Below, in pieces: positions 1 through 64,000 of a stretch of 64,000 nt of DNA; the stretch's first letter is position 1; each line of letters starts with the position of its first letter. Source of the DNA: Hoeflea sp. YIM 152468 (GTDB lineage: Bacteria > Pseudomonadota > Alphaproteobacteria > Rhizobiales > Rhizobiaceae); the NCBI RefSeq assembly GCF_029210485.1, contig NZ_JARGET010000028.1, positions 1 through 64,000 on the forward strand. Direction: 5' to 3'. The translations under genes and the position numbers were made by a program. The notes under the pieces are model-generated. The model made no database searches and was not told the origin of the DNA. It was given only the letters and a program-made list of their open reading frames with translations.

Positions 1-107
1 CGCAGGGCGGTATTGACTACACCCCGACCGCTTCGATCGGCGCTGTGGCCACGGATGGTGTCAGCTATGACCGCGCCGGCAATGATGGCTCACCGCGCTT
101 CCAGTAA
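1..107 (+). CDS. C-terminal end of an unidentified protein (partial)
   Basis: Only the last 34 codons are present, read from base 3 and closed by TAA at 105-107. The visible tail is rich in Gly, Ala, Thr and Asp, has no cysteine and shows no motif I recognise. It lies 137 bases upstream of a LapG-like protease gene on the same strand, but nothing in the fragment shows whether the two are functionally linked. Codon choice (GC-rich third positions) matches the neighbouring genes, so I take it as a real coding end rather than chance reading frame. Confidence 0.45.
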   Translation, partial: QGGIDYTPTASIGAVATDGVSYDRAGNDGSPRFQ

Positions 108-244
108 GCCTGGCACCTCATCAATGAAAACTGGCGGGGCGCCCGGGATTGACCGGCGCCCCGCCTGCATCGTCTGACTGCCGTCTCCCGGAGCGAGAAA
201 TTCCGCGGAAACCGGCATTCACCCCGACCGGGAGGAGGGAAATC

Positions 245-841
245 ATGACCAGGTCAAAATCCACCTTTCTGCCAGCAGCCCTTGCCACATTGATGCTTTC
301 GACGGCTCCGCTTCCGGCCTTCGCCGCAAGCTGGCTGCGGCTCGGCACGGTGACCAGCCGCCCTTACGGACATGTCGATTACTGTTCACGGCAAGCGGCG
401 GACTGCACCGTCAGGAAGACCCATCGACAGCTGCCGCCTGCGCGGCTTGCGGTCCTCACTCGGATCAACAGCGCCGTCAACCGTGCCATCGCGCCGGTTT
501 CCGACGCGCAGCAATATGGCCGGTACGAGGTGTGGAAGGTGAGCGCCACAGCCGGCGACTGTGAAGACTATGCGCTTGCAAAACGGGCGCAGTTGCTGCG
601 CAAGGGGTTTTATCCCGAAGACCTGTTGCTGACCATGGCCCACACCGGACAGGAGCATCACACTGTGCTTGTGGTGCGAACCCGGATGGGCGATTTCGTG
701 CTCGACAATCTGACCGAGGCGGTCTTGCCTGTATCCGCGAGCCGGCTCGAATTCATCAAGATCCAGTCACCTGAGCACGGTGGAAACTGGCTCCGGGTAA
801 CCGGCAAGACCGGAACGGCACCGACCCTGCCGGCCGGCTGA
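245..841 (+). CDS. LapG-like periplasmic cysteine protease (BTLCP, DUF920)
   Basis: 198-residue secreted protein of the bacterial transglutaminase-like cysteine proteinase family (PF06035), which includes LapG, the periplasmic protease that clips the N-terminus of large surface adhesins. A signal peptide covers about residues 1-28 (ends PAFAA). The transglutaminase-fold triad is visible: Cys106 in GDCEDYALAKR, His139 in HHTVLVVRT and Asp154 in VLDN. Two further cysteines, 47 and 54, could form a disulfide. The ATG at 245 is chosen because GGGAGGAGGG lies just upstream and the signal peptide begins there; the open frame extends further upstream without a leader. A paralogue with the same triad lies at 14616-15188. 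The family call is firm; an adhesin-cleaving role is inferred, since no LapD or RTX adhesin gene is visible. Confidence 0.85.
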   Translation: MTRSKSTFLPAALATLMLSTAPLPAFAASWLRLGTVTSRPYGHVDYCSRQAADCTVRKTHRQLPPARLAVLTRINSAVNRAIAPVSDAQQYGRYEVWKVSATAGDCEDYALAKRAQLLRKGFYPEDLLLTMAHTGQEHHTVLVVRTRMGDFVLDNLTEAVLPVSASRLEFIKIQSPEHGGNWLRVTGKTGTAPTLPAG

Positions 842-1178
842 TCCTTGCAGGCTGGCGCCCGGCGCGTGATGGAACCGGGCCGATGGTGACTAGGTTGCCG
901 CTTCAGCCTCTCCGGCTGGCGGCTCGCCCGGACATGGATTGAGATGCCCAGACGCAGAGCAGTCTGCAGCTGCGGCAGCGCCGGCAAGGCTGAACCCTGC
1001 TGGCTGCGCTGGCAGTCGTCCTGCTTTCATCCCAGCACCGCAAGCGCGGCGAACCGTTGTCTCAGCCTTGTATCCGATGCAGGGCTGGGGCAAGTTCGCT
1101 CTCTTGCGCAGCCGGTGCACGTCAGCCGGCGTTTGCGCGCCGCTTGCTCCGGGCCGGCGGCAAGTTGAGGGGACTGGA
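842..1178. other. Intergenic region, no gene recognised
   Basis: This 337-base stretch separates the BTLCP protease gene from the phosphotransacetylase fusion gene. Short open frames occur on both strands but none has a convincing ribosome-binding site or motif. The downstream gene's frame stays open through much of it, but its first well-placed start is at 1179. It presumably holds the promoter for the phosphotransacetylase and phosphofructokinase genes; I see no clear -35/-10 or operator. Confidence 0.5.
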
Positions 1179-2585
1179 ATGAACAGTATGGAAAACCGCA
1201 CCGTCGATGAGCTCGAACCCGGCGACAGGGCCGAAATCGACAGGGTGCTGACGCGCAAGGATTTCGCCCTGTTTGAGGCAGCCCTGGCGGGGACCGGGCC
1301 GGCGGGATGCGAGCCCGAGGCCGGTGACGGGGCGGATCCTGAGCAAGGCATTGGTCACGGCATCTGGGCGGGGCCGCTGATTTCGACGCTGCTGGCGACG
1401 CAATTGCCGGGACCGGGCAGTGTGCCTCTGGGTCAAACGCTTGTCTTCCATCGCCCGGTCAGGATCGGTGACACGGTCACGGTGCAGGTCCGCGTTACGG
1501 CTGTCGACAAGCAGACCGGCCGCGTGGAGCTCGACTGTGCCTGCCTCAACGCCGCCGGCGTGACGGTGGTCTCGGGGACGGCCCAGGTGCTGGCATCGCG
1601 CGAGAAGATCAAGCGGCCGCTGGCGCGGATGCCGAGCTCGTGGCTCAAGGCGCCCGGCGTGCGTTTCGGCGAACTGGTGGAGCGGGCGAGATCGCTTGAG
1701 CCGCTCATCACCGCTGTCGTCCATCCTTGCGATGCGCTCAGTCTCGGCGGTGCCATCGCGGCGCGCGACGAGGGCATGATCGTGCCGGTGCTGGTCGGTC
1801 CGCGGGCAAAGATCGAAGCGGCTGCGGAAAAGGCCGGGGTTGACGTGGGCGGGCTCGACATTGTCGATGCGCCGCACAGCCATGCCGCCGCCGAGATTGC
1901 CGTGGGGCTGGTGCATCACAAGCGCGCCGGCGCCTTGATGAAGGGCGCGCTGCACACGGACGAGCTTTTGGCCGCGGTGCTCGACAAGAGTGCGGGGTTG
2001 CGCACCGAACGACGGCTGAGCCATGTCTTCGCGCTCGATCTGCCGGGTCAGAACCGCACCCTGTTCGTCACCGACGCGGCGATCAACATTTCGCCCGATC
2101 TCGCCGCGCTCAGCGACATTGTCCAGAACGCCATTGATCTGACCATTGCGCTGGGGGTGGACACACCTTTGGTGGCGCTGCTGTCGGCGGTCGAGACGGT
2201 GACCGGAAAACTGCCCTCGACGCTGATGGCGGCGGCGATCTGCAAGATGCATGACCGTGGCCAGATTGTCGGCGGCAAGGTCGATGGGCCGCTGGCCTTC
2301 GACAATGCGATCTCGCCCGCCGCGGTGGCTGCCAAGGGGCTTGTCTCCGATGTGGCGGGCTATGCCGACATTCTGGTGACGCCGACGCTCGAGAGCGGCA
2401 ACATGATTGCCAAACAACTGATCCATCTGGCCGGCGCTTCGTCGGCCGGCATTGCGCTGGGCGGCAGGGTGCCGATCATGCTGACCAGCCGGTCCGACAG
2501 CATCGACGCGCGGATTGTCTCGGCAGCGCTGGCGAAAGTGTTTTATCACTGGCGCAGGCAACGGCCGCTGGGCTTGCCGGGCTAG
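1179..2585 (+). CDS. Bifunctional MaoC-like enoyl-CoA hydratase / phosphate acetyltransferase
   Basis: 468-residue fusion. The N-terminal ~155 residues form a MaoC-type hot-dog domain (the segment FHRPVRIGDTVTVQVRVT is typical). Residues from about 165 to the end form a PTA/PTB domain that interconverts acyl-CoA plus phosphate with acyl-phosphate plus CoA. Signature pieces such as VLVGPR and a GGKVDGPLAFDNA stretch are visible. This fusion is common in alphaproteobacteria and usually precedes an acetate kinase gene; here the next gene is a phosphofructokinase and no ackA is seen. ATG 1179 has GAGGGG upstream and gives the family's usual length. Cytoplasmic; it may serve acetyl-phosphate, propionyl or polyhydroxybutyrate-related metabolism. 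Confidence 0.88.
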   Translation: MNSMENRTVDELEPGDRAEIDRVLTRKDFALFEAALAGTGPAGCEPEAGDGADPEQGIGHGIWAGPLISTLLATQLPGPGSVPLGQTLVFHRPVRIGDTVTVQVRVTAVDKQTGRVELDCACLNAAGVTVVSGTAQVLASREKIKRPLARMPSSWLKAPGVRFGELVERARSLEPLITAVVHPCDALSLGGAIAARDEGMIVPVLVGPRAKIEAAAEKAGVDVGGLDIVDAPHSHAAAEIAVGLVHHKRAGALMKGALHTDELLAAVLDKSAGLRTERRLSHVFALDLPGQNRTLFVTDAAINISPDLAALSDIVQNAIDLTIALGVDTPLVALLSAVETVTGKLPSTLMAAAICKMHDRGQIVGGKVDGPLAFDNAISPAAVAAKGLVSDVAGYADILVTPTLESGNMIAKQLIHLAGASSAGIALGGRVPIMLTSRSDSIDARIVSAALAKVFYHWRRQRPLGLPG

Positions 2586-2752
2586 CGCGGTTGGTTCGCA
2601 CCCGGGCGTCTGGCGCCGGGTCGGCGAAGGCGCGGTTCATCTGCAAAACTGCCGGATTTACCCGGCAAGATGGCAGCAAAGGGCGGATCAGCTCTTGTGT
2701 GCCGGTCAAAAATGGTGCCGGTATTGATAGCAATCTGGAGGAGGACATCTCA

Positions 2753-3970
2753 GTGTTTCATGGCAAGGTGCTGGTCGCGCAAGGGGGCGGACCGACGGCG
2801 GTTATCAATCAATCGATGGTGGGCGCGGTGCTGGAATCGCGCAAATTCCGCAAGGTCGAGTTGATCTACGGCGCCGTTCACGGTGTGCGCGGCATTCTCG
2901 ACGAGGATTTTTACGATCTGACCCAGGAGACCACCCACAATCTGGAGATGGTCGCCAACACGCCGTCCTCGGCGCTGGGCTCGACGCGCGACAAGCCGGA
3001 CCTGAAATACTGCCAGGAAATCTTCAAGGTGCTCAGGGCGCACCAGATCGGCTATTTCTTCTACACCGGCGGCAATGATTCCTCGGACACGGTCCGGATC
3101 GTCAATGACGAGGCGCGCAAGGCCGATTACAATCTGCGCTGCATCCACATCCCCAAAACCATCGACAATGATCTGGTCGAGAACGACCATACGCCGGGCT
3201 TTCCGTCGGCGGCGCGCTATGTGGCGCAGGCGTTCATGGGCATCAACCTCGACAATGCGGCGCTTCCCGGCGTCTATATCGGCGTGGTCATGGGCCGCCA
3301 TGCCGGCTTTCTCACCGCGGCTTCAGCGCTGGGCAAGAAATTTTCCGATGACGGGCCGCATCTGATCTACATGCCCGAGCGAAGCTTCGACATCGATAAA
3401 TTCCTCAGCGACGTCAAGCAGGTCCATGACCGGCTCGGGCGCTGTGTCGTTGCCGTCAGCGAAGGCATTCATGACGGGTCCGGCCAGCCGATCATCGCCA
3501 CGCTGGCCAAGGAGGTGGAACGCGACGCGCATGGCAATGTGCAATTGTCGGGCAGCGGTGCGCTGGCCGATCTTTTGACCCAGAAGGTCAAGCAGGAACT
3601 CAAGATCACCCGGGTGCGGGGCGATACGCTCGGCTACATCCAGCGCAGTTTTGTCGGCTGCGTGTCCGATGTCGACCAGAACGAGGCCCGCGAAGTGGGC
3701 GAGAAGGCGGTGCAATACGGCATGTTCGGCGATCGCGACGGATCGGTGGCGATCAAGCGCACCGGCCATTACTCGGTCGATTACGAGCTGGTGCCGCTGG
3801 AACTGGTCGCCGGCAAGACCCGAACCATGCCCGACGATTTCATCTCGGCGTGCGGTCACGACGTGACCGACGCGTTCCGAATGTATCTGCGCCCGCTCTT
3901 GGGTTCCGGCATGCCGGATGCGTATCGGCTCAGGCCGAACATGGTGCCGAAGATCCTGGCGAAGGGATGA
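2753..3970 (+). CDS. pfp: Pyrophosphate-dependent 6-phosphofructokinase
   Basis: 405-residue PfkA-family enzyme that phosphorylates fructose 6-phosphate with PPi, reversibly. The phosphate-donor loop reads GGNDSSDT, with Asp where ATP-dependent enzymes carry Gly, and the PKTIDNDL motif is present; both are marks of the PPi-using class. A sugar-phosphate-binding GYIQRS motif is also visible. The start is a GTG at 2753, eight bases after GGAGGAGG; upstream in-frame starts lack such a site. It follows the phosphotransacetylase fusion gene after 167 bases on the same strand and may be co-transcribed. PPi dependence is inferred from motif residues. Confidence 0.87.
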   Translation: MFHGKVLVAQGGGPTAVINQSMVGAVLESRKFRKVELIYGAVHGVRGILDEDFYDLTQETTHNLEMVANTPSSALGSTRDKPDLKYCQEIFKVLRAHQIGYFFYTGGNDSSDTVRIVNDEARKADYNLRCIHIPKTIDNDLVENDHTPGFPSAARYVAQAFMGINLDNAALPGVYIGVVMGRHAGFLTAASALGKKFSDDGPHLIYMPERSFDIDKFLSDVKQVHDRLGRCVVAVSEGIHDGSGQPIIATLAKEVERDAHGNVQLSGSGALADLLTQKVKQELKITRVRGDTLGYIQRSFVGCVSDVDQNEAREVGEKAVQYGMFGDRDGSVAIKRTGHYSVDYELVPLELVAGKTRTMPDDFISACGHDVTDAFRMYLRPLLGSGMPDAYRLRPNMVPKILAKG

Positions 3971-4384
3971 GGCGGTGGCCAAGTTGTTTCACCACTAACG
4001 GCTGATGGGGTTTCTAGTGTACGGGGGCTGAGAGGGCGGGAACCGGGAGCGCGAATTCGCTGCGCTTTGATAAACGTTTGAAATCGAGGCGAGAGGGGAC
4101 TGTCTGCTTGCGGAGCAAGTTTGCGGTAAGGTGGACTGTGGGTAAATGACCCAACAATCGTCAACTAAAGTTGCCCAAGGCCTATAAAAGGTGTGTTGAG
4201 TTCTGTCTCGCGGGCATCAAAAGCCGCTTTCGAATAAAAACCTTGGTCGCTAAGCAACGTAAGGTTGGGGTCAAGGCAGTATTCGCGTATCGTGCCACTC
4301 CAAACGGCAATTTGATGATAAACACTCTGTGAAATGGATCGTGGCAATTTGCCGCTGAAATATTGCTTTTGGGGGATTCTCGCA
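3971..4384. other. Low-GC intergenic region at the edge of a probable acquired segment
   Basis: 414 bases between pfp and the RloC-like gene. Base composition drops part-way through, from about 4140 on, matching the next gene rather than the chromosome around it. On the minus strand at about 4165-4300 a frame reads protein-like (ending in FIGLGQL) and could be the remnant of a decayed gene, but I cannot identify it. A short hairpin (CTTGC, three-base loop, GCAAG) sits near 4108. No integrase, tRNA end or direct-repeat attachment site was found. Confidence 0.4.
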
Positions 4385-7006
4385 ATGAATGAGATTGGTA
4401 ACGGGGATGACGTATTGGCGGCGCTGGGAGCAGCTGTTGAAAAGCGGCCACAGACCACGATCTGGAGCGAATTGAACGCTTGGGGCAAGTCCATTGCTGA
4501 CTGGCAGCGCTACATAATCTCCCATGCCGTGCGAGACGGTACGCTTTCCGATGACCGCATTGAGGAAGCCTATCGATTGTTTCTTCGGGACAGAAAACTT
4601 GATAGCGGTGATGAAGAGCTGCCGGATGTACCTAGCTCGGTCACCGGTCGCGTTGCGGCGGAGGGAACGCCCCTCACGCTAAGAACCATAAATTCGCTCA
4701 AGAATGTTAATGCCATTCCTGAATTTTCGCGCGTGACCTTCGGCCCTCAGCTAACGGTAATATATGGGCACAACGGCGCTGGAAAAAGTGGCTTTGCACG
4801 CATCCTCTCATCCGCTTGTTTCAGCCGCTCCAGTCCTCAAATTATTCGCAACATCTACGATGATGATGCGCCCAACGTGCCAGCAACCGCCCAGTTCGAA
4901 ATTGATCGTGGTAACGGGTCTGACGAGGAAATAAACTTTACCGATGGAGACGAGAATGACGATCTCAAACGGGTAAGCGTCTTCGATTCCTCGGTCGCCA
5001 GGATTCACTTGGCCAAAGAGAACGAGTTGGGCTTCCAGCCCGCAGGCTTCGACGTATTTGATGAAGCCATCCGTGTCATATCCCTTATCACTCAGAAGCT
5101 GGAGGCAGACATCAATGCGAAGACGCGGTTGAATAAGTTCGACCAGCTTTTCGCCGACCCCGGACCAGTTGCTACAAAGATTGCTTCGTTGAATGCGAAG
5201 TCGGACATTGCAGAACTTAAATTGCTCGCAACCTTCGGCGAAGCCGAAAAAGAACGATTAGATGAGTTGGCGAGGCAGGAACAGGAGCTTATTGCCAAAT
5301 CTCCTGTTGAAACGCTCAGAGCCCTTGCTACCGCAAAGACCGATATTGAGACTCTGCAGAAGAAGGTTGGAGAGCTCGCTTCTACCCTCGGCAACGCGGC
5401 ATGCGACAAAGCACGCCAACTCCTCGATGGCCATAGAGCCGCACTGTTGGAAGCCGTACAGGCCGGAAGTGCTACGGTCTCCCATCCCCAGTTGTGTCAG
5501 ACCGGCTCAACTGACTGGGACAATTTCGTGCTCGCAAGCCGAAAGTTGGGGCACGCTGAGGCAGTTACCTATCCAGCGGACGGCGACCCCTGTTTGCTGT
5601 GCCATCGTCCTTTAGATGCCCCGTCCGCTACACTGATTAGCCGCATGTGGGGTTATCTTGACCATAAAGCTAGAAAGGCAGCCGTCGTGGCTGATGAGGA
5701 ACTCAATCGCTATGTGACTCAACTCAAGGCGCTCGATTGTGCATTGCTGCCTGGTGAGAGCCGCATTCGCGCTGATCTTTCAAAGATGGATCCGGCGTTA
5801 GTTGCCGAAGTTGACGCTGCCTCTGTGACTTTTGACGATCGGCGCAAGGCGCTAGTTGCCGCGCTTGAACAAGGTGCGGTCGGCTCCCTCCCTGAAGGCG
5901 ACCTTGTGGCACAAGAGGAAACCCTTGCAAAAGCGTTGGAGAATATTCGTTTGCAGGATGTTGCGCTCCGTGGTGGTAAATTTGATGAAATCCTTGCCAA
6001 GCTTAAGGTAGAACACATTGCGCTTCGGCAGAAACAGGTGCTGAGCAAGAACATTGATGACGTAGTTGCTTTCGTTGAAGACATGGCCTGGACAGAGAAG
6101 GCTGGTGCCTCTCGTCCAAAAACCCGCTTCGTCACGGATTGCCAAAAGGCTATTTTCGAGAAGTTGATTGAAGGCAACTACAAAGACCGGCTTAAGGACG
6201 AGTGCGTCAAGCTGGATTGCTCACTGCCAATTGAGTTCAAAGCGCGGGGGAGCGCAGGGAAGACCCTTCGCGGTCTTAAAGCCAAGGGGGGGCACAAGCC
6301 AGATGACATTTTCAGTGAGGGGGAACAGCGGGCGCTTTCACTAGCGGATTTCCTAACAGAAGTGAATCTAAATCCCACCAGTGCCGCCATCGTTCTCGAT
6401 GATCCAGTTACATCGCTCGACCATCAGCGAAAGCGACTAATTGCTAAAAGACTTGCAGAGGAAGCATCTGTGCGACAAGTCATTGTCTTTACGCATGACC
6501 TTGTATTCCTCACGCTGCTCTCTGACAAAGCCGAGGCTGCTGGTTGCGAAGTCATGAGTCACTGGGTACAGCGCTTGGAAGGTGTCCCTGGGTGTGTGAA
6601 AATCGAAGACACGCCAGCTAATGGTAGGATCTATCGCAAGACCACCAAGGCGAAGGAGTTTCTGCAACAGGCTAAGCAAGCCACTGGCGGTAATCGGGTT
6701 GACTTTGTTCGGAGTGGTGCAGGGGCACTCCGCCGCACGATCGAAGAAGTGGTTATACTTTACCTGTTCAAAGATACAGTGCGTCGATGGGATGAACAGG
6801 TTAGGTTGGGCGCATTGATCAAAATCAGTTGGTCCAACGACTTAGCGGACGAGATTGTAGCTTTGCAAGACGATACCTCCAGGCTTTTGGAAGGCCACTC
6901 CAATTCGGATGAATTCGCTGGTGAAGTACCTGAGGTAGAAGATCTGGAGAGATTGATCGCCCGCGTGGACGATGTGATTAACATAGCCAAAGCTGAACGT
7001 AGCTGA
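4385..7006 (+). CDS. Zinc-hook AAA/SMC-like ATPase, RloC/PrrC-like (probable anticodon nuclease or related defence protein)
   Basis: 873-residue protein of the AAA_13 (PF13166) group that holds RloC and PrrC anticodon nucleases. Walker A is GHNGAGKSG at 128-136, followed by long helical arms broken in the middle by a Cys403-Leu-Leu-Cys406 zinc-hook motif. The C-terminal half has an ABC signature (FSEGEQRAL, 643-651), Walker B with VLDDPVTSLDH (670-680) and an H-loop His704. The C-terminal domain carries RRTIEE (783-788), an R-x3-E arrangement, and a later His838. These recall the Arg-Glu-His nuclease triad of PrrC/RloC, but the E-to-H spacing (~50) is longer than in PrrC. ATG 4385 follows GGGGGA; an ATG 51 bases upstream has no such site. 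GC is clearly lower than neighbours (one sampled line 52% versus 63% in pfp), suggesting horizontal transfer. It stands alone with no restriction-modification partner. The ATPase family is firm; the nuclease function is inferred. Confidence 0.72.
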   Translation: MNEIGNGDDVLAALGAAVEKRPQTTIWSELNAWGKSIADWQRYIISHAVRDGTLSDDRIEEAYRLFLRDRKLDSGDEELPDVPSSVTGRVAAEGTPLTLRTINSLKNVNAIPEFSRVTFGPQLTVIYGHNGAGKSGFARILSSACFSRSSPQIIRNIYDDDAPNVPATAQFEIDRGNGSDEEINFTDGDENDDLKRVSVFDSSVARIHLAKENELGFQPAGFDVFDEAIRVISLITQKLEADINAKTRLNKFDQLFADPGPVATKIASLNAKSDIAELKLLATFGEAEKERLDELARQEQELIAKSPVETLRALATAKTDIETLQKKVGELASTLGNAACDKARQLLDGHRAALLEAVQAGSATVSHPQLCQTGSTDWDNFVLASRKLGHAEAVTYPADGDPCLLCHRPLDAPSATLISRMWGYLDHKARKAAVVADEELNRYVTQLKALDCALLPGESRIRADLSKMDPALVAEVDAASVTFDDRRKALVAALEQGAVGSLPEGDLVAQEETLAKALENIRLQDVALRGGKFDEILAKLKVEHIALRQKQVLSKNIDDVVAFVEDMAWTEKAGASRPKTRFVTDCQKAIFEKLIEGNYKDRLKDECVKLDCSLPIEFKARGSAGKTLRGLKAKGGHKPDDIFSEGEQRALSLADFLTEVNLNPTSAAIVLDDPVTSLDHQRKRLIAKRLAEEASVRQVIVFTHDLVFLTLLSDKAEAAGCEVMSHWVQRLEGVPGCVKIEDTPANGRIYRKTTKAKEFLQQAKQATGGNRVDFVRSGAGALRRTIEEVVILYLFKDTVRRWDEQVRLGALIKISWSNDLADEIVALQDDTSRLLEGHSNSDEFAGEVPEVEDLERLIARVDDVINIAKAERS

Positions 7007-7079
7007 GATTGTAGAGGCAGCTGTTGGGAAATTGCAGTTAACTGCTGAACGACCGAAACAAGGACGCAAGGTCACTATT

Positions 7080-7093
7080 TGGCGATATCGCCA
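7080..7093. repeat. 14-base perfect palindrome downstream of the RloC-like gene
   Basis: TGGCGATATCGCCA reads the same on both strands. It lies 74 bases past the stop of the low-GC ATPase gene and about 40 bases before the convergent usp stop. It has no T-run, so it is a poor intrinsic terminator; it could be a protein-binding site or a junction mark of the inserted segment. Confidence 0.4.
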
Positions 7094-7134
7094 CAAACGC
7101 CAGCTAAGCGCTCCGAACTCCCCCTCAACTCCAC

Positions 7135-7989
7135 TTACCGCATCAGCAGCACCGGCGCCTTGCAGCTTCTGAGCATTTCCGTCGTGGTCGAGCCGAGGAC
7201 GAAGCTGCGGATTCTCGAGTGGCCGTAGGCGCCCATGGCGACGAGGCAGGAGCCGCAGTCCTCGACGCGCTGGCCCAGCACTTCGTCGGGATGCCCGGAC
7301 ACAATCGTGGTGTCTACGCTCAGGCCGGCGCCGGCGAGGATCGATCCGGCGTCTTCAAGGGCCTTCTCGGTGTCGCGGTTGCGGCTGCCGACGGTCACCA
7401 GATCGATCTTGAGGCCGGCAAACAGCGGGTTCTGGGCGACATGATCGACAACCCGGCGGCTTGACGCGGCGCCGTCATAGGCGATGAGCACGGTGTCGAT
7501 CGGCTTGAAGGCGCGCGAGGCGACAAAGACCGGCTTGTGGCTGGCGCGGATGAAGCGTTCGAGATGGGCGCCGAGTCTCAAGCTGGCGAAATCGGCTTCC
7601 TCGCCGCGTTTTCCCACCATGATCATGCTGGCGGGGCCTTCCTGCGCGATCACCGTCTCGACGATCTCGCCCTGGCGGAGATGGGCGCCGGCGACCTTCT
7701 GGCCGGCAGATTCGATGATGGCGCGGGCGTCATCGAGAATGGCGCGGCCCTTTTGCTGCAACAGGCGCGCGCGCTGCTCGTCAAGGTCCGACAGCTCTTT
7801 CAACAGCGCCGTGCGGGCGCCAAGGGCAATGGAGCCCGACAGGTCGGAGCGTCCGGCGCCGGGCTGGCGGTCGAGCACATGCAGCAGATCGACCGCGGCG
7901 TTCATCCGGTCTGCGACCCAGACTGCGTGGTCGCAGACGCTTTTCGAATAGGTGGACCCGTCAACCAGGGCCAAAAGGATGTTGCTCAT
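7135..7989 (-). CDS. Universal stress protein, two Usp domains
   Basis: 284-residue tandem UspA-type protein. Domain one covers about residues 1-145 and domain two 150-284. The second ends in GAYGHSRIRSFVLGSTTTEM, the G-x2-G-x9-G-S/T nucleotide-binding signature of ATP-binding Usp proteins; the first has a weaker GKRGEE version. The gene begins ATGAGCAAC at 7989, behind AGGAGGATC, only 13 bases after the SulP transporter stop on the same strand, so the pair forms a two-gene operon. Likely cytoplasmic, with a stress or transporter-modulating role; the exact function is unknown. Confidence 0.85.
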   Translation of the reverse strand: MSNILLALVDGSTYSKSVCDHAVWVADRMNAAVDLLHVLDRQPGAGRSDLSGSIALGARTALLKELSDLDEQRARLLQQKGRAILDDARAIIESAGQKVAGAHLRQGEIVETVIAQEGPASMIMVGKRGEEADFASLRLGAHLERFIRASHKPVFVASRAFKPIDTVLIAYDGAASSRRVVDHVAQNPLFAGLKIDLVTVGSRNRDTEKALEDAGSILAGAGLSVDTTIVSGHPDEVLGQRVEDCGSCLVAMGAYGHSRIRSFVLGSTTTEMLRSCKAPVLLMR

Positions 7990-8002
7990 GATCTGATCCT
8001 CC

Positions 8003-9487
8003 TCAATGCGCTGTCAGTTGATCCATTGCGCCTGGCTTGTCGTGAATGGCAAGCCGGTCAACAATGGTTTCAGATGCTTCATTCATGCCGATGATCTCCA
8101 CCGTGGCGCCATCGCGGCGGAACTTGAGCACCGCCATGTCCAGCGCCGCAACGCTGGAAATATCCCAGATATGGGCGCGCGAGACGTCGATGATGACGGT
8201 TTCGAGCAGTTCGCGGAAGTCGAAGCTCTGCATGAAATCATCGGCGGAGGCGAAGAACAGCTGGCCTTCGACGATGTAGGTCCGGGTCCGGCCGTCGTCG
8301 GACAGGATGGAGCGGACGCCGAAGAGCTGCGAGATCTTCCAGGCGAAGAACAGCCCCGACAGCAGCACGCCGACCAGAACGCCGATGGCCAGATTGTGGG
8401 TGAAGACGACAAACAGCACGGTCGCCAGCATCACCACCGAGGAGGAGCGCGGATGGCTGCGCAGGTTCTTGATCGAGGACCAGGAGAAGGTGCCGATCGA
8501 GACCATGATCATGATCGCCACCAGCGCTGCCATCGGGATTTCCGCCACCCAGTCGCCCAGCACAACGATGAAGAACAACAGCATGACGCCGGCCATGAAG
8601 GTGGAAAGCCGTCCGCGGCCGCCGGATTTGATGTTGATGATCGACTGGCCGATCATGGCGCAGCCGGCCATGCCGCCGATGAAGCCGGTGGCGGTGTTGG
8701 CGATGCCCTGGCCAATGCATTCCTGGTTGCGGTTCGAGGTGGTGTCGGTCAGATCATCGACGATGGTCTGGGTCATCAGCGATTCGAGCAGGCCCACGGC
8801 TGCGACCGCCACTGAATAGGGCAGGATGATCCACAGGGTTTCCAGCGTCAGCGGGATGTCGGGGATGAGGAAGATCGGCAACGTATCGGGCAGCGCGCCC
8901 ATGTCGCCAACGGTGCGCAGATCGAAACCGAAGAACAGGGTGACGGCGGTGAGCACGATGATGGTGACCAGCGGCGAGGGAACCGCCTTGGTGATCAGCG
9001 GAAACAGGTAGATGATCCCCAGTCCCGCTGCGACCATGACGTAGGTGAGCCAGGGCACGCCGATGAGTTCGGGCAATTGCGCGATGAAGATCAGGATCGC
9101 CAGGGCATTGACGAAACCGGTCATCACCGATTTCGACACGAAACGCATGACGTAACCAAGCTTGGCCAGACCGGCGGCAACCTGGATCAGACCGGCCAGC
9201 ACGGTGGCGGCGAGCAGATATTCAAGCCCGTGTTCCTTGACCAGCGTGACCATCAGAACCGCGGTTGCAGCCGTCGCCGCCGAGATCATGCCCGGACGTC
9301 CGCCGACGATGGCGGTGATGACGGCAATCGAGAACGAGGCATAGAGGCCGACCTTGGGGTCGACACCGGCGATGATCGAGAAGGCGATGGCTTCGGGGAT
9401 CAGCGCCAGCGCGACGACGAGACCCGACAGAATGTCGCCGCGGATGTTGCTGGTCCATTGCGAGGTGTAGCTGGTGAGTGAAATCAT
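8003..9487 (-). CDS. SulP-family inorganic anion transporter with STAS domain
   Basis: 494-residue inner-membrane protein. The first ~380 residues form a series of hydrophobic segments typical of SulP/SLC26 carriers (for example [20 protein letters not shown] near the N-terminus and a [12 protein letters not shown] loop). The C-terminal ~100 residues form a cytoplasmic STAS domain. Family members move sulfate or bicarbonate, usually with Na+ or H+; the substrate cannot be told here. I chose ATG 9487 (MISLTSYT) because homologues start close to the first membrane span; an upstream frame adds 32 polar residues without a ribosome site. It is the first gene of an operon with the downstream usp gene. 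Confidence 0.86.
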
Positions 9488-9695
9488 GGAGAGTCGGCTT
9501 CCTGTCCGCTGAAAGGATGGTTCGATGATGCGAAGCCCGCACTTAACGCCTGCCTGCGGAGCGCATAGGCGGCCCGCAGTCAAGCTGCCTGAAGAGGACT
9601 GTCCGCATCGAGATTACCGCTTCGATACAGGGATTGGCCGCCAATGCCAAGTACAGCCAGTTCGCAGGTGCAAAAAACCGGCTTGCCAGAGGACA

Positions 9696-12600
9696 TCAGG
9701 CGGTCAATTGATGGATCGTGACCTCGGGACAGACCGATTGCGCGATGTCGCAGAGATGGCGGTGATGCGTGAGGTAGATCACCTGTCCGGTGCCGGCCAT
9801 GCCGGAGAACAGACGGAATGTCTCCTCGGCGCGGAAATCATCGAAGGTTTCCATGATGTCGTCGGCGATGAACGGCACGGTTTGCCGGGTTTCGGCGAAT
9901 TCATGAAAGCCTGCGACCCGCAAGGCCAGATAGAGCTGGAACCGCGCCCCCTTGGACATTTCGGCTGCCTGTTTGGAGGAGCCGTCATTCTGTGTCGCGA
10001 TCAGCAGCTCGCGTCCCTTGTCGGGCATCGAGGCAAGGCCGGTGTAGCGCCCGCGGCTGATGGTGCGCACCGCGTCGGAGGCGCGCGCCATCATCGAGGA
10101 GCGGTGGCGTTCGCGGTAGAGGGTGAGCGCCTGTTCCATGGCAATGATGCCGGCAGACAGCCGCAGATAGCGCTCGGCGCCATCGGCAATGGCCAGGAGA
10201 ACGGTGCGGCGCTGCTGCTCGATGCGGGCGACGGCATCATCGCCGCCGACGGCGTTGAGGGCGTCGACGGCGCGGGTCTTGGCGGCAAACTGCTGCTGGA
10301 TCTCGAGGTCGAGCGTTTCCAGCGAGGTCTCGAGCGCCTGCTTTTCCGTGCCGAGCTGGTCGGCGTCCGCAGCCTCGATCTCGGCCCGGGCTGCGGCAAG
10401 CGACCCGACGCCGAGCGCTTCCCGGATTTCGATCCCGATGGCCTCGATCCGGGCGGCGAGCTGCTTGCGCTCCAGCGCCTGTTCGACGTGAAGGGCGGCC
10501 TCGGTCAGGGTCTCGGCGCCCACCGCCTCAAGCATCTGCGCCTTCTTGCCGGCATGCACATCGCTGTCTTCGACGTGCTGGCGTTGCCTGGCCTGGGCCT
10601 CTTCGATCTGGCGTGCCAGCTCGTCGTGGCGCGTGCGGGCCTGTTCGGCTGCGGCGAGGCGCTCGGCAAGCTGGCGTGCCAGGCCCGCGGGCAAAGGGTC
10701 ACCGGCTTCAAGTCCGGCGTCGATGGCGGTGGCGCGAAGGGCTGCGAGATAGTCGGCCTGGTCGCGCTCCATCTTGGCAACACGGTCGGCAAGGCCGGCG
10801 CGATCATGCAGCGCGGTCGCAAGATCGCCCAATAGCGGCAGCGCCTCGCGCAGTTCCGCAGCGGTCGGGGCATGTGGGCCGTCGCCGAGCCAGCAACCGC
10901 TGCAGGCCTGTTTCCATGCCAGCAGCCAGGCCTGGGATTCCGCCTCGGCGCTCCGCAGATCGAGTTCACGGCGGCGGAGCAGACGCCGCTGTTCGTTGAG
11001 AGCCTGGCGATGGGCCTCAAGCCGGGTCTCGCGGGTCACAAGGGTCTGGGCGCGGCTGAGGAGATCGGCAAGGTCCGCGTTGTCGGGGGTGTCAGGGTCT
11101 AGCGGCGCAAGTGCCGCGAGCAGCCGGGTCCGCGCGGTTTGCCGGTCCTCATCGGCGATCTCGAGGTCGCGCTGCAGCCGGCGAAGCTCGCGGGCGGCCT
11201 CCAGCGCCATGTCCCGGCGATGAAGCCAGCCTTCAAGCGCGTCGGGCGTCATGTCGGCGGGAAGATCGGGAGACAGGGCCGACAGCACGCCGCTGATCTC
11301 GGCCTGCAGCCCGGTCCGGGCGGTTTCGATATCGAGTTTGCGGGCGGTGGCGTCTTCCAGTTCGGCCCTGGCGATGGCAATCTGCACGGTGATCTCGCCG
11401 AGTTTGGCGGCCTCAGCCTGATGGGCGGCCCGGGTGTCGGCAGCGGCATCATAGGCCTGCATCGCAGCTTCGAAATCTGTGGCTGTCTCTGCATCCAGCC
11501 GGGCCCTGTGCTTGTGCCAGGCTTGATCGCGGCTTGTGCGCAGGGCTGCGGCATCAGCCGCGGACACCAGAGCCTGCGAATGTGCAACGGCATCAGCTTC
11601 GGCTTGGTGGCGCTTGATCGCGCGGCTGCTGCGCCCGACCTCTTCGGCGACGCCGGCCTGGTTGCGGGCAATGTCTTCGGTCCGGTTCTTCAGTTTCTGG
11701 ATCACCTCGGGCGACGGGATCCGGAGCGCCTGCAATTGGTCGGCATCGCCGGTCCAGGGCGCCAGGGTGCTCAGAAGCTGATCGGCTTTTTCTCCGGCTG
11801 GCACCAGCGCGCGAAGCGCAGCCTGCCGCCGGACACCGTGGTCGTCATTGCGCAGGCTGGCGAGGGTCTCGTTCAAGGCCGCAATCTGGTCCTGGCGCTG
11901 GTCTGGCAGAGCTTCACCACCACCGCCGGCCGTGCCCAACCGGGCTTGCGCCTCGTCACGACTGGCTTGCGCGTCCGCAGCTTCCTTTTTCGCCGCCGCC
12001 AGGCGGATATCAAGGCTTGCACGGGCGTCGACGAGATCGCGCAGGGTTGCGGTTCTGGCGGTGGTCAGCAGCAGGCGGCTCGCGTCGGGCTCGCCGGGGC
12101 GGCCGAGGCGAAGCAGCAATTGCTCGATGCCCCCGTCTATGCGGGTCAGCGCAGCGCGGCGTTCCGGCAGATCTTCCCTTGCCGCGTCATGGCGGGTGCG
12201 CAACCGGTCGAGCTCGGCCAGATGGCCGCGCAGCGCCAGTATCGCGTCGTCGATAGGGATTGTCTGCTGTTCCGCGGTCAGACGTTCGATTTCTGCGCTC
12301 AACGCACTGTCGCGGGCTTGCAGCGCCGCGTCATCATCGCGCAGCCGGGCAATTTGGGCGCGCCATTCGGGCGCCACGTCGGGCACGTCGAGACAGGCTG
12401 CAAGCTGGTCCTGCAGCCGGTCGCATTCGGCCAATCGCGGCCGGGCAGCGAACAAGCGGTTGATTGCGCCAAGCCGCGCGGTGACGGTTCGGCGCTCTGC
12501 GCTGGTTGCGGCATGGCTGGCGCTGGCCTCGTCAAGCGCCCTGGTCAGCCGGGCGTAATCGCTGGCCAGGGTGTCGATCCGGTCGCGTTCGGCCTTCAGG

Positions 12601-13178
12601 GCCGCAAGCTCGGATTTCAGGTCGGCCAGCCGCCCCGAGCGGGCCCGGTATTTGTAGAACTCCTCGGCCTCGCTGCGGATGCCGGCAAGGCGCTGCGACA
12701 GCTCTCCAAGCCCGGCGCTGGCGGAAAACAGCAATTCGCCAAGATCGCCCCGGCTGGCCAATATGCTTTCGCCACCCTGTTCAAGCGTTTCGTCATCGAG
12801 CGAGAACATCGTCTTGTAGCTGTCGCGGTCGAGCCCGCCGAGGCCTGCCAGAAGAGCGGCCTCGGAGATCGGCTGATCGCGGCCATCGAGCAGGCTGTTC
12901 TGCGTCCGCTTGATGCGGGCGAATTCCCGCACCTCGCCTCCGATGTCGATCGCCGCACCAATGCGCATGGTCGGATAGGGATGCAGGAAATTGTAGCTGC
13001 TCTGAACACCGATGCCGAACAAAAGGTCGAGCCAGGCATTGAACAGGGTGGATTTGCCGGCTTCATTGGGACCGTAGACGATGTGCAGATCTGCGCCGTC
13101 CTTCGGTGCAGACCCGAAGTCGATGACGTGGTCGGTGAACTTGCCGTAGCGGGTCAGGTCGAGACGGTTGAGGCGCAT
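9696..13178 (-). CDS. yhaN: SbcC/YhaN-like SMC-type ATPase
   Basis: 1160-residue ATPase with Walker A GPNEAGKST at residues 36-44. A very long Ala/Arg/Glu/Leu-rich coiled-coil body fills the middle. The C-terminal end has ADDIMETFDD (Walker B/D-loop) and a Thr-His-His motif like the H-loop. This is the architecture of the YhaN branch of SbcC/Rad50 proteins, which partner a YhaO nuclease and act on DNA ends in repair. The start ATG at 13178 shares one base with the stop of yhaO (TGATG), so the two are translationally coupled. No zinc-hook CxxC was noticed at the coiled-coil apex, in contrast to SbcC/Rad50. Confidence 0.82.
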   Translation of the reverse strand: MRLNRLDLTRYGKFTDHVIDFGSAPKDGADLHIVYGPNEAGKSTLFNAWLDLLFGIGVQSSYNFLHPYPTMRIGAAIDIGGEVREFARIKRTQNSLLDGRDQPISEAALLAGLGGLDRDSYKTMFSLDDETLEQGGESILASRGDLGELLFSASAGLGELSQRLAGIRSEAEEFYKYRARSGRLADLKSELAALKAERDRIDTLASDYARLTRALDEASASHAATSAERRTVTARLGAINRLFAARPRLAECDRLQDQLAACLDVPDVAPEWRAQIARLRDDDAALQARDSALSAEIERLTAEQQTIPIDDAILALRGHLAELDRLRTRHDAAREDLPERRAALTRIDGGIEQLLLRLGRPGEPDASRLLLTTARTATLRDLVDARASLDIRLAAAKKEAADAQASRDEAQARLGTAGGGGEALPDQRQDQIAALNETLASLRNDDHGVRRQAALRALVPAGEKADQLLSTLAPWTGDADQLQALRIPSPEVIQKLKNRTEDIARNQAGVAEEVGRSSRAIKRHQAEADAVAHSQALVSAADAAALRTSRDQAWHKHRARLDAETATDFEAAMQAYDAAADTRAAHQAEAAKLGEITVQIAIARAELEDATARKLDIETARTGLQAEISGVLSALSPDLPADMTPDALEGWLHRRDMALEAARELRRLQRDLEIADEDRQTARTRLLAALAPLDPDTPDNADLADLLSRAQTLVTRETRLEAHRQALNEQRRLLRRRELDLRSAEAESQAWLLAWKQACSGCWLGDGPHAPTAAELREALPLLGDLATALHDRAGLADRVAKMERDQADYLAALRATAIDAGLEAGDPLPAGLARQLAERLAAAEQARTRHDELARQIEEAQARQRQHVEDSDVHAGKKAQMLEAVGAETLTEAALHVEQALERKQLAARIEAIGIEIREALGVGSLAAARAEIEAADADQLGTEKQALETSLETLDLEIQQQFAAKTRAVDALNAVGGDDAVARIEQQRRTVLLAIADGAERYLRLSAGIIAMEQALTLYRERHRSSMMARASDAVRTISRGRYTGLASMPDKGRELLIATQNDGSSKQAAEMSKGARFQLYLALRVAGFHEFAETRQTVPFIADDIMETFDDFRAEETFRLFSGMAGTGQVIYLTHHRHLCDIAQSVCPEVTIHQLTA

Positions 13179-14473
13179 CAGGCGGTGTCGCTCCCGTGTC
13201 CCGACTGCAACCGGGCCAGCACGTCTTGCGCGCCTTCGCGGGCGAGCCTCATGCGGCTCTGCAGGCTCTGTTCCTCATCGGTGCCAAACAGATTTCGAAG
13301 GTCAGGCGGCAGTTGCGACAGCAGATTGTCCGAGATCCCCGAAAGCGCCGCCCCGTATGCCTCCGAGCCCAGGATTGTGGTGTCGATCAATGCCGTCAGT
13401 TCGTGCAGCGGATCGTTGGCCGGCTTGCCTGCCAAGTGCGGCGGTTCGGCGTGGATCTCGAGTTTCTCGACCCACAGGGAACCGATCCGGGCGGCGCGTT
13501 GCTCGGCCTCCGCCATCAGCAGATCGGCATCACGGCGCATCCGCCAGGCCAGGGATGTCTCGCCGGAAACGCCAAGCCGCACGACCAGTTCGGCCGCGGC
13601 CGAACCGCTGCGGGAGCTGGTCAGCGCACTGCTTATACGCTCGGCCAGTTGGTTCCATTGGGTCAGTCCGGTGGCGTCGATGGTCACGCGGGTGAATTCG
13701 GCAAGAGCGGTGTGCCGTTCCTCGAGGTTGACTGTTCCGTGATCATCGATTGTGACCAGCGTGACCGATTTCGGACCGTCCTCGTTGATGTCGCGGCCCT
13801 GCGGCATGCCGGGCATGACGATGGTGGTGGGTCCGGAGAGGACTGTGCGCTTGTGAATGTGGCCGAGCGCCCAGTAGGTGTAACCTGTGGCCTGCAAGTC
13901 TGAAGGGCTGCAGGGCGCGTAGGGATCGTGCCCCGGTGCGCCACCAAGGCTGGTGTGCATCATGCCGATGTTGATCGCGTCGGGGACGGCGGGCCTGTAT
14001 TTCGGCAGCAGGCTGTCGGGCGCTGCGGGATTGGCAAAGCTGAGCCCATGGATGGCCACCGGCTTTTCGCCCGGCGCCCGGTCGATCAGCACATGGTCGG
14101 GTCTTCCGCCAAACAGTTTGACCAGATCCGGCAGCACCAGTTCCTTGCTGACCCTGGACAGCGCATCATGATTGCCGCGGATGATGAAGGTGCGGATCTC
14201 CGCGCTGGCCAGGCGGCCAAGCTCGTCTGCCAGAAACCGTGCGGTCTTCATCGAGGTCTGATCGCCATCATAGAGATCGCCGGCGATCAGCAGCGCGTCC
14301 ACCTGCTCGGCGATGCACAGATCGACAATCGCACTGAACGCAGCCCGGGTCGCGGCGCCAATCAGGCCGGCCAGGTCGGGGTTGCGCAGGGCCAGCGATT
14401 TCAGCGGGGAATCGAGGTGGATGTCAGCGGTGTGGATAAAACGGAAAGCCGCGATCGAAATGTCCTCCGGCAT
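13178..14473 (-). CDS. yhaO: SbcD/YhaO-like DNA repair exonuclease
   Basis: 431-residue calcineurin-like metallophosphoesterase. Metal-binding motifs are in order: HTADIHLDS near residue 14, AGDLYDGD around 65, IRGNHD near 97 and GHIHKR around 210. These match Mre11/SbcD nucleases; the length and the following SMC-like gene point to the YhaO subgroup. It is expected to process DNA ends with YhaN. ATG 14473 lies just upstream of the first motif, though the ribosome site is weak. It is the first gene of the yhaO-yhaN operon. Confidence 0.83.
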   Translation of the reverse strand: MPEDISIAAFRFIHTADIHLDSPLKSLALRNPDLAGLIGAATRAAFSAIVDLCIAEQVDALLIAGDLYDGDQTSMKTARFLADELGRLASAEIRTFIIRGNHDALSRVSKELVLPDLVKLFGGRPDHVLIDRAPGEKPVAIHGLSFANPAAPDSLLPKYRPAVPDAINIGMMHTSLGGAPGHDPYAPCSPSDLQATGYTYWALGHIHKRTVLSGPTTIVMPGMPQGRDINEDGPKSVTLVTIDDHGTVNLEERHTALAEFTRVTIDATGLTQWNQLAERISSALTSSRSGSAAAELVVRLGVSGETSLAWRMRRDADLLMAEAEQRAARIGSLWVEKLEIHAEPPHLAGKPANDPLHELTALIDTTILGSEAYGAALSGISDNLLSQLPPDLRNLFGTDEEQSLQSRMRLAREGAQDVLARLQSGHGSDTA

Positions 14474-14572
14474 GTTCCATGCGGTTCAGGGTGTCGTGGT
14501 AGAGCCGTAGCACAGGGCATCGCCACTGATACAGGATGTTGATCACATTACAGCGGATCCATGGTGTTTCAA

Positions 14573-14590
14573 TCGATCCTGCCGGATCGA
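14573..14590 (-). terminator. Hairpin between the second BTLCP gene and yhaO
   Basis: TCGATCC, a four-base loop TGCC, then GGATCGA form a perfect seven-base-pair stem between the stop of the minus-strand BTLCP gene and the start of yhaO. On the minus strand it is followed by TTG rather than a long T-run, so it is at best a weak terminator. Confidence 0.35.
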
Positions 14591-14615
14591 GGGCCAGGGC
14601 GTGCACGAGCAGACC

Positions 14616-15188
14616 TTATCGGGGCTGCTTGCCGGTCTTGCCGGTGATCTTGAGCCAGTGCCCGCCATGGTCGGGCGACTGGATCTTGCGGAAGCTCATA
14701 CGCGCAGACTGGACCGGCTGAACCTCATTTTCGAGATTGTCGAGCACATAGTCGCCATCCCGGGTTCTGACCACCAGCACCGTATGGGCCTCGCCACGGG
14801 CGTATCCCATGGTCAGCAGCAAATGCGACGCATTGAAGCCCTTGCGCATCAGCTTGGCCCGTTTGGCGAGAGCGAAATCCTCGCAATCGCCTGATCTGGC
14901 TTTCGACGTCCAGAATTCCTTGCGGCCAAAAGCAATTTTGTCCGATGTGGGCTTGATTGACCGGTTCACAGACTGGTTGACGCTGCTCAGCACGGTCAGC
15001 CGCGCGGACTGAAGTTTGGAGTTGGCGCGGCGGCTGCGACAGTCGAACGGCTTGCGGGTGCAATATTCGACATGGCCATAGGGCCGAGTGGTCTGCTTGC
15101 CGGTTTTCAACCACGTGGACGCATGAGATGGCGTCAGAAGCGACAGCCAGAGCGCCAAAGCGACCAGCAGGAATAAAGGCGTACTCAT
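14616..15188 (-). CDS. LapG-like periplasmic cysteine protease, second copy (BTLCP)
   Basis: 190-residue paralogue of the protein at 245-841. A signal peptide (MSTPLFLLVALALWL to SHA) is followed by the conserved YGHVEYC segment. The catalytic Cys lies in SGDCEDFALAKRAKLMRKG, the His in EAHTVLVVRT and the Asp in YVLDN, so all three triad residues are kept. The C-terminal blocks QSPDHGGHWL and QSPEHGGNWL are shared between the two copies. ATG 15188 is chosen because the leader starts there and GGGAG lies upstream; the frame is open further upstream. Probably a duplicate adhesin-processing protease, but no LapD or adhesin is visible nearby. Confidence 0.83.
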   Translation of the reverse strand: MSTPLFLLVALALWLSLLTPSHASTWLKTGKQTTRPYGHVEYCTRKPFDCRSRRANSKLQSARLTVLSSVNQSVNRSIKPTSDKIAFGRKEFWTSKARSGDCEDFALAKRAKLMRKGFNASHLLLTMGYARGEAHTVLVVRTRDGDYVLDNLENEVQPVQSARMSFRKIQSPDHGGHWLKITGKTGKQPR

Positions 15189-15622
15189 TGTTTGTGGAGC
15201 TCCCTGTGTGCCAGTTGCTTGAAGGGCCAGCGGCTTCAGCTTACGCGCATAAGAAGCGATATTCTTATGATAGGCAAGCCCCGGCTGGGAAGGCGGGGTC
15301 CAGGCAGCGGGCGTGGTTTGCCCTGGATTTTCCAAACCCCAAACCAGATGGTCGCCCACAAAATAGGCGGTGATTACAAAATAAGCAAAATAGTGGCGCG
15401 TTTAAGACCGTTGCCTGGCTTTGCTGCGCGAACGCTGCCAAACACCGCGCCGATGATGACGCCGCCATGCAAAAGCGCCCATTTGTCACCAAAGCGATCG
15501 GCAAGAATTGTAAAGCCGATGAGGTTGCTCCTGATGCCAGGAGCATCGATTTGCGCAATCAGGCATTGACCTCTGTGAAGACACAGGCAAATATTCAGAT
15601 AAATCTATATGGGAGACTATGC
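15189..15622. other. Divergent intergenic region, no gene recognised
   Basis: 434 bases between the leftward BTLCP gene and the rightward MBL-fold hydrolase gene. It holds a perfect inverted repeat at 15248-15269 (listed separately) about 60 bases upstream of the BTLCP start. An A/T-rich patch at about 15588-15612 precedes the hydrolase and could be its promoter. No RNA gene or convincing small ORF was seen. Confidence 0.5.
15248..15269. promoter_or_regulatory. Inverted repeat upstream of the second BTLCP gene
   Basis: CATAAGAA and TTCTTATG form a perfect eight-base dyad around the six-base spacer GCGATA. It lies 60-81 bases upstream of the BTLCP start codon, a position suited to an operator. 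The binding protein is unknown. Confidence 0.4.
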
Positions 15623-16549
15623 ATGGCACCGCTTGATCTGACGCGACGGACTCTCTTGCAAGCAGGTGTGGCTTCGGCGGCCACGATGCTGCTGCCGATG
15701 GGGATCATCAAGGCCAACGCTCTTGCGATCGGCGATGCGGTTCTGACCAGCGTCAGCGACGGCAATCTGGTTCTGCCACTCGATTTTTCCTACCCGGATG
15801 TGTCGCAGGACGAGCTCAAGGCGCTGCTTGAAGCCAACGGGCTGCCCACAGATGGTCTGTTGCCCGATTGCAATGTGCCGATTCTGAAATCCGGCGACCG
15901 GACGATCATCTTCGACGTCGGTTCCGGCGCCAACTTCATGCCGTCGGCCGGCAGGCTGCTCGACAACATGGACGCGGCAGGTTTCGATCCGGCCGAGATT
16001 ACCGATGTGGTCTTCACCCATTGCCATCCGGATCACCTTTGGGGTCTGATCGACGATTTCGACGAGATCGTGTTTCCCAATGCGCGCTTTCACATGGGCC
16101 GGGCGGAGTGGGAGTTCTGGCGTGACCCGGGGACTGTCGATGCGATGCCGGAAGCCCGCAAGACCTTTGCCGTGGGGGCGCAGAACCGTCTTGTCTATCT
16201 CGAAGACATGATCAATCTGTTCGAACCGGGCGCGGAAGTGCTGCCGGGCGTCGAAGCGGTCGATACGGCAGGGCATACGCCAGGCCACATGTCGTTCATG
16301 CTGCATGGTGGATCCGACCCGGTGCTCATCGCCGGCGATGCGGTCACCCATTTCGCCATCTCGTTCACGCATCCGGCCTGGCCGACCGGCTCGGATCAGG
16401 ACACGGAGATGGGCATCGCCACACGGCTCAGGCTGCTTGACCGGCTCGCTGCCGACAAGGCGGTGCTTGCCGCCTATCATCTGCCCAAGCCCGGCGAAGG
16501 CAGGGTCGAGCGGGACGGAACCGCTTATCGCTTTGTGGCGGAGGGGTGA
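15623..16549 (+). CDS. Tat-exported metallo-beta-lactamase-fold hydrolase (SoxH-like position)
   Basis: 308-residue protein. A twin-arginine leader TRRTLLQAG at residues 7-15 predicts folded export to the periplasm. The MBL metal motif THCHPDHLWG (H-x-H-x-D-H) lies near residue 133, with later His residues in DTAGHTPGHMSF and an Asp in IAGDAVTH. ATG 15623 follows GGGAGA. Many sox clusters carry an exported MBL-fold protein (SoxH in Paracoccus), and this gene sits beside soxT, but sequence alone does not prove orthology. Its last 25 bases overlap the end of the convergent soxT gene. Probable role: hydrolysis of a thiol ester or sulfur intermediate; uncertain. Confidence 0.75.
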   Translation: MAPLDLTRRTLLQAGVASAATMLLPMGIIKANALAIGDAVLTSVSDGNLVLPLDFSYPDVSQDELKALLEANGLPTDGLLPDCNVPILKSGDRTIIFDVGSGANFMPSAGRLLDNMDAAGFDPAEITDVVFTHCHPDHLWGLIDDFDEIVFPNARFHMGRAEWEFWRDPGTVDAMPEARKTFAVGAQNRLVYLEDMINLFEPGAEVLPGVEAVDTAGHTPGHMSFMLHGGSDPVLIAGDAVTHFAISFTHPAWPTGSDQDTEMGIATRLRLLDRLAADKAVLAAYHLPKPGEGRVERDGTAYRFVAEG

Positions 16550-17631
16550 GCCTTCGGCGCCCGCCAGTCGGCGAGAAAGCCGAAGGCGTTGCCTTCCATC
16601 AACAGGCCCAGGCCCATGCGGGCGCCTGCCGCAATCGAGATCATCACGATCGGGGCGGAAATCGCCATTACGGAAAAGGCGCTGACGCCCTGACCGATGG
16701 TGCAGCCGAGCGCGAACACACCGCCGGTTCCCATCAGGAAGGCGCCGAGCAGATGGCGGCTGAGTTCCCTTGCATCGTCGCAGGCCTCCCAGCGCATGTC
16801 GTCGGAGCGGAAGGCCGAGATCGAGGCGCCCAGAAACACGCCGACGATCAGCCCGACGCCATAATCGGGCAGTTCGCCGGTGACGGTGATGATCTGCAGG
16901 ATGGTGTCGCCGACCGGCATGACAAAGGAGCCGGCCTCGATCTGAACCGGGTGCAGGGCGTGGGCTGCGTAAAGACCGGTGATGACCCAGCCCGCGGCAA
17001 TGCACAGGCCGATGACGAGGCCTGCGATCAGCCGGTTGCGGTCGGCGCGGAAGCTTGCGGATTTGAACACCCACCACAGTCCCGCCGCGCCAATCAGCAG
17101 CGCCAGCGGCACTTGCAGATTCAGTCCGGTGGCGCGTGTCAGCAGCGCGCCGGCCGACTGGCCACCGAAACCGCTCAGATCCAGCGCCAGCGGATCAAGC
17201 AGCTCTGTGCGAATATAGCCGGTGACGCCGCGCTGAGCGGCAAGGGCTGCCAGCCCGAGGCCGGTGAGCACCACCAGCGCGCGCAGATTGCCGCCGCCAA
17301 GCCGCACCAGCGCGCCAAAGCCGCAGGTGCCGACAAGCGCCATGCCAAGCCCGAACATCAGCCCGCCGATGATGGCGCCGGCAATCGGCAGCGGTTCGGT
17401 GATGTAGAAGGAGCGGTCCAGATCGGCAAAACCGGCGGCGGCGAGCAGTTGCGTGGCGATCAGCGCGGTAAAGGCTGCCAGGGCCCAGGCCCGCAATGGC
17501 CGGTCGTCACCGGCATACCAGTGGCGTTCCAGGGCGGCCATGGTGCAGAAATGACTCTTGCGGGCGGCAAATCCGATGATTGCGCCGACCAGACAGCCCG
17601 ATAGCGCCAATATCCATCCCGAATCAAACAT
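16525..17631 (-). CDS. soxT: SoxT, YeeE/YedE-family thiosulfate permease
   Basis: 368-residue membrane protein with about ten hydrophobic segments. It keeps the family's characteristic cysteines: SHFCTMAALE near residue 31, GTCGFGALVRLGGG near 105 and GCTIGQG near 320. YeeE/YedE proteins import thiosulfate or move sulfur through these cysteines. It is the third gene of a leftward soxS-soxR-soxT unit, the order described in Pseudaminobacter salicylatoxidans. The spacing from soxR is 88 bases. It probably brings in a sulfur compound that controls soxR or is assimilated. Confidence 0.86.
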   Translation of the reverse strand: MFDSGWILALSGCLVGAIIGFAARKSHFCTMAALERHWYAGDDRPLRAWALAAFTALIATQLLAAAGFADLDRSFYITEPLPIAGAIIGGLMFGLGMALVGTCGFGALVRLGGGNLRALVVLTGLGLAALAAQRGVTGYIRTELLDPLALDLSGFGGQSAGALLTRATGLNLQVPLALLIGAAGLWWVFKSASFRADRNRLIAGLVIGLCIAAGWVITGLYAAHALHPVQIEAGSFVMPVGDTILQIITVTGELPDYGVGLIVGVFLGASISAFRSDDMRWEACDDARELSRHLLGAFLMGTGGVFALGCTIGQGVSAFSVMAISAPIVMISIAAGARMGLGLLMEGNAFGFLADWRAPKAHPSATKR

Positions 17632-17719
17632 GGTGGCCGTCTCCTCCGTCCGCCGGAGAGAGCTCCGGGGCGATATTCAGCTTATGGACCGGTTCTGATC
17701 AATGCAAGCAGGGTTGCTG

Positions 17720-18070
17720 TCAGGCCTTGCCCTCGGCTGGAACACAAAGCAGCGTGTAGAGCGAAGCGACAATGGCAGAGACGTCGGTGCTGGCGATCGA
17801 ATAATGGATCACACGGCCTTCGCGGCGGGCACTGACGAGGTGGTCCAGACGCAGCCGGGCCAATTGCTGCGACACCGCGGCCTGCGGCAGTTCCAAGAGG
17901 TCTTCGAGTTCGGAGACGGATTTTTCGCTTTCCGACAGCAGCCACAGGATCAGCAATCTGGTTTCATGCGACAGCGCCTTGAGAATGTCGCTTGCCTTGC
18001 GGGCGTGGCCGGCGAGGGCAACCAGATCCTGCCCGTTGAAATCCTGTCCTTGCGGCGGAGCGGCGCTCAT
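17720..18070 (-). CDS. soxR: SoxR, ArsR-family repressor of the sox operons
   Basis: 116-residue winged-helix protein of the BigR/SqrR/SoxR branch of ArsR regulators; the recognition segment LPQAAVSQQLARLRLDHLV is clear. Relatives sense persulfides or sulfane sulfur through two cysteines. Here only one cysteine exists, in TLLCVP near residue 109. The position that is Cys in SqrR-type proteins (after LLIL, before the EKSV segment) is Trp. The start overlaps the soxS stop (ATGA). It is expected to bind the soxS-soxV and soxW-soxX intergenic regions; candidate operators are listed there. Confidence 0.85.
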   Translation of the reverse strand: MSAAPPQGQDFNGQDLVALAGHARKASDILKALSHETRLLILWLLSESEKSVSELEDLLELPQAAVSQQLARLRLDHLVSARREGRVIHYSIASTDVSAIVASLYTLLCVPAEGKA

Positions 18071-18417
18071 GGTTCCAGCTTTGCCAGCATGTCGTCCACC
18101 AGCGCCCAGAAGAACTGATCGCCGGGATAGCCGCGCAGCCGGGCGATCTCCTGGCCCTGATCGACGAGGACAAATGTCGGCGTGAACCGTTCAATGGCAA
18201 TGCCGGCCAGATCGGCGGGAAGCGGTTGGTGAATGTCGACCCGGCGCAAGGGCGCGCGGCGGCCTTGTTCGGTCTTCGGCCAGGCCGGGGCGATCTCTTC
18301 GTTGAAGCGCATGCACCAGACACAGCCGGGCTGTTCGAACATGATCATTTCCGCCGCCATGGCGGGCGCCGAGAGGCCGATGAACAGGGCGAGTGCGGTG
18401 GCGAAACCTGAGAGCAT
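18067..18417 (-). CDS. soxS: SoxS, periplasmic thioredoxin-like protein
   Basis: 116-residue exported thioredoxin-fold protein: leader at residues 1-22 (ends PAMAAE), active site Cys32-Val-Trp-Cys35, then the cis-Pro region RFTPTFVLVD. SoxS proteins keep SoxY in the reduced, active state in the periplasm. ATG 18417 is preferred over upstream in-frame starts because GGACGGA precedes it and the leader starts there. It heads the leftward soxSRT unit and is divergent from soxV; its reductant probably comes from SoxV. Confidence 0.83.
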   Translation of the reverse strand: MLSGFATALALFIGLSAPAMAAEMIMFEQPGCVWCMRFNEEIAPAWPKTEQGRRAPLRRVDIHQPLPADLAGIAIERFTPTFVLVDQGQEIARLRGYPGDQFFWALVDDMLAKLEP

Positions 18418-18445
18418 GGCACTGGTCCGTCCGTTAAAAATAGTC

Positions 18446-18481
18446 ATTGCAATATATATTGGATTTTGCATATCTTGCAAT
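18446..18481. promoter_or_regulatory. Candidate SoxR operator between soxS and soxV
   Basis: Two half-sites in inverted orientation: ATTGCAATATAT at 18446-18457 and ATATCTTGCAAT at 18470-18481 (reverse complement ATTGCAAGATAT), matching at 11 of 12 positions with a 12-base A/T-rich spacer. The site lies 29 bases upstream of the soxS start in the divergent soxS/soxV region, one of the places where SoxR of P. salicylatoxidans is known to bind. Assignment to SoxR here is inferred. Confidence 0.65.
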
Positions 18482-18650
18482 CCTATTCTGGTCAGGCTGG
18501 AGCCTGGCGGGGGTAAGCGCTGTAACCAATCGGTATTGGTTTTGTGCAATTGACAGTTGGCGCGCGGAAGATGCAAGCACCAATGGCGTGCAGGCGAGCG
18601 GGGGCTTTCCCGCCGGGTGGTGGTGCTGCGGCGCCGAGGAGGACGGGCAG

Positions 18651-19385
18651 ATGATCGATGTCGGATATGGGGCTGCGTTTCTGGCGGGATTGCTGTCATT
18701 CTTTTCGCCCTGCGTGCTGCCGATCGTGCCGCCCTATCTGGCCTATCTGGCCGGATTGAGTTTCAGCGAAGTGCAGAACGCCAAGGCCGACGACGTGGCT
18801 TCGCGGCGAATTGCGCTTGCGTCGATCGCCTTTGTGCTGGGGTTTGCCACGGTGTTCGTGGCGCTGGGTGCAACCGCAAGCGTGATCGGCCAGTCGCTGG
18901 CCCGCTACTTCGATGTTCTGGCCATTGTTGCCGGTATCATGATCCTGCTGATGGGGTTGCATTTTCTCGGCGTGTTCCGCTTCGCGCTGCTGTATCGCGA
19001 GGCGCGGGTCAACGTCGCACGCAAGCCGGCGGGTATGGTTGGCGCCTATGTGATGGGACTCGCCTTCGCCTTTGGCTGGACACCCTGTGTCGGACCGATT
19101 CTCGCGGCCATCCTGTTCATGGCGGCGGCCAAGGAGAGCGCCGGACAGGGCGCCATGCTGCTTGGCCTGTATGCACTCGGCATCGGCATCCCTTTTGTTG
19201 TCGCCGGGTTCTTTGCGAGCCGTTTCATCCGGTTTTCGACCCGAATCAAGAAACATATGGCTGTTATCGAGAAGGCTATGGGCGTACTTCTGGTGATCAC
19301 CGGCATTCTATTCATGACCGGTCAGATGTCACGGATTGCGCAATGGCTGCTTGAGATGTTTCCCGCTTTTGCTACGATTGGCTAG
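18651..19385 (+). CDS. soxV: SoxV, CcdA/DsbD-like membrane thiol transporter
   Basis: 244-residue inner-membrane protein with six hydrophobic spans. It carries the paired cysteines of CcdA proteins: Cys21 in FFSPCVLPIVPPYL and Cys146 in FGWTPCVGPIL. It passes electrons from cytoplasmic thioredoxin to the periplasmic thioredoxins SoxW and SoxS. ATG 18651 follows GAGGAGGA; the open frame runs 68 codons upstream but lacks a ribosome site there. First gene of the rightward sox operon, with soxW starting 11 bases after its stop. Confidence 0.9.
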   Translation: MIDVGYGAAFLAGLLSFFSPCVLPIVPPYLAYLAGLSFSEVQNAKADDVASRRIALASIAFVLGFATVFVALGATASVIGQSLARYFDVLAIVAGIMILLMGLHFLGVFRFALLYREARVNVARKPAGMVGAYVMGLAFAFGWTPCVGPILAAILFMAAAKESAGQGAMLLGLYALGIGIPFVVAGFFASRFIRFSTRIKKHMAVIEKAMGVLLVITGILFMTGQMSRIAQWLLEMFPAFATIG

Positions 19386-19396
19386 GAGTCTAAATC

Positions 19397-19984
19397 ATGA
19401 TCAGACGTGTTTTTCTTGCGTTGACAGCCTTGGCTGCAATGTCGGTGCAATCCTGGTCTGCCGAGATCGGAGAGGATGGTCTGCACAAACAGGACTGGTT
19501 TGCGCTCACCTTCCGTGACGTCGCCGAAGACATCGAGGCGGCCAGGGAAGAGGGCAAACGCCTGGTGATGATCTTTGAGCAGCGGGGCTGCATCTATTGC
19601 ACCAAAATGCATGAGGATCTGCTTTCGGATCCGGAGGTCGCCGAGTTCATCAAGGCCAATTACAAGGTCGTCCAGTACAACATGTTTGGCGACGAGGAAG
19701 TGACCGATCTCGACGGCGAGGTGCTGACCGAAAAGACCGCGGCGCGCAAATGGGGCTATGTGTTTACCCCGACGCTGGTGTTTTTGCCGGAGCAAGCGCC
19801 TGAAGGCATGACCGTCGCCCAGGCTGCGGTCTCGACAATGCCCGGGGCCTTCGGAAAGGGGACTTTTCTCGATATGTTCAAGTGGGTGTTCGAAAAGGGC
19901 TACGAGGGCGACGAGCACTTTCAGAAGTATCATGCGCGCAGCATCAACGAGCGGCGCGCCAAGGGTCAGTCTGGCACGGACTGA
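19397..19984 (+). CDS. soxW: SoxW, periplasmic thioredoxin
   Basis: 195-residue exported thioredoxin-fold protein. A leader spans about residues 1-21. The redox motif is Cys65-Ile-Tyr-Cys68 in EQRGCIYCTKMHE, and a cis-Pro segment appears as FTPTLVFL. SoxW takes electrons from SoxV. AGGAG lies 8 bases ahead of ATG 19397. It closes the short soxVW segment before a regulatory gap that precedes soxX. Confidence 0.88.
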   Translation: MIRRVFLALTALAAMSVQSWSAEIGEDGLHKQDWFALTFRDVAEDIEAAREEGKRLVMIFEQRGCIYCTKMHEDLLSDPEVAEFIKANYKVVQYNMFGDEEVTDLDGEVLTEKTAARKWGYVFTPTLVFLPEQAPEGMTVAQAAVSTMPGAFGKGTFLDMFKWVFEKGYEGDEHFQKYHARSINERRAKGQSGTD

Positions 19985-20001
19985 AGTGTGATTGCGTATA
20001 C

Positions 20002-20025
20002 ATGCAAGAAATCATATTTTTGCAT
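20002..20025. promoter_or_regulatory. Candidate SoxR operator between soxW and soxX
   Basis: ATGCAA at 20002-20007 and TTGCAT at 20020-20025 form an inverted repeat in an A/T-rich stretch. The core resembles the TTGCAA half-sites found upstream of soxV, and the location between soxW and soxX is the second known SoxR-binding position in P. salicylatoxidans. It is shorter than the soxS/soxV site and therefore less certain. Confidence 0.5.
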
Positions 20026-20111
20026 TGATTGTGCGGGAAAGTATGAGTATCTTGGAATCGGAGCGGATCCGGGCCGCATGTGCCCGGTCAATCGGAGGAG
20101 GGAACGCCAAA

Positions 20112-20576
20112 ATGACAAGGCGAATGAAATTTACACTGGGGGCGATGGCAGCGTTTGCGTTGTCGACTGCGGCGATGGCCAGCGAAGTCGCGCCCGAGGC
20201 GGTGGAGTTCACCGATGACGGGGTGGTGGCATCGCTGACCGGAACGGCAGGGGATCCCGTTGCGGGCGCGGAAGCGTTCAAGAACCGCAAAGATGGCAAT
20301 TGCCTTGCTTGCCATGCCAATTCCGACATGTCGGGCGAGCTGTTTCACGGCGATGTCGGCCCCTCGCTCGATGGTGTTGCCTCCCGCTGGGATGAAGCGC
20401 AATTGCGGGCGATCGTGACGAATTCCAAGAAAATCTTCACCGACGAGACCATCATGCCGGGCTTCTATTCGCTGGATGTTGGGGAGCATCTGGCCGAGGC
20501 TTTTGTCGGCAAAACCATCCTCACCGCTCAGCAAGTCGAGGATGTCGTGGCCTATCTCGGAACTCTCAAGGACTAA
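20112..20576 (+). CDS. soxX: SoxX, monohaem cytochrome c subunit of SoxAX
   Basis: 154-residue exported cytochrome. Leader at about 1-23 (ends AMASE); haem motif Cys64-Leu-Ala-Cys67-His68; candidate distal Met in ETIMPGFYS. With SoxA it forms the SoxAX complex that oxidatively couples thiosulfate to the carrier cysteine of SoxY in the periplasm. ATG 20112 follows GGAGGAGGGA. soxX starts the main thiosulfate-oxidation segment soxXYZABCDEF, with soxY 25 bases downstream. Confidence 0.92.
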   Translation: MTRRMKFTLGAMAAFALSTAAMASEVAPEAVEFTDDGVVASLTGTAGDPVAGAEAFKNRKDGNCLACHANSDMSGELFHGDVGPSLDGVASRWDEAQLRAIVTNSKKIFTDETIMPGFYSLDVGEHLAEAFVGKTILTAQQVEDVVAYLGTLKD

Positions 20577-20601
20577 TCTGGAGCAAAGGAGCTCGAAACC
20601 A

Positions 20602-21057
20602 ATGCAACTGACAAGACGACATGTCTTAGGACTGACGGCGGGAGCCGCCGCATTCGCGGTCGCCGGCGTACAGATCACGCCGGCCTTTGCCTCGGCAGAG
20701 GACGCGGAAAAGTTGATCATGGACTTCACCGGCGGCGCCACGGCCGCCGAGGGCAAGATCTCCCTGACTGCGCCGGAAATTGCCGAAAACGGCAACACCG
20801 TGCCGGTCTCGGTGAATGTGGATAGCGCCATGGAAGGCGATGATCTGGTCGAATCGGTCATCATCCTGGCGGACGGCAACCCCAATCCGGCGGTCGCCAC
20901 GTTTCATTTCACTGAAATGAGCGGGGAAGCGCTCGCAACCACTCGCATGCGTCTTGCCAAGACCCAGAACGTCATCGCGGTTGCGAAAATGAAAGACGGC
21001 TCTTTCTTCATGGACAAGAAGCAGGTCAAGGTAACCATCGGCGGCTGCGGCGGCTGA
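20602..21057 (+). CDS. soxY: SoxY, sulfur-carrier subunit of SoxYZ
   Basis: 151-residue protein with a Tat leader (TRRHVLGLTAG at residues 4-14). It ends in the canonical GGCGG swinging arm, whose Cys149 holds the sulfur intermediate while SoxAX, SoxB and SoxCD act in turn. The ribosome site AAAGGAGCTCG precedes ATG 20602. It exports together with SoxZ, whose gene begins 21 bases later and has no leader of its own, consistent with hitchhiker Tat export. Confidence 0.95.
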   Translation: MQLTRRHVLGLTAGAAAFAVAGVQITPAFASAEDAEKLIMDFTGGATAAEGKISLTAPEIAENGNTVPVSVNVDSAMEGDDLVESVIILADGNPNPAVATFHFTEMSGEALATTRMRLAKTQNVIAVAKMKDGSFFMDKKQVKVTIGGCGG

Positions 21058-21078
21058 GGCAGGACAGGATTAACGAAA

Positions 21079-21402
21079 ATGGCTTCAAAACCACGCATCA
21101 AGGTGCCCAAATCGGCTTCCGCCGGTGAGGTCATCACCATCAAGACTCTGATCAGCCACGAAATGGAATCCGGTCAGCGCAAGGACAAGGATGGCAATCC
21201 CATTCCGCGTCAGATCATCAACAAGTTCACCTGCACCTTCGATGAGCAGGTGGTGTTTGAATGCGATCTGGATCCGGCGATCTCCGCCAATCCGTATTTC
21301 GAGTTCAACGCCAAGGTGCCGGCCAGCGGGACTTTCAAGTTCACCTGGCTTGATGATGACGGATCGGTCTACGAGGCCGAGGCGCCGATCGAAGTCAAAT
21401 AA
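21079..21402 (+). CDS. soxZ: SoxZ, subunit of the SoxYZ sulfur carrier
   Basis: 107-residue protein of the usual SoxZ length, with no leader and an immunoglobulin-like beta-rich composition (for example INKFTCTFDEQVVFE and GTFKFTWLDDDGS). It pairs with SoxY in the periplasm and shapes the surface seen by the Sox enzymes. The AGGACAGGATT stretch precedes ATG 21079. Located between soxY and soxA as in other Kelly-Friedrich clusters. Confidence 0.94.
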   Translation: MASKPRIKVPKSASAGEVITIKTLISHEMESGQRKDKDGNPIPRQIINKFTCTFDEQVVFECDLDPAISANPYFEFNAKVPASGTFKFTWLDDDGSVYEAEAPIEVK

Positions 21403-21467
21403 CTTTGGGAGGGATGCGGTGCAGGGGAGGCTCACGCACCGCACATCCCGGGAGGACGGAGACTGTT

Positions 21468-22316
21468 ATGAAAAGACTTTTAGTAGCGGGAGTCATGGTG
21501 GCGAGCGTCTTTGCGGGCTCTGGTCCGGTTTTGGCCGAGCCCGTTGATGACACACTGGAAATCGACGGCATGCCGATCATCACCCGGACAAAGGCGCCCG
21601 AAGGGCATCCCTTTGACGAGGTGTTGTCGGGCTGGCTTTTTCGCGAGGCTGAAACCCGTGACGTCGAGCGTGAAACGATCGAAAATCCCGGCATGATTGC
21701 TGTCGAGGACGGCGAAACGATGTGGAACACGGTCGAAGGCACGGAAGGCAAGTCCTGCGCCAGCTGCCATAATGATGCAGCGGAAACCATGAAGGGCGTG
21801 GGTGCACGATTCCCGAAATGGGATGCGGATTCGAAAAAGCCGATCAACATCGAGCTGCAGATCAACAAATGCCGCACGGAGCAGATGGGGGCGGAAGCGC
21901 TTGCCTTCAACAAGGGCGGACAGCAGGAACTGACGGCCTACATCAAGCATCAGTCGCTTGGCATGCCGGTGGAGCTTGATCTGACGGAAGGCGATATGCA
22001 GTCGTGGTGGGAAAAGGGCAAGGATGTCTATTACACCCGCACCGGCCAGCTCAATCTGGCCTGCGCCAGCTGTCATGAAACGGCCATGGGCAAGTTCATC
22101 CGCGCCGACCATTTGAGCCAGGGGCAAGTCAATGGCTTCCCGACCTACCGGCTCAAGAGCGGCCTGACATCGCTGCATCAGCGCTTCCGCGGCTGTATCC
22201 GCGATACGCGCGCCGAGCAGCCCAAGGCGTTTTCGGACGATCTGATGGCGCTTGAGACCTATGTGACATGGCGCGGCACCGGCCTTTCGGTCGAAACGCC
22301 GTCGGTGCGCCAGTAG
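21468..22316 (+). CDS. soxA: SoxA, dihaem cytochrome c subunit of SoxAX
   Basis: 282-residue exported protein, leader at about 1-23 (ends VLAE). It has two CxxCH motifs, Cys97-Ala-Ser-Cys100-His101 and Cys199-Ala-Ser-Cys202-His203. The active-site Cys243 in FRGCIRDTR is the persulfide-modified haem ligand in this family. It therefore belongs to the dihaem SoxA type, as in Rhodovulum and Paracoccus. GGGAGGACGG lies upstream of ATG 21468. A 224-base gap with a hairpin separates it from soxB. Confidence 0.94.
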   Translation: MKRLLVAGVMVASVFAGSGPVLAEPVDDTLEIDGMPIITRTKAPEGHPFDEVLSGWLFREAETRDVERETIENPGMIAVEDGETMWNTVEGTEGKSCASCHNDAAETMKGVGARFPKWDADSKKPINIELQINKCRTEQMGAEALAFNKGGQQELTAYIKHQSLGMPVELDLTEGDMQSWWEKGKDVYYTRTGQLNLACASCHETAMGKFIRADHLSQGQVNGFPTYRLKSGLTSLHQRFRGCIRDTRAEQPKAFSDDLMALETYVTWRGTGLSVETPSVRQ

Positions 22317-22326
22317 ACTCTGAACT

Positions 22327-22354
22327 TGCCGGAGGCGTGTTTACGGCTCCGGCA
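22327..22354 (+). terminator. Hairpin between soxA and soxB
   Basis: TGCCGGAG and CTCCGGCA pair perfectly over eight bases around a 12-base loop, 11 bases after the soxA stop. There is no T-run, so it may reduce read-through or stabilise the 3' end of the upstream soxXYZA message rather than stop transcription. Confidence 0.45.
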
Positions 22355-22540
22355 CCACGGCAATGGGCGGGCGCCATCAACCGGATCCGCAGGCCGCTGT
22401 TGCTGCGCACTCGCCGGTCTTGACCTCAAGACGACTTGAAGAGTTGTGCGTTAACGAATTGAAATACTGAGAAAATACGGATTCTGGCAATTGCTGGAGC
22501 GGGATCGTTTGTCCGTTTTTCACCCCAAATGGAGAATGGG

Positions 22541-24241
22541 ATGCATACCAGGCGAGATTTTCTGCAATATGCGCTGAATGCCGGTTTTGTGCTGGGTGCG
22601 GCCGGATTGGGCGCCAACCCGACACGGGCGCTGGCGCAACAGAAGCTGACGCAGGATGACCTTCTCAAATTCGAGTCCAAGGGGCAGGTCACGCTGCTGC
22701 ACTTCACCGATTGCCATGCCCAGCTCAAGCCGGTGTTCTTCCGCCCCCCCGACACCAATATCGGCGTCGGCGCCTATGCGGGCGTGCCGCCGCATCTGGT
22801 TGCCGAGGAGTTCCTCGATTATTTCAACATCGAGAAGGGCAGCCCCTCTGCCTATGCCCATACCATGGTGGATTATGTCGACCTGGCCCGGACCTACGGC
22901 CAGCTTGGCGGACTTGACCGGACCGCGACCCTGGTCAAGGCAATCCGCGCTGAGCGCGGCGAGGACAAGGTCTTGTTCCTCGATGGCGGAGACACCTGGC
23001 AGGGGTCCTACACCTCGCTGAAAACCAATGGCATGGACATGGTCGCGTGCATGAAGCTGCTCAAGCCAGACGCCATGACCGGGCATTGGGAATTCACCTT
23101 CGGCGAGGACCGGTTTCTGGAGCTGGTCGATGCGATGGGCTATCCATTCCTGGCGTCGAACATATTCGATGCCGAGTGGGACGAGCCGGCCTTCGAGCAT
23201 ACTGCCTATTTCGAGCGCGGTGGCGTCAAGGTGGCCGTCATCGGTCAGGCGATGCCCTATACCCCGATCGCCAATCCCAGCTGGATGTTCCCGAAATGGT
23301 CCTTCGGCATCCGTCCCGAGGTGTTGCAGGCCAATGTCGACACGGCACGGGCCGAAGGGGCCGAAATCGTGGTGATGCTGTCGCATAACGGCTTCGATGT
23401 TGATCGCAAGATCGCCTCGGTGGTGTCCGGGCTTGATGTGATTGTCACCGGCCACACCCATGACGCCACTCCGGTTGCCCTTGAGGTCGAGGGCACGCTT
23501 TTGATGTCGTCGGGCTCACACGGCAAATATCTCGGCCGGATCGATCTCGAGGTCAAGGATGGCAAGGTTGCCGGCTACAGCTCGAACCTGATCCCGATCT
23601 TTTCCGATGTGATTGCGCCCGACGCGGAGATGGCCGCAAAGATCGCCGAAGTCCGCGCTCCTTACGAAGACGAGATGCAGCGCATCATCGGCCGGACCGA
23701 CAGCCTGTTGTACAGACGCGGCAATTTCAACGGCACCTGGGACGATCTGATCTGTCAGGGAATCATGGAAGAGCGCGACACCGAGATCGCCCTGTCACCT
23801 GGCTTCCGCTGGGGCACGACGCTGCTTCCGGGATCGGAGATCAGCATTGAAGATCTCTACACCGAGACCTCGATGAGCTATCCCGCGGTGTACCGGCTGG
23901 AGTTCACCGGTGCGCAGATCAAGGACATCATGGAAGATGTCTGCGACAATCTGTTCAACAAGGATCCGTTCCTGCAGCAGGGCGGCGACATGGTCCGCGT
24001 TGGCGGCTTCACCTACACCTGTACACCGGAAGCCAGCATAGGCCAGCGGATTTCGGACATGCGCCTCAGCGGGAGTGGCGCGCCGCTCGAAGCCGACAAG
24101 ACCTACACGGTCGGAGGCTGGGCATCGGTCAATGAGGGGGTCGAAGGACCTGCCATCTACGATCTGATGGAAGACTACATCACGAAAAAATCAGTGGTTT
24201 CGCTTGATCCGGACGCTGCGGCGGTGCGCGTGGTCCTGTGA
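22541..24241 (+). CDS. soxB: SoxB, sulfate thiohydrolase
   Basis: 566-residue periplasmic di-manganese hydrolase of the 5'-nucleotidase/metallophosphatase family. A Tat leader (TRRDFLQYAL) opens the protein. Metal motifs follow in order: FTDCHAQLKPV near residue 59, FLDGGDTWQGS around 147, GHWEFTFG around 180, LSHNGFD near 283 and VTGHTHD near 306. It releases sulfate from SoxY-bound thiosulfonate. I chose ATG 22541 because GGAG lies six bases before it; an ATG at 22529 is possible and adds four residues. The stop overlaps the start region of the longest upstream frame of soxC. Confidence 0.95.
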   Translation: MHTRRDFLQYALNAGFVLGAAGLGANPTRALAQQKLTQDDLLKFESKGQVTLLHFTDCHAQLKPVFFRPPDTNIGVGAYAGVPPHLVAEEFLDYFNIEKGSPSAYAHTMVDYVDLARTYGQLGGLDRTATLVKAIRAERGEDKVLFLDGGDTWQGSYTSLKTNGMDMVACMKLLKPDAMTGHWEFTFGEDRFLELVDAMGYPFLASNIFDAEWDEPAFEHTAYFERGGVKVAVIGQAMPYTPIANPSWMFPKWSFGIRPEVLQANVDTARAEGAEIVVMLSHNGFDVDRKIASVVSGLDVIVTGHTHDATPVALEVEGTLLMSSGSHGKYLGRIDLEVKDGKVAGYSSNLIPIFSDVIAPDAEMAAKIAEVRAPYEDEMQRIIGRTDSLLYRRGNFNGTWDDLICQGIMEERDTEIALSPGFRWGTTLLPGSEISIEDLYTETSMSYPAVYRLEFTGAQIKDIMEDVCDNLFNKDPFLQQGGDMVRVGGFTYTCTPEASIGQRISDMRLSGSGAPLEADKTYTVGGWASVNEGVEGPAIYDLMEDYITKKSVVSLDPDAAAVRVVL

Positions 24242-24336
24242 TCCCACTTTGGCTTGAATGGCCGGGGCCGCGTGGTCTTGGCGATGACGACGGAGACATT
24301 GATGCAGATGCTCGACATGCGCCACGGGAGGCTCTC

Positions 24337-25620
24337 ATGGTAGACCGGACTGAACCCAAACCGACACACCCGGCTGCGTCACGGCGCGCCTTTCTCAAGG
24401 CTGGTCTGATGGGCGGTGCGGCGGTTGCGGCGAGTGCCGGGGTGGCGCGCGCGGCAGGCGATCCGTTGATCACCGAAATCCAGGACTGGAACCGGTATCT
24501 TGGCGACGGCGTCGACGTCTCGCCTTACGGCACGCCTTCGGAGTTCGAAGCCAATGTCGTGCGCCGCAACGTGCCCTGGCTGACGGCCGATCCGGTGTCT
24601 TCGATCAACTTCACGCCGCTGCACGAGCTTGACGGTATCATTACGCCCAACGGTTTGTGTTTCGAGCGCCATCATGGCGGCGCTGCGGTGATCGATCCGG
24701 CTGATCACCGGTTGATGATCAACGGGCTGGTGGACACGCCGCTGGTGTTCACCATGGAGGATTTGAAGCGGTTCCCACGGGAAAACAGGCTCTACTTCCT
24801 CGAATGCGCTGCCAATGGCGGCATGGAATGGAAGGGTTCGCAGCTCAATGGCTGCCAGTTCACCCACGGCATGATCCATTGTGTGGTCTATACCGGGGTG
24901 CCGTTGCGCTACCTGCTCGAAGAGGCTGGCGTCAAGACCAATGGCAAGTGGCTGCTGGCCGAAGGTGCGGATGCGTCGGCGATGACACGCTCGATCCCGA
25001 TGGAAAAGGCACTTGATGACTGTCTGGTGGCGTTCAAGATGAACGGTGAGGCGCTGCGCACCGAACAGGGTTATCCGCTCCGGCTGTGCGTTCCCGGCTG
25101 GGAAGGCAATATGTGGGTCAAATGGCTGCGTCGCCTGGAAGTCGGCGACGAGCCGTGGGCGCAGCGCGAGGAAACCTCGAAATACACCGATCTGCTGGCT
25201 GACGGAAAGGCCCGGCGGCACACATTCGTGATGGATGTCAAATCGGTGATCACCAGCCCGAGCCCGCAAGCGCCGGTCACCCATGGCAAGGGCCCCTTGG
25301 TCATTTCCGGACTGGCCTGGTCAGGCAACGGCACGATCAAGCGGGTCGACGTGACGATTGATGGCGGCCGCACCTGGCAAACGGCGCGGATTGACGGGCC
25401 GAGCCTGCCCAAGGCGCTGCACCGGTTCTATCTCGACATCAACTGGGACGGGTCGGAAATGCTGCTGCAGTCCCGCGCCATCGACGATCAGGGCCTGGTC
25501 CAGCCGACCAAGAACGCATTGCGCGCGGCCCGTGGCGGCAACTCGATTTATCACAACAATGGCATCCAGACATGGCACGTCAACAACGACGGGGTGGTTG
25601 AAAATGTTGAAGTTTCCTAA
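24337..25620 (+). CDS. soxC: SoxC, sulfane dehydrogenase molybdenum subunit
   Basis: 427-residue sulfite-oxidase-fold enzyme with a Tat leader (SRRAFLKAGLMGG), as expected for export with its molybdopterin cofactor. The molybdenum-ligating cysteine is in FLECAANGGMEW. A C-terminal Mo-Co dimerisation domain starts around residue 300 (LAWSGNGTIKRVDVTIDGG). With SoxD it removes six electrons from the SoxY-bound sulfane, allowing complete oxidation of thiosulfate to sulfate without sulfur globules. ATG 24337 follows CGGGAGG. The gene end overlaps soxD by 17 bases. Molybdate-uptake genes modABC lie 3.3 kb downstream. Confidence 0.94.
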   Translation: MVDRTEPKPTHPAASRRAFLKAGLMGGAAVAASAGVARAAGDPLITEIQDWNRYLGDGVDVSPYGTPSEFEANVVRRNVPWLTADPVSSINFTPLHELDGIITPNGLCFERHHGGAAVIDPADHRLMINGLVDTPLVFTMEDLKRFPRENRLYFLECAANGGMEWKGSQLNGCQFTHGMIHCVVYTGVPLRYLLEEAGVKTNGKWLLAEGADASAMTRSIPMEKALDDCLVAFKMNGEALRTEQGYPLRLCVPGWEGNMWVKWLRRLEVGDEPWAQREETSKYTDLLADGKARRHTFVMDVKSVITSPSPQAPVTHGKGPLVISGLAWSGNGTIKRVDVTIDGGRTWQTARIDGPSLPKALHRFYLDINWDGSEMLLQSRAIDDQGLVQPTKNALRAARGGNSIYHNNGIQTWHVNNDGVVENVEVS

Positions 25621-26713
25621 GTCTGCTGCGTTTGCCGCACTGGCGTTCGCAGTCTTTGCCAGCCCCGCGCTGGCCGACGGCGATGTTGCCGCTGGCGAAA
25701 AGGTGTTCAAGAAATGCAGCGCCTGTCACACCGTGGGCGAAGGCGCCAGGCATCGGGTTGGTCCGGAGCTGAATGAGCTGTTTGGCCGCGAGGCAGGTTC
25801 CGCGGAAGGATACAAGTACTCCAAAGCCATGATCGAGGCGGGAGACGGCGGTCTGGTTTGGGACGCGGAATCCCTGACCGAATTCCTGACCAAACCAAAG
25901 GACATGATCAAAGGCACCAAAATGGCCTTTGCCGGACTTAAAAAGCAGGAAGAACTTGCCAATATTCTGGCCTATCTGAAAACCTTCTCGGCAGCACAGG
26001 CGGCGGAAGCCGGGTCGGTGGTTGAGGAGCAGCCGGTGGAGACGGCTGCGGCGGAAACAGTCGAACCCGCGGCAGAGCCCGAGACAATGGTGGTGGAGGC
26101 CAGCAAGGGCGCGTTCGGGCTCGGCCGCGTGGCAATGCCGGCCGAGATCGTAGCCTGGGACATCGATATTCGCCCTGACGGGACCGGACTGCCGGAGGGC
26201 AAGGGCACCGTGGCTGAAGGCGATCCGATCTATGCCGAGAATTGTGCTGTCTGCCATGGTGATTTCGGCGAAGGCGCCGGACGCTGGCCAGTGCTGGCAG
26301 GTGGTCAGGGCACGTTGCTCAAGGACCGGCCGGTCAAGACCATCGGCTCCTACTGGCCTTACCTGTCGACGGTTTTCGATTATGTCCGCCGCGCCATGCC
26401 GTTTGGCGATGCCCGGTCACTGTCGGATGATGACGTCTATGCGCTGACCGCTTATCTGTTGTATCTTAACGACATTGTTGACGACGAGACGTTCGAGCTT
26501 TCCAAGCAAAACTTTACCTCGGTACGGTTGCCGAATGAAGGCAATTTCATCCCCGACGACCGGTTGAGCGAGCCGCATTATGCCAAGGGGCTGGAGCCCT
26601 GCATGTCGGAGTGCAAGCCGGGGCCGGTCAAGATCACGGCCCGGGCGCAGATCATCGATGTGACGCCGGACGTTGAAGGCGATGATGCAAATGCCGGAGG
26701 GGGTATCGACTGA
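25604..26713 (+). CDS. soxD: SoxD, dihaem cytochrome c subunit of sulfane dehydrogenase
   Basis: 369-residue exported dihaem cytochrome. Leader at about 1-24 (ends PALAD). First haem motif Cys38-Ser-Ala-Cys41-His42, second Cys214-Ala-Val-Cys217-His218. The two domains are joined by a Glu/Ala/Val/Pro-rich linker at about 130-165. It takes electrons from SoxC. The start lies inside the last codons of soxC (17-base overlap) and has no strong ribosome site, suggesting translational coupling and a fixed SoxC:SoxD ratio. Confidence 0.93.
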   Translation: MLKFPKSAAFAALAFAVFASPALADGDVAAGEKVFKKCSACHTVGEGARHRVGPELNELFGREAGSAEGYKYSKAMIEAGDGGLVWDAESLTEFLTKPKDMIKGTKMAFAGLKKQEELANILAYLKTFSAAQAAEAGSVVEEQPVETAAAETVEPAAEPETMVVEASKGAFGLGRVAMPAEIVAWDIDIRPDGTGLPEGKGTVAEGDPIYAENCAVCHGDFGEGAGRWPVLAGGQGTLLKDRPVKTIGSYWPYLSTVFDYVRRAMPFGDARSLSDDDVYALTAYLLYLNDIVDDETFELSKQNFTSVRLPNEGNFIPDDRLSEPHYAKGLEPCMSECKPGPVKITARAQIIDVTPDVEGDDANAGGGID

Positions 26714-26751
26714 CTGTCGAGTGCCTGATGGCGCTCTTGAGGAGAGATGAA

Positions 26752-27480
26752 ATGACAGATAGCCGCAGGTACCAGGCAAGCATCTTGATGGTGTGGTGCC
26801 GGGTGCCTGCCATTGTTTTTGCAGTGTTATCCTTGCTCTTGGGCTCTGCCCACTCGGATGACCTGTTCAAACCATGTGCGGCCTGCCACGAGATCGGAGC
26901 GGGGGCGAAGCACAAGGTCGGACCGCATCTGGACGGCCTTTTCGGTCGCACAGCAGGTAGCCTCGATGGTTTCCGCTATTCCGACAGCATGCGGGCAGCG
27001 GGTGAATCCGGGCTGGTGTGGAGCGCGGATACTCTCAGCCAATATATCGAGAAACCGCGTGACTTCATCAAGGGCAACCGGATGTCGTTTCGCGGCATGG
27101 CCGATGCCGGAGAACGCCGGGCGCTGATCATTTGGCTTGCTAGCGCCACGCAGCAGGCGCCTGCGGCAGATCCTGTACCCGGCGACCGGCAGACCCCGGG
27201 ACCGGATCAGGAATTTGCCGACATTGTGCTGAAGATTGACGGAGACCCCGAATATGGCGAGTATCTGTCCGGCGAATGCGTTACCTGCCACCAGATGACC
27301 GGCCACGCTGACGGGATTCCGTCGATAGTCGGTTTGCCGAAGGAGTATTTCGTCCGGTCGCTGTTCGAATACAAGACCAATGTGCGGTCCAACGAGGTCA
27401 TGAAGCTGCGGGTGGAACATCTCGGCAATGAGGAGATCGCAGCGTTGGCGGCCTATTTCAGTTCGCTTGATCCGCAATGA
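26752..27480 (+). CDS. soxE: SoxE, dihaem cytochrome c
   Basis: 242-residue cytochrome with an N-terminal hydrophobic segment at about 11-35 serving as leader. Haem motifs: Cys42-Ala-Ala-Cys45-His46 and Cys176-Val-Thr-Cys179-His180. The N-terminal domain resembles the first domain of SoxD; the C-terminal domain resembles the cytochrome partner of flavocytochrome c sulfide dehydrogenase. This fits the position directly before the flavoprotein gene soxF. GAGGAGAG precedes ATG 26752; an in-frame ATG at 26728 is a less likely start. Confidence 0.87.
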   Translation: MTDSRRYQASILMVWCRVPAIVFAVLSLLLGSAHSDDLFKPCAACHEIGAGAKHKVGPHLDGLFGRTAGSLDGFRYSDSMRAAGESGLVWSADTLSQYIEKPRDFIKGNRMSFRGMADAGERRALIIWLASATQQAPAADPVPGDRQTPGPDQEFADIVLKIDGDPEYGEYLSGECVTCHQMTGHADGIPSIVGLPKEYFVRSLFEYKTNVRSNEVMKLRVEHLGNEEIAALAAYFSSLDPQ

Positions 27481-27509
27481 ATCATAAAACTGTCAATCGG
27501 GAGGATACC

Positions 27510-28784
27510 ATGACTGGATTGACCAGACGCCAATTAGGACTTTTCACCGGGGCCAGTGCGTTGGCTCTGACGCTTCCGACTTATCTGCGGGCACAGGGCA
27601 AGCCGCGCGTGGTGGTGATTGGCGGCGGTGCCGGCGGCGCCACTGCGGCGCGCTACATCGCCAAGGATTCCGACGGCGCCATTGATGTCACGCTGATCGA
27701 GAATTCGGATGTCTACACCACCTGCTTTTATTCCAATCTCTATGTCGGTGGGTTCCGGACATTTGAATCCATCACCCACAGTTATGACGGGCTGCAATCG
27801 AATTACGGCATCACCAAGGTGACCGGGATGGCGGTCAGTGTCGATCGTGATGCCAAGACGGTGACGATGGCGGACGGGGCTTCCATTGCCTATGACCGTC
27901 TGGTGGTTGCGCCCGGCATCGATCTGATCTGGGATTCGGTGGAAGGCTATTCGGAAGAGTTGTCCGAGGCCGCCCCGCATGCCTGGCAGGCCGGGCCTCA
28001 GACCCAGATTCTCAAGGCCAGGCTGGATGAGATCGAGAACGGTCAGCAGATCCTGATCGTGGCGCCACCCAATCCCTACCGCTGTCCGCCAGGCCCTTAC
28101 GAGCGGGCGTCGATGATGGCCCATGCCCTCAAGACCAAAGGTCTGACCGACTCCAAGGTGATCATTCTCGATCCGAAGGACAAATTTTCCAAGCAGGGCG
28201 TGTTTCAGGAAGGCTGGGAGAAGCACTATCCGGGCATGATCGAATGGTACGGCCCGGATGTGCACGGCGGCATCGGTGCGGTTGATGTCGGTGCCGGAGT
28301 GGTCGAGACCGATCTGGACACCTTCAAGGGGGCCTTGCTCAATATCATTCCGGCGCAGAAGGCAGGCGGGATCGCGGTCTCGGCCGGATTGACCGATGAC
28401 AGCGGCTATTGCCCGATCGATGCTGCGAGCATGCGCTCGACCCTTGATGACGCGGTCTTTGTTATCGGGGATGCCTCCATCGCCGGAGACATGCCGAAAT
28501 CGGCATTCTCCGCCAACAGCCAGGCCAAGGTGGCGGCGATGGCCATTCGCAGCGATCTGACCGGCTCCAAGCTGTTTCCGGCCCGATACGCCAACACCTG
28601 CTGGTCACTGATCGACACCGACGACAGCATCAAGGTGGGCGCGCAGTATGAGCCCGGCGAGGGCAAAATTGCCTCGACGCACGGCTTTGTCAGCCAGATG
28701 GACGAAGCGGATGCGGTGCGCAAGACGAATTACGAGGAGTCAGCGGGCTGGTATGCCGGCATCACTGCTGACATGTTCGGCTAG
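27510..28784 (+). CDS. soxF: SoxF, FAD-binding sulfide dehydrogenase flavoprotein
   Basis: 424-residue flavoprotein of the flavocytochrome c sulfide dehydrogenase family. It has a Tat leader (TRRQLGLFTG), then the FAD-binding VVVIGGGAGGATAARY around residue 34. A redox-active Cys lies in VYTTCFYSN and a second candidate in PYRCPPGPYE. It oxidises sulfide in the periplasm and passes electrons to SoxE. GGGAGGAT precedes ATG 27510. Last gene of the sox operon. Confidence 0.9.
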   Translation: MTGLTRRQLGLFTGASALALTLPTYLRAQGKPRVVVIGGGAGGATAARYIAKDSDGAIDVTLIENSDVYTTCFYSNLYVGGFRTFESITHSYDGLQSNYGITKVTGMAVSVDRDAKTVTMADGASIAYDRLVVAPGIDLIWDSVEGYSEELSEAAPHAWQAGPQTQILKARLDEIENGQQILIVAPPNPYRCPPGPYERASMMAHALKTKGLTDSKVIILDPKDKFSKQGVFQEGWEKHYPGMIEWYGPDVHGGIGAVDVGAGVVETDLDTFKGALLNIIPAQKAGGIAVSAGLTDDSGYCPIDAASMRSTLDDAVFVIGDASIAGDMPKSAFSANSQAKVAAMAIRSDLTGSKLFPARYANTCWSLIDTDDSIKVGAQYEPGEGKIASTHGFVSQMDEADAVRKTNYEESAGWYAGITADMFG

Positions 28785-28805
28785 GCGAAGCGGGGACGGT
28801 GGGAG

Positions 28806-28837
28806 GCCGGAAGCCGGTGCGCAAGCCCGCTTCCGGC
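28806..28837 (+). terminator. Inverted repeat after soxF
   Basis: GCCGGAAGC at 28806-28814 and GCTTCCGGC at 28829-28837 pair perfectly over nine bases with a 14-base loop, 22 bases after the soxF stop. No T-run follows, so termination is plausible but not proven; it lies just before modA. Confidence 0.5.
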
Positions 28838-28958
28838 GTTCAGCCCGTACCAAAGCTGGCGCGGAAGACGGGCCGCGCCTGCACATGACCGGGCCATTGC
28901 CATGGACCGGGTCGCGCTGGTATCTCGGTGCAAGCATAACGCGTCTGGAGCCAGCTTG

Positions 28959-29765
28959 ATGGCCGACTTTTCGATCCCGTTCCCGTTTCTGGCGCGGCCT
29001 CTGGCCGGAGCGTTGCTGCTGGCAAGCCTGCTGATGCCTGTGGCAGCGCAAGCCGATGATGTGCTGGTGTTTGCTGCCGCCAGTCTCAAAACCGCGCTGG
29101 ATCAGGTTGCGACGGAATGGGGCGGGCGGACCGGCAGGTCCGTGACCGTTTCCTACGCCGGCAGCTCCAGCCTGGCGCGGCAGATCGAACAGGGCGCGCC
29201 AGCCGATCTTTTCATCTCCGCATCGGTCGACTGGATGGACTATCTCCAATCGGCCGAACTGATCCGCCCGGAAACCCGCATTGACCTGCTCGGCAACAGC
29301 CTGGTGCTGATCGCGCATGGCCGCGACGCAGGCAGGATCGACCTGGAGGCGGGAGCCGATCTCGCCGGTTTGCTCGGGGATCAACGGCTGGCCATGGCGC
29401 TGGTCGAGTCCGTGCCAGCCGGAATCTACGGCAAGGCGGCACTGACCAGTCTGGGGCAGTGGGACGCCGTGAAGGAAAAGGTCGCCCAGACCGACAATGT
29501 GCGTGCAGCGCTGGCTCTGGTGTCGTCGGGCGAGGCGCCGTTCGGCATTGTCTATGCGAGTGATGCGGTGGCTGAAGACACGGTCAGCGTGATCGCGGTG
29601 TTTGCCCAAACCAGCCATGTGCCGATCATCTACCCGGCTGCGTTGACCGCCTCTTCGTCCGCACCGGACGCGCTCCTGTTTCTCGAGGCGCTGAGCGGGC
29701 CGGCGGCGGCGGATATGTTCAGGGCGCAAGGCTTCAGGCCGTTGAACGGGCAGGGCGATGGCTGA
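28959..29765 (+). CDS. modA: ModA, periplasmic molybdate-binding protein
   Basis: 268-residue ABC substrate-binding protein: leader to about residue 31 (ends AAQAD), then VFAAASLKTALDQV, the typical ModA opening that places Ser/Ala at the oxyanion site. SYAGSSSLARQIEQGAPADLF-type and VPAGIYGKAAL segments follow. It delivers molybdate to ModB. ATG 28959 follows GGAG by eight bases; an upstream ATG at 28902 is unlikely. The modABC genes overlap each other, and their position after the sox operon suits molybdenum supply for SoxC. Confidence 0.92.
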   Translation: MADFSIPFPFLARPLAGALLLASLLMPVAAQADDVLVFAAASLKTALDQVATEWGGRTGRSVTVSYAGSSSLARQIEQGAPADLFISASVDWMDYLQSAELIRPETRIDLLGNSLVLIAHGRDAGRIDLEAGADLAGLLGDQRLAMALVESVPAGIYGKAALTSLGQWDAVKEKVAQTDNVRAALALVSSGEAPFGIVYASDAVAEDTVSVIAVFAQTSHVPIIYPAALTASSSAPDALLFLEALSGPAAADMFRAQGFRPLNGQGDG

Positions 29766-30456
29766 CTGGCTCACGCCTGATCAATGGAGCGCGGTTCTCC
29801 TGTCATTGAAGGTTTCGTTCTGGGCGACCGTGCTGAGCCTGCCAGCCGGTGTCGCCGTGGCCTACGCTCTGGCGCGCCATGAGTTCTGGGGCAAGCAGGC
29901 GCTTAACGGGCTGGTGCATCTGCCGTTGATTCTGCCGCCGGTGGTGACCGGGTATCTGCTGCTGCTGACATTCGGACGCCGTGGAGCAATTGGCGGCTTC
30001 CTGGAAGAGAGCTTTGGGCTGGTGTTTGCGTTTCGCTGGACCGGGGCCGCACTGGCGGCGGCGGTGATGGCATTTCCGCTGATGGTGCGCGCCATACGCC
30101 TCGCCATCGAGGCGGTCGATCCGAAACTGGAACAGGCGGCAGCGACACTGGGCGCATCGCCGCTCTGGATATTTGCCACCGTCACCTTGCCGCTGATTCT
30201 GCCGGGCGTCATAGCCGGAGCGATTTTGGCCTTTGCGAAGGCGATGGGAGAATTTGGCGCCACCATCACATTCGTCTCCAACATTCCGGGTCAGACGCAA
30301 ACACTGCCGTCGGCGGTGTACAGTTTTCTGCAGGTGCCGGGCGGTGATGGACAGGCGCTGCAACTGGTGCTGATCGCGGTCGCGATCGCGCTGTTGGCGC
30401 TGTTCCTGTCGGAATGGCTCGGCCGTGCCGTGGCGCGAAGGATAGCGGGATCATGA
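29758..30456 (+). CDS. modB: ModB, molybdate ABC transporter permease
   Basis: 232-residue membrane protein with five to six hydrophobic spans. The ABC-permease coupling segment EAVDPKLEQAAATLGASP (EAA loop) lies near residues 120-137, followed by GEFGATITFVSNIPGQT, characteristic of ModB. The start overlaps the modA end by eight bases and its stop overlaps the modC start (ATGA), so the three genes are translationally coupled. Confidence 0.92.
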   Translation: MADWLTPDQWSAVLLSLKVSFWATVLSLPAGVAVAYALARHEFWGKQALNGLVHLPLILPPVVTGYLLLLTFGRRGAIGGFLEESFGLVFAFRWTGAALAAAVMAFPLMVRAIRLAIEAVDPKLEQAAATLGASPLWIFATVTLPLILPGVIAGAILAFAKAMGEFGATITFVSNIPGQTQTLPSAVYSFLQVPGGDGQALQLVLIAVAIALLALFLSEWLGRAVARRIAGS

Positions 30457-31547
30457 GTTTCTCGGTCCGGCTGCTGCACAGGTTCGGAAATTTTGTGCTG
30501 GATGTGGATTTCACCGCTCCGGCAGGCGTAACCGCGCTGTTCGGCCGCTCCGGTTCCGGCAAGACCTCGGTGGTCAACGCCATTGCCGGGTTGTTCAAGC
30601 CTGAAGCCGGCCAGATCTCGGTCGGGGGCCGGGTTCTCTATGATTCCGAGCGCGGCGCCTCGATTCCGGTGCACCAGCGGCGGCTTGGCTATGTGTTTCA
30701 GGAGGGACGGCTGTTTCCCCATCTCAGCGTCCAGCAAAATCTTGGCTACGGCCGCTGGTTTGCACCAGGCGGAGCCGCAACCAGAGCGGAGTTTGAGCGT
30801 GTTGTGGCGATGCTGGGGATCGAGGGCCTGCTCGAGCGGCGGCCCGGCAGCCTGTCCGGCGGGGAAAAACAGCGGGTGGCGATCGGCCGGGCGCTGCTGG
30901 CCAGCCCGCAATTGCTGCTGATGGACGAACCGCTGGCGGCGCTTGATGAGGAGCGCAAGGCCGAAATCCTGCCCTATCTCGAGCGGCTGTGCGAGCACAG
31001 CGAGATCCCGATCGTCTATGTCAGCCATTCGATGGCCGAGGTGGCGCGGCTGGCAACGACGCTGGTGCTGATGGAGGACGGAATCGTGACCCGGTCAGGG
31101 CCGGCATCGGAGGTGCTTTCCGATCCGGAAAGCGTGCCTGCGCTGGGGATCAGAACCGCTGGAGCCAGTCTTCGCGCCACCGTCGCGGCGCAGGAAGAGG
31201 ACGGGCTGACACGGCTTGAAACGACAGCGGGTCCGCTGTTTCTGCCGCGGGTTGAAGCTCCTGTCGGGGCGCTGGTCAGTATCCGTATTTTGGCCCATGA
31301 CGTGATCCTGTCGCGGACCCGGCCAGAGGGGCTGTCAGCGCTCAACATCCTTGCAACCACGGTCACGGCGGTGCGACTCGGTGACGGGCCGGGCGCGATT
31401 GTTCAGCTCCGCGCCGGTGAAGACCTGTTGCTGGCGCGGATTACCCGCCGCTCGGCGATGGCACTGGAGCTCACGCCGGGAGCCGACTGCTTTGCCATCC
31501 TGAAGACCGTGTCGGTTGCACAGCAAAATGTCGGCAGAACCGGGTGA
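30453..31547 (+). CDS. modC: ModC, molybdate ABC transporter ATPase
   Basis: 364-residue ATPase: Walker A GRSGSGKTS near residue 31, Q-loop VFQEGRLFPH, signature LSGGEKQRVAIGRALL and Walker B LLMDEPLAALDEE. A C-terminal molybdate-binding TOBE/Mop domain spans about residues 290-364. The ATG overlaps the modB stop. Energises molybdate import. I do not see a modE regulator gene or a convincing ModE box nearby. Confidence 0.92.
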   Translation: MSFSVRLLHRFGNFVLDVDFTAPAGVTALFGRSGSGKTSVVNAIAGLFKPEAGQISVGGRVLYDSERGASIPVHQRRLGYVFQEGRLFPHLSVQQNLGYGRWFAPGGAATRAEFERVVAMLGIEGLLERRPGSLSGGEKQRVAIGRALLASPQLLLMDEPLAALDEERKAEILPYLERLCEHSEIPIVYVSHSMAEVARLATTLVLMEDGIVTRSGPASEVLSDPESVPALGIRTAGASLRATVAAQEEDGLTRLETTAGPLFLPRVEAPVGALVSIRILAHDVILSRTRPEGLSALNILATTVTAVRLGDGPGAIVQLRAGEDLLLARITRRSAMALELTPGADCFAILKTVSVAQQNVGRTG

Positions 31548-31569
31548 GGCGCGGCCGTGTCTCTCCGGC

Positions 31570-31582
31570 CCCGGAAACCGGG
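31570..31582. terminator. Short hairpin between convergent modC and lysR
   Basis: CCCGG, loop AAA, CCGGG in the 43-base gap between the stops of modC and the leftward LysR gene. A five-base GC stem without a long T-run; possibly a weak bidirectional terminator. Confidence 0.3.
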
Positions 31583-31590
31583 TTCGGGTT

Positions 31591-32463
31591 TCATGTCTGT
31601 TCATCCGGTTCGCAGAGAATTTTGACAAGTTCCACCCAGTGCCTCCGGGCCAGGATGTCCTCACTTGCCGTCATCCAGTAGCCCGCGTCCGGCGTCAATG
31701 ATTTGTCCGACAGACGCACCAGGCTGCCGCTGGCCAGATCCTGGCTGGAGAGCGGCATCGAACCCAGAATTACGCCAAGCCCAGCCTTTGCGGCGGCGTG
31801 GGCCGAGACGTAACTGTCAAACCGGTAGTTGGGGACAGCGGTAACGGCATCGCCGGATTGGACAGTCCATTCCTGCCAGCCGGGGCGCGGACCGGACACC
31901 GCGATGCGGGGCAGTTTCCACCAGGGCGTCCCTGCCTCCAAGAGCGCCGGAGCAGCCAGGGGAACGAGAGCCTCCCGGTAAAGCCGGGTGGCCAGTCCCT
32001 CGGGGCGGGGATGCCGTATATAGCGGATTTCGAGGGTTGCATTGGCCTTGGCGAAGTCCGGTTCGATGGTCATGGTGGTCAGCGATATCTGGAACCTGGG
32101 CCTGTTCTCCAGGGCTGCGAGGCGGGGAATGATCCACATCTGTGCAACCGATGCGCTTGCCGACAGGGTGATCCGGTCGGGTGCCTTGCCGAACAATTCG
32201 TCGGCGCTGCGGTTGAGCGCCAGCAGGGCCTGGGTGACATAGGGCAGCCAGGCTTCTCCATCCACGGTCAGGATGACGCCGCGCGGCTGCCGGGAAAACA
32301 GGCTGACGCCGACAAGCTGCTCGAGGTTTTTGATGCGCTGGCTTACCGCCGCCTGGGTCAAGCCGATTTCGGCGGCCGCAGCGGTGAAGCTGCCGGTGCG
32401 GCCGGCTGCCTCGAAGACACGCACCCATTCCAGCGGAAGCTGGCCAATCTTGCCAAGAGACAT
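31591..32463 (-). CDS. LysR-family transcriptional regulator (GcvA-like)
   Basis: 290-residue LysR-type regulator. The N-terminal winged helix-turn-helix covers residues ~10-65 (TGSFTAAAAEIGLTQAAVSQ). The effector domain follows from ~95 (ISLTTMTIEPDFAKANATLE is typical of GcvA-like members). ATG 32463 is used; an in-frame TTG six bases earlier is possible. It diverges from the tmpA/tmpB-like operon across 98 bases, the classical arrangement for a LysR activator controlling that operon, so the ligand may be a phosphonate or its product. Confidence 0.85.
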   Translation of the reverse strand: MSLGKIGQLPLEWVRVFEAAGRTGSFTAAAAEIGLTQAAVSQRIKNLEQLVGVSLFSRQPRGVILTVDGEAWLPYVTQALLALNRSADELFGKAPDRITLSASASVAQMWIIPRLAALENRPRFQISLTTMTIEPDFAKANATLEIRYIRHPRPEGLATRLYREALVPLAAPALLEAGTPWWKLPRIAVSGPRPGWQEWTVQSGDAVTAVPNYRFDSYVSAHAAAKAGLGVILGSMPLSSQDLASGSLVRLSDKSLTPDAGYWMTASEDILARRHWVELVKILCEPDEQT

Positions 32464-32555
32464 AATCAAAACCGTGTCTAACTGTTGGAAATGCTAAATT
32501 GTGATTATGTCAAAGATCGCGATAACTGTCATCAACGCCAAGGCTACAGGGATGA

Positions 32556-34298
<1,743 letters not shown>

Positions 34299-34300
<2 letters not shown>

Positions 34301-34400
34301 AGCGCGTCGCATCAAACCGGTTCCGGGTGACGCGCTTTAGGCACTTTGTTTATGCATGTCGTTGTCGCAAAACCGCTGCACACTTTTGCGCGACATGCAT
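34299..34400. repeat. Palindromic intergenic repeat, rhizobial RIME-like
   Basis: Two adjacent perfect inverted repeats fill the gap between convergent tmpB and btaB. AAAGCGCGTC pairs with GACGCGCTTT (34299-34308, 34329-34338), and ATGCATGTCG pairs with CGACATGCAT (34352-34361, 34391-34400) with an inner GCAAAA/TTTTGC stem. The arrangement and the central AAAACCGCTGCACACTTTTG core resemble the mosaic intergenic elements common in Rhizobiales genomes. Each end touches a stop codon of the flanking genes, so it may work as a bidirectional transcript end. Confidence 0.7.
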
Positions 34401-35074
34401 TAGCGGTCCGGGTAATGGCCCTGAGGCAAGCGGATAACTCCGATGCGGGCATAGTCACGATAGATCGGCGAGAGTGTCAGTTCGGCCTGATGCGCGGCTG
34501 ACAAGGCTGTCATGGCTGGTCCGAGGTTTTCGCGCGGGGTGACATGAAAGCGTGCAAGCCAGGCTTTCAAACTCTTGCCAAACCAGCCCGGCAACCGGTC
34601 CTGCTGACCGAAATCCACGACATGCAGTTCGCCGCCAGGCTTCACCGCCAGGACGGCCTGATGAAGAGCGGCTTCCCAGCCCGGTATCATCGACAGGCTG
34701 TAGGAGAGAAACACCCGGTCGAATCCGGATATGCCGAAAAGCGTTGCCGCATCGAAAGCTGTGGCATCCCCCCGGGCAAGGCTGATGCGGTCACCGGTGC
34801 CGGTTCTTGACACCATGGCGCCGGCCGATTTGAGCATTTCAGCCGAGATGTCGAGGCCGCAGAGTCTGGCATCCGGATAGCGTTTTGCCGTCAGAATCAG
34901 GTTGCGGGCCGTGCCGCAACCTATTTCCAGCACAGTGCCATTTGGTGGTGGCTTGAGGGCGGCAATCAGCTCGTTGCGGCCGAGCAGATAATAGCGCCGG
35001 GTCAGATCATAAAGGTAGCGTTGGCGGCGATAGATGTCGTCCATCACAGAGCCATTGGCGGAAGCGGTGCTCAC
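34400..35074 (-). CDS. btaB: BtaB-like SAM methyltransferase (betaine lipid synthesis)
   Basis: 224-residue class I methyltransferase; the SAM-binding motif VLEIGCGTARN lies near residue 49 and an acidic GLDIS follows. BtaB methylates the homoserine headgroup of diacylglycerylhomoserine three times to give the betaine lipid DGTS. The start is a GTG at 35074 overlapping the btaA stop. Position in plcP-btaA-btaB order supports the assignment; alone it would be only a generic methyltransferase. Confidence 0.85.
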   Translation of the reverse strand: MSTASANGSVMDDIYRRQRYLYDLTRRYYLLGRNELIAALKPPPNGTVLEIGCGTARNLILTAKRYPDARLCGLDISAEMLKSAGAMVSRTGTGDRISLARGDATAFDAATLFGISGFDRVFLSYSLSMIPGWEAALHQAVLAVKPGGELHVVDFGQQDRLPGWFGKSLKAWLARFHVTPRENLGPAMTALSAAHQAELTLSPIYRDYARIGVIRLPQGHYPDR

Positions 35075-36315
35075 GCGGTGGCCTCACGTTTGACGTGCAG
35101 ATGAAAGCCGCCATAGATCGCAGACCGGTCTTTGGCGCCCAACTCAAGGCTTTCCTCAGAGCGGTAGTCCCATTGGTCAAGGATGCCGTCAGGAACGTGG
35201 CCGGGCAATGGAGAGCCTGCGGCGGCAGTGCGGTAGATGACGCGCGCGCCGGGGCGCGCGGTGCGGGTGATCTCGGCCCAGAGTTCGCAGAGCTGGCTGT
35301 CAGTCATCCAGTCCTGGGCATCCAGCAGCACGAAGGCGTCCACGGAAGCAGCGGGCCGGGAGGCGAGGAGCACGGTAATGCTCTCATTGACGATGTTCAC
35401 GCGGCTCGCATTGCGGCGGATCGCCTGGAAATTGCGGGCTTCGAGATAGGGCGGCAGACTGGCAGTTTCGCCTGCCTGGTAACCGCGCCCAAAAGCCTGC
35501 CAGGCAAAGTAATTGTCCTTCAACGGAAAACCGCACGCCAGCCGTTCGGTTCGCGCTTTCAGCGCCCCGGCCATGCCATCCGGCCCATCGCCGGCCAAAG
35601 CTGCGTATTGCGCCGGCGGTATGCCAAGCCCGAACAGCGAGGCGCGCAGCGATGTCAGCGCCTTGAAGCTGCGGCTGTCGAACACAGGCGCCATGCGGGT
35701 GTGAAAGAACTCTCGTTGTTTCTCGATGCTGTCCATGCGCAGCAAGTCGCGCGGGTCAACACCATAGACCTTTCCGATGATATGGGCGGCCGAGATGAAC
35801 CGGCCGAGCAGTCCGGTGGTGTAGAATCCGCGGCTAAAGCGGCTGATACGACGACGGCCATTGGCTTGCCGCCCGTCCCAATAGGCGCGTGTCTTTGAAT
35901 CAAGGTGCGGGCGAATGTGGCGCTCATAGAGCGCAATGTTGGATTTCAGATTGGCGTGGCGAAACAGGTTGGAAAATGAAGTGTGGTCGGGCAGATGTGT
36001 GGCTGCGGCCAGTTTGAGCTTGCCCAGCGCCACATGCGCCGGCGACAGGTCAACGGCAATGATCTCGGCCGGATCGGCGCTCAGATAGGACAGAACGTTG
36101 CAGGAGCCCGAGGCGATGGTGACCAGCGTATCCGTGGGTCTGAGCGCCAGGGCTTCCATGTCGACCAGCGGATCCTCCCAGATCTGCGGGTAAACCAGAC
36201 CGCGGAAAGCCGTCGAGAACGCTCGCTCCAGCAAGCCGGTCGAGGAGAGCGCGGTGCCGCGCACGACAGCGCCGTCAATGCGGGCGCCGATCGCTGTGGT
36301 GTCAATCATGCTCAT
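35071..36315 (-). CDS. btaA: BtaA, S-adenosylmethionine:diacylglycerol 3-amino-3-carboxypropyl transferase
   Basis: 414-residue DUF3419 protein. The SAM-binding stretch VTIASGSCNVLSYL lies around residue 60, preceded by the family segment GLVYPQIWEDPLVDME. It transfers the aminocarboxypropyl group of SAM to diacylglycerol, the first step of DGTS formation under phosphate shortage. ATG 36315 follows GGAG by eight bases; a frame extending further upstream overlaps the phospholipase gene and is not used. It lies 31 bases after plcP. Confidence 0.9.
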   Translation of the reverse strand: MSMIDTTAIGARIDGAVVRGTALSSTGLLERAFSTAFRGLVYPQIWEDPLVDMEALALRPTDTLVTIASGSCNVLSYLSADPAEIIAVDLSPAHVALGKLKLAAATHLPDHTSFSNLFRHANLKSNIALYERHIRPHLDSKTRAYWDGRQANGRRRISRFSRGFYTTGLLGRFISAAHIIGKVYGVDPRDLLRMDSIEKQREFFHTRMAPVFDSRSFKALTSLRASLFGLGIPPAQYAALAGDGPDGMAGALKARTERLACGFPLKDNYFAWQAFGRGYQAGETASLPPYLEARNFQAIRRNASRVNIVNESITVLLASRPAASVDAFVLLDAQDWMTDSQLCELWAEITRTARPGARVIYRTAAAGSPLPGHVPDGILDQWDYRSEESLELGAKDRSAIYGGFHLHVKREATA

Positions 36316-36346
36316 TCGGAGTGCTCCGGTGGGAAGGGGACGGCGA

Positions 36347-37162
36347 TCATGCCGCTTCGCCGTGTACGGTGGTGACTTGTTTGCGGGATTTTTCCCTGGT
36401 GACCGATCCGGCCTTGGCCGAAATCCGTCGCGACCAGTCGATGATCTCCATCCGGCCATCAAAATGCTCGACGACAGCGGTGCAACTCTCGACCCAATCA
36501 CCGGTGTTGATGTAGTGGATGCCGCCGCGCATCTCGTTGGCGGCGTGATGGATATGGCCGCAAATGACGCCGTCGGCGTCATGCTTGCGGGCTTCATTGG
36601 CCAGCACGTCCTCGAAATCGGAGATGAAATTGACGGCGCCCTTGACCTTGAGCTTGGCCCAGCGCGAGAACGACCAGTAGCGAAGGCCGAGCAGTCTGCG
36701 GCTGCGATTGTGCCATTTGTTGGTCCACATCGCCAGGCCATAGGCAATGTCGCCGAGATGCGCGAGCCAGCGGTGGTTCATCACCACCATGTCGAACTCG
36801 TCACCGTGGATGACCAGCAGGCGCTTGCCGTCGGCGGTCTCGAAGAGGTCGCGCTGGCGCACCTCGATGCCACCGAAATGTACCCCCTGATAGTCGCGCA
36901 GCAACTCGTCATGATTGCCCGGCACATAAATGATGCGGGTGCCTTTGCGGGCCTTGCGCAGCAGCTTCTGGACCACATCATTGTGCGATTGCGGCCAGTA
37001 GAAGCCTTTGCGCTTCATGCGCCAGCAATCGACAATATCGCCGACGAGATAGATCGTCGGTGCATCATGCTCTCGCAGAAAGTCGATGAGGATATCGGCC
37101 TGACAATCAGGTGTGCCGAGGTGGATGTCTGAAAGGAATATCGTCCGGTATTTTTTGGTCAC
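36347..37162 (-). CDS. plcP: PlcP-like phospholipase C (UDP-2,3-diacylglucosamine hydrolase-type metallophosphoesterase)
   Basis: 271-residue calcineurin-fold enzyme with motifs FLSDIHLG, VGDIVD, VPGNHDE, IHGDEFD and GHIHHA in order. In Sinorhizobium meliloti and many marine bacteria the equivalent protein splits phosphatidylcholine or related lipids to diacylglycerol during phosphate starvation, feeding BtaAB; operon position matches. I prefer the GTG at 37162 (VTKKYRTIF) because a Pho-box-like direct repeat lies at 37230-37248. A TTG at 37252 would put that repeat inside the coding region and add 30 residues. Confidence 0.82.
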   Translation of the reverse strand: MTKKYRTIFLSDIHLGTPDCQADILIDFLREHDAPTIYLVGDIVDCWRMKRKGFYWPQSHNDVVQKLLRKARKGTRIIYVPGNHDELLRDYQGVHFGGIEVRQRDLFETADGKRLLVIHGDEFDMVVMNHRWLAHLGDIAYGLAMWTNKWHNRSRRLLGLRYWSFSRWAKLKVKGAVNFISDFEDVLANEARKHDADGVICGHIHHAANEMRGGIHYINTGDWVESCTAVVEHFDGRMEIIDWSRRISAKAGSVTREKSRKQVTTVHGEAA

Positions 37163-37568
37163 GGGCCCCGCCTGAACCTTGAACAATTGTCTTGCTGGCA
37201 GGCTTAGACCCGATTCAGTTTTCAGTTTTGTGACGGTCGCCGTGACAGGCAAGACTGTTCGTCGTTGAGGTCAACTCGACACAGAATCTCGCGCCTGGCG
37301 CACCTGGTGTCGATCGCGCCGGTCAGATAAACGAATGGGCATCCTCTGCTGGCGTGGCTGGCTTGCACCGCATAGGTTGCAGCTGTACCGCAAACCATGC
37401 CGGTATTTGTCACGCAATCGTTGTATCCATCGGCTTCGATTGCCCGCTTGGAAACGGCCGCCGTTTTGCAAAACGTCGACTATAAGCTGCTGCTGGCCCT
37501 GAATATGGGCTAGAACAAGGAAACGAATCCCCGCGCCTGTGCGGGTTGCTGATTGGGAAGGGACAGGT
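37163..37568. other. Divergent regulatory region between plcP and the phn genes
   Basis: 406 bases. It contains the Pho-box-like repeat (separate entry) on the plcP side. Nearer the DUF1045 gene there is a single TTGTCAC half-site around 37408. A small Cys-rich minus-strand frame (GTG at 37413, about 63 codons) is open but has no recognisable homology or ribosome site, so I do not call it a gene. Both flanking operons are likely phosphate-regulated. Confidence 0.5.
37230..37248 (-). promoter_or_regulatory. Pho-box-like direct repeat upstream of plcP
   Basis: Read on the minus strand: CTGTCAC, GGCGA, CCGTCAC, two copies close to the PhoB half-site CTGTCAT. The repeats are 12 bases apart rather than the standard 11, so the match is imperfect. 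It lies 68 bases before the preferred plcP start, suitable for PhoB activation of plcP-btaA-btaB. Confidence 0.45.
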
Positions 37569-38279
37569 GTGGTCCGGTATGCCTTGTATTTTTCACCCGG
37601 TCCGGGGGACGCACTTGCTGAACTTGGTGCCAGTTGGATTGGACGAGATGCGGAAAGCGGCAAGCCGGTCGAACATCCGAACCTCGAAGAGCTTGGTGCA
37701 AGCGAACTTGCCTCGCTCACGGGTCCGGCGCGCCGCTACGGGTTCCATGCGACACTGAAGGCGCCATTCCGGCTGGCCCAAGGCGTGTCAGAAGCGGATC
37801 TCACGGCTGCCGTCACAACGTTCGCGGCTGCTGCCCCAGCGTTCGAAATCCCGTCGCTGAGTGTGGGCAGGCTTGAGGGCTTTGTGGCGCTGGTGCCGGA
37901 ACACCCGGCGCCGGAACTGGCCACTTTTGCGCAATCGGTCGTTGAAGCCTTCGAGCCGCTGCGGGCCGCACTGTCGGAGCAGGACATGGCGCGGCGCAAT
38001 CCGGAGGCGCTGTCGCCATCGCAGCTGCGCAATCTGATGCGCTGGGGCTATCCTTATGTTTCAGACGATTTTCGCTTCCATATGACCCTGAGCACGCGCC
38101 TCATCGAGCCGGATCTGTCGCGGGTCGCCGCCGCTGCCAGCCGGCATTTCGCGCCGGTGTTGTCGAGACCGATCCCGGTGTCGGCATTGACCGTGTTTGT
38201 GGAACCCGAACCTGGCGCGGCATTTGAAATCCACAGCCGCATACCGCTGGCGCCCGGCCAGCAGAGAGAGTTTGCCTGA
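37569..38279 (+). CDS. DUF1045 phosphonate-metabolism protein, 2H phosphoesterase fold
   Basis: 236-residue protein of PF06299, found almost only in phn loci. Two catalytic-type H-x-T motifs are visible: His60-Ala-Thr62 in YGFHATLKAPF and His171-Met-Thr173 in FRFHMTL. This is the signature of 2H phosphoesterases (2'-5' RNA ligase superfamily), which open cyclic phosphodiesters. That suggests a stand-in for PhnP, opening ribose 1,2-cyclic phosphate 5-phosphate; this is inference. GTG 37569 follows GGGAAGGGA. phnM begins at the very next base after its stop. Confidence 0.75.
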   Translation: MVRYALYFSPGPGDALAELGASWIGRDAESGKPVEHPNLEELGASELASLTGPARRYGFHATLKAPFRLAQGVSEADLTAAVTTFAAAAPAFEIPSLSVGRLEGFVALVPEHPAPELATFAQSVVEAFEPLRAALSEQDMARRNPEALSPSQLRNLMRWGYPYVSDDFRFHMTLSTRLIEPDLSRVAAAASRHFAPVLSRPIPVSALTVFVEPEPGAAFEIHSRIPLAPGQQREFA

Positions 38280-39419
38280 ATGACAAGCGAGACTGTTTTC
38301 ACCAATGCCCGGCTGGTGCTGGAAGACCGGGTGATGTCGGGAAGCCTTGTGGTGAGGGATGGAATCATAGCCGGCATCGATGAAGGCAATACATCCCGCG
38401 GCATCGACATGGATGGGGACTACATCATCCCTGGCCTGGTGGAATTGCACACCGATCACCTCGAAATGCATTATTCACCGCGCCCGGGCGTGCGCTGGAA
38501 CGCCATATCCGCGATCCAGTCGCATGACGCGCAGATTGCCGCATCCGGCATCACCACAGTGTTTGACTGCCTGCGGCTTGGCTCGGACGCTGACGACGGT
38601 TTCAAGATTGGCGAGATGCGCGCAGTCTCAGACGCCCTGGCTGAAGCAAGGGCGCAGGACCGGCTGCGCGCCGATCATTATGTTCACCTGCGCTGCGAGG
38701 TGTCGGCGTCCGATGTGCTTGATCATTTCGCCGATTTCCAGGCCGACAGCCAGGTCCGGATTGTCTCGCTGATGGATCATGCACCGGGACAGCGCCAGTT
38801 CCAGTCGATGGAGCAGTACACACTCTATTTCAAGATCAAACGCGGTTTGACGGACGACGCGTTCGCCGGTTTTGTCGCCCGTCGGCAGGCGGCTTCGGCA
38901 CGGTATTCCGACGTCCATCGCAAGGCGCTTGCCGAGGCTTGCGCGGACCGCGGCATCACGGTTGCCAGCCATGATGATGCGACGCTCGACCATGTCGCCG
39001 AGGCAATCGATCTTGGCGTCAAGCTGGCGGAGTTTCCGACCAGTATCGCAGCGGCGAAAGCGTCGCACAGGGCAGGAATGAGCGTGATGATGGGTGCTCC
39101 CAACGTCGTGCGGGGCGGATCGCATTCGGGCAATATCGCCGCCACCGATCTTGCCCGCGCAGGCGTTCTGGATGTGCTGTCTTCGGACTACGTGCCGCTC
39201 AGCCTGATCCATGCGCCCTTCGTGCTGGCGGACGAGATCGAAGATCTGGATCTGGCGGCGGCTTTCCGGCTTGTCACCGCAACACCGGCCAAGACGGTCG
39301 GACTTGATGATCGCGGCAGTCTGGTGACGGGCAAGCGGGCCGATCTGGTGCGGGTGCGCCGCGACAGTGGCGTTCCGGTGGTCCGGTCCGTCTGGCGGCA
39401 AGGCGAGCGGGTGGCATGA
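38280..39419 (+). CDS. phnM: PhnM, ribose 1-methylphosphonate 5-triphosphate diphosphatase
   Basis: 379-residue amidohydrolase-superfamily enzyme of the C-P lyase pathway. It removes pyrophosphate from the 5-triphosphate of ribose 1-alkylphosphonate. The metal motif reads ELHTDHLEMH near residue 57, and the later SHDDATLDHVAEA and SSDYVPLSLI segments are typical of PhnM. It starts immediately after the DUF1045 stop and overlaps phnN (ATGA). The C-P lyase core phnGHIJKL is not within the window. Confidence 0.92.
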   Translation: MTSETVFTNARLVLEDRVMSGSLVVRDGIIAGIDEGNTSRGIDMDGDYIIPGLVELHTDHLEMHYSPRPGVRWNAISAIQSHDAQIAASGITTVFDCLRLGSDADDGFKIGEMRAVSDALAEARAQDRLRADHYVHLRCEVSASDVLDHFADFQADSQVRIVSLMDHAPGQRQFQSMEQYTLYFKIKRGLTDDAFAGFVARRQAASARYSDVHRKALAEACADRGITVASHDDATLDHVAEAIDLGVKLAEFPTSIAAAKASHRAGMSVMMGAPNVVRGGSHSGNIAATDLARAGVLDVLSSDYVPLSLIHAPFVLADEIEDLDLAAAFRLVTATPAKTVGLDDRGSLVTGKRADLVRVRRDSGVPVVRSVWRQGERVA

Positions 39420-40024
39420 TGCCGGTGGCAGGTGATCTGGCGAATACGGCTGCGGCGGGACGGGGCCGGCTTGTGGTGGTGCTGGGTCCCAGCGGCGCGG
39501 GCAAGGATACGTTGATGGAGTTCGCGCGGCGCGCCTTCGCCGGGTCGGACGATATTGTGTTCGTGCGGCGGGCGATCACCCGCGCTGCGGATGCGGGAAA
39601 CGAAGACCACGTTGCCATGACGGAGGTTGAATTTGATGCAGCCGTTGAAGACAGCCGGTTCTGCCTGACCTGGTCGGCAAATGGTTTGCGGTATGGTCTG
39701 CCGCGCACCCTTCAAACACATCTGGCCGCGGGCAAAATCGGCGTGGTCAATGGTTCGCGCGGCGCCTGGAGCGTCATCAAGACAGTCTTTCCCAGTGCGG
39801 TGGCCGTGGAAATTGCGGTCGATCCGATCATTCTTGCGCAACGGCTTCGTTCCAGGGGGCGGGAATCTGCGGCCGAGATCGCCGAACGAATAAAGCGGGC
39901 TGAAGGGCTCAAATCAGCAATTGACGCCGACATGGTCATTGACAATTCGGGGGCGGTGGCAACAGCGGGCGGGCAACTGGTCGACTATATGAGACGGGCA
40001 ATAGCCGCCAACCGATCCAGTTGA
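39416..40024 (+). CDS. phnN: PhnN, ribose 1,5-bisphosphate phosphokinase
   Basis: 202-residue guanylate-kinase-like enzyme with P-loop GPSGAGKD at residues 24-31 and a RRAITRAADAGNEDH segment typical of PhnN. It converts ribose 1,5-bisphosphate to PRPP, closing the C-P lyase route. The start overlaps the phnM stop. Last gene of the DUF1045-phnM-phnN operon. Confidence 0.9.
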   Translation: MMPVAGDLANTAAAGRGRLVVVLGPSGAGKDTLMEFARRAFAGSDDIVFVRRAITRAADAGNEDHVAMTEVEFDAAVEDSRFCLTWSANGLRYGLPRTLQTHLAAGKIGVVNGSRGAWSVIKTVFPSAVAVEIAVDPIILAQRLRSRGRESAAEIAERIKRAEGLKSAIDADMVIDNSGAVATAGGQLVDYMRRAIAANRSS

Positions 40025-40351
40025 TGGGTCGGCCGGAATGTCTCTGTCAGCATCCGATGCGGTCATTGCCCGGCTCCCGACCCTTCGCTTTTTGATTGGC
40101 GCGGAGCTGATCTCCCCCGCACCACCATTTGCGGTTCGCGAGTCCCGGATGTCTGGCAGGGATGACAACAGCTTTGGTGTAAAACGTCGGACTTGAGCTG
40201 ACGGACAGCTCGGCGAACGGTGCCGGGAACGGGTTGCCGGCTGTCCGAGATGTCGGAAGCCCTGACAATTGGGTGGAATCTTAACCCTGCATATCGCAAC
40301 CATGGATGATCGCAAATGTTCGCTATCCACTTTAAAAAGGGAGACGATCTT
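40025..40351. other. Intergenic region, no gene recognised
   Basis: 327 bases between phnN and the exported sensor-like protein. It contains no convincing ORF or RNA. CGGACAGC near 40204 and GCTGTCCG near 40240 form a loose eight-base inverted repeat that could shape the 3' end of the phn transcript. The promoter of the next gene presumably lies in its last 100 bases. Confidence 0.4.
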
Positions 40352-40939
40352 ATGAAAATGAAGCATTTTGCATCGGTTCTGCTTGCTTCCAGCGCGCTCG
40401 CTTTCGCGCCCGTGTCAGCTACGGCTGAAGCCGCACATGTTGCGCAGGTCAAGCACTTCATCAGCACCAGTGTTGAAGGCTGGTTGAACGATCCGATCGT
40501 CATTGATGCGATCAAGGAGCAGAATACAAGGACAAGCGGCCTCGACGACGCCGCAATCGACAAGATGGACAAGCATTGGCGGGCTCAGGCGACAGCTTCC
40601 AACCAGCCTTTCGTAGAGGAAGTTCTGGCTCGCGACCTGTCGAAGTTTCTGATGGACAAGAAAGACGCCAGCCAGGGCATGATCACAGAAATGTTCGTGA
40701 TGGATGCCCGGGGACTCAATGTCGGTCAGAGCGATGTCACGTCGGATTATTGGCAGGGAGATGAAGCCAAATGGCAACAGACCTTCAGCGTCGGTTCCGG
40801 CGTGATTTTCGTCGATGGCGTCGAAAAGGATGAATCCAGCCAGGCGCTGCAGTCGCAGGCCAGCATCACCATCTCCGATCCGGCAACCGGCGAGCCCATC
40901 GGCGCGATCACCATCGGGATCAATCTCGATCAACTTTAA
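40352..40939 (+). CDS. Exported PDC/Cache-like sensor-domain protein
   Basis: 195 residues: leader at about 1-26 (ends SATAEA), a helical segment, then a mixed alpha/beta domain with VMDARGLNVGQSDVTSDYWQ near residue 115 and a C-terminal SITISDPATGEPIGAITIGI. These are hallmarks of a PDC (PAS-like) periplasmic ligand-binding fold. Unlike most PDC domains it has no transmembrane helix or kinase, cyclase or chemoreceptor output; it would be free in the periplasm. GGGAG precedes ATG 40352. The ligand is unknown; its place between phosphonate and phosphodiesterase genes may be a clue. Confidence 0.65.
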   Translation: MKMKHFASVLLASSALAFAPVSATAEAAHVAQVKHFISTSVEGWLNDPIVIDAIKEQNTRTSGLDDAAIDKMDKHWRAQATASNQPFVEEVLARDLSKFLMDKKDASQGMITEMFVMDARGLNVGQSDVTSDYWQGDEAKWQQTFSVGSGVIFVDGVEKDESSQALQSQASITISDPATGEPIGAITIGINLDQL

Positions 40940-40948
40940 GGTGGCCGC

Positions 40949-40972
40949 CGCTCAATCGCCTTGGTTTGAGCG
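40949..40972 (+). terminator. Hairpin after the PDC-like gene
   Basis: CGCTCAA and TTGAGCG pair over seven bases with a ten-base loop, nine bases after the stop. No T-run follows. Likely transcript-end structure. A further short dyad (CTGACA/TGTCAG) lies at 41040-41059 in the same gap. Confidence 0.4.
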
Positions 40973-41214
40973 TCAAAGCGGAGGACTGAAATCAGTGCTG
41001 GTTACGCCGCGCTCGGCCGAATGTGCGGTGCTTTCTGGCCTGACAACTGAGAATGTCAGTCTTCAGGCTTTCCGGACCCGCGGTGTTCACTACACCAGCG
41101 CCAGCACAGGAACAGATTGCGTTTGCGGTCTTGTCATGATCGAAATGCGGGGGGCTGTTATGGGACGGCAGCATCTTCGGTTTAACCAGACGGCAATTGT
41201 CACAGGAAGCGTTG

Positions 41215-42039
41215 ATGAAGCTGGTTCATATTTCCGACATTCATATCCACCCGGATCCGATCCTTGGTCTCGATCCGATTGCAAACTTCCGCGCCTGTCT
41301 GGCCTATGTCGAGGCGCATGACCATGATGCCGACAAGGTGGTCATCACCGGCGACCTGACCCATTTCGGGCGCGAAGAGAGCTACCGCGAACTTGCCGGC
41401 ATTCTTGCGGCCAGCACACTCAAGGACAAGCTCGCGCCGCGTTTGATGATCGGCAATCACGACCACCGCGAAACCTTCGTCCGCCTGTTTCCCGCTACCA
41501 GCCGTGACAGCAATGGCTTCATCCAGTGGACGGAACAGACCTCGGCAGGCGTGTTTGTCTACATGGATACGGTGGATCAGGGCCGGCACAGTGGGCTTTA
41601 TTGTGAAAAGCGCATGGTCTGGCTCACCCAGGTGCTGGATCAAGTGCGCGCTGCCGGGCAAAAGGCCTATCTGTTCATGCATCACAATCCGGTGCGGGTG
41701 CACGTCGCCAACGCCGACGTCATTGGCATCCTCAATGAAAAAGAGCTGCAGGGGCTGCTGATGCAGTATCGCGATACCATCGCACACATGTTTTTTGGCC
41801 ATTGCCACTACTCGCTGAGCGGCGCGGTCTGCGGCATTCCCTATTCGGCGCCGCGGTCGACCAATCATGCCTGCTGGCCGGATTTCTCCGGACAGATCAA
41901 CCGGATGGGATATGGCGCGTTGGCGCCGAACTACAATCTGTGCTTTGTCGGTCCCGACAGCATGGTTGTGCACTCGATCGATTTCCTTGACGCCAACAAG
42001 GTCAAATGGAAGATCGAGGATGGCTTTGATCTGCACTAA
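41215..42039 (+). CDS. Class III cyclic-nucleotide / glycero-phosphodiesterase (CpdA/GpdQ-like)
   Basis: 274-residue calcineurin-fold phosphodiesterase. Metal motifs: HISDIHIHPDP near residue 4, VITGDLTHFG around 44, IGNHDHRE around 80, MHHNPVRVH near 160 and FFGHCHYS near 197. Family members hydrolyse cAMP, glycerophosphodiesters or other small diesters; no leader, so cytoplasmic. ATG 41215 follows AGGAAG; a TTG 18 bases earlier is possible. In this neighbourhood of phosphorus-acquisition genes a diester-scavenging role is plausible. Confidence 0.78.
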   Translation: MKLVHISDIHIHPDPILGLDPIANFRACLAYVEAHDHDADKVVITGDLTHFGREESYRELAGILAASTLKDKLAPRLMIGNHDHRETFVRLFPATSRDSNGFIQWTEQTSAGVFVYMDTVDQGRHSGLYCEKRMVWLTQVLDQVRAAGQKAYLFMHHNPVRVHVANADVIGILNEKELQGLLMQYRDTIAHMFFGHCHYSLSGAVCGIPYSAPRSTNHACWPDFSGQINRMGYGALAPNYNLCFVGPDSMVVHSIDFLDANKVKWKIEDGFDLH

Positions 42040-42075
42040 CGCCAGAAGGCCGGGTGAGGGCTGATAGCAAATGCG

Positions 42076-42474
42076 TCAGCGCTCCGGCGGGAACTCCACC
42101 GGGCCGCCCTGGGCCTGCCAGGTGGAAAACCCTTCCTTCAGGTGGGCCGCCTCAAACCCCATATCGTTGAGCGTGGCTGTCGTCAGCGCCGAGCGCCAGC
42201 CGGAGGCGCAGTGGAAGACGAATTTCTTGTCCTGACCAAACACCTCCTTGAAATAGGGGCTCTGCGGATCAACCCAGAATTCCACCATGCCGCGCGGGCA
42301 ATGGAAACTGCCGGGAATAAAGCCGGAGCGCTGGCGCTCGCGCACATCGCGCAAATCGACAAGGACCACATTGGGATCATCGACCATGGCGATGGCGGCT
42401 GCAGTTTCGATTTCTTCGATGCGGGCGCGCGCGGCGGCAACGAGATCTGCGACGGGGGTGATTGTCCGGGCCAT
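42076..42474 (-). CDS. Rhodanese-like sulfurtransferase domain protein
   Basis: 132-residue single-domain rhodanese. The active-site loop is HCASGWRSAL with catalytic Cys near residue 97, and the N-terminal VVLVDLRDVRERQRSG is the usual CH2A-type motif. It transfers sulfane sulfur to an acceptor in the cytoplasm. ATG 42474 follows AGGAAA; a longer frame adds 13 residues. Convergent with the phosphodiesterase gene across 36 bases; no operon partner. Confidence 0.85.
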   Translation of the reverse strand: MARTITPVADLVAAARARIEEIETAAAIAMVDDPNVVLVDLRDVRERQRSGFIPGSFHCPRGMVEFWVDPQSPYFKEVFGQDKKFVFHCASGWRSALTTATLNDMGFEAAHLKEGFSTWQAQGGPVEFPPER

Positions 42475-42884
42475 GGGGTTTCCTGTTTCTGCAGTGATCG
42501 GGTGCATGGGCATGATTGACCGATCTGGCGACCTGGTTCAACACCCGCGCCGGCCGCCGCGGAGACCGGTGTCACACCAGCAGCTATAATAACGGGTTCT
42601 GCATGTCGAGCCTATCGGGCACTGGGGCTGCAAATCAGAGGCGTCGCGCAATTGAGATACCAGGGTCATCCCGACATCCTCGCTGTCCGAGCTTGACGTC
42701 ACCGCCGGTTAAGACCCGGGCGGTTGCGTGGATCTGCCGTGCTTGCCGTGCCGCACCCCGCCGTCATTGGCATCGACAACTGGTAAAAATTGTGGTCCCG
42801 TTCCGGAAACGCCGCCCGGCTCTTGCGAGGTGGCGATGGAATGCAGACCGGCGATGATGTGTCCGCCGGCAAGGGGAGGGAACC
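42475..42884. other. Divergent intergenic region, no gene recognised
   Basis: 410 bases between the rhodanese gene and the BASS transporter gene. A 113-codon frame on the plus strand (42516-42857) is Arg-rich, lacks a ribosome site and does not look like a protein. The region ends with AAGGGGAGGGAACC, the ribosome site of the transporter gene. No operator was identified. Confidence 0.45.
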
Positions 42885-43766
42885 ATGGGAACAATTGTCG
42901 GGGTGGTGCTGCCGCTGGGACTGGCCTTCATCATGTTGTCGCTGGGGCTGGGGCTGACGGTTGCGGATTTTGCGCGGGTGGCAAAGCAACCGTTTGCGTT
43001 TGTCATCGGCGCAGTCAACCAGGTGGTGATTTTGCCGGTTGTCACCTTCGCGCTGGTGCTGGCATTCGGACTTGGGCCCGAACTGGCAATCGGGTTCATG
43101 ATCCTGGCGTTTTGTCCGGGCGGGGTCACCAGCAACATCCTGACCCGGCTGGCGCGGGGCGACGTGGCGCTTTCGGTCTCGCTGACCGCCGTCATCAGTC
43201 TCGCCAGCATGATCACCGTGCCGCCGTTGCTGGCGCTGGCGATCCGTCATTTCAGCGGTGCGGAAGCGCCCCCGGTCAATATCAGCGGCATCGCGGTGCA
43301 ACTGTTCTTGTTGACGACCGTGCCGATTCTACTCGGATTGACGCTTCGCCATCTGGCGCCAGCCTTCACAGACCGGATTGCGCCCGTGGTGGCGCAGGTG
43401 GCCAACGGGTTGTTCGTGTTCATCGTCGTGCTGGCGCTGGTGGCGAACTGGGATGTCTTTGTTGCCAATCTTCCGGTGCTGGCACCCTCGCTGGTGAGCC
43501 TGATCCTCCTGTTGCTGGCGATCGGATATGGCGTGGCGCGGCTGGCCGCTGTGCCGATGGCACAGGTGAAGACGATTGCGATCGAAACCGGGATACAAAA
43601 CTCGACGCTCGGGATCACGGTTGCCGCCATGCTGAGCGGATACGAGGCCGGCTTTTCCGCCTACGCGCTGCCGGCGGCGGTCTACGGTATCTTGATGTAT
43701 GTGGTCTCGGCGCCGCTGATCCTGTGGCTTCGCAGGGTCGATGCTCCGCAGATCGCAACGGTTTAG
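42885..43766 (+). CDS. BASS-family (bile acid:sodium symporter) transporter
   Basis: 293-residue inner-membrane protein with nine to ten hydrophobic segments, the usual size of the bacterial BASS/SBF family. Typical parts are AFCPGGVTSNILTRLARGD (the first crossover motif) and ETGIQNSTLGITVA (the second). Members carry bile acids, pyruvate, pantoate or other organic anions with Na+. GGGGAGGGAACC precedes ATG 42885. It is followed by a KstD-like FAD dehydrogenase gene after 11 bases, hinting that it imports that enzyme's substrate. Confidence 0.87.
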   Translation: MGTIVGVVLPLGLAFIMLSLGLGLTVADFARVAKQPFAFVIGAVNQVVILPVVTFALVLAFGLGPELAIGFMILAFCPGGVTSNILTRLARGDVALSVSLTAVISLASMITVPPLLALAIRHFSGAEAPPVNISGIAVQLFLLTTVPILLGLTLRHLAPAFTDRIAPVVAQVANGLFVFIVVLALVANWDVFVANLPVLAPSLVSLILLLLAIGYGVARLAAVPMAQVKTIAIETGIQNSTLGITVAAMLSGYEAGFSAYALPAAVYGILMYVVSAPLILWLRRVDAPQIATV

Positions 43767-43777
43767 GAGAGCACGGA

Positions 43778-45430
43778 ATGGATCGTTGCGATGTGATCGT
43801 TGTCGGCTGCGGACTTGCCGGACTGGTGGCGGCCGCAGAACTGGCCGACCGTGGCAAGCAGGTGATCATTCTTGATCAGGAACCGGAGAATTTTATCGGC
43901 GGGCAGGCATTCTGGTCGCTTGGCGGGCTGTTCCTTGTCGATACGCCGGAACAGCGGCGGATGGGGATCAAGGACAGCCGCGAGCTGGCTCTGAGCGACT
44001 GGATGGGATCGGCGCAGTTTGACCGCAAGGAGGATTACTGGCCGCGAAAATGGGCCGAGGCCTATGTCGATTTCGCCGCAGGCGAGATGCGGCCGTGGCT
44101 TCACAAGATGGGCATGCGCTGGTTTCCGATTGTTGGCTGGGCCGAGCGCGGCGGATCCTTTGCCGATGGTCACGGCAATTCGGTGCCACGGTTCCATCTG
44201 ACATGGGGGGTCGGGCCGGGGACGGTGGAGCCGTTTGAACAGCGGGTTCGCGCCCATGTCAAAAAAGGCCGCATCGAACTGAAGTTCCGGCATCGCTGCT
44301 CGCACATCATCACCGAGAACAAGGCCGTCAAAGGGGTTTCCGGCGAGATCCTTGCCGACGACGTCAAGGAGCGCGGCCAGCCCAGCAGCCGCGAGGTTGC
44401 CGGTGATTTCGAACTGCGCGCGGCAAGCGTGCTGGTGACGTCGGGCGGCATTGGCGGGAATTTCGACCTGGTCCGCAAGGTCTGGCCGCGTGACCGGCTG
44501 GGGGAGCCGCCGGCCGGGATGATCGCCGGGGTGCCCGCCCATGTCGATGGCCGGATGATCGCGATCACCGAAGCCGCCGGGGGACGGGTGATCAATGCCG
44601 ACCGGATGTGGCACTACACCGAAGGTGTGAAGAACTGGAACCCGATCTGGCCCAATCACGGCATCCGCATCCTGCCGGGACCTTCGTCGATGTGGTTCGA
44701 TGCGACAGGAAAACGGCTCAAGCCACCCTGTCTGCCGGGGTTCGATACATTGTCGACGCTGCGCGAGATCCTGTCGACGGGCCATGACTATTCCTGGTTC
44801 GTGATGACCCAGAAGATCCTGAAGAAGGAAGTGGCGCTGTCCGGTTCGGAGCAGAATCCGGACTTTGCTGCGAAAAGCTGGCTCAAGGTGATCCAGCAGC
44901 GCCTGCTCAACAAGCAGGCGACGCCGGCGGTGGAGGCGTTCAAGACGCACGGCGAGGATTTTGTTGTCGCTGACAGTCTCGACGATCTGGTCGCCGGCAT
45001 GAACATCAAGGGCGGTGGGCTGATCGACCTCGACAAGCTGCGGGCCCAGATCGTCGCCCGTGACAGCCAGATCGACAATCCGTTTACCAAGGACGCGCAA
45101 CTGATGGCGGTGTCTGCGGCGCGGAATTACCGGGGTGACAGATTGATGCGCACGGCCAAACCACACCGCTTCCTCGACCCCGACAACGGTCCGCTGATCG
45201 CGGTCAAACTGCACATCATCACCCGCAAGACGCTTGGCGGGTTCGAAACCGATCTGAACGGACAGGTTCTCAATCGGCAGGGCGATCGGATCGAGGGATT
45301 GTTTGCAGCGGGTGAAGTCAGCGGCTTTGGCGGTGGCGGTTATCACGGCTACAATGCGCTTGAGGGCAGCTTCCTCGGGGGGTGCATTTTCTCCGGCCGT
45401 CAGGCGGGCCGTGCCGGGACCCTTGCCTGA
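43778..45430 (+). CDS. FAD-binding dehydrogenase, 3-ketosteroid-dehydrogenase-like
   Basis: 550-residue flavoprotein. The Rossmann motif VVGCGLAGLVAAAELADRG begins at residue 8, a VTSGGIGGNFDLVRKVWP segment lies in the middle, and the FAD-closing AAGEVSGFGGGGYHGYNALEG lies near the C-terminus. This matches the fumarate-reductase/KstD superfamily branch often labelled putative FAD-binding dehydrogenase. Substrate unknown; steroid-like compounds are possible given the BASS transporter in the same operon. ATG 43778 follows AGGAGA; the frame is open ~350 codons upstream through the transporter gene but that part is a shadow. Confidence 0.83.
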   Translation: MDRCDVIVVGCGLAGLVAAAELADRGKQVIILDQEPENFIGGQAFWSLGGLFLVDTPEQRRMGIKDSRELALSDWMGSAQFDRKEDYWPRKWAEAYVDFAAGEMRPWLHKMGMRWFPIVGWAERGGSFADGHGNSVPRFHLTWGVGPGTVEPFEQRVRAHVKKGRIELKFRHRCSHIITENKAVKGVSGEILADDVKERGQPSSREVAGDFELRAASVLVTSGGIGGNFDLVRKVWPRDRLGEPPAGMIAGVPAHVDGRMIAITEAAGGRVINADRMWHYTEGVKNWNPIWPNHGIRILPGPSSMWFDATGKRLKPPCLPGFDTLSTLREILSTGHDYSWFVMTQKILKKEVALSGSEQNPDFAAKSWLKVIQQRLLNKQATPAVEAFKTHGEDFVVADSLDDLVAGMNIKGGGLIDLDKLRAQIVARDSQIDNPFTKDAQLMAVSAARNYRGDRLMRTAKPHRFLDPDNGPLIAVKLHIITRKTLGGFETDLNGQVLNRQGDRIEGLFAAGEVSGFGGGGYHGYNALEGSFLGGCIFSGRQAGRAGTLA

Positions 45431-45475
45431 GCCGTGTGGAAGCAGGCCGGTTGAGTCCTTGCCAGCGGCTGCGGT

Positions 45476-46423
45476 TCAATAGGGCCAATCGCCTGCGCCG
45501 AGAGCCTTGATGCCTGAAACCATACGGGCAAAGCTGTCGCGGGCACGGCTCACCGAGTGGCGGGCGCGCAGATAGCCATGCACCAGGCCTTGTTCCTCAA
45601 TGCAGATTGCCTTGCTGCCATCCTGGACCAGGCGGGCACAATAGTCGGGGCCATCGCCGGACAACGGATCGCATTCGGCGGTAAGGACGAGGGTCGGCGG
45701 CAGGCCTGCGAATTCCGAGGCCGCGAGCGGTGTGAATGACGGGTCGTCATGCGCAGGCCGGCCGCCGGAGCGCAGGCCGTCATAGTAGATCAGGTCGGCA
45801 GTGGTCAGCATCGGCGCCCTGGCGTGGCTGGCAAAGCTGCCTTTGGAGCGGTCTGCGCCAAGGGCGGGGTAGATCAGCACCTGTGCCGCTGGGCTTCGCA
45901 TTTGGCTTCGGGCCGCCCAGGCCACAGCCGCGGCCAGATTGCCGCCGGCACTGTCACCGCACAGCAGAATGGGGAGCCGGCAGGTTGCTGCCAGATGGCT
46001 GAACGCCGAAAGCGCATCGTCAAACGGGGCCGGGTGCAGGTGTTCGGGAGCCAGGCGGTAGTCCACGGCGATGACCGCGTAGCCAGTTGCATCACAGATT
46101 TCGGCGCAGATGCTGTCATGGCTTTCGAGCCCGCCGAGGATGAAGCCGCCGCCATGCAGATACATCACCAGCGCTGACGGGTTGGCGGCCGCCGGCAGGT
46201 ATTGGCGGACCGGGATCGCCGTGACCGGGCCGGGAAGGAAGAACTCACGGACCAGGACGCCTGCGGGCCTGCCGCTGTCGAACGCCTTGCACAATTGGTC
46301 ATAGACGCGCCGCTGCCCCGCCGGATCGAGATCTGTGGCATCTGCCGGATAGAAGCCGACCGATGTGTCGACAAAGGCCCAGGTTTCATCATCAAGCAGA
46401 GTGTCATAGGGGGAGGGGCGCAA
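45476..46423 (-). CDS. Alpha/beta hydrolase, HSL-family esterase
   Basis: 315-residue esterase/lipase. The oxyanion motif HGGGFILGG lies around residue 88, the nucleophile in GDSAGGN around 157, an Asp in ECDPLSGDG and the catalytic His in LVHGYLR; all family residues are present. The start is taken as TTG 46423, which has GAGGA seven bases upstream and gives the SPYDTLLDDETWAF opening shared by relatives; no ATG fits. It converges on the FAD dehydrogenase and diverges from the HAD gene. Confidence 0.82.
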   Translation of the reverse strand: MRPSPYDTLLDDETWAFVDTSVGFYPADATDLDPAGQRRVYDQLCKAFDSGRPAGVLVREFFLPGPVTAIPVRQYLPAAANPSALVMYLHGGGFILGGLESHDSICAEICDATGYAVIAVDYRLAPEHLHPAPFDDALSAFSHLAATCRLPILLCGDSAGGNLAAAVAWAARSQMRSPAAQVLIYPALGADRSKGSFASHARAPMLTTADLIYYDGLRSGGRPAHDDPSFTPLAASEFAGLPPTLVLTAECDPLSGDGPDYCARLVQDGSKAICIEEQGLVHGYLRARHSVSRARDSFARMVSGIKALGAGDWPY

Positions 46424-46492
46424 GCGGACATCCTCGAAAGGTTGACGCCCATGCAATCGCGGGGCACAGCTTGTGTCAAATGGGAAAACATC

Positions 46493-47212
46493 ATGGCATG
46501 GAAATTCGGCAACGAGATCAAGGCAATTCTGTTCGACAAGGATGGCACACTGGTCGATTTCGACAGGACATGGGCGGCGATCAACCGCAAGGGGGCGCTG
46601 ATCGCAGCCGACGGCGACGCGGCGCTCGCCGATGTGCTGCTTCTTGCATGCGGCATGGACCCGGTGACCGGCAAGACCCGCGCTGACAGCATGTTTGCAG
46701 CGGCCAATGCCCGCGAGATCGCGGCGCACATGGTGGCGCATGGAAGCCCGTTCGAAACCGAAGAGCTGATGCGCCGGCTCGACCAGACCTTTGTCGAGGG
46801 GGCAGAATCGCCGTGGCCGATCTGCGATCTCAAGGCCCTGATGCAAACGCTTGCCGATGCCGGGCTGTCGGTGGGAATCGCGTCCAGTGACGGCGAAGCC
46901 AGCATTTTACGAACCGTCGAGGTTCTGGGGCTTGAATCCCATATCGGCTTCATCGCCGGCTATGACAGCGGCCATGGACCGAAGCCGGAGCCTGGCATGT
47001 TGCTGGCCTTTGCCGCACATCTGGGACTGAAGCCTTCGGAGGTCGCCATGGTGGGCGACAACGGCCACGATATGGAACTGGCTCGCGCCGCTGGAGCGGG
47101 CGCTGCAATCGGAGTGTTGTCGGGGACCGGAACCCGGCAGACCCTGGCGGCGCTGTCCGATCTGGTCATTGATTCGGTGGCGGATTTGCCCGGGCTCATC
47201 GCGCCGGGATAG
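46493..47212 (+). CDS. HAD-superfamily phosphatase (phosphoglycolate phosphatase-like)
   Basis: 239-residue HAD hydrolase. Motif I FDKDGTLVD at about 14-22, motif II in IASSD around 130, motif III Lys in GPKPEPGM and motif IV MVGDNGHD near 183. A helical cap sits between motifs I and II. The family dephosphorylates small metabolites such as 2-phosphoglycolate; the exact substrate cannot be told. ATG 46493 (MAWKFG) is the first in-frame ATG next to motif I. Divergent from the esterase gene by 69 bases. Confidence 0.8.
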   Translation: MAWKFGNEIKAILFDKDGTLVDFDRTWAAINRKGALIAADGDAALADVLLLACGMDPVTGKTRADSMFAAANAREIAAHMVAHGSPFETEELMRRLDQTFVEGAESPWPICDLKALMQTLADAGLSVGIASSDGEASILRTVEVLGLESHIGFIAGYDSGHGPKPEPGMLLAFAAHLGLKPSEVAMVGDNGHDMELARAAGAGAAIGVLSGTGTRQTLAALSDLVIDSVADLPGLIAPG

Positions 47213-47218
47213 TTCAGC

Positions 47219-47232
47219 CCGGTTTGCACCGG
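47219..47232. terminator. Hairpin between convergent HAD and ABC ATPase genes
   Basis: CCGGT, loop TTGC, ACCGG fills most of the 20-base gap between the two stop codons. A five-base GC-rich stem; possible shared terminator. Confidence 0.35.
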
Positions 47233-48864
47233 TCAGTCGCTGCGCTGTTCCAGGAAATTGGTCAGCCAGTCGGGATCCATGTCCGGAACTGACGACAAAA
47301 GCAGCTTTGTGTAGTCGGGGTAGGGAGGCGACAGGATCTCGCTCTTGAGGCCCTGTTCGACAACCTTGCCCTCCAACATGACCACGATCTCGTCCGAAAT
47401 CGCCTTCACGGTGGCGATGTCATGGGTGATGAACAGATAGGTGATGTCGTACTTCTTCTGCAGCCGCAGCAGCAATTGCAGGATGCCCTCCTGCACGATC
47501 TGGTCGAGCGCTGAGGTGACTTCGTCGCAGATGATGATGTCCGGTCTGGCCGCCAGCGCGCGGGCAATGCATATGCGCTGCTTCTGACCGCCGGAAAGTT
47601 CGGACGGCAACCGGTCCATAAAACTCTCGTCGAGCTCGATCATGTCCAGCAGCTCAAGGATTCGCTCCTCGCGCTGCTTGCCCTTGAGACCCATATAAAA
47701 CTCGAGCGGTCGGCCGATGATTTCCTCAACTGTCTGGCGCGGGTTCATTGCGGTGTCGGCCATCTGGTAGATCATCTGGATCTGTTGCAACTGTTCCTTG
47801 CTGCGATCCTTCAGCGCGGCGGGAAGTACCTCGCCGTTGAAGGTGACGGTGCCACCAAGGGGTGGCAACAGACCGGTGATCACCCGCGCTGTGGTCGATT
47901 TGCCGGACCCGGATTCGCCGACAACCGCGACCGTTCGGCCGCGCGGAAGCTTGATCGAGACATCGAACAGAACCTGCTGCGGCCCATAGGCTGCGTCGAT
48001 ATTGTCAATGGACAGGACAATGTCCTCGCCCTTGACCTCGGGCTTTTCCAGAGCCCGGACCGACCACAGCGATTTGGTGTAGGGCATTTCCGGTTTGGTC
48101 AGCATTTGCCGGGTCGGTGCCGCCTCCACCTCTTCGCCGTAGCGAAGAACCTGGATGAAATCAGCCATCTGGGCAACCACGGCCAGATCATGGGTGATGT
48201 AGATCGCCGCGGTGTTGAATTCCTCGACGATGTTGCGCATCGACGCCAGGACCTCAACCTGGGTTGTGACATCAAGCGCCGTGGTGGGCTCGTCGAAGAT
48301 GATCAGATCCGGGCGCGGCGACATTGCCATGGCGGTCATCACACGCTGCAACTGACCGCCCGAGACCTGGTGCGGATAGCGGTTGCCGATGATTTCGGGA
48401 TCGGGCAATTGCAGGGCCCTGTACAGCTCCACCGCATCCGTGCGTGAGTCAGCATCGGGGCGGATGCCGCGCCGGGTCGCAGCTTCAACGGTCTGGTCGA
48501 TCAGCCGGTGCGCCGGATTGAAGGAGGCGGCGGCCGATTGCGCCACATAGGCGATGCGGGTTCCCCAAAGCATCCGCTTGTCCCGGTCGCTGGCTTTTGC
48601 CAGATCGACACCGTCAAACAGGATCGAGCCACTGGTCAGCTTGCAGCCCGGCTGGGTGTAGCCCATGGCCGCCTTGCCGAGCGTCGATTTGCCGGCGCCG
48701 GATTCACCGATCAGCCCCATGATCTCGCCACGGCGAAGCGTTACATCAACGCCCTTGATGATGGGGTGCCATTGCTCGTCGGAATAGCCGTCGATGCGGA
48801 TGTCGCGCATCTTCAACAGGATGTCATTGCTGAAATCGGGGCTGGATTGCGTGGTATCGGTCAT
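47233..48864 (-). CDS. Dipeptide/oligopeptide-type ABC transporter, double ATPase (DppDF fusion)
   Basis: 543-residue protein with two nucleotide-binding domains. The first has GESGAGKSTLG near residue 57, SGGQLQRVMTAMAM and a FDEPTTALDV Walker B. The second has GESGSGKSTTA near residue 320, LSGGQKQRICIARAL and CDEVTSALDQ. Fused DppD-DppF ATPases power nickel/peptide-type importers. The ATG overlaps the stop of the permease gene upstream (ATGA), making it the third gene of a coupled permease-permease-ATPase operon whose binding protein is divergently encoded at 51146. Confidence 0.88.
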   Translation of the reverse strand: MTDTTQSSPDFSNDILLKMRDIRIDGYSDEQWHPIIKGVDVTLRRGEIMGLIGESGAGKSTLGKAAMGYTQPGCKLTSGSILFDGVDLAKASDRDKRMLWGTRIAYVAQSAAASFNPAHRLIDQTVEAATRRGIRPDADSRTDAVELYRALQLPDPEIIGNRYPHQVSGGQLQRVMTAMAMSPRPDLIIFDEPTTALDVTTQVEVLASMRNIVEEFNTAAIYITHDLAVVAQMADFIQVLRYGEEVEAAPTRQMLTKPEMPYTKSLWSVRALEKPEVKGEDIVLSIDNIDAAYGPQQVLFDVSIKLPRGRTVAVVGESGSGKSTTARVITGLLPPLGGTVTFNGEVLPAALKDRSKEQLQQIQMIYQMADTAMNPRQTVEEIIGRPLEFYMGLKGKQREERILELLDMIELDESFMDRLPSELSGGQKQRICIARALAARPDIIICDEVTSALDQIVQEGILQLLLRLQKKYDITYLFITHDIATVKAISDEIVVMLEGKVVEQGLKSEILSPPYPDYTKLLLSSVPDMDPDWLTNFLEQRSD

Positions 48865-49775
48865 TCGCGAAGTCCGCTTGTCTTGTGCAAGAACCAGTCG
48901 ACAATGAAGTTCACTGCGACGGTCAGCAAGGCAATGGCAGCAGCCGGCAGCAAGGGCGTGATCGCGGCTGTCATGTCGTATTTGGCGAACTGGATCAGCG
49001 AGGCATTGGCCCGCACCATCGACCCCCAGTCAGCGGTTGGCGGCTGAATGCCGACGCCCAGGAAAGACAGCGCCGCGATGGTGAGAAACACAAAGCAGAA
49101 CCGGAGCCCGAATTCGGCCACCAGCGGCGGCATGATATTGGGCAGGATCTCCCGCCGCATGATCCAGCCGAGACCCTCGCCGCGCAATTTTGCCGCCTCG
49201 ACATAGTCCATCACGGCCACATTGACCGCGACTGCGCGGGTGAGGCGGAACACCCGGGTGGAATCGAGCACCGCAATGATGATGATCAGGCTGGTGATGG
49301 TCGATCCGAAAATCGACAGCAGCATCAGCGCAAAGATCAGGCTTGGAATCGCCATCAAAACATCGACAAACCGGCTCAGCGCCTGGTCAAGCCAGCGGCG
49401 GTTGATCGCCGCCACCAGGCCCAGCCCACCGCCGATGAGAAACGACAGAATCGTCGTCGCGAGTGCAATGCCCATGGTGTTGCGGGCGCCGTAGATCAGC
49501 CGGGTGAGCACGTCTCGGCCGATCTGGTCGGTGCCGAAGAAGAACTCATCGCCCCATGGCGCGAAGGCAGCAGCATGAATTTCGGCCTCGCCATAAGGAG
49601 CAAGGAGATCTGCGAAGATGGCCACACAGATATAGAAAAAGACGACAATCATGCCAAACCAGGCGGTCGCCGGGGCTGATTTGAGCAACAGGCCGATCCG
49701 CTCGAGGCGGCTTCGGCGTTTGCGAACTGCGCCGACTTCTGCGGACGCTGAATAGGTGACGGGTTGCTCGCTCAT
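48861..49775 (-). CDS. Dpp/Opp-type ABC transporter permease (DppC-like)
   Basis: 304-residue membrane protein with six hydrophobic spans and the periplasmic loop typical of DppC after the first span. GTDQIGRDVLTRLIYGARN near residue 100 is a strong DppC signature. The EAAKLRGEGLGWIMRREILPN coupling loop lies around residue 205. The start overlaps the DppB-like stop (ATGA), and its own stop overlaps the ATPase start. Inner-membrane half of the importer. Confidence 0.88.
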   Translation of the reverse strand: MSEQPVTYSASAEVGAVRKRRSRLERIGLLLKSAPATAWFGMIVVFFYICVAIFADLLAPYGEAEIHAAAFAPWGDEFFFGTDQIGRDVLTRLIYGARNTMGIALATTILSFLIGGGLGLVAAINRRWLDQALSRFVDVLMAIPSLIFALMLLSIFGSTITSLIIIIAVLDSTRVFRLTRAVAVNVAVMDYVEAAKLRGEGLGWIMRREILPNIMPPLVAEFGLRFCFVFLTIAALSFLGVGIQPPTADWGSMVRANASLIQFAKYDMTAAITPLLPAAAIALLTVAVNFIVDWFLHKTSGLRE

Positions 49776-50752
49776 CTGGGGTGCAGCAATCGCGGGTTGG
49801 TGACAATGCCGATGATATCGGCGGTCAGGTTTAAAAGGATGTAGGTCGCGGCGAAAATCAGCGCGCAGGCCTGAACGACGGGGATGTCCCGGCTGGTCAC
49901 GGCGTCAACCATCAACTGCCCGATTCCAGGATAGACAAACACCACTTCAACCACGACCACGCCCACAACCAGATAGGCCAGATTAAAGGCGATGACTGTG
50001 GCAATAGGCGCCCAGGCATTGGGAAGGGCGTGCTTGAGAATGATCTGGGAGCGCGACGCGCCCTTGAGCCGCGCCATCTCGATGTAGGGGCTGGCAAGAA
50101 GGTTGATGATGGCGGCGCGGGTCATGCGCATCATGTGCGCGACAATCACCAGGGTCAGGGTCAGCGAAGGCAGCGCCACCCGGTAAAGCCGTTCGCCAAG
50201 AGCGGTGGAGGCGTCGATATTGGCGAGTGAAGGAAACACCGGCCACAGCGAGGCCAGGAACAGGATCAGTATGTAGGCGACGAAAAACTCCGGCGTCGAA
50301 ATTGTCGTGAGCGTCGTCGCATTGACAATCCGGTCATAGGCGGTGTTGCGGTAGAGCGCGGCAGTCAGCCCCAGAAACAGCGCCAGCGGTACGGCGATAA
50401 CGGCAGTCACACCTGCGAGAAACAGGGTATTCCAGAGTCGGGGCATGACAAGGTCGCTGACCTGGCGGGAGCGGTCCTGGCCCGACGCATTGCGGCCTGA
50501 GAAGGATGTTCCGAGATCACCCTGAAGGACGGAGCCGACCCATTCGAAATAGCGCACTGGCGCGGGCTTATCGAGACCCAGTTCCTTGCGGAAGGCGGTG
50601 ACGGTTTCCTTGGTTGCGGCCTGCCCGAGAACCGTTTCACCGAAGTCTCCAGGCAGCATTGAAATGGAACTGAAGATAATGGCTGAAACGATAAAAAGTG
50701 TGGCTACGCCCATCCCCAAGCGTTTCAATATGGTCGACAGTACGGCATTCAA
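49772..50752 (-). CDS. Dpp/Opp-type ABC transporter permease (DppB-like)
   Basis: 326-residue membrane protein with six spans and the family coupling segment EMARLKGASRSQIILKHALPN around residue 235. The N-terminal LPGDFGETVLGQAATKETV matches DppB. The start is a TTG at 50752, with GGGGAGGAA seven bases upstream; the nearest in-frame ATG (50713) would cut into the first span. First gene of the leftward transporter operon. Confidence 0.86.
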   Translation of the reverse strand: MNAVLSTILKRLGMGVATLFIVSAIIFSSISMLPGDFGETVLGQAATKETVTAFRKELGLDKPAPVRYFEWVGSVLQGDLGTSFSGRNASGQDRSRQVSDLVMPRLWNTLFLAGVTAVIAVPLALFLGLTAALYRNTAYDRIVNATTLTTISTPEFFVAYILILFLASLWPVFPSLANIDASTALGERLYRVALPSLTLTLVIVAHMMRMTRAAIINLLASPYIEMARLKGASRSQIILKHALPNAWAPIATVIAFNLAYLVVGVVVVEVVFVYPGIGQLMVDAVTSRDIPVVQACALIFAATYILLNLTADIIGIVTNPRLLHPR

Positions 50753-51145
50753 ATGCGCGTTCCTCCCCGTTGTTTGCTGGCCTTGTAGCCATCCTCCAAG
50801 CCCGTTGATCGATGCCCATCTGTGGCCTGGTACTGGTCAGCATTGTTGTCCAGTAGCGGGGTGCTTGTAAACCGGCGGGCCGAATAAACTGGAGACCGCG
50901 GGTGGGGCAAGGCATTGTTTGTGCGCAGGGTTTATTTTGTTTCAGATTTGCGTTGGCGTGACAAATCGCTGTAGTTTGGCCGGGCGCAATTGGGCAAAAT
51001 CCGCATAAAGCGTGCCGGATCACTGGGTTTTGGCCCATGGTGGTGGCAAACGCTGTCAGGAGAATCGGGTGGGCCCAGCCTTGCATATCGTCGCGGATTA
51101 CGTGGCCTGACACTCAAAAGAATGCGGGAACAGATGGAGAATAGC
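50753..51145. other. Divergent promoter region of the peptide-type ABC system
   Basis: 393 bases between the leftward permease operon and the rightward binding-protein gene; it must hold promoters for both. An A/T-rich stretch around 50929-50946 could be a promoter. The binding-protein frame stays open to 50990, but the Tat leader starts near 51146. No dyad strong enough to call an operator was found and there is no adjacent regulator gene. Confidence 0.45.
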
Positions 51146-52753
51146 ATGAGAGACACCTACTTGAAAAAACAGGCGCGCTGGCTCAGCGAAGGTCAGATCG
51201 ACCGCAGGCAGTTCATCAAGACAGCCATCGCGGCAGGTCTGGCCGTGCCGTCGGCGCTGACGCTGGCAACGGATGTGCTGGCTGCAACGCCCAAGAAAGG
51301 TGGCAAGCTGCGCTATGGCTCGTCCTACGGCTCGACCACGGATGCGCTGGACCCGGGGACGGCTGAAAACGGAATGTCGCAGGCCATCAATTACGCCCGC
51401 GGCAATCATCTCACCGAAATCGGCAATGACGGCAAGCTGATCCCTGAACTTGCCCAAGCGCTTGAGCCGTCAAACGGTGCAAAAACCTGGGTGTTTGATC
51501 TGCGCAAGGGCGTGGAATTCCATAACGGCAAAAGCCTGACGGCCGACGACGTGATCGCGACGTTCAACTATCACCGTGACGAGAATTCCAAATCCGCTGC
51601 CAAGGGCCTTCTCGGCTCGATCAAGGAAATCAAGAAGGACGGCGACAGCCGCGTCATCTTCGAACTCGAAAGTGGCGATGCCGACTTCCCCTACATTGCC
51701 TCCGATTATCACATCATGATCCTGCCCTCGGTCGATGGCGTGATCGAAGATGCCAACAGCGCGGTCGGCACCGGCGGCTATATCATCGAGAGCTATGAGG
51801 CTGGTGTGCGCACTCTGATGAAGCGCAACCCGAACTACTTCAAGGAAGGCCGTGCGCATTTCGACGAAGTGGAGTTGATCACGCTCGCCGACACGACCGC
51901 GCGTCAGAATGCCATCATGAACGGTGATGTTGATCTTATCGACAATGTTGATCCCAAAACCGTGGCGCTGCTTGGCCGGGTCCCGACGCTTGAAATCCTC
52001 AAGACGACCGGCACCCAGCATTACACATTCCCGATGCGGGTCAATTCGGCTCCGTTCGACAATTACGACCTGCGCATGGCGCTCAAATTTGCCATCAAAC
52101 GTCAGGAACTGGTGGACAAGATCCTTCTCGGTCATGGTGAAGCGGGCAATGACGTGCCGATCAATGCGTCGATGCCGTACTTCAATACCGAATTGCCAGT
52201 GCATGAATTCGATGCCGAAAAGGCTGCCGAACACTACAAGAAGTCCGGCCATTCGGGTGCTATCCAGCTCTCTGTCTCTGACGCTGCCTTCCCCGGCGCC
52301 GTCGATGCGGCTCAGTTGATCGCGGCATCTGCCAAGGAGGCCGGAATCGAGATCGAACTGGTGCGCGAACCCAGTGATGGTTACTGGTCCAACGTGTGGA
52401 ACAAGAAGCCCTGGTGCGCCTGTTACTGGAACGGTCGTCCGACCCAGGACTGGATGTACAAATCTGCTTATACCAATGACACCGAGTGGAACGACACCGC
52501 CTGGAAAACCGGTGAATCCGCCGACAGGTTCAACGAGCTGGTTGTCATGGCGCGGTCGGAAACCGACGACGACAAGCGCAAGGACCAGTACTGGGAAGCG
52601 CAGAAGCTGCTGCAGGATGATGGCGGCGTCATCGTCGGCATGTGGGCATCATTTATTCATGCTCATTCCAAGGAACTGACCCATGATGAAAATGTTGCAG
52701 CCAACCTGCAGGCCGATGGCGCCAAGTTCGCCGAGCGCTGGTGGTTCGCCTGA
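51146..52753 (+). CDS. Extracellular solute-binding protein family 5 (peptide/nickel-type ABC system)
   Basis: 535-residue exported binding protein. A Tat-like leader contains DRRQFIKTAIAAG at about residues 18-30. The body shows the family-5 opening KGGKLRYGSSYGSTTDALDP and the HNGKSLTADDVIATFNYHRD motif. It binds a peptide-like or other small ligand and hands it to the divergently encoded permeases. ATG 51146 has GGAG six bases upstream; in-frame ATGs at 51122 and 51134 add a few residues. A strong terminator follows the gene. Confidence 0.88.
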   Translation: MRDTYLKKQARWLSEGQIDRRQFIKTAIAAGLAVPSALTLATDVLAATPKKGGKLRYGSSYGSTTDALDPGTAENGMSQAINYARGNHLTEIGNDGKLIPELAQALEPSNGAKTWVFDLRKGVEFHNGKSLTADDVIATFNYHRDENSKSAAKGLLGSIKEIKKDGDSRVIFELESGDADFPYIASDYHIMILPSVDGVIEDANSAVGTGGYIIESYEAGVRTLMKRNPNYFKEGRAHFDEVELITLADTTARQNAIMNGDVDLIDNVDPKTVALLGRVPTLEILKTTGTQHYTFPMRVNSAPFDNYDLRMALKFAIKRQELVDKILLGHGEAGNDVPINASMPYFNTELPVHEFDAEKAAEHYKKSGHSGAIQLSVSDAAFPGAVDAAQLIAASAKEAGIEIELVREPSDGYWSNVWNKKPWCACYWNGRPTQDWMYKSAYTNDTEWNDTAWKTGESADRFNELVVMARSETDDDKRKDQYWEAQKLLQDDGGVIVGMWASFIHAHSKELTHDENVAANLQADGAKFAERWWFA

Positions 52754-52778
52754 TCCCATGGCTTGAAGGAAAACCATT

Positions 52779-52810
52779 CGGCCGCGGAGAAATCCGCGGC
52801 CGTTCTATTT
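52779..52810. terminator. Strong intrinsic terminator after the binding-protein gene
   Basis: CGGCCGCGGA, loop GAAA, TCCGCGGCCG forms a perfect ten-base-pair stem, followed by TTCTATTT. It is the clearest intrinsic terminator in the window. It is T-rich on the other strand too (AATGGTTTTCC), so it also serves the convergent PACE gene. Confidence 0.85.
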
Positions 52811-53262
52811 CAGCGCTGCGCCACCCGGGTGCCGTCTTCCGGGCCGTGCCGGTTCGGGATGGGAAAGACGACGTCGTAGATCCAGTTGAAGACAAATGCG
52901 TAGACCAGGTAGAAAGCCGCGAACGAGATGTCGAGCAGGAAGGCCTCGATCAGGCTCATGCGAAGATACCAGGCAATGAACGGCAGCAGAACCAGTAGCA
53001 GGCCGGCCTCGAAGAGAACCGCGTGCAGCACGCGCAGGGTGATCGACTTGCGGGCATGACCGGCTAGACGCAACAGTGCGTGGTCGAACAGCAGATTGTA
53101 GAGATAGTTCCAGCCGGTGGCGATCGTGGCGCTGACCAGCGCAACCAGACCCATGTCCCGGACGCCAAGGCCGAAGGCCCAGGCGCCAAACGGGATGACG
53201 ATCATCAGTGCGATGATTTCGAAACTCAATGCATGGCGAATTCTGTCTTTGATGGATCGCAT
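52810..53262 (-). CDS. PACE-family multidrug/biocide efflux transporter
   Basis: 150-residue membrane protein with four hydrophobic spans in two repeated halves. All PACE (BTP) motifs are visible: R-x2-HA-x2-FE in RIRHALSFE with Glu15, WNYLYNLLFD, a second RVLHAVLFE, and FNWIYDVVFP, where Phe replaces the usual Trp of the last motif. Family members such as AceI export chlorhexidine or short-chain diamines; the natural substrate here is unknown. Stand-alone gene. Confidence 0.87.
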   Translation of the reverse strand: MRSIKDRIRHALSFEIIALMIVIPFGAWAFGLGVRDMGLVALVSATIATGWNYLYNLLFDHALLRLAGHARKSITLRVLHAVLFEAGLLLVLLPFIAWYLRMSLIEAFLLDISFAAFYLVYAFVFNWIYDVVFPIPNRHGPEDGTRVAQR

Positions 53263-53654
53263 GGAACGCCCCTGATCTGGGAGGGTTTCGTGGTCTGGTC
53301 AAACCTTGAAACGCTCTTGTCGGGTCGTCCCGAACATGTTTTCCGTATGGGGAGGTCGTCCTCGCTTGCCCATTCTATGTATGATGATACGAGCCAAACA
53401 CAAGCCCCGGTTCGTCGGGCCTTTCCCGCAGCCGCTGATCCGGCCGTGCCGCCGGACAGGGAAACCATGCGCGCCAGGGGAGCATTGAGCCGCAAGCACC
53501 AGCCTTTTGCCCCCAATCACCCTCAGCAGGACCCTCCAGCGCCGCGCATCCGATAGGCTGCGCAAAGGAAGCTGTATCTGTTTGAGAACGCGGCATGCAT
53601 TTGGTAAAAGGTCTTCCGATTCAATGGCTTGTGGGCGCTGTTTGTCAATCCGAT
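53263..53654. other. Intergenic region, no gene recognised
   Basis: 392 bases between the PACE gene and the end of iorB, both on the minus strand. It would carry the PACE promoter and the end of the ior operon. Several short frames are open on both strands, but none has protein-like content with a ribosome site. GCCGCTGATCCGGCC and CCGTGCCGCCGGACAGG patches near 53430-53460 could form GC-rich secondary structure. Confidence 0.4.
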
Positions 53655-55232
53655 TCAGTTCTGGCGTGCGGTTGCGGGCTTTTCGGCAAAGGAACGGACG
53701 GTCTTGAGGGCGCCTTCAAGCTGCTCGCCCTTCTCGTCGGCCAGGGCTGCTTCACGCAACAGGCGGCACCAGTGGGCAGCATCATCGCGGCCGGCCAGCA
53801 GGGCCACGCCCTGCATGACGCGGTCGAATTTCGACAGACCCCGGGCATGGGTGTCGGAGTAGCCCTTGACCAGGCGGCGGTTGCGCAGGGTTTCAACGCC
53901 CAGTGCGTAGTCAATCCTGCTGTAGCTCAGCGCCAGTTCGAGCCAGGTTTCCAGATGGTCTGTTTCAATCGCATGGCGCAGGGTGCCGCGGCGGTATTTG
54001 CGCAGGCCGCCGAGAACGTAGAGCTGGGCAAATGGCAACAGCCTGTCGGTGCGCAGCCTGCGTCCGCGGTTGACCACCTTGTCGATCAGCCGCATCGTGC
54101 GTGCGCTTCCGGACAGACGCCGGCCGAGGCCGGCGGGCATCATGCCGACAATTTCTTCGGCGCGGGGATGCATGAACTCGGTGAGTTTCATCTGCGCGCC
54201 TTTTGCCGGAGCGATCTCGGCGCGGACCCGGGCGAAGCGGCTGCCGCGGGTTTTCAGATCTGCCACCCGGAAGACATCGTCATAGGCCATCGCCTTGGCG
54301 ATGTATTTTGCCGCCTCGAGTGTCAGTTCATGCCCCTTGGCCGCATCATCGCAGGACAACACGGTGTCGAGGCGACCGAGATAGTCTTCGCCATAATCAA
54401 GATCCTGAAAGTCGACGACTGCGCGCAGGCCGGTCAGCACCATGTCGCGGACCGGGGCAGGGAAGGCCGCTGCCCGTGCTTCAAGTGCGGCCCATTTTTC
54501 GATGAGGGTTTTCGGTCCCGCCGGCGTGTCGCCGGTACTGCTGCTGCTTTTTTGCTGTGCCTCGACCTTGCCGCCGGCGGCGGCTTCAAAACCCGCCGCA
54601 AAAGCGCGCAGGCTGGCCTCGACGCCACGGCCCGACGCCTTGATCGCGGCTTCAAAACTCTCCCGCGCGAAGGGCAGCGCCCCCGAACCGGCCAGAGCGC
54701 CAAACAGGCTCGCGGAAATCATTGACCCGACGTCGACAGCCATTTTCTCCATGTCGAAGGCAATGAACCGCTGCGCCGCGATTTCAGCGGCGGCGATCAC
54801 CTCGTCGGAATCGGCGATACCGTCTCCGGGCACGGTCTTCTCCGAAACGGCGAGCGCCCGGTGCGAGGAGGCAATCAGGGTGGTGCGGTCAGGGGTGACG
54901 AAGCCGCGCATGATGGCGCGTCCAGCCTCCATCATCTCGGCGGCCACCAGGATATCGACATCGCCAGCGGCGGGCATCAGCGAGAACACCGGCTGGCGTT
55001 CTCCGGCCGGTGCCATTTCCATGTAATAGATGGTCGCGCCTGTGCGTTGGGCGACACCAGCCACCGACGTGGCCTGGACGACATAGCCATTGCGATGGGC
55101 GCAATCCTCGATCCAGTTGGTCAGCACGCCACCGCCCTGGCCACCAACTGCCATGATCGCCAGCTTGATGATCTGATCGAGCGCCGGATCATTCGGCTGT
55201 GCTTTGAGCGCACTGTGGGTGTTGTTTGGCAT
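53655..55232 (-). CDS. iorB: Indolepyruvate oxidoreductase subunit beta (IorB-like)
   Basis: 525-residue protein. The N-terminal ~200 residues are a gamma/beta pyruvate-ferredoxin-oxidoreductase domain opening with MAVGGQGGGVLTNWIED and SVAGVAQRTGATIYYME, the IorB signature. The long extra C-terminal part (DUF6537-like in related proteins) is typical of the alphaproteobacterial long form. With IorA it oxidatively decarboxylates aryl-pyruvates to aryl-acetyl-CoA. It begins three bases after the iorA stop and is the last gene of the operon. Confidence 0.86.
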   Translation of the reverse strand: MPNNTHSALKAQPNDPALDQIIKLAIMAVGGQGGGVLTNWIEDCAHRNGYVVQATSVAGVAQRTGATIYYMEMAPAGERQPVFSLMPAAGDVDILVAAEMMEAGRAIMRGFVTPDRTTLIASSHRALAVSEKTVPGDGIADSDEVIAAAEIAAQRFIAFDMEKMAVDVGSMISASLFGALAGSGALPFARESFEAAIKASGRGVEASLRAFAAGFEAAAGGKVEAQQKSSSSTGDTPAGPKTLIEKWAALEARAAAFPAPVRDMVLTGLRAVVDFQDLDYGEDYLGRLDTVLSCDDAAKGHELTLEAAKYIAKAMAYDDVFRVADLKTRGSRFARVRAEIAPAKGAQMKLTEFMHPRAEEIVGMMPAGLGRRLSGSARTMRLIDKVVNRGRRLRTDRLLPFAQLYVLGGLRKYRRGTLRHAIETDHLETWLELALSYSRIDYALGVETLRNRRLVKGYSDTHARGLSKFDRVMQGVALLAGRDDAAHWCRLLREAALADEKGEQLEGALKTVRSFAEKPATARQN

Positions 55233-55235
55233 GGG

Positions 55236-57383
55236 TCAGGTCCGGACGAATTCGATACGGCCGCGCGAGCGGTGATGTTGCAGCCAGGTGATGATCCGGC
55301 TGGTGAAAGCGCCGAGGCTGCGTTCGAACCAGTTCGGGTTGAACACCACATCAGCGCGGTAGAAAGAGGGGCAAAGTACAGCGGCATCGGCGACTTCGCC
55401 GCAATTGCCGCAGCCGACGCAGCTCTGGTCGATGCTGGCGACAGGATCGTCGCGCAGGGGATCGTCGAGACGCTTGAGCGAGAGTGACGGGCAGCCCGAC
55501 AGCCGGATGCAGGCATGGTCGCCGGTGCAGACATCCTCATCGATGCCGAATCTTGGCTTCTCGACCCGGCGGCCTTCCTTGATCGCCTTGCTGGCCAGGG
55601 GCTTTTCGCGCCGCTGCTTGTTGAGCATGCACTCCGAGGAGGCGACGATGACCTTGGGGCCGACATGGTCGGTGGTCAGCGCCTCGTTGAGGATCTGGCG
55701 CATCTTCGGCACGTCATAGGTGCGGTCGATCTGGCGCACCCATTTGACGCCGACGCCCTTCAGCGCATCGGCAATCGGTTGACCGGTGGTTTTGGTGGGG
55801 TTGGTCGCGCGTGAAGACAGAATGTCCTGTCCGCCGGTCGCCGCCGAATAGAAGTTGTCGACAATGACGATCACGCCATCGGACTGGTTGTAGACGGCGT
55901 TGCCGATGGAGGAGGACAGACCGTTGTGCCAGAAACCGCCATCGCCGAGAATGGAGATCGAGCGCTTGTCGCCACCGCCGTCAAAGGCGGCATTGGAGGC
56001 GGGGCCGAGGCCATAGCCCATGGTCGATCCGCCGATTTCGAAAGGCGGCAGGGTGGCAAACAGATGGCAGCCGATATCGGCCGCGATCTGGTGCTTGCCG
56101 TGCTCCATTTCGGTCAGTTTGATGGCAGCGAAGATCGGCCGTTCGGGGCAGCCGGTGCAGAAGCCCGGCGGGCGCATCGGGACGGTCTTGGACAGATCGG
56201 GCAGCGCCGGTTTCTGGTCGGAGTTGGGCGCGCGCAGCCGGGCGGGCAGCATTTCCGGCGCGGCTTTCCTGATGAATGCCTCGAGGCCGTCGAGCATCAC
56301 CTGGCCGGTGTACTCGCCGGCCATGGGCAGCATGTCCTTGCCATGCAGCTTGACGGAGCTGCCTGCCTTGTACAAGGCCGACCCAAGTGCCTGTTCGATG
56401 AATTCCGGCTGGCCTTCCTCGACCACCAGGACTGCGGATTTGCCTTGGCAGAACTCGGAGAATTCGTCAGGAACCAGCGGATAGGTGACATTGAGGACAT
56501 AGAGCGGAATTTCGGTCTCGCCGTGAATGTCGGCCAGGCCGAGGCGTTGCAATGCCCGGATCACACCATTGTACATGCCGCCCTGAAGGACGATGCCGAT
56601 GGGAGCCTGTTTCGGCCCGAACATCTCGTTGAGGCCATTGTCGCGTATGTGTTTGAGCGCCGCCGGCCAGCGGTTGTCGATCTTGTCGTGCTCCTGCAGG
56701 TAGGACATCGGCGGCAGCACGACGCGGGCGTAATCGCTGCGCGGATTGGCCAGCGCGTCCTTGACGGTAAAGGGCGGGCGCTTGTTGTCCTTGGCCTGAA
56801 AGCTGCCGGTGACGTGGCAGGAGCGGATCCGCACCATCAGCATGACCGGCGTGTTGGTGGCTTCCGAGAGCTCGAAACCCTGATGCACGGACTGAACGAT
56901 GGAGGGCAGGTTGGGCCGCGGATCGAGCAGCCACATCTGTGATTTCATGGCGAAGGCATGGCTGCGCTCCTGCATGATCGAGGAGCCTTCGCCGTAGTCC
57001 TCGCCAATGATGACCAGCGCGCCGCCGGTGACACCAGCGGAGGAGAGGTTGGCGAGCGCATCCGATGCCACATTGACGCCGACCGGGCCTTTGAAGGTGA
57101 CGGCGCCGCGGATCGGATAGTGCACCGAGGCCGCAAGCATGGCGGCTGCTGCGGCCTCAGAGGCATTGGCCTCATAGCGCACGCCAAGTTCGGTGAGGAT
57201 TTCCTCGGCGTCTGCGAGCACGTCCATCAAGTGACTGATCGGCGCACCCTGATAGCCGCCGACGTAACCGACGCCTGCTTCCAGCAGCGCCTTTGTCAGC
57301 GCCAGAATACCCTCGCCCGAGAAGGTTTCGCCTTCACCGATCTTGAGTTTCTGGACTTCCTTGGCGAAAGAACGTTCAGCCAT
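55236..57383 (-). CDS. iorA: Indolepyruvate oxidoreductase subunit alpha (IorA-like)
   Basis: 715-residue thiamine-diphosphate enzyme. Pyrimidine-binding domain at about residues 15-190 (GYVGGYQGAPISHLMDVL). The TPP-binding motif GDGGFWHNGL lies near 478, followed by VIVDNFYSAATGGQ. A C-terminal ferredoxin domain holds two Cys clusters, CTGDHACIRLSGC near 618 and CVGCGNC near 655, for [4Fe-4S] centres. It makes aryl-acetyl-CoA from indolepyruvate or phenylpyruvate-type 2-oxoacids. GGAGG precedes ATG 57383, 34 bases after the VOC gene. Confidence 0.88.
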   Translation of the reverse strand: MAERSFAKEVQKLKIGEGETFSGEGILALTKALLEAGVGYVGGYQGAPISHLMDVLADAEEILTELGVRYEANASEAAAAAMLAASVHYPIRGAVTFKGPVGVNVASDALANLSSAGVTGGALVIIGEDYGEGSSIMQERSHAFAMKSQMWLLDPRPNLPSIVQSVHQGFELSEATNTPVMLMVRIRSCHVTGSFQAKDNKRPPFTVKDALANPRSDYARVVLPPMSYLQEHDKIDNRWPAALKHIRDNGLNEMFGPKQAPIGIVLQGGMYNGVIRALQRLGLADIHGETEIPLYVLNVTYPLVPDEFSEFCQGKSAVLVVEEGQPEFIEQALGSALYKAGSSVKLHGKDMLPMAGEYTGQVMLDGLEAFIRKAAPEMLPARLRAPNSDQKPALPDLSKTVPMRPPGFCTGCPERPIFAAIKLTEMEHGKHQIAADIGCHLFATLPPFEIGGSTMGYGLGPASNAAFDGGGDKRSISILGDGGFWHNGLSSSIGNAVYNQSDGVIVIVDNFYSAATGGQDILSSRATNPTKTTGQPIADALKGVGVKWVRQIDRTYDVPKMRQILNEALTTDHVGPKVIVASSECMLNKQRREKPLASKAIKEGRRVEKPRFGIDEDVCTGDHACIRLSGCPSLSLKRLDDPLRDDPVASIDQSCVGCGNCGEVADAAVLCPSFYRADVVFNPNWFERSLGAFTSRIITWLQHHRSRGRIEFVRT

Positions 57384-57417
57384 CGTCTACCTCCAACTGC
57401 GTGTCTGCCGGCCTGGG

Positions 57418-58014
57418 TTAATCGGCAGGTTCGGTGTTGGACCAGAGCGCTGGTCCACCGTCTTGTTCGTAAGCCATGCCCTTGGGAAAGGAGATTGCCT
57501 CCAGCTGAAGGCCCCATGGGGCGAAGAAATAGAGGATCGACTGTCCGGCGGCAGGGCCTTCAGTGACCGGAAAAGGCCCCATCAGCGTGCGGATGCCCTG
57601 TTCCTTGAAATAGGCCGCTGCGGCGTCAATGTCATCGACGTAAAAGGCAAGGTGGTGCCCGCCGATATCGCTGTTGCGCGGCCGGACCGTCTGCTGGTCC
57701 GGCGCATCATAGGAAAACAGCTCGATATTGCTGCCAAAACCGCAGCGCATCAGCGTGATCTGGTTGACCACCGCACGCGGGTCGACATCGAGCAGATCCT
57801 GCATGAAGGTGCCGCTGTCATCCCGGAAAGGACCGAATGAGGTCGCTTTCTCGCAGCCGAGCACGTCGGTGAAAAAACTCTCTGCCTCGTCGATGTCTGG
57901 AACGGTGAGACCAATGTGGTTGATGCCGCGCACACCAGGCAGGGTTTCAGCCCCCGCGCCCGAGATCCCCATACTCACGGCGAATGCGGCGACAGCCAGA
58001 ATGCTATGCTTCAT
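57418..58014 (-). CDS. Exported VOC/glyoxalase-fold protein
   Basis: 198 residues with a leader at about 1-22 (ends SGAGAE), which is unusual because VOC enzymes are normally cytoplasmic. The mature part has the paired beta-alpha-beta modules and likely metal ligands: His33 in INHIGLTV, Glu in NIELFSY, His in GGHHLAFYVDD and Glu in LQLEAISF. That fits a metal-dependent dioxygenase, lyase or isomerase. GGGAGA precedes ATG 58014. Encoded between marR and iorA in one operon. Substrate unknown. Confidence 0.75.
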   Translation of the reverse strand: MKHSILAVAAFAVSMGISGAGAETLPGVRGINHIGLTVPDIDEAESFFTDVLGCEKATSFGPFRDDSGTFMQDLLDVDPRAVVNQITLMRCGFGSNIELFSYDAPDQQTVRPRNSDIGGHHLAFYVDDIDAAAAYFKEQGIRTLMGPFPVTEGPAAGQSILYFFAPWGLQLEAISFPKGMAYEQDGGPALWSNTEPAD

Positions 58015-58066
58015 TGGTTTTCTCCCGGGTTGCGTCGATCTGGTTCAAAAAACTGGCTTCAGGCGG

Positions 58067-58558
58067 TCAAAAATCGTGTTTCCTGACATTGTTGAGCATC
58101 TTCTGCAGGGTGGTGACAAAGGCCTGGCGCTCTTCAGCCGGAATGTCCTTGAACATCTGTTCGTAGACCCGAACCATTGAAGGCCAGAGCTGATCGAGGG
58201 CTGCGCGGCCTGCTTCGGTTATGCTGATGCGGGTGACCCGGCTGTCGGTGGGATCGGGGTCGCGCCGGACCAGACCGTCCGAGGCCAGTTGCTCGAGCGA
58301 ACGGCTGAGTGTTGATTGTTCGACCACTGCGTAAACGGCGAGCTCGGTGATCGGCAGGGCATCGATGACCGAGAGCACCGCCAGCGCCCGCATTTTCGGT
58401 GTGGTCAAGCCCAGACCGGTCATTTCCTGCCGCAGATCGGCGTTGTAGCGACCCATGATCCGGTTCATCAGGTAAGGCGCAAAATTGGACAGGCCGATTT
58501 CGCCCAGCCGCGGTATCGGTTCTGATTTTTCGGAAACTGCAGATTTGATGTCGTTCAT
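58067..58558 (-). CDS. MarR-family transcriptional regulator
   Basis: 163-residue winged-helix regulator. The DNA-binding part has ITELAVYAVVEQSTLSRSLEQ and LVRRDPDPTDSRVTRISIT (the wing with its conserved Asp-x-Arg). Such proteins usually repress a divergent operon until an aromatic ligand binds. The start overlaps the FAD oxidoreductase stop (ATGA). The pseudo-palindrome at 61042-61062 in front of the operon is a suitable operator. Confidence 0.85.
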   Translation of the reverse strand: MNDIKSAVSEKSEPIPRLGEIGLSNFAPYLMNRIMGRYNADLRQEMTGLGLTTPKMRALAVLSVIDALPITELAVYAVVEQSTLSRSLEQLASDGLVRRDPDPTDSRVTRISITEAGRAALDQLWPSMVRVYEQMFKDIPAEERQAFVTTLQKMLNNVRKHDF

Positions 58559-60132
58559 CCAGCCAACCTCTTTGCCAACAGAAAGCCCGAACCGCCACCA
58601 AGACCTGGCCCCGGGTGGGTCGAGGCGCCGATATGATGCAGGTTTGAAATCGCGGTTGCGTTGTTCCTGGTGTGGGCGAAGGGACGCCAGATGAAGAACT
58701 GGTCGAGCGCGCAGGAGCCGCCATAGGGGTCGCCACCGACCAGATTGATGTTCATGGTTTCAAGATCCACCGGCGAATAGGCCTTTCGCGCCAGAATGCT
58801 GTCGGCGAAGCCGTCAATATGAGCGGCCAGGATCGCTTCGATGCGGTCGGCAAAGGCCTCGCGGGTGGCCTCATTCCAGACGCCGTCGGTCTCAACTTCG
58901 CCTGCCGCATCGCCCTTGATGGTGCGTGGTGCATCGGGGATCTGCAGCCAGAGAATGGACTTGCCTTCGGGGCAGCGGGACGGATCGAGGCGGTGCGGCT
59001 GGCCGACGCAGACGGTCGGCGTCACCGGCAGCAGGCCGCGCTCGGCTTCATTGGACGACTTGGAGACGGAATCGATGCCATCGGCGAGGTGGATGAGCGC
59101 GACGTCCTCCAATCCATCTGTTTTCCAGCGGATCGGCCCATCGAGAGCGTAATGGAGCTGAAAATTGCCGCGGCCGTGGCGGAACTGGCTCAGCCCGGTT
59201 GCCTCACCCTCTGAAACGGCTTTGGTGTCGTCGCGGAGCAGCCGGTTGTAAAGCTGACCCGGCGCGACGGAACAAATGACATGGGATGCGGTGAGTTCAA
59301 TTCCGTCTGCCAGCCGGACCCCGACGGCCTTGCCGTTGCGCACACGAATCTGGTCGACATCGGCATCGGCCCGCAGTTCGCCGCCGTTTGCCTCAATCAG
59401 GCTTTTGAAGGCAGCGACTGCCTGACTGGCGCCGCCCTTGACCACCGGCGCACCGGCGGCTTCCAGCGCAAAGGCGATAACCTTGCCCATCTGGCCGCCA
59501 TAGGCGGATTCGGGCGTCAGGCCGGTGTGCAGTGCCCACGGCGCCCACAAGGCCTGAACCAGTTCGGAGGCGTAGGTGGCTTCGAGCCAGGCGCGGGTCG
59601 GGCGCAGGGCCTGGCCCATCCAGGCCGCGAGCCCACGGGGTCCGCGTTTCCACGCCTGCCTGGCCAGCAGCCTGGCGGTCGGCCAGCTCCACAATTCGCC
59701 GCCCAGCAGCGTGAACAAGAACGGCGCGTCAGCCTCGATGGCCCCGACGTCGGCACCGTGCCGGTCGCCATCACCGGGCACAAGGGTATTGAATGTCTCG
59801 ATGTTGGCGGCCCGGTCCGTACTGAGCACCAGTGACGAGCCGTCGGGCCGCAAGACGCCGGTCGGATGCGGCGTGTGACAGAACTCAAGCCCATGCCGGG
59901 CCAGGTCGGACCCGAGTGCGGCATGGGCGGGAGAGGTGAGGAACAGAACGAAAGTTGCCGCCATCACGTCATGGTGGAAGCCGGGCAGAGTGACGTCCTC
60001 GGTGCGCATGCAGCCGCCGAATCGGCTCTCGCGCTCGAGAACCAGGACACGCTTGCCCTTTGAGGACAGCATGGCTGCAGCAACGAGCGAATTGATGCCG
60101 CTGCCGACAATGATGTGGTCATAGTCTGCCAT
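58555..60132 (-). CDS. NAD(P)/FAD-dependent oxidoreductase (phytoene-desaturase/PYROXD2-like), copy A
   Basis: 525-residue flavoprotein. N-terminal FAD motif IIVGSGINSLVAAAML at residues 7-22 with ERESRFGGCMR after it. The C-terminal GGGSGFLLAKRL closes the FAD site. It belongs to the CrtI-like/PYROXD2 amine-oxidase superfamily branch; most members have no assigned substrate. A homologue is divergently encoded at 61080. ATG 60132 is used; the frame runs on into the cyclase gene but the fold starts here. Second gene of the six-gene operon, 26 bases after the cyclase. Confidence 0.83.
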   Translation of the reverse strand: MADYDHIIVGSGINSLVAAAMLSSKGKRVLVLERESRFGGCMRTEDVTLPGFHHDVMAATFVLFLTSPAHAALGSDLARHGLEFCHTPHPTGVLRPDGSSLVLSTDRAANIETFNTLVPGDGDRHGADVGAIEADAPFLFTLLGGELWSWPTARLLARQAWKRGPRGLAAWMGQALRPTRAWLEATYASELVQALWAPWALHTGLTPESAYGGQMGKVIAFALEAAGAPVVKGGASQAVAAFKSLIEANGGELRADADVDQIRVRNGKAVGVRLADGIELTASHVICSVAPGQLYNRLLRDDTKAVSEGEATGLSQFRHGRGNFQLHYALDGPIRWKTDGLEDVALIHLADGIDSVSKSSNEAERGLLPVTPTVCVGQPHRLDPSRCPEGKSILWLQIPDAPRTIKGDAAGEVETDGVWNEATREAFADRIEAILAAHIDGFADSILARKAYSPVDLETMNINLVGGDPYGGSCALDQFFIWRPFAHTRNNATAISNLHHIGASTHPGPGLGGGSGFLLAKRLAG

Positions 60133-60158
60133 TGCCCTGGTCCCCGGCGCGGTGTGTC

Positions 60159-60950
60159 TTAACCGCGTGCGACCAGTGCCATGGCGCGGATCGGGCTTCC
60201 CGTGCCCTTGACGATCTTCAGCGGCGCAGCGATCAGGATTGCGCCCTTGGGCGGCAGCTTGTCGAGATTGGCCAGCGAAGCAAGACCGTATTTGTTGGCC
60301 GCGTGCAGCAGATTGTGGGCCGGGTAGGGCGGCTCCATTCCGCCGGCCTGCCCGGCGTCGGTGCCGATGCATTGATTGCCCCAGCCAATCACGCCCTTGG
60401 ACAGAATGTACTCAATGCAATCGACCGTCGGGCCAGGCGAGTGCGGGCCGGTTTCATCAGCATTGAGATAGGCCGCTTCATCACCGGCACGGGAGTCCCA
60501 GTCGGAGCGCATCACCACCCATTCGCCGGCCTTGATCTCGCCATGCTTGGCTTCCCAGGCTTTGACGCCAGCAGCATCGAGCAGGAAATCAGGATTCTTT
60601 GCCACGTCAGCGGAGCAGTCGATCACATTGACCGGTGCCACGAAATTCTGCGGCGGAATGGAATCGGTGTAGCCATCAACATAGTCCTTGCCGGTGATCC
60701 AGTGATGCGGCGCATCGAAATGGGTGCCGGAGTGCTCGCCGAGCTTGAGCCAGTTCCAGGCAAAGAAAGGCCCGTCACTGTCATATTCGGAAATCTTGTG
60801 AATTTCGATTTTCGGCGTGTTCTTGGCGAAGTCTTCCGGCAGTTGCAGAAGCGGTGTGTCGGGACCGAGCGGGCCGGAGAGATCGACCACCTCCACTTTT
60901 CCCTCAATCAACAGTCCGGCGAGATTACCAAGTGTTTCCGTGGCGTTCAT
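60159..60950 (-). CDS. Cyclase-family metal-dependent hydrolase (isatin hydrolase / kynurenine formamidase-like)
   Basis: 263-residue PF04199 protein. The metal-binding signature H-x-GTH-x-D-x-PxH is complete: His73-Ser-Gly-Thr-His77-Phe-Asp79-Ala-Pro-His82. Family members open cyclic or formyl amides such as isatin or N-formylkynurenine, using Mn or Zn. The gene has a strong ribosome site (GAGGAGGATC) and is the first of the leftward operon that ends in iorAB, which suggests an indole or tryptophan-derived substrate; that is inference. Confidence 0.82.
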   Translation of the reverse strand: MNATETLGNLAGLLIEGKVEVVDLSGPLGPDTPLLQLPEDFAKNTPKIEIHKISEYDSDGPFFAWNWLKLGEHSGTHFDAPHHWITGKDYVDGYTDSIPPQNFVAPVNVIDCSADVAKNPDFLLDAAGVKAWEAKHGEIKAGEWVVMRSDWDSRAGDEAAYLNADETGPHSPGPTVDCIEYILSKGVIGWGNQCIGTDAGQAGGMEPPYPAHNLLHAANKYGLASLANLDKLPPKGAILIAAPLKIVKGTGSPIRAMALVARG

Positions 60951-61041
60951 GAATGATCCTCCTCAGGCAGGCGTACAAGTGTCTGAAAACTGCATCCCGG
61001 ATGGCGGGTTGTGTGTCTGCACCAAATTGATGCTAGACAAA

Positions 61042-61062
61042 ATAATATGCATTTGCAATTAT
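61042..61062. promoter_or_regulatory. Candidate MarR operator in the divergent region
   Basis: ATAAT-A-TGCA, two bases TT, TGCA-ATTAT: an almost perfect dyad with one unpaired A, in the 129-base gap between the two divergent FAD/cyclase transcription units and 17 bases before the second oxidoreductase. Size, A/T content and place fit a MarR site controlling both directions. Confidence 0.5.
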
Positions 61063-61079
61063 AAATCTCGACCGGGGGG

Positions 61080-62660
61080 ATGGCTTTGTCGCACAGATAT
61101 GACGCCATTATTGTAGGGGCTGGACTAAACAGCCTGGCGTGTGCGGTGCACCTGTGCGCGAAGGGCTGGCGGGTTGGTGTTTTCGAACAGGCCGCAACGG
61201 CAGGTGGTGCGGTCAAGACCGCGGAGCTGACCGCGCCGGGGTTCCGTCATGACTGGGCGGCGATGAATCTCAGCCTCTTTGCCGGCTCGGCATTTTTCAA
61301 GTTATATGGTGATGACCTGGTGACCCGCGGGCTTGAGTTCGCACCGGTATCGCATTGTTTTGCCAGTGTTTTTGATGATGGCAGGTGGATGGGCGTGAGC
61401 ACCGGTCCAGGCGAGACGCGGGCCCGGATCGCGGCTTTTTCGGACGCCGATGCGCGGGCCTGGGACCGGCTGAACGCGGATTTTCCCGGCACTGCGGAAT
61501 ATGTCTTTGCTCTGCTGGGGAATTCCATGCAAATGCATGTACAAGGCAGGTTGCTGGCAAAGGCCTTGTTGCGCAAAGGTTTTTCATGGACGGCGGATCT
61601 GGTTCGGCTGCTGGTGTCGTCGCCGCGCAAATGGCTGAGCGAGACCTTCGAATCCGATCAAGTGCGCGCGACCATGGCAGCCTGGGGCATGCATCTTGAT
61701 TTCGCGCCTGACATGGCTGGCGGTGCGGTGTTTCCCTATCTTGAAGCGATGGCCAACCAGAATTTCGGCATGGTCATCGGCAAAGGCGGTGCCGACACGC
61801 TGACACGGGCGCTGGTGGCAAGAGTAGAGGCGACCGGTGGCGAGGTTCATTGCGGCAAGCGGGTGGCGCGTGTCCTGCGCGCTGGCGGCAAGGCGACCGG
61901 AATCGCGCTTGAAGACGGCTCCGAGATTACGGCGGGGCGGGCGGTGATCGCCAATGTCGCGCCGGGCGGACTGATGACGTTGCTCGACGGTCAATCCGGA
62001 GACGCCGTGTTTGACACCAAGATGGCCAGATTCACCCATGCGCCGGGCACCATGATGATCCATCTGGCGCTTGATGGGCTGCCCGACTGGACAGCCAGCG
62101 AAGAGCTGAAGAAATTTGCCTATGTCCATATCGCGCCGTCGCTCGATCAGATGGCGCGCACCTATCAGCAGGCGGTCGCAGGCCAGTTGCCCGATGAGCC
62201 GGTGCTGGTGGTCGGGCAGCCGACAGCGATCGATCCAAGCCGGGCGCCGAACGGCAAGCATGTGCTGTGGGTGCAGGTCCGCATGGTGCCGGGCGAGATC
62301 CGCGGCGATGCGGCCGGTATCATTACAGACACCGGCTGGCCCACGGTCAAAGAGATCTATGCGGACCGGGCGCTGGACATGATCGAACGGCATGCGCCGG
62401 GGCTGAAGGCGAAGATCATCGGCCGCACCGTGGTGTCGCCGCTTGACCTCGAAGCTGACAATCCGAACCTTGTCGGCGGCGACCAGATTGCCGGCAGTCA
62501 TCACCTTTCTCAGAATTTCCTGTTCCGTCCGGCCTTGGGCCACGCCACTGGAAAGACCCCCGTCGACCGATTGCATCTCACCGGCGCCAGTGTCTGGCCC
62601 GGTGCGGGCACAGGCGCGGGTGCAGGGTTTATGCTCGCTCAGAAACTGGGTGGGAAATGA
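61080..62660 (+). CDS. NAD(P)/FAD-dependent oxidoreductase (phytoene-desaturase/PYROXD2-like), copy B
   Basis: 526-residue flavoprotein paralogous to 58555-60132. FAD motif IIVGAGLNSLACAVHL at about residues 10-25 with EQAATAGGAV after it; the C-terminal end GAGAGFMLAQKLGG closes the site. The annotated ATG sits immediately behind GGGGGG with no spacer; the TTG at 61086 would have better spacing, so the true start may be two codons in. It diverges from the six-gene operon and is followed after 22 bases by an ABC binding-protein gene, presumably its operon partner. Confidence 0.82.
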   Translation: MALSHRYDAIIVGAGLNSLACAVHLCAKGWRVGVFEQAATAGGAVKTAELTAPGFRHDWAAMNLSLFAGSAFFKLYGDDLVTRGLEFAPVSHCFASVFDDGRWMGVSTGPGETRARIAAFSDADARAWDRLNADFPGTAEYVFALLGNSMQMHVQGRLLAKALLRKGFSWTADLVRLLVSSPRKWLSETFESDQVRATMAAWGMHLDFAPDMAGGAVFPYLEAMANQNFGMVIGKGGADTLTRALVARVEATGGEVHCGKRVARVLRAGGKATGIALEDGSEITAGRAVIANVAPGGLMTLLDGQSGDAVFDTKMARFTHAPGTMMIHLALDGLPDWTASEELKKFAYVHIAPSLDQMARTYQQAVAGQLPDEPVLVVGQPTAIDPSRAPNGKHVLWVQVRMVPGEIRGDAAGIITDTGWPTVKEIYADRALDMIERHAPGLKAKIIGRTVVSPLDLEADNPNLVGGDQIAGSHHLSQNFLFRPALGHATGKTPVDRLHLTGASVWPGAGTGAGAGFMLAQKLGGK

Positions 62661-62682
62661 AGCAAAAAACAGGGAGAACACC

Positions 62683-64000
62683 ATGACACAGATTTCACGC
62701 CGTACAGTGCTCAAGGGCTCGGTAGCGGCACTGGCCGTCAGCGCTTTTGCCGGACCGGCGCTTGCTCAAGGCATTGAAGAGCTCGTTATCGCCTACAACG
62801 TCAACCTGCCGTCCTGGGATCCGACCGTTGGGCCGTCCGCCGTCAATCCGACGATCCAGGGGATTTACCAGTCGGTGTTCGACCAGTTCATCCTGCAGCA
62901 GCCCGACCTGTCGCCGGCGCCCGGCCTGCTCACCGAATGGGGCTGGAACGACGACAAGACCAAGGTGACCATGACCGTGCGCGAAGGCGTGACCTGGCAT
63001 GACGGCTCGCCGTTTACCGCCGAGGACGTGGCCTGGTCGCTGCGCCGCGCTGCCGACGAGGCAACCGGCAATCCGATCCAGTTCATCTGGTCGACGCTGG
63101 CCAATATCCAGGCCGACGGCAACAGGGTGACCGCCGATGTCGCCCGGTTCGAGCCGACGATCTTCAAATGGATGTACTTCCTCACCGGTTATGTGCTGCC
63201 CAAGGCTTACTATGAGAAGGTCGGCGCGGACGGGTTCGAAGCAGCCCCGATCGGCACCGGTCCCTATATGGTCGACAAGTTCGAGCGCAATGCGTTCGTG
63301 CGGCTGAAGGCCAACCCGACCTATTGGGGCGGCAAGCCGGACTTTGATACCGTGACCATCAAATTCGTCACCGATGCCGCTTCGCGCGTCGCCGAGATTG
63401 AATCGGGCAATTCGCACGTCACACTGGAAATGCCTTATGAAGAGTATGACCGGCTCAAGAGCGGCAGCGGCCTTGCCGGCACCGACGCGCCGATTTCCGA
63501 TATCGGCATGATCTTCCTCAATGACATCGAAGCGATGCTGGATCCGAACGTGCGCATGGCCGCAGCCATGTCGATCGACAAGCAGTTGATCATCGACCGT
63601 CTGCTGTCGGGTTACGGCGTCGCCATCGACACGCTGCAAACTCCCGAATACGAAGCCTATGATGCCTCGATCAAGGTGCCTTATGATCCGGAAAAGGCCA
63701 AGGAACTGCTGGCTGCTTCCGGTTTCTCGCCGGAAAACCCGGTCAAGTTCAAGATCCAGACGACGCGCGGCTTCAAGCCGAAGGATTACGAAATGATCCA
63801 GGCGATTGTCGGTCTGTGGCGCAAGATCGGAATCGAGGCCGAGATCGAAGTCTACGAGATTGCCAAGCATTTCGAATTGCGCGCGGCCGATCAGCTGGCG
63901 CCAGCGGCGTTCTACAACTGGGGCAACTCGGTGGGCGACCCGTCAACCTCGACGGGGTTTGCCATGTTCGGCCCGTCGCCGCACTCGGTGTGGGACGGTC
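62683..64000 (+). CDS. ABC transporter substrate-binding protein family 5 (partial, runs off the window)
   Basis: The first 439 codons are present with no stop before the window ends. A Tat-type leader (SRRTVLKGSVAALAV, residues 5-19) ends at PALAQG. The body shows the family-5 pattern: VIAYNVNLPSWDPT, HDGSPFTAEDVAWSLRRA and APIGTGPYMVDKFE. It would bring a ligand to a peptide-type importer whose permease genes probably follow outside. AGGGAGA precedes ATG 62683. Its place behind the second FAD oxidoreductase suggests it imports the substrate of this catabolic locus. Confidence 0.88.
   Translation, partial: MTQISRRTVLKGSVAALAVSAFAGPALAQGIEELVIAYNVNLPSWDPTVGPSAVNPTIQGIYQSVFDQFILQQPDLSPAPGLLTEWGWNDDKTKVTMTVREGVTWHDGSPFTAEDVAWSLRRAADEATGNPIQFIWSTLANIQADGNRVTADVARFEPTIFKWMYFLTGYVLPKAYYEKVGADGFEAAPIGTGPYMVDKFERNAFVRLKANPTYWGGKPDFDTVTIKFVTDAASRVAEIESGNSHVTLEMPYEEYDRLKSGSGLAGTDAPISDIGMIFLNDIEAMLDPNVRMAAAMSIDKQLIIDRLLSGYGVAIDTLQTPEYEAYDASIKVPYDPEKAKELLAASGFSPENPVKFKIQTTRGFKPKDYEMIQAIVGLWRKIGIEAEIEVYEIAKHFELRAADQLAPAAFYNWGNSVGDPSTSTGFAMFGPSPHSVWDG

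Follow-up and report, generated by a model that had tools for sequence, protein, structure and literature searches.

Several studies on the degradation of indole and auxin report isatin and isatinic acid; in their accessible parts, the step from isatinic acid is given no named enzyme. The accessible text of a 2018 review (PMC6221969) questions whether isatin takes part at all. The metal and pocket residues of isatin hydrolases are named in the available portion of PMC6117287, where the LaIHA pocket has Tyr204. The iad auxin (IAA) loci of Variovorax and Bradyrhizobium list IorAB and a second MarR, according to the section of PMC9613470 at hand, and a Variovorax region iadC-K2, by its gene names without IadA and IadB, is reported to reach anthranilate (PMC12633357). 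Here we describe a locus at the right end of a 64,000-nucleotide stretch of Hoeflea DNA (the window). We read it, with a probability of about 0.6, as an isatin-centred catabolic unit for import, FAD-dependent oxidation to isatin, ring opening and IorAB-dependent formation of 2-aminobenzoyl-CoA under MarR control.

Organization of the locus

Six leftward genes (hydrolase, FAD1, MarR, VOC, iorA and iorB) face a rightward FAD2 gene and a binding-protein gene. This arrangement, together with the intergenic gaps of -4 to 52 bases, had been described in an earlier sequence-only reading and was confirmed. The features are as follows.

53655-55232, minus strand: iorB; POR domain and DUF6537 (PF01558, PF20169)
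55236-57383, minus strand: iorA; TPP domain PF02775, C-terminal Cys clusters in the translation (positions 619-671)
57418-58014, minus strand: VOC/glyoxalase-fold gene (PF13669, PF00903); accessory, sporadic
58067-58558, minus strand: MarR-family regulator (PF01047); proposed pathway sensor
58555-60132, minus strand: FAD1, CrtI/amine-oxidase-type flavoprotein (PF01593); proposed isatin-forming enzyme; start chosen from homology, ORF open to 60372
60159-60950, minus strand: cyclase of isatin hydrolase B type (PF04199), homologous to 4j0n
61030-61059, minus strand: conserved block ATTGCAAATGCATA...TAGCAT, lying upstream of the hydrolase and proposed as the operator of MarR, in overlap with a promoter
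61080-62660, plus strand: FAD2, paralogue of FAD1; proposed to prepare the imported substrate
62683-64215, plus strand (window stops at 64000): periplasmic binding protein of a Dpp-type importer (PF00496)
64227-67842, same contig, outside the window: DppBCDF-like permease and ATPase genes (PF00528, PF00005)

Only the binding protein of the ABC importer that had been placed in the window lies inside it, the permeases and ATPases following just beyond. Of 126 tabulated loci, 50 have a binding protein of more than 60% identity, and each of these also has FAD1 or FAD2. The VOC protein does have a signal-peptide-like start (judged by eye), as its description as an exported protein had implied, but it stands outside the constant gene set, being found in 7 of the 126 loci (L010, L011, L012, L018, L024, L072 and L074), with contig ends truncating several loci. 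In M. loti a VOC gene also lies downstream of FAD2 and the importer. Gamma-glutamyltransferase genes were seen near the core in L004, L005, L040 and L023 and are not constant.

The cyclase and its association with IorAB

Homology to enzymes of assayed activity identifies the cyclase as an isatin hydrolase. It is 76% identical (200/262 residues) to the crystallised isatin hydrolase B of Labrenzia aggregata (LaIHB; 4j0n/4m8d), matching 4j0n with E 2e-141, and shares its metal motif HxG[T/A]HxDxPxH, its GLAS motif and its pocket aromatics. F63, W65, W84, H73, H77, D79, H83 and A224 are kept. The sole change among the named metal and pocket residues is Phe209Tyr, LaIHB having Phe209 in the Phe63/Trp65/Trp84/Phe209 pocket of the B type. 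The profile of kynurenine formamidase KynB (TIGR03035) gave 28.3 bits with the cyclase, below the cut-off of 223.

Co-occurrence was counted in 238 genomes of one family, because a sample drawn across the class (289 genomes) yielded too few cases (9 with the hydrolase at E 1e-70 and 3 with FAD1, our own genome included). The hydrolase was found at E 1e-70 or better in 46 of the 238, and all 46 carry an IorA of at least 65% identity. Thirty-nine have a close hydrolase (at least 66%) and seven a best identity of 47-51%; the limits of 66% for the hydrolase and 65% for IorA were chosen after gaps had been noticed in the match lists. Conversely, 46 of the 48 genomes with IorA at this level carry the hydrolase (p 3e-47 for the association among the 238), which was absent from the seven genomes whose only IorA is more distant (52-56%). 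As a counterpoint, IorAB stands apart from any hydrolase in several genomes, and no hydrolase was present in the fetched bases of six IorAB stretches (L106, L107, L109-L112).

Outside the class, the beta-proteobacterium Caballeronia has IorA (62%), IorB, the monooxygenase type considered below (56%) and the cyclase (47%) in one cluster. Its MarR is only 25% identical to that of the window, so this cluster backs the grouping of IorAB, monooxygenase and cyclase and not that of the regulator.

IorB scored 674 bits with NF006179 (cut-off 348); IorA gave 272 bits with the classical IOR alpha profile TIGR03336, below its cut-off of 651. Phenylglyoxylate oxidoreductase converts phenylglyoxylate to benzoyl-CoA, and the chemistry that we propose for IorAB is presumably the same, with a different subunit make-up. 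The sequence-only reading had IorAB acting on arylpyruvate. This is disfavoured because the product of the adjacent hydrolase would be an arylglyoxylate (isatinate), and the co-occurring downstream enzyme type uses a thioester of the benzoyl-CoA class.

That downstream enzyme is encoded 8 kb away on the same contig and scored 1301 bits with NF006101 (cut-off 1078). Since NCBIfam calls this family bifunctional salicylyl-CoA 5-hydroxylase/oxidoreductase, 2-aminobenzoyl-CoA is a substrate that we infer. The enzyme was found in 35 of the 39 genomes with a close hydrolase, in all nine with IorA and no close hydrolase, and in 4 of 32 with neither. Its cluster includes a CoA ligase, which could make 2-aminobenzoyl-CoA from anthranilate instead and counts against a route through IorAB.

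The two flavoproteins

FAD1 and FAD2 are paralogues (37% identical), found in 28 and 27 of the 238 genomes, respectively, and only alongside IorA. Both are present in 27 genomes; IorA accompanies FAD1 in all 28 and the hydrolase in 27. FAD2, the hydrolase and IorA all lie no more than 15 kb from FAD1 in 22 of 28 cases, so these genes are neighbours beyond chance; the parts are at separate places in three FAD1 genomes (G436, G502 and G520). Such counts exclude the possibility that the genes are rarely neighbours elsewhere. They support a co-inherited locus for the catabolism of an indole-type compound, with importer and MarR regulator, much as had been proposed from the sequence, isatin being among the options then named.

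The flavoproteins had been described as twins. They are not symmetrical: FAD1 belongs with the hydrolase operon and FAD2 with the importer, and an Azospirillum operon (SDR-StyA-StyB-transporter-FAD1-cyclase) contains a FAD1 orthologue (61% identity, supported by a tree) without FAD2. As FAD1 there stands alone, flanked by a styrene/indole monooxygenase and the hydrolase, it probably forms isatin. FAD1-type genes also occur in stretches without an annotated cyclase.

With the CrtI profile TIGR02734 FAD1 and FAD2 gave 102 and 139 bits, both below the cut-off of 238. Structure models of the two (pLDDT 86 each) gave the broad CrtI/amine-oxidase fold only and indicated no substrate; the closest folds to FAD1 were 4rep, 4dgk and NicA2. 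The FAD2 relatives of Cedecea, Agrobacterium, a halophilic archaeon and Dietzia lie in mixed neighbourhoods, which pointed out no substrate either; the corresponding stretch of Novosphingobium is unannotated. In Agrobacterium a FAD1-like gene adjoins another Rieske pair.

The regulator and the intergenic block

The closest solved chain to the MarR protein is 3cjn (E 6e-55). The dyad that had been seen between the operons was not recovered when the 129-base gap of the window was searched at a score of at least 6 and a loop of at most 8. What does stand is a run of neighbouring 6-base palindromes, ATGCAT, TTGCAA and TTATAA, which fall within a block conserved in other loci and having a 12-mer unique in the genome. 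Because FAD2/hydrolase gaps (34/43 dereplicated) served to train the operator matrix, only places lacking the FAD genes count as a test. Where MarR is present, 20 of 25 such hydrolase places have the block at 15 bits or more; where it is absent, 0 of 32 do. The comparison is not independent, since most of the places without MarR come from a single hydrolase clade. The block stays below 15 bits in the other 5 of the 25 and in 12 of 49 FAD loci, eight of these 12 having MarR. On a plasmid whose hydrolase is 66 kb off, it sits between FAD1 and FAD2. Overall, the operator-like block tracks MarR, imperfectly, and we propose that it may be the MarR operator, overlapping a promoter.

Proposed pathway and alternatives

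In the proposed pathway, read from gene content and homology, the Dpp-type importer would take up an oxidised indole or oxindole compound, to be oxidised by FAD2 and then by FAD1, the latter yielding isatin, possibly from dioxindole. The hydrolase, of Mn type, would open isatin to isatinate (2-aminophenylglyoxylate), an alpha-keto acid. IorAB, as a 2-oxoacid:ferredoxin oxidoreductase, would convert isatinate and CoA to 2-aminobenzoyl-CoA by oxidative decarboxylation without ATP, and the flavin monooxygenase/reductase and beta-oxidation-type enzymes of the same contig would dearomatise and degrade the thioester. MarR may repress both divergent operons through the block between them and be released by a pathway intermediate.

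The hydrolase and IorAB could also act in series while the FAD1/FAD2 route bypasses free isatin, for example with a ring- or N-substituted analogue. The conserved joint travel of importer and FAD2 does point to a specific, non-permeant compound; the isatin pocket residues kept in the hydrolase, and FAD1 beside StyAB without a Dpp-type importer, make this rather unlikely. We also regard as unlikely that the cyclase mainly replaces a missing N-formylkynurenine formamidase between the TDO and kynureninase of the same contig, with IorAB unrelated or acting on indolepyruvate. KynA (422 bits, cut-off 391) and KynU (278 bits, cut-off 246) are indeed encoded some 16-18 kb rightward of the cyclase, and the genome has no KynB above the cut-off (one 43-bit match lies below it). 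A KynU-like gene, at 67889-69055 on the Hoeflea contig, adjoins the hydrolase in many loci and in Alloyangia has a TDO gene close by. Yet the cyclase resembles LaIHB and not KynB, five stretches with hydrolase and IorAB have no annotated TDO, and the link of the cyclase to IorAB and to FAD1 and FAD2 would be left unexplained. The KynU-like gene is accompanied by a close hydrolase in 28 of the 31 genomes holding it, and FAD1 or the KynU-like gene is present in 38 of the 39 close-hydrolase genomes, within which the two show no significant association either way (p 0.12). It cannot be a general part of the system, since 10 of the 28 FAD1 genomes are without it.

Deamination or desaturation of an aryl amino acid by the FAD proteins, with IorAB converting arylpyruvate to arylacetyl-CoA, would agree with the family name of IorAB and with the amine and amino acid oxidases among the modelled fold neighbours of FAD1 and FAD2. 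It leaves the isatin hydrolase that nearly always accompanies FAD1 without a function and does not fit the position of the Azospirillum orthologue, and we consider it improbable. Least of all do we favour an iad auxin locus whose first genes were lost or displaced, which seems very improbable even though the hydrolase-MarR-IorAB set adjoins iad operons, whether complete or fetched in part (L006, L033 and L021), and in L006 the block precedes the hydrolase. The Rieske protein IadD of L006 has no match in our own genome at E 0.001, so the Hoeflea locus is not a plain iad locus; a positive control came from outside that search, the same query matching L033, L105 and L108 at 75-79% by tblastn. None of the tabulated loci combines FAD1 and FAD2 with the L006-type Rieske gene, and the importer here is Dpp-type, not TRAP.

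Returning to the isatin-centred unit, a wider generalization can be offered, whose chances we put somewhat below even. Many alphaproteobacteria may use isatin as a true metabolic hub, with a core (isatin hydrolase, IorAB and usually MarR) that leads to 2-aminobenzoyl-CoA without ATP by an undescribed isatinate:ferredoxin oxidoreductase activity. The interchangeable supply modules would be FAD1/FAD2 with the Dpp importer, the iad auxin route and a styrene/indole monooxygenase with FAD1. A fourth would be a PLP enzyme resembling kynureninase, which may cleave dioxindolylalanine, an oxidised tryptophan, to isatin and alanine. If the proposal is correct, there are candidate enzymes for a step so far without one, and the presence of IorAB in auxin loci is explained. 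The locus offers candidate genes for the formation of isatin, its opening and the transfer onto CoA, together with a regulator and an operator, and a vague question is reduced to a few enzyme assays.

Comparison with known systems

The statement that no pathway with this gene set is described was half right. The genes that the accessible part of PMC9613470 gives for iad auxin loci include IorAB and a second MarR, and hydrolase-MarR-IorAB adjoins a complete iad operon. Like the Hoeflea locus, the iad auxin locus, represented also by L006 and L033 of Rhodobacterales and L145 of Roseibium, involves isatin-level intermediates and IorAB; an A-type hydrolase is part of it in L145, and a B-type one adjoins it in L006. 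Rieske IadCDE and the acyl-CoA ligase/thiolase/SDR set are absent next to the Hoeflea locus, which has FAD1/FAD2 and the Dpp importer instead. As Variovorax iadC-K2 is reported to reach anthranilate, isatinate is convertible by another route there, which counts against the IorAB proposal.

The iif/ind indole cluster likewise oxidises the indole ring toward the anthranilate level. In it, IifA turns 3-hydroxyindolin-2-one directly into anthranilate, as the accessible text of PMC6221969 has it, in contrast to the isatin hydrolase and IorAB of Hoeflea. With the aerobic 2-aminobenzoyl-CoA pathway of Azoarcus evansii, as set out in the available part of PMC4539516, the Hoeflea contig shares a monooxygenase/reductase-type enzyme, a CoA ligase and beta-oxidation-type genes. 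In A. evansii the same text has the thioester made from anthranilate by an AMP-forming ligase, whereas in Hoeflea it would be formed from isatinate with ferredoxin.

Layout of the locus

As the sequence-only reading had described, six tightly packed leftward genes (cyclase, FAD1, MarR, VOC, iorA and iorB; gaps of -4 to 52 bases) lie opposite the FAD2 oxidoreductase gene and a binding-protein gene. The ABC importer that it proposed also holds: the binding protein is in the window, and the permeases and ATPases follow further right on the 117-kb contig.

Main genes of the locus and its rightward neighbours (homology labels beyond the window)
58555-60132, - strand, FAD1, CrtI/amine-oxidase-type flavoprotein
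60159-60950, - strand, cyclase (PF04199)
61080-62660, + strand, FAD2, CrtI/amine-oxidase-type flavoprotein
64227-67842, beyond the window, + strand, two permeases and two ATPases
67889-69055, beyond the window, + strand, kynureninase-like PLP enzyme (KynU-like)
69201-71519, beyond the window, + strand, flavin monooxygenase/old-yellow-enzyme fusion, 772 residues
after 71519, + strand, SDR, MarR, enoyl-CoA hydratase-type, acyl-CoA dehydrogenase-type and CoA ligase genes
after the CoA ligase group, + strand, kynureninase and tryptophan 2,3-dioxygenase

The VOC gene is sporadic (7/126 tabulated loci). Just left of iorB, a second peptide-type importer was recognized by eye at window 47233-52753, with a double ATPase ORF, two ORFs for permeases and a divergently oriented binding-protein gene. 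At window 42728-45430, a 900-aa mechanical ORF crosses another reading frame of a membrane-protein-like gene ahead of a FAD-binding dehydrogenase, whose true start is probably 43778.

The cyclase as isatin hydrolase

The cyclase matched isatin hydrolase B (LaIHB, 4j0n) at E 2e-141, with 200/262 residues identical, and the next matches were other isatin hydrolases. LaIHB is characterized by the motif HxG[T/A]HxDxPxH, the pocket residues Phe63, Trp65, Trp84 and Phe209, and a GLAS motif (PMC6117287, available text); the metal motif, pocket and GLAS residues are all kept in the window's cyclase bar 209, which is Tyr for Phe. Against the KynB profile it scored 28 bits, far under the cut-off of 223. 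The PF04199 enzyme had been expected to open isatin or N-formylkynurenine; the former activity is supported and the KynB-type one is not. Judged by homology, the cyclase is an isatin hydrolase, and this assignment is on its own much firmer than the joint reading given below. Hydrolases of three Hoeflea genomes are 96-97% identical to it. The fetched stretch L002 encodes kynureninase and tryptophan 2,3-dioxygenase at 16794-18874, but this strain's genome has no KynB above cut-off.

Core genes and added modules

We sampled 238 genomes, drawn evenly from 237 genera of a single family (the one to which genome G154 belongs). FAD1 matches were found in 28 genomes and FAD2 matches in 27, all among the 28; a close hydrolase (at least 66% identical to the window's) was present in 39, and 48 had an IorA with 65% identity or more. 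IorA accompanies FAD1 in all 28 cases, and a close hydrolase does so in 27. The cyclase, both FAD genes and IorA lie at most 15 kb apart in 22/28, so the neighbourhood suggested by the sequence-only reading recurs within this family. Of the other six, three (G356, G390 and G443) seem to have the cluster truncated where a contig stops, which for G443 is read from a partial match; in G436, G502 and G520 the parts are at separate places.

In seven further genomes the best hydrolase copy is 48-51% identical, near the A type's 49%, and all seven have IorA. Overall, IorA was found in 46/46 hydrolase genomes and a hydrolase in 46/48 IorA genomes (p 3e-47). Of the 12 close-hydrolase genomes without FAD1, 11 have IorA and a hydrolase copy no more than 15 kb apart. 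The core is hydrolase plus IorAB, usually with MarR, and FAD1/FAD2 with the importer form an added module. A binding protein more than 60% identical to the window's was found in 50/126 tabulated loci, and each of these also has FAD1 or FAD2. Other modules adjoining the core are the iad (auxin degradation) operon (L006, L033), the KynU-like gene, and a StyAB-type monooxygenase alongside the FAD pair (L007, L056, L084). The 80 loci chosen via the hydrolase show arrangements, not frequencies. The gene set is real and widespread, and probably co-regulated.

Gamma-glutamyltransferase genes occur near the core in three genera (L004, L005, L023); L004 and L005, which carry annotation, also have a DUF1028 gene and another importer of the peptide type there. 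An actinobacterial assembly (L048, Nocardioides marinus contig JAHVJD010000008) contains the complete cluster, with identities like those among alphaproteobacteria (74% for the hydrolase, 77% for IorA), either by horizontal transfer or as a mis-assigned contig.

The KynU-like gene was matched in 31/238 genomes, 28 of them with a close hydrolase (p 3e-24), and 38/39 close-hydrolase genomes have FAD1 or the KynU-like gene. KynU-like, hydrolase, IorA and IorB form a same-strand run in L100, L101 and L102. From its chemistry we propose that the KynU-like enzyme could cleave dioxindolylalanine by retro-aldol reaction to isatin and alanine. Plain kynureninase activity is the simpler explanation. The protein is 28% identical to the contig's kynureninase, with the PLP lysine aligned and also an arginine that binds the substrate carboxylate.

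MarR and the intergenic block

The 129-base gap between cyclase and FAD2 contains ATTGCAAATGCATA, then TTGTCTAGCAT. After dereplication, 43 FAD2/hydrolase gaps remained, of which 30 contain CATTTGCA and 29 contain GCTAGACA; the best 8-mer after shuffling reached 3. An exact 12-mer of the block is found once in its own genome. By eye, TTGCAA and TAGCAT are promoter-like in their spacing of 17 bases; the consensus scan listed other hexamers.

A site matrix was trained with FAD-less hydrolase places kept out, and 300 bases upstream were scanned at a threshold of 15 bits. Such sites were present in 20/25 FAD-less hydrolase places with MarR and 0/32 without (p 4e-11). Two observations speak against a link with MarR: the MarR-less places are mostly one hydrolase clade, and 12/49 FAD loci, eight of these with MarR, have no such site. 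Good sites without hydrolase stand before MarR-IorAB (L106, L108) and between FAD1 and FAD2 (L137). The closest solved MarR structures are 3cjn, then 7kym. The second iad MarR, IadR2, does not bind IAA (PMC9613470, available text).

FAD1 and FAD2

FAD1 and FAD2 probably differ in role. The two proteins are paralogues (37% identical) in separate clades of the tree, FAD1 being encoded in an operon with the hydrolase and FAD2 with the importer. In Azospirillum thermophilum, which has neither FAD2 nor the Dpp importer at this place, the order is SDR, styrene/indole monooxygenase, flavin reductase, transporter, a gene of the FAD1 clade (61% to the window's FAD1) and a cyclase (54% to the window's). 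This order, ring oxidation, FAD1, isatin hydrolysis, suggests that FAD1 makes isatin; it is most likely the isatin-forming enzyme, with dioxindole, indoxyl or oxindole as candidate precursors. In Sulfitobacter dubius, FAD1 and FAD2 are divergent with the importer present and no hydrolase between; the hydrolase is 66 kb off on the plasmid. AlphaFold models of both (pLDDT 86) have the CrtI/amine-oxidase fold, nearest to 4rep and 4dgk, then NicA2 and 3ka7 (the order varies), and are compatible with more than one reaction.

On an Agrobacterium tumefaciens plasmid (L149, 5706-11443), a Rieske pair, an isochorismatase-like hydrolase, an SDR and a MarR gene accompany a gene resembling FAD1 (44% identical to the one in the window); this may be a related route that uses a different hydrolase.

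IorAB and 2-aminobenzoyl-CoA

Alpha-keto acids are the substrate class of the IorAB family. Isatin hydrolysis yields an alpha-keto acid, isatinate, and because of this IorAB may use it, decarboxylating it onto CoA to give 2-aminobenzoyl-CoA. The monooxygenase among the contig neighbours scored 1301 bits against NF006101 (cut-off 1078), named salicylyl-CoA 5-hydroxylase by NCBI, which we take to be the same enzyme type as 2-aminobenzoyl-CoA monooxygenase/reductase. The latter is described from Azoarcus evansii (PMC4539516, available text). In a search of 80 genomes at E 1e-150, with three of 48 matches under the family cut-off, NF006101 was matched in 35/39 close-hydrolase genomes against 4/32 with neither close hydrolase nor IorA (p 3e-11), these 32 being hand-picked from the rest of the 238 and spread over the sample numbering. 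All nine genomes with IorA but no close hydrolase also matched. Caballeronia belongs to a different class, and there one 13-kb stretch holds IorA (62% identical to the window's), IorB, an NF006101-type monooxygenase (56%) and a cyclase (47%), with a MarR unlike the window's (25%). Alternatively, anthranilate could be converted to the thioester by a ligase; the contig encodes a CoA ligase, which scored 359 bits against the benzoate-CoA ligase family (cut-off 375). For isatin hydrolysis and IorAB acting on isatinate, together with FAD1 as isatin former, we estimate a probability of about 0.6.

Comparison with known isatin and auxin catabolism

PMC12633357 (available text) places IadI, which is annotated as kynurenine formamidase, at a step following C8H7NO2 and reports a build-up of C8H7NO3, whose formula is that of isatinic acid; that text does not mention iadA, iadB, iorA or iorB. 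The cyclase within the iad-type operon of a Roseibium aggregatum plasmid (L145, 8992-9765) is the very enzyme solved as isatin hydrolase A (5nnb; E 1.9e-174), which supports reading the cyclase position of iad operons as isatin hydrolase and suggests that IadI-type 'kynurenine formamidases' may be isatin hydrolases. Isatinic acid and anthranilate have been reported, with no enzyme named for the step between in the available text of PMC8383072 and PMC6221969; the latter, a 2018 review, counts isatin's role as open. In the literature searched, 'isatin' and 'indolepyruvate ferredoxin oxidoreductase' occur together only in PMC9613470, 'isatinase' is not mentioned, and no description of this gene set was found; subscription papers lay largely outside the search, and an earlier description is possible. 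We regard the locus as a variant of known isatin, auxin and indole catabolism. It offers a specific candidate enzyme, IorAB, for the orphan step leading onward from isatinic acid.
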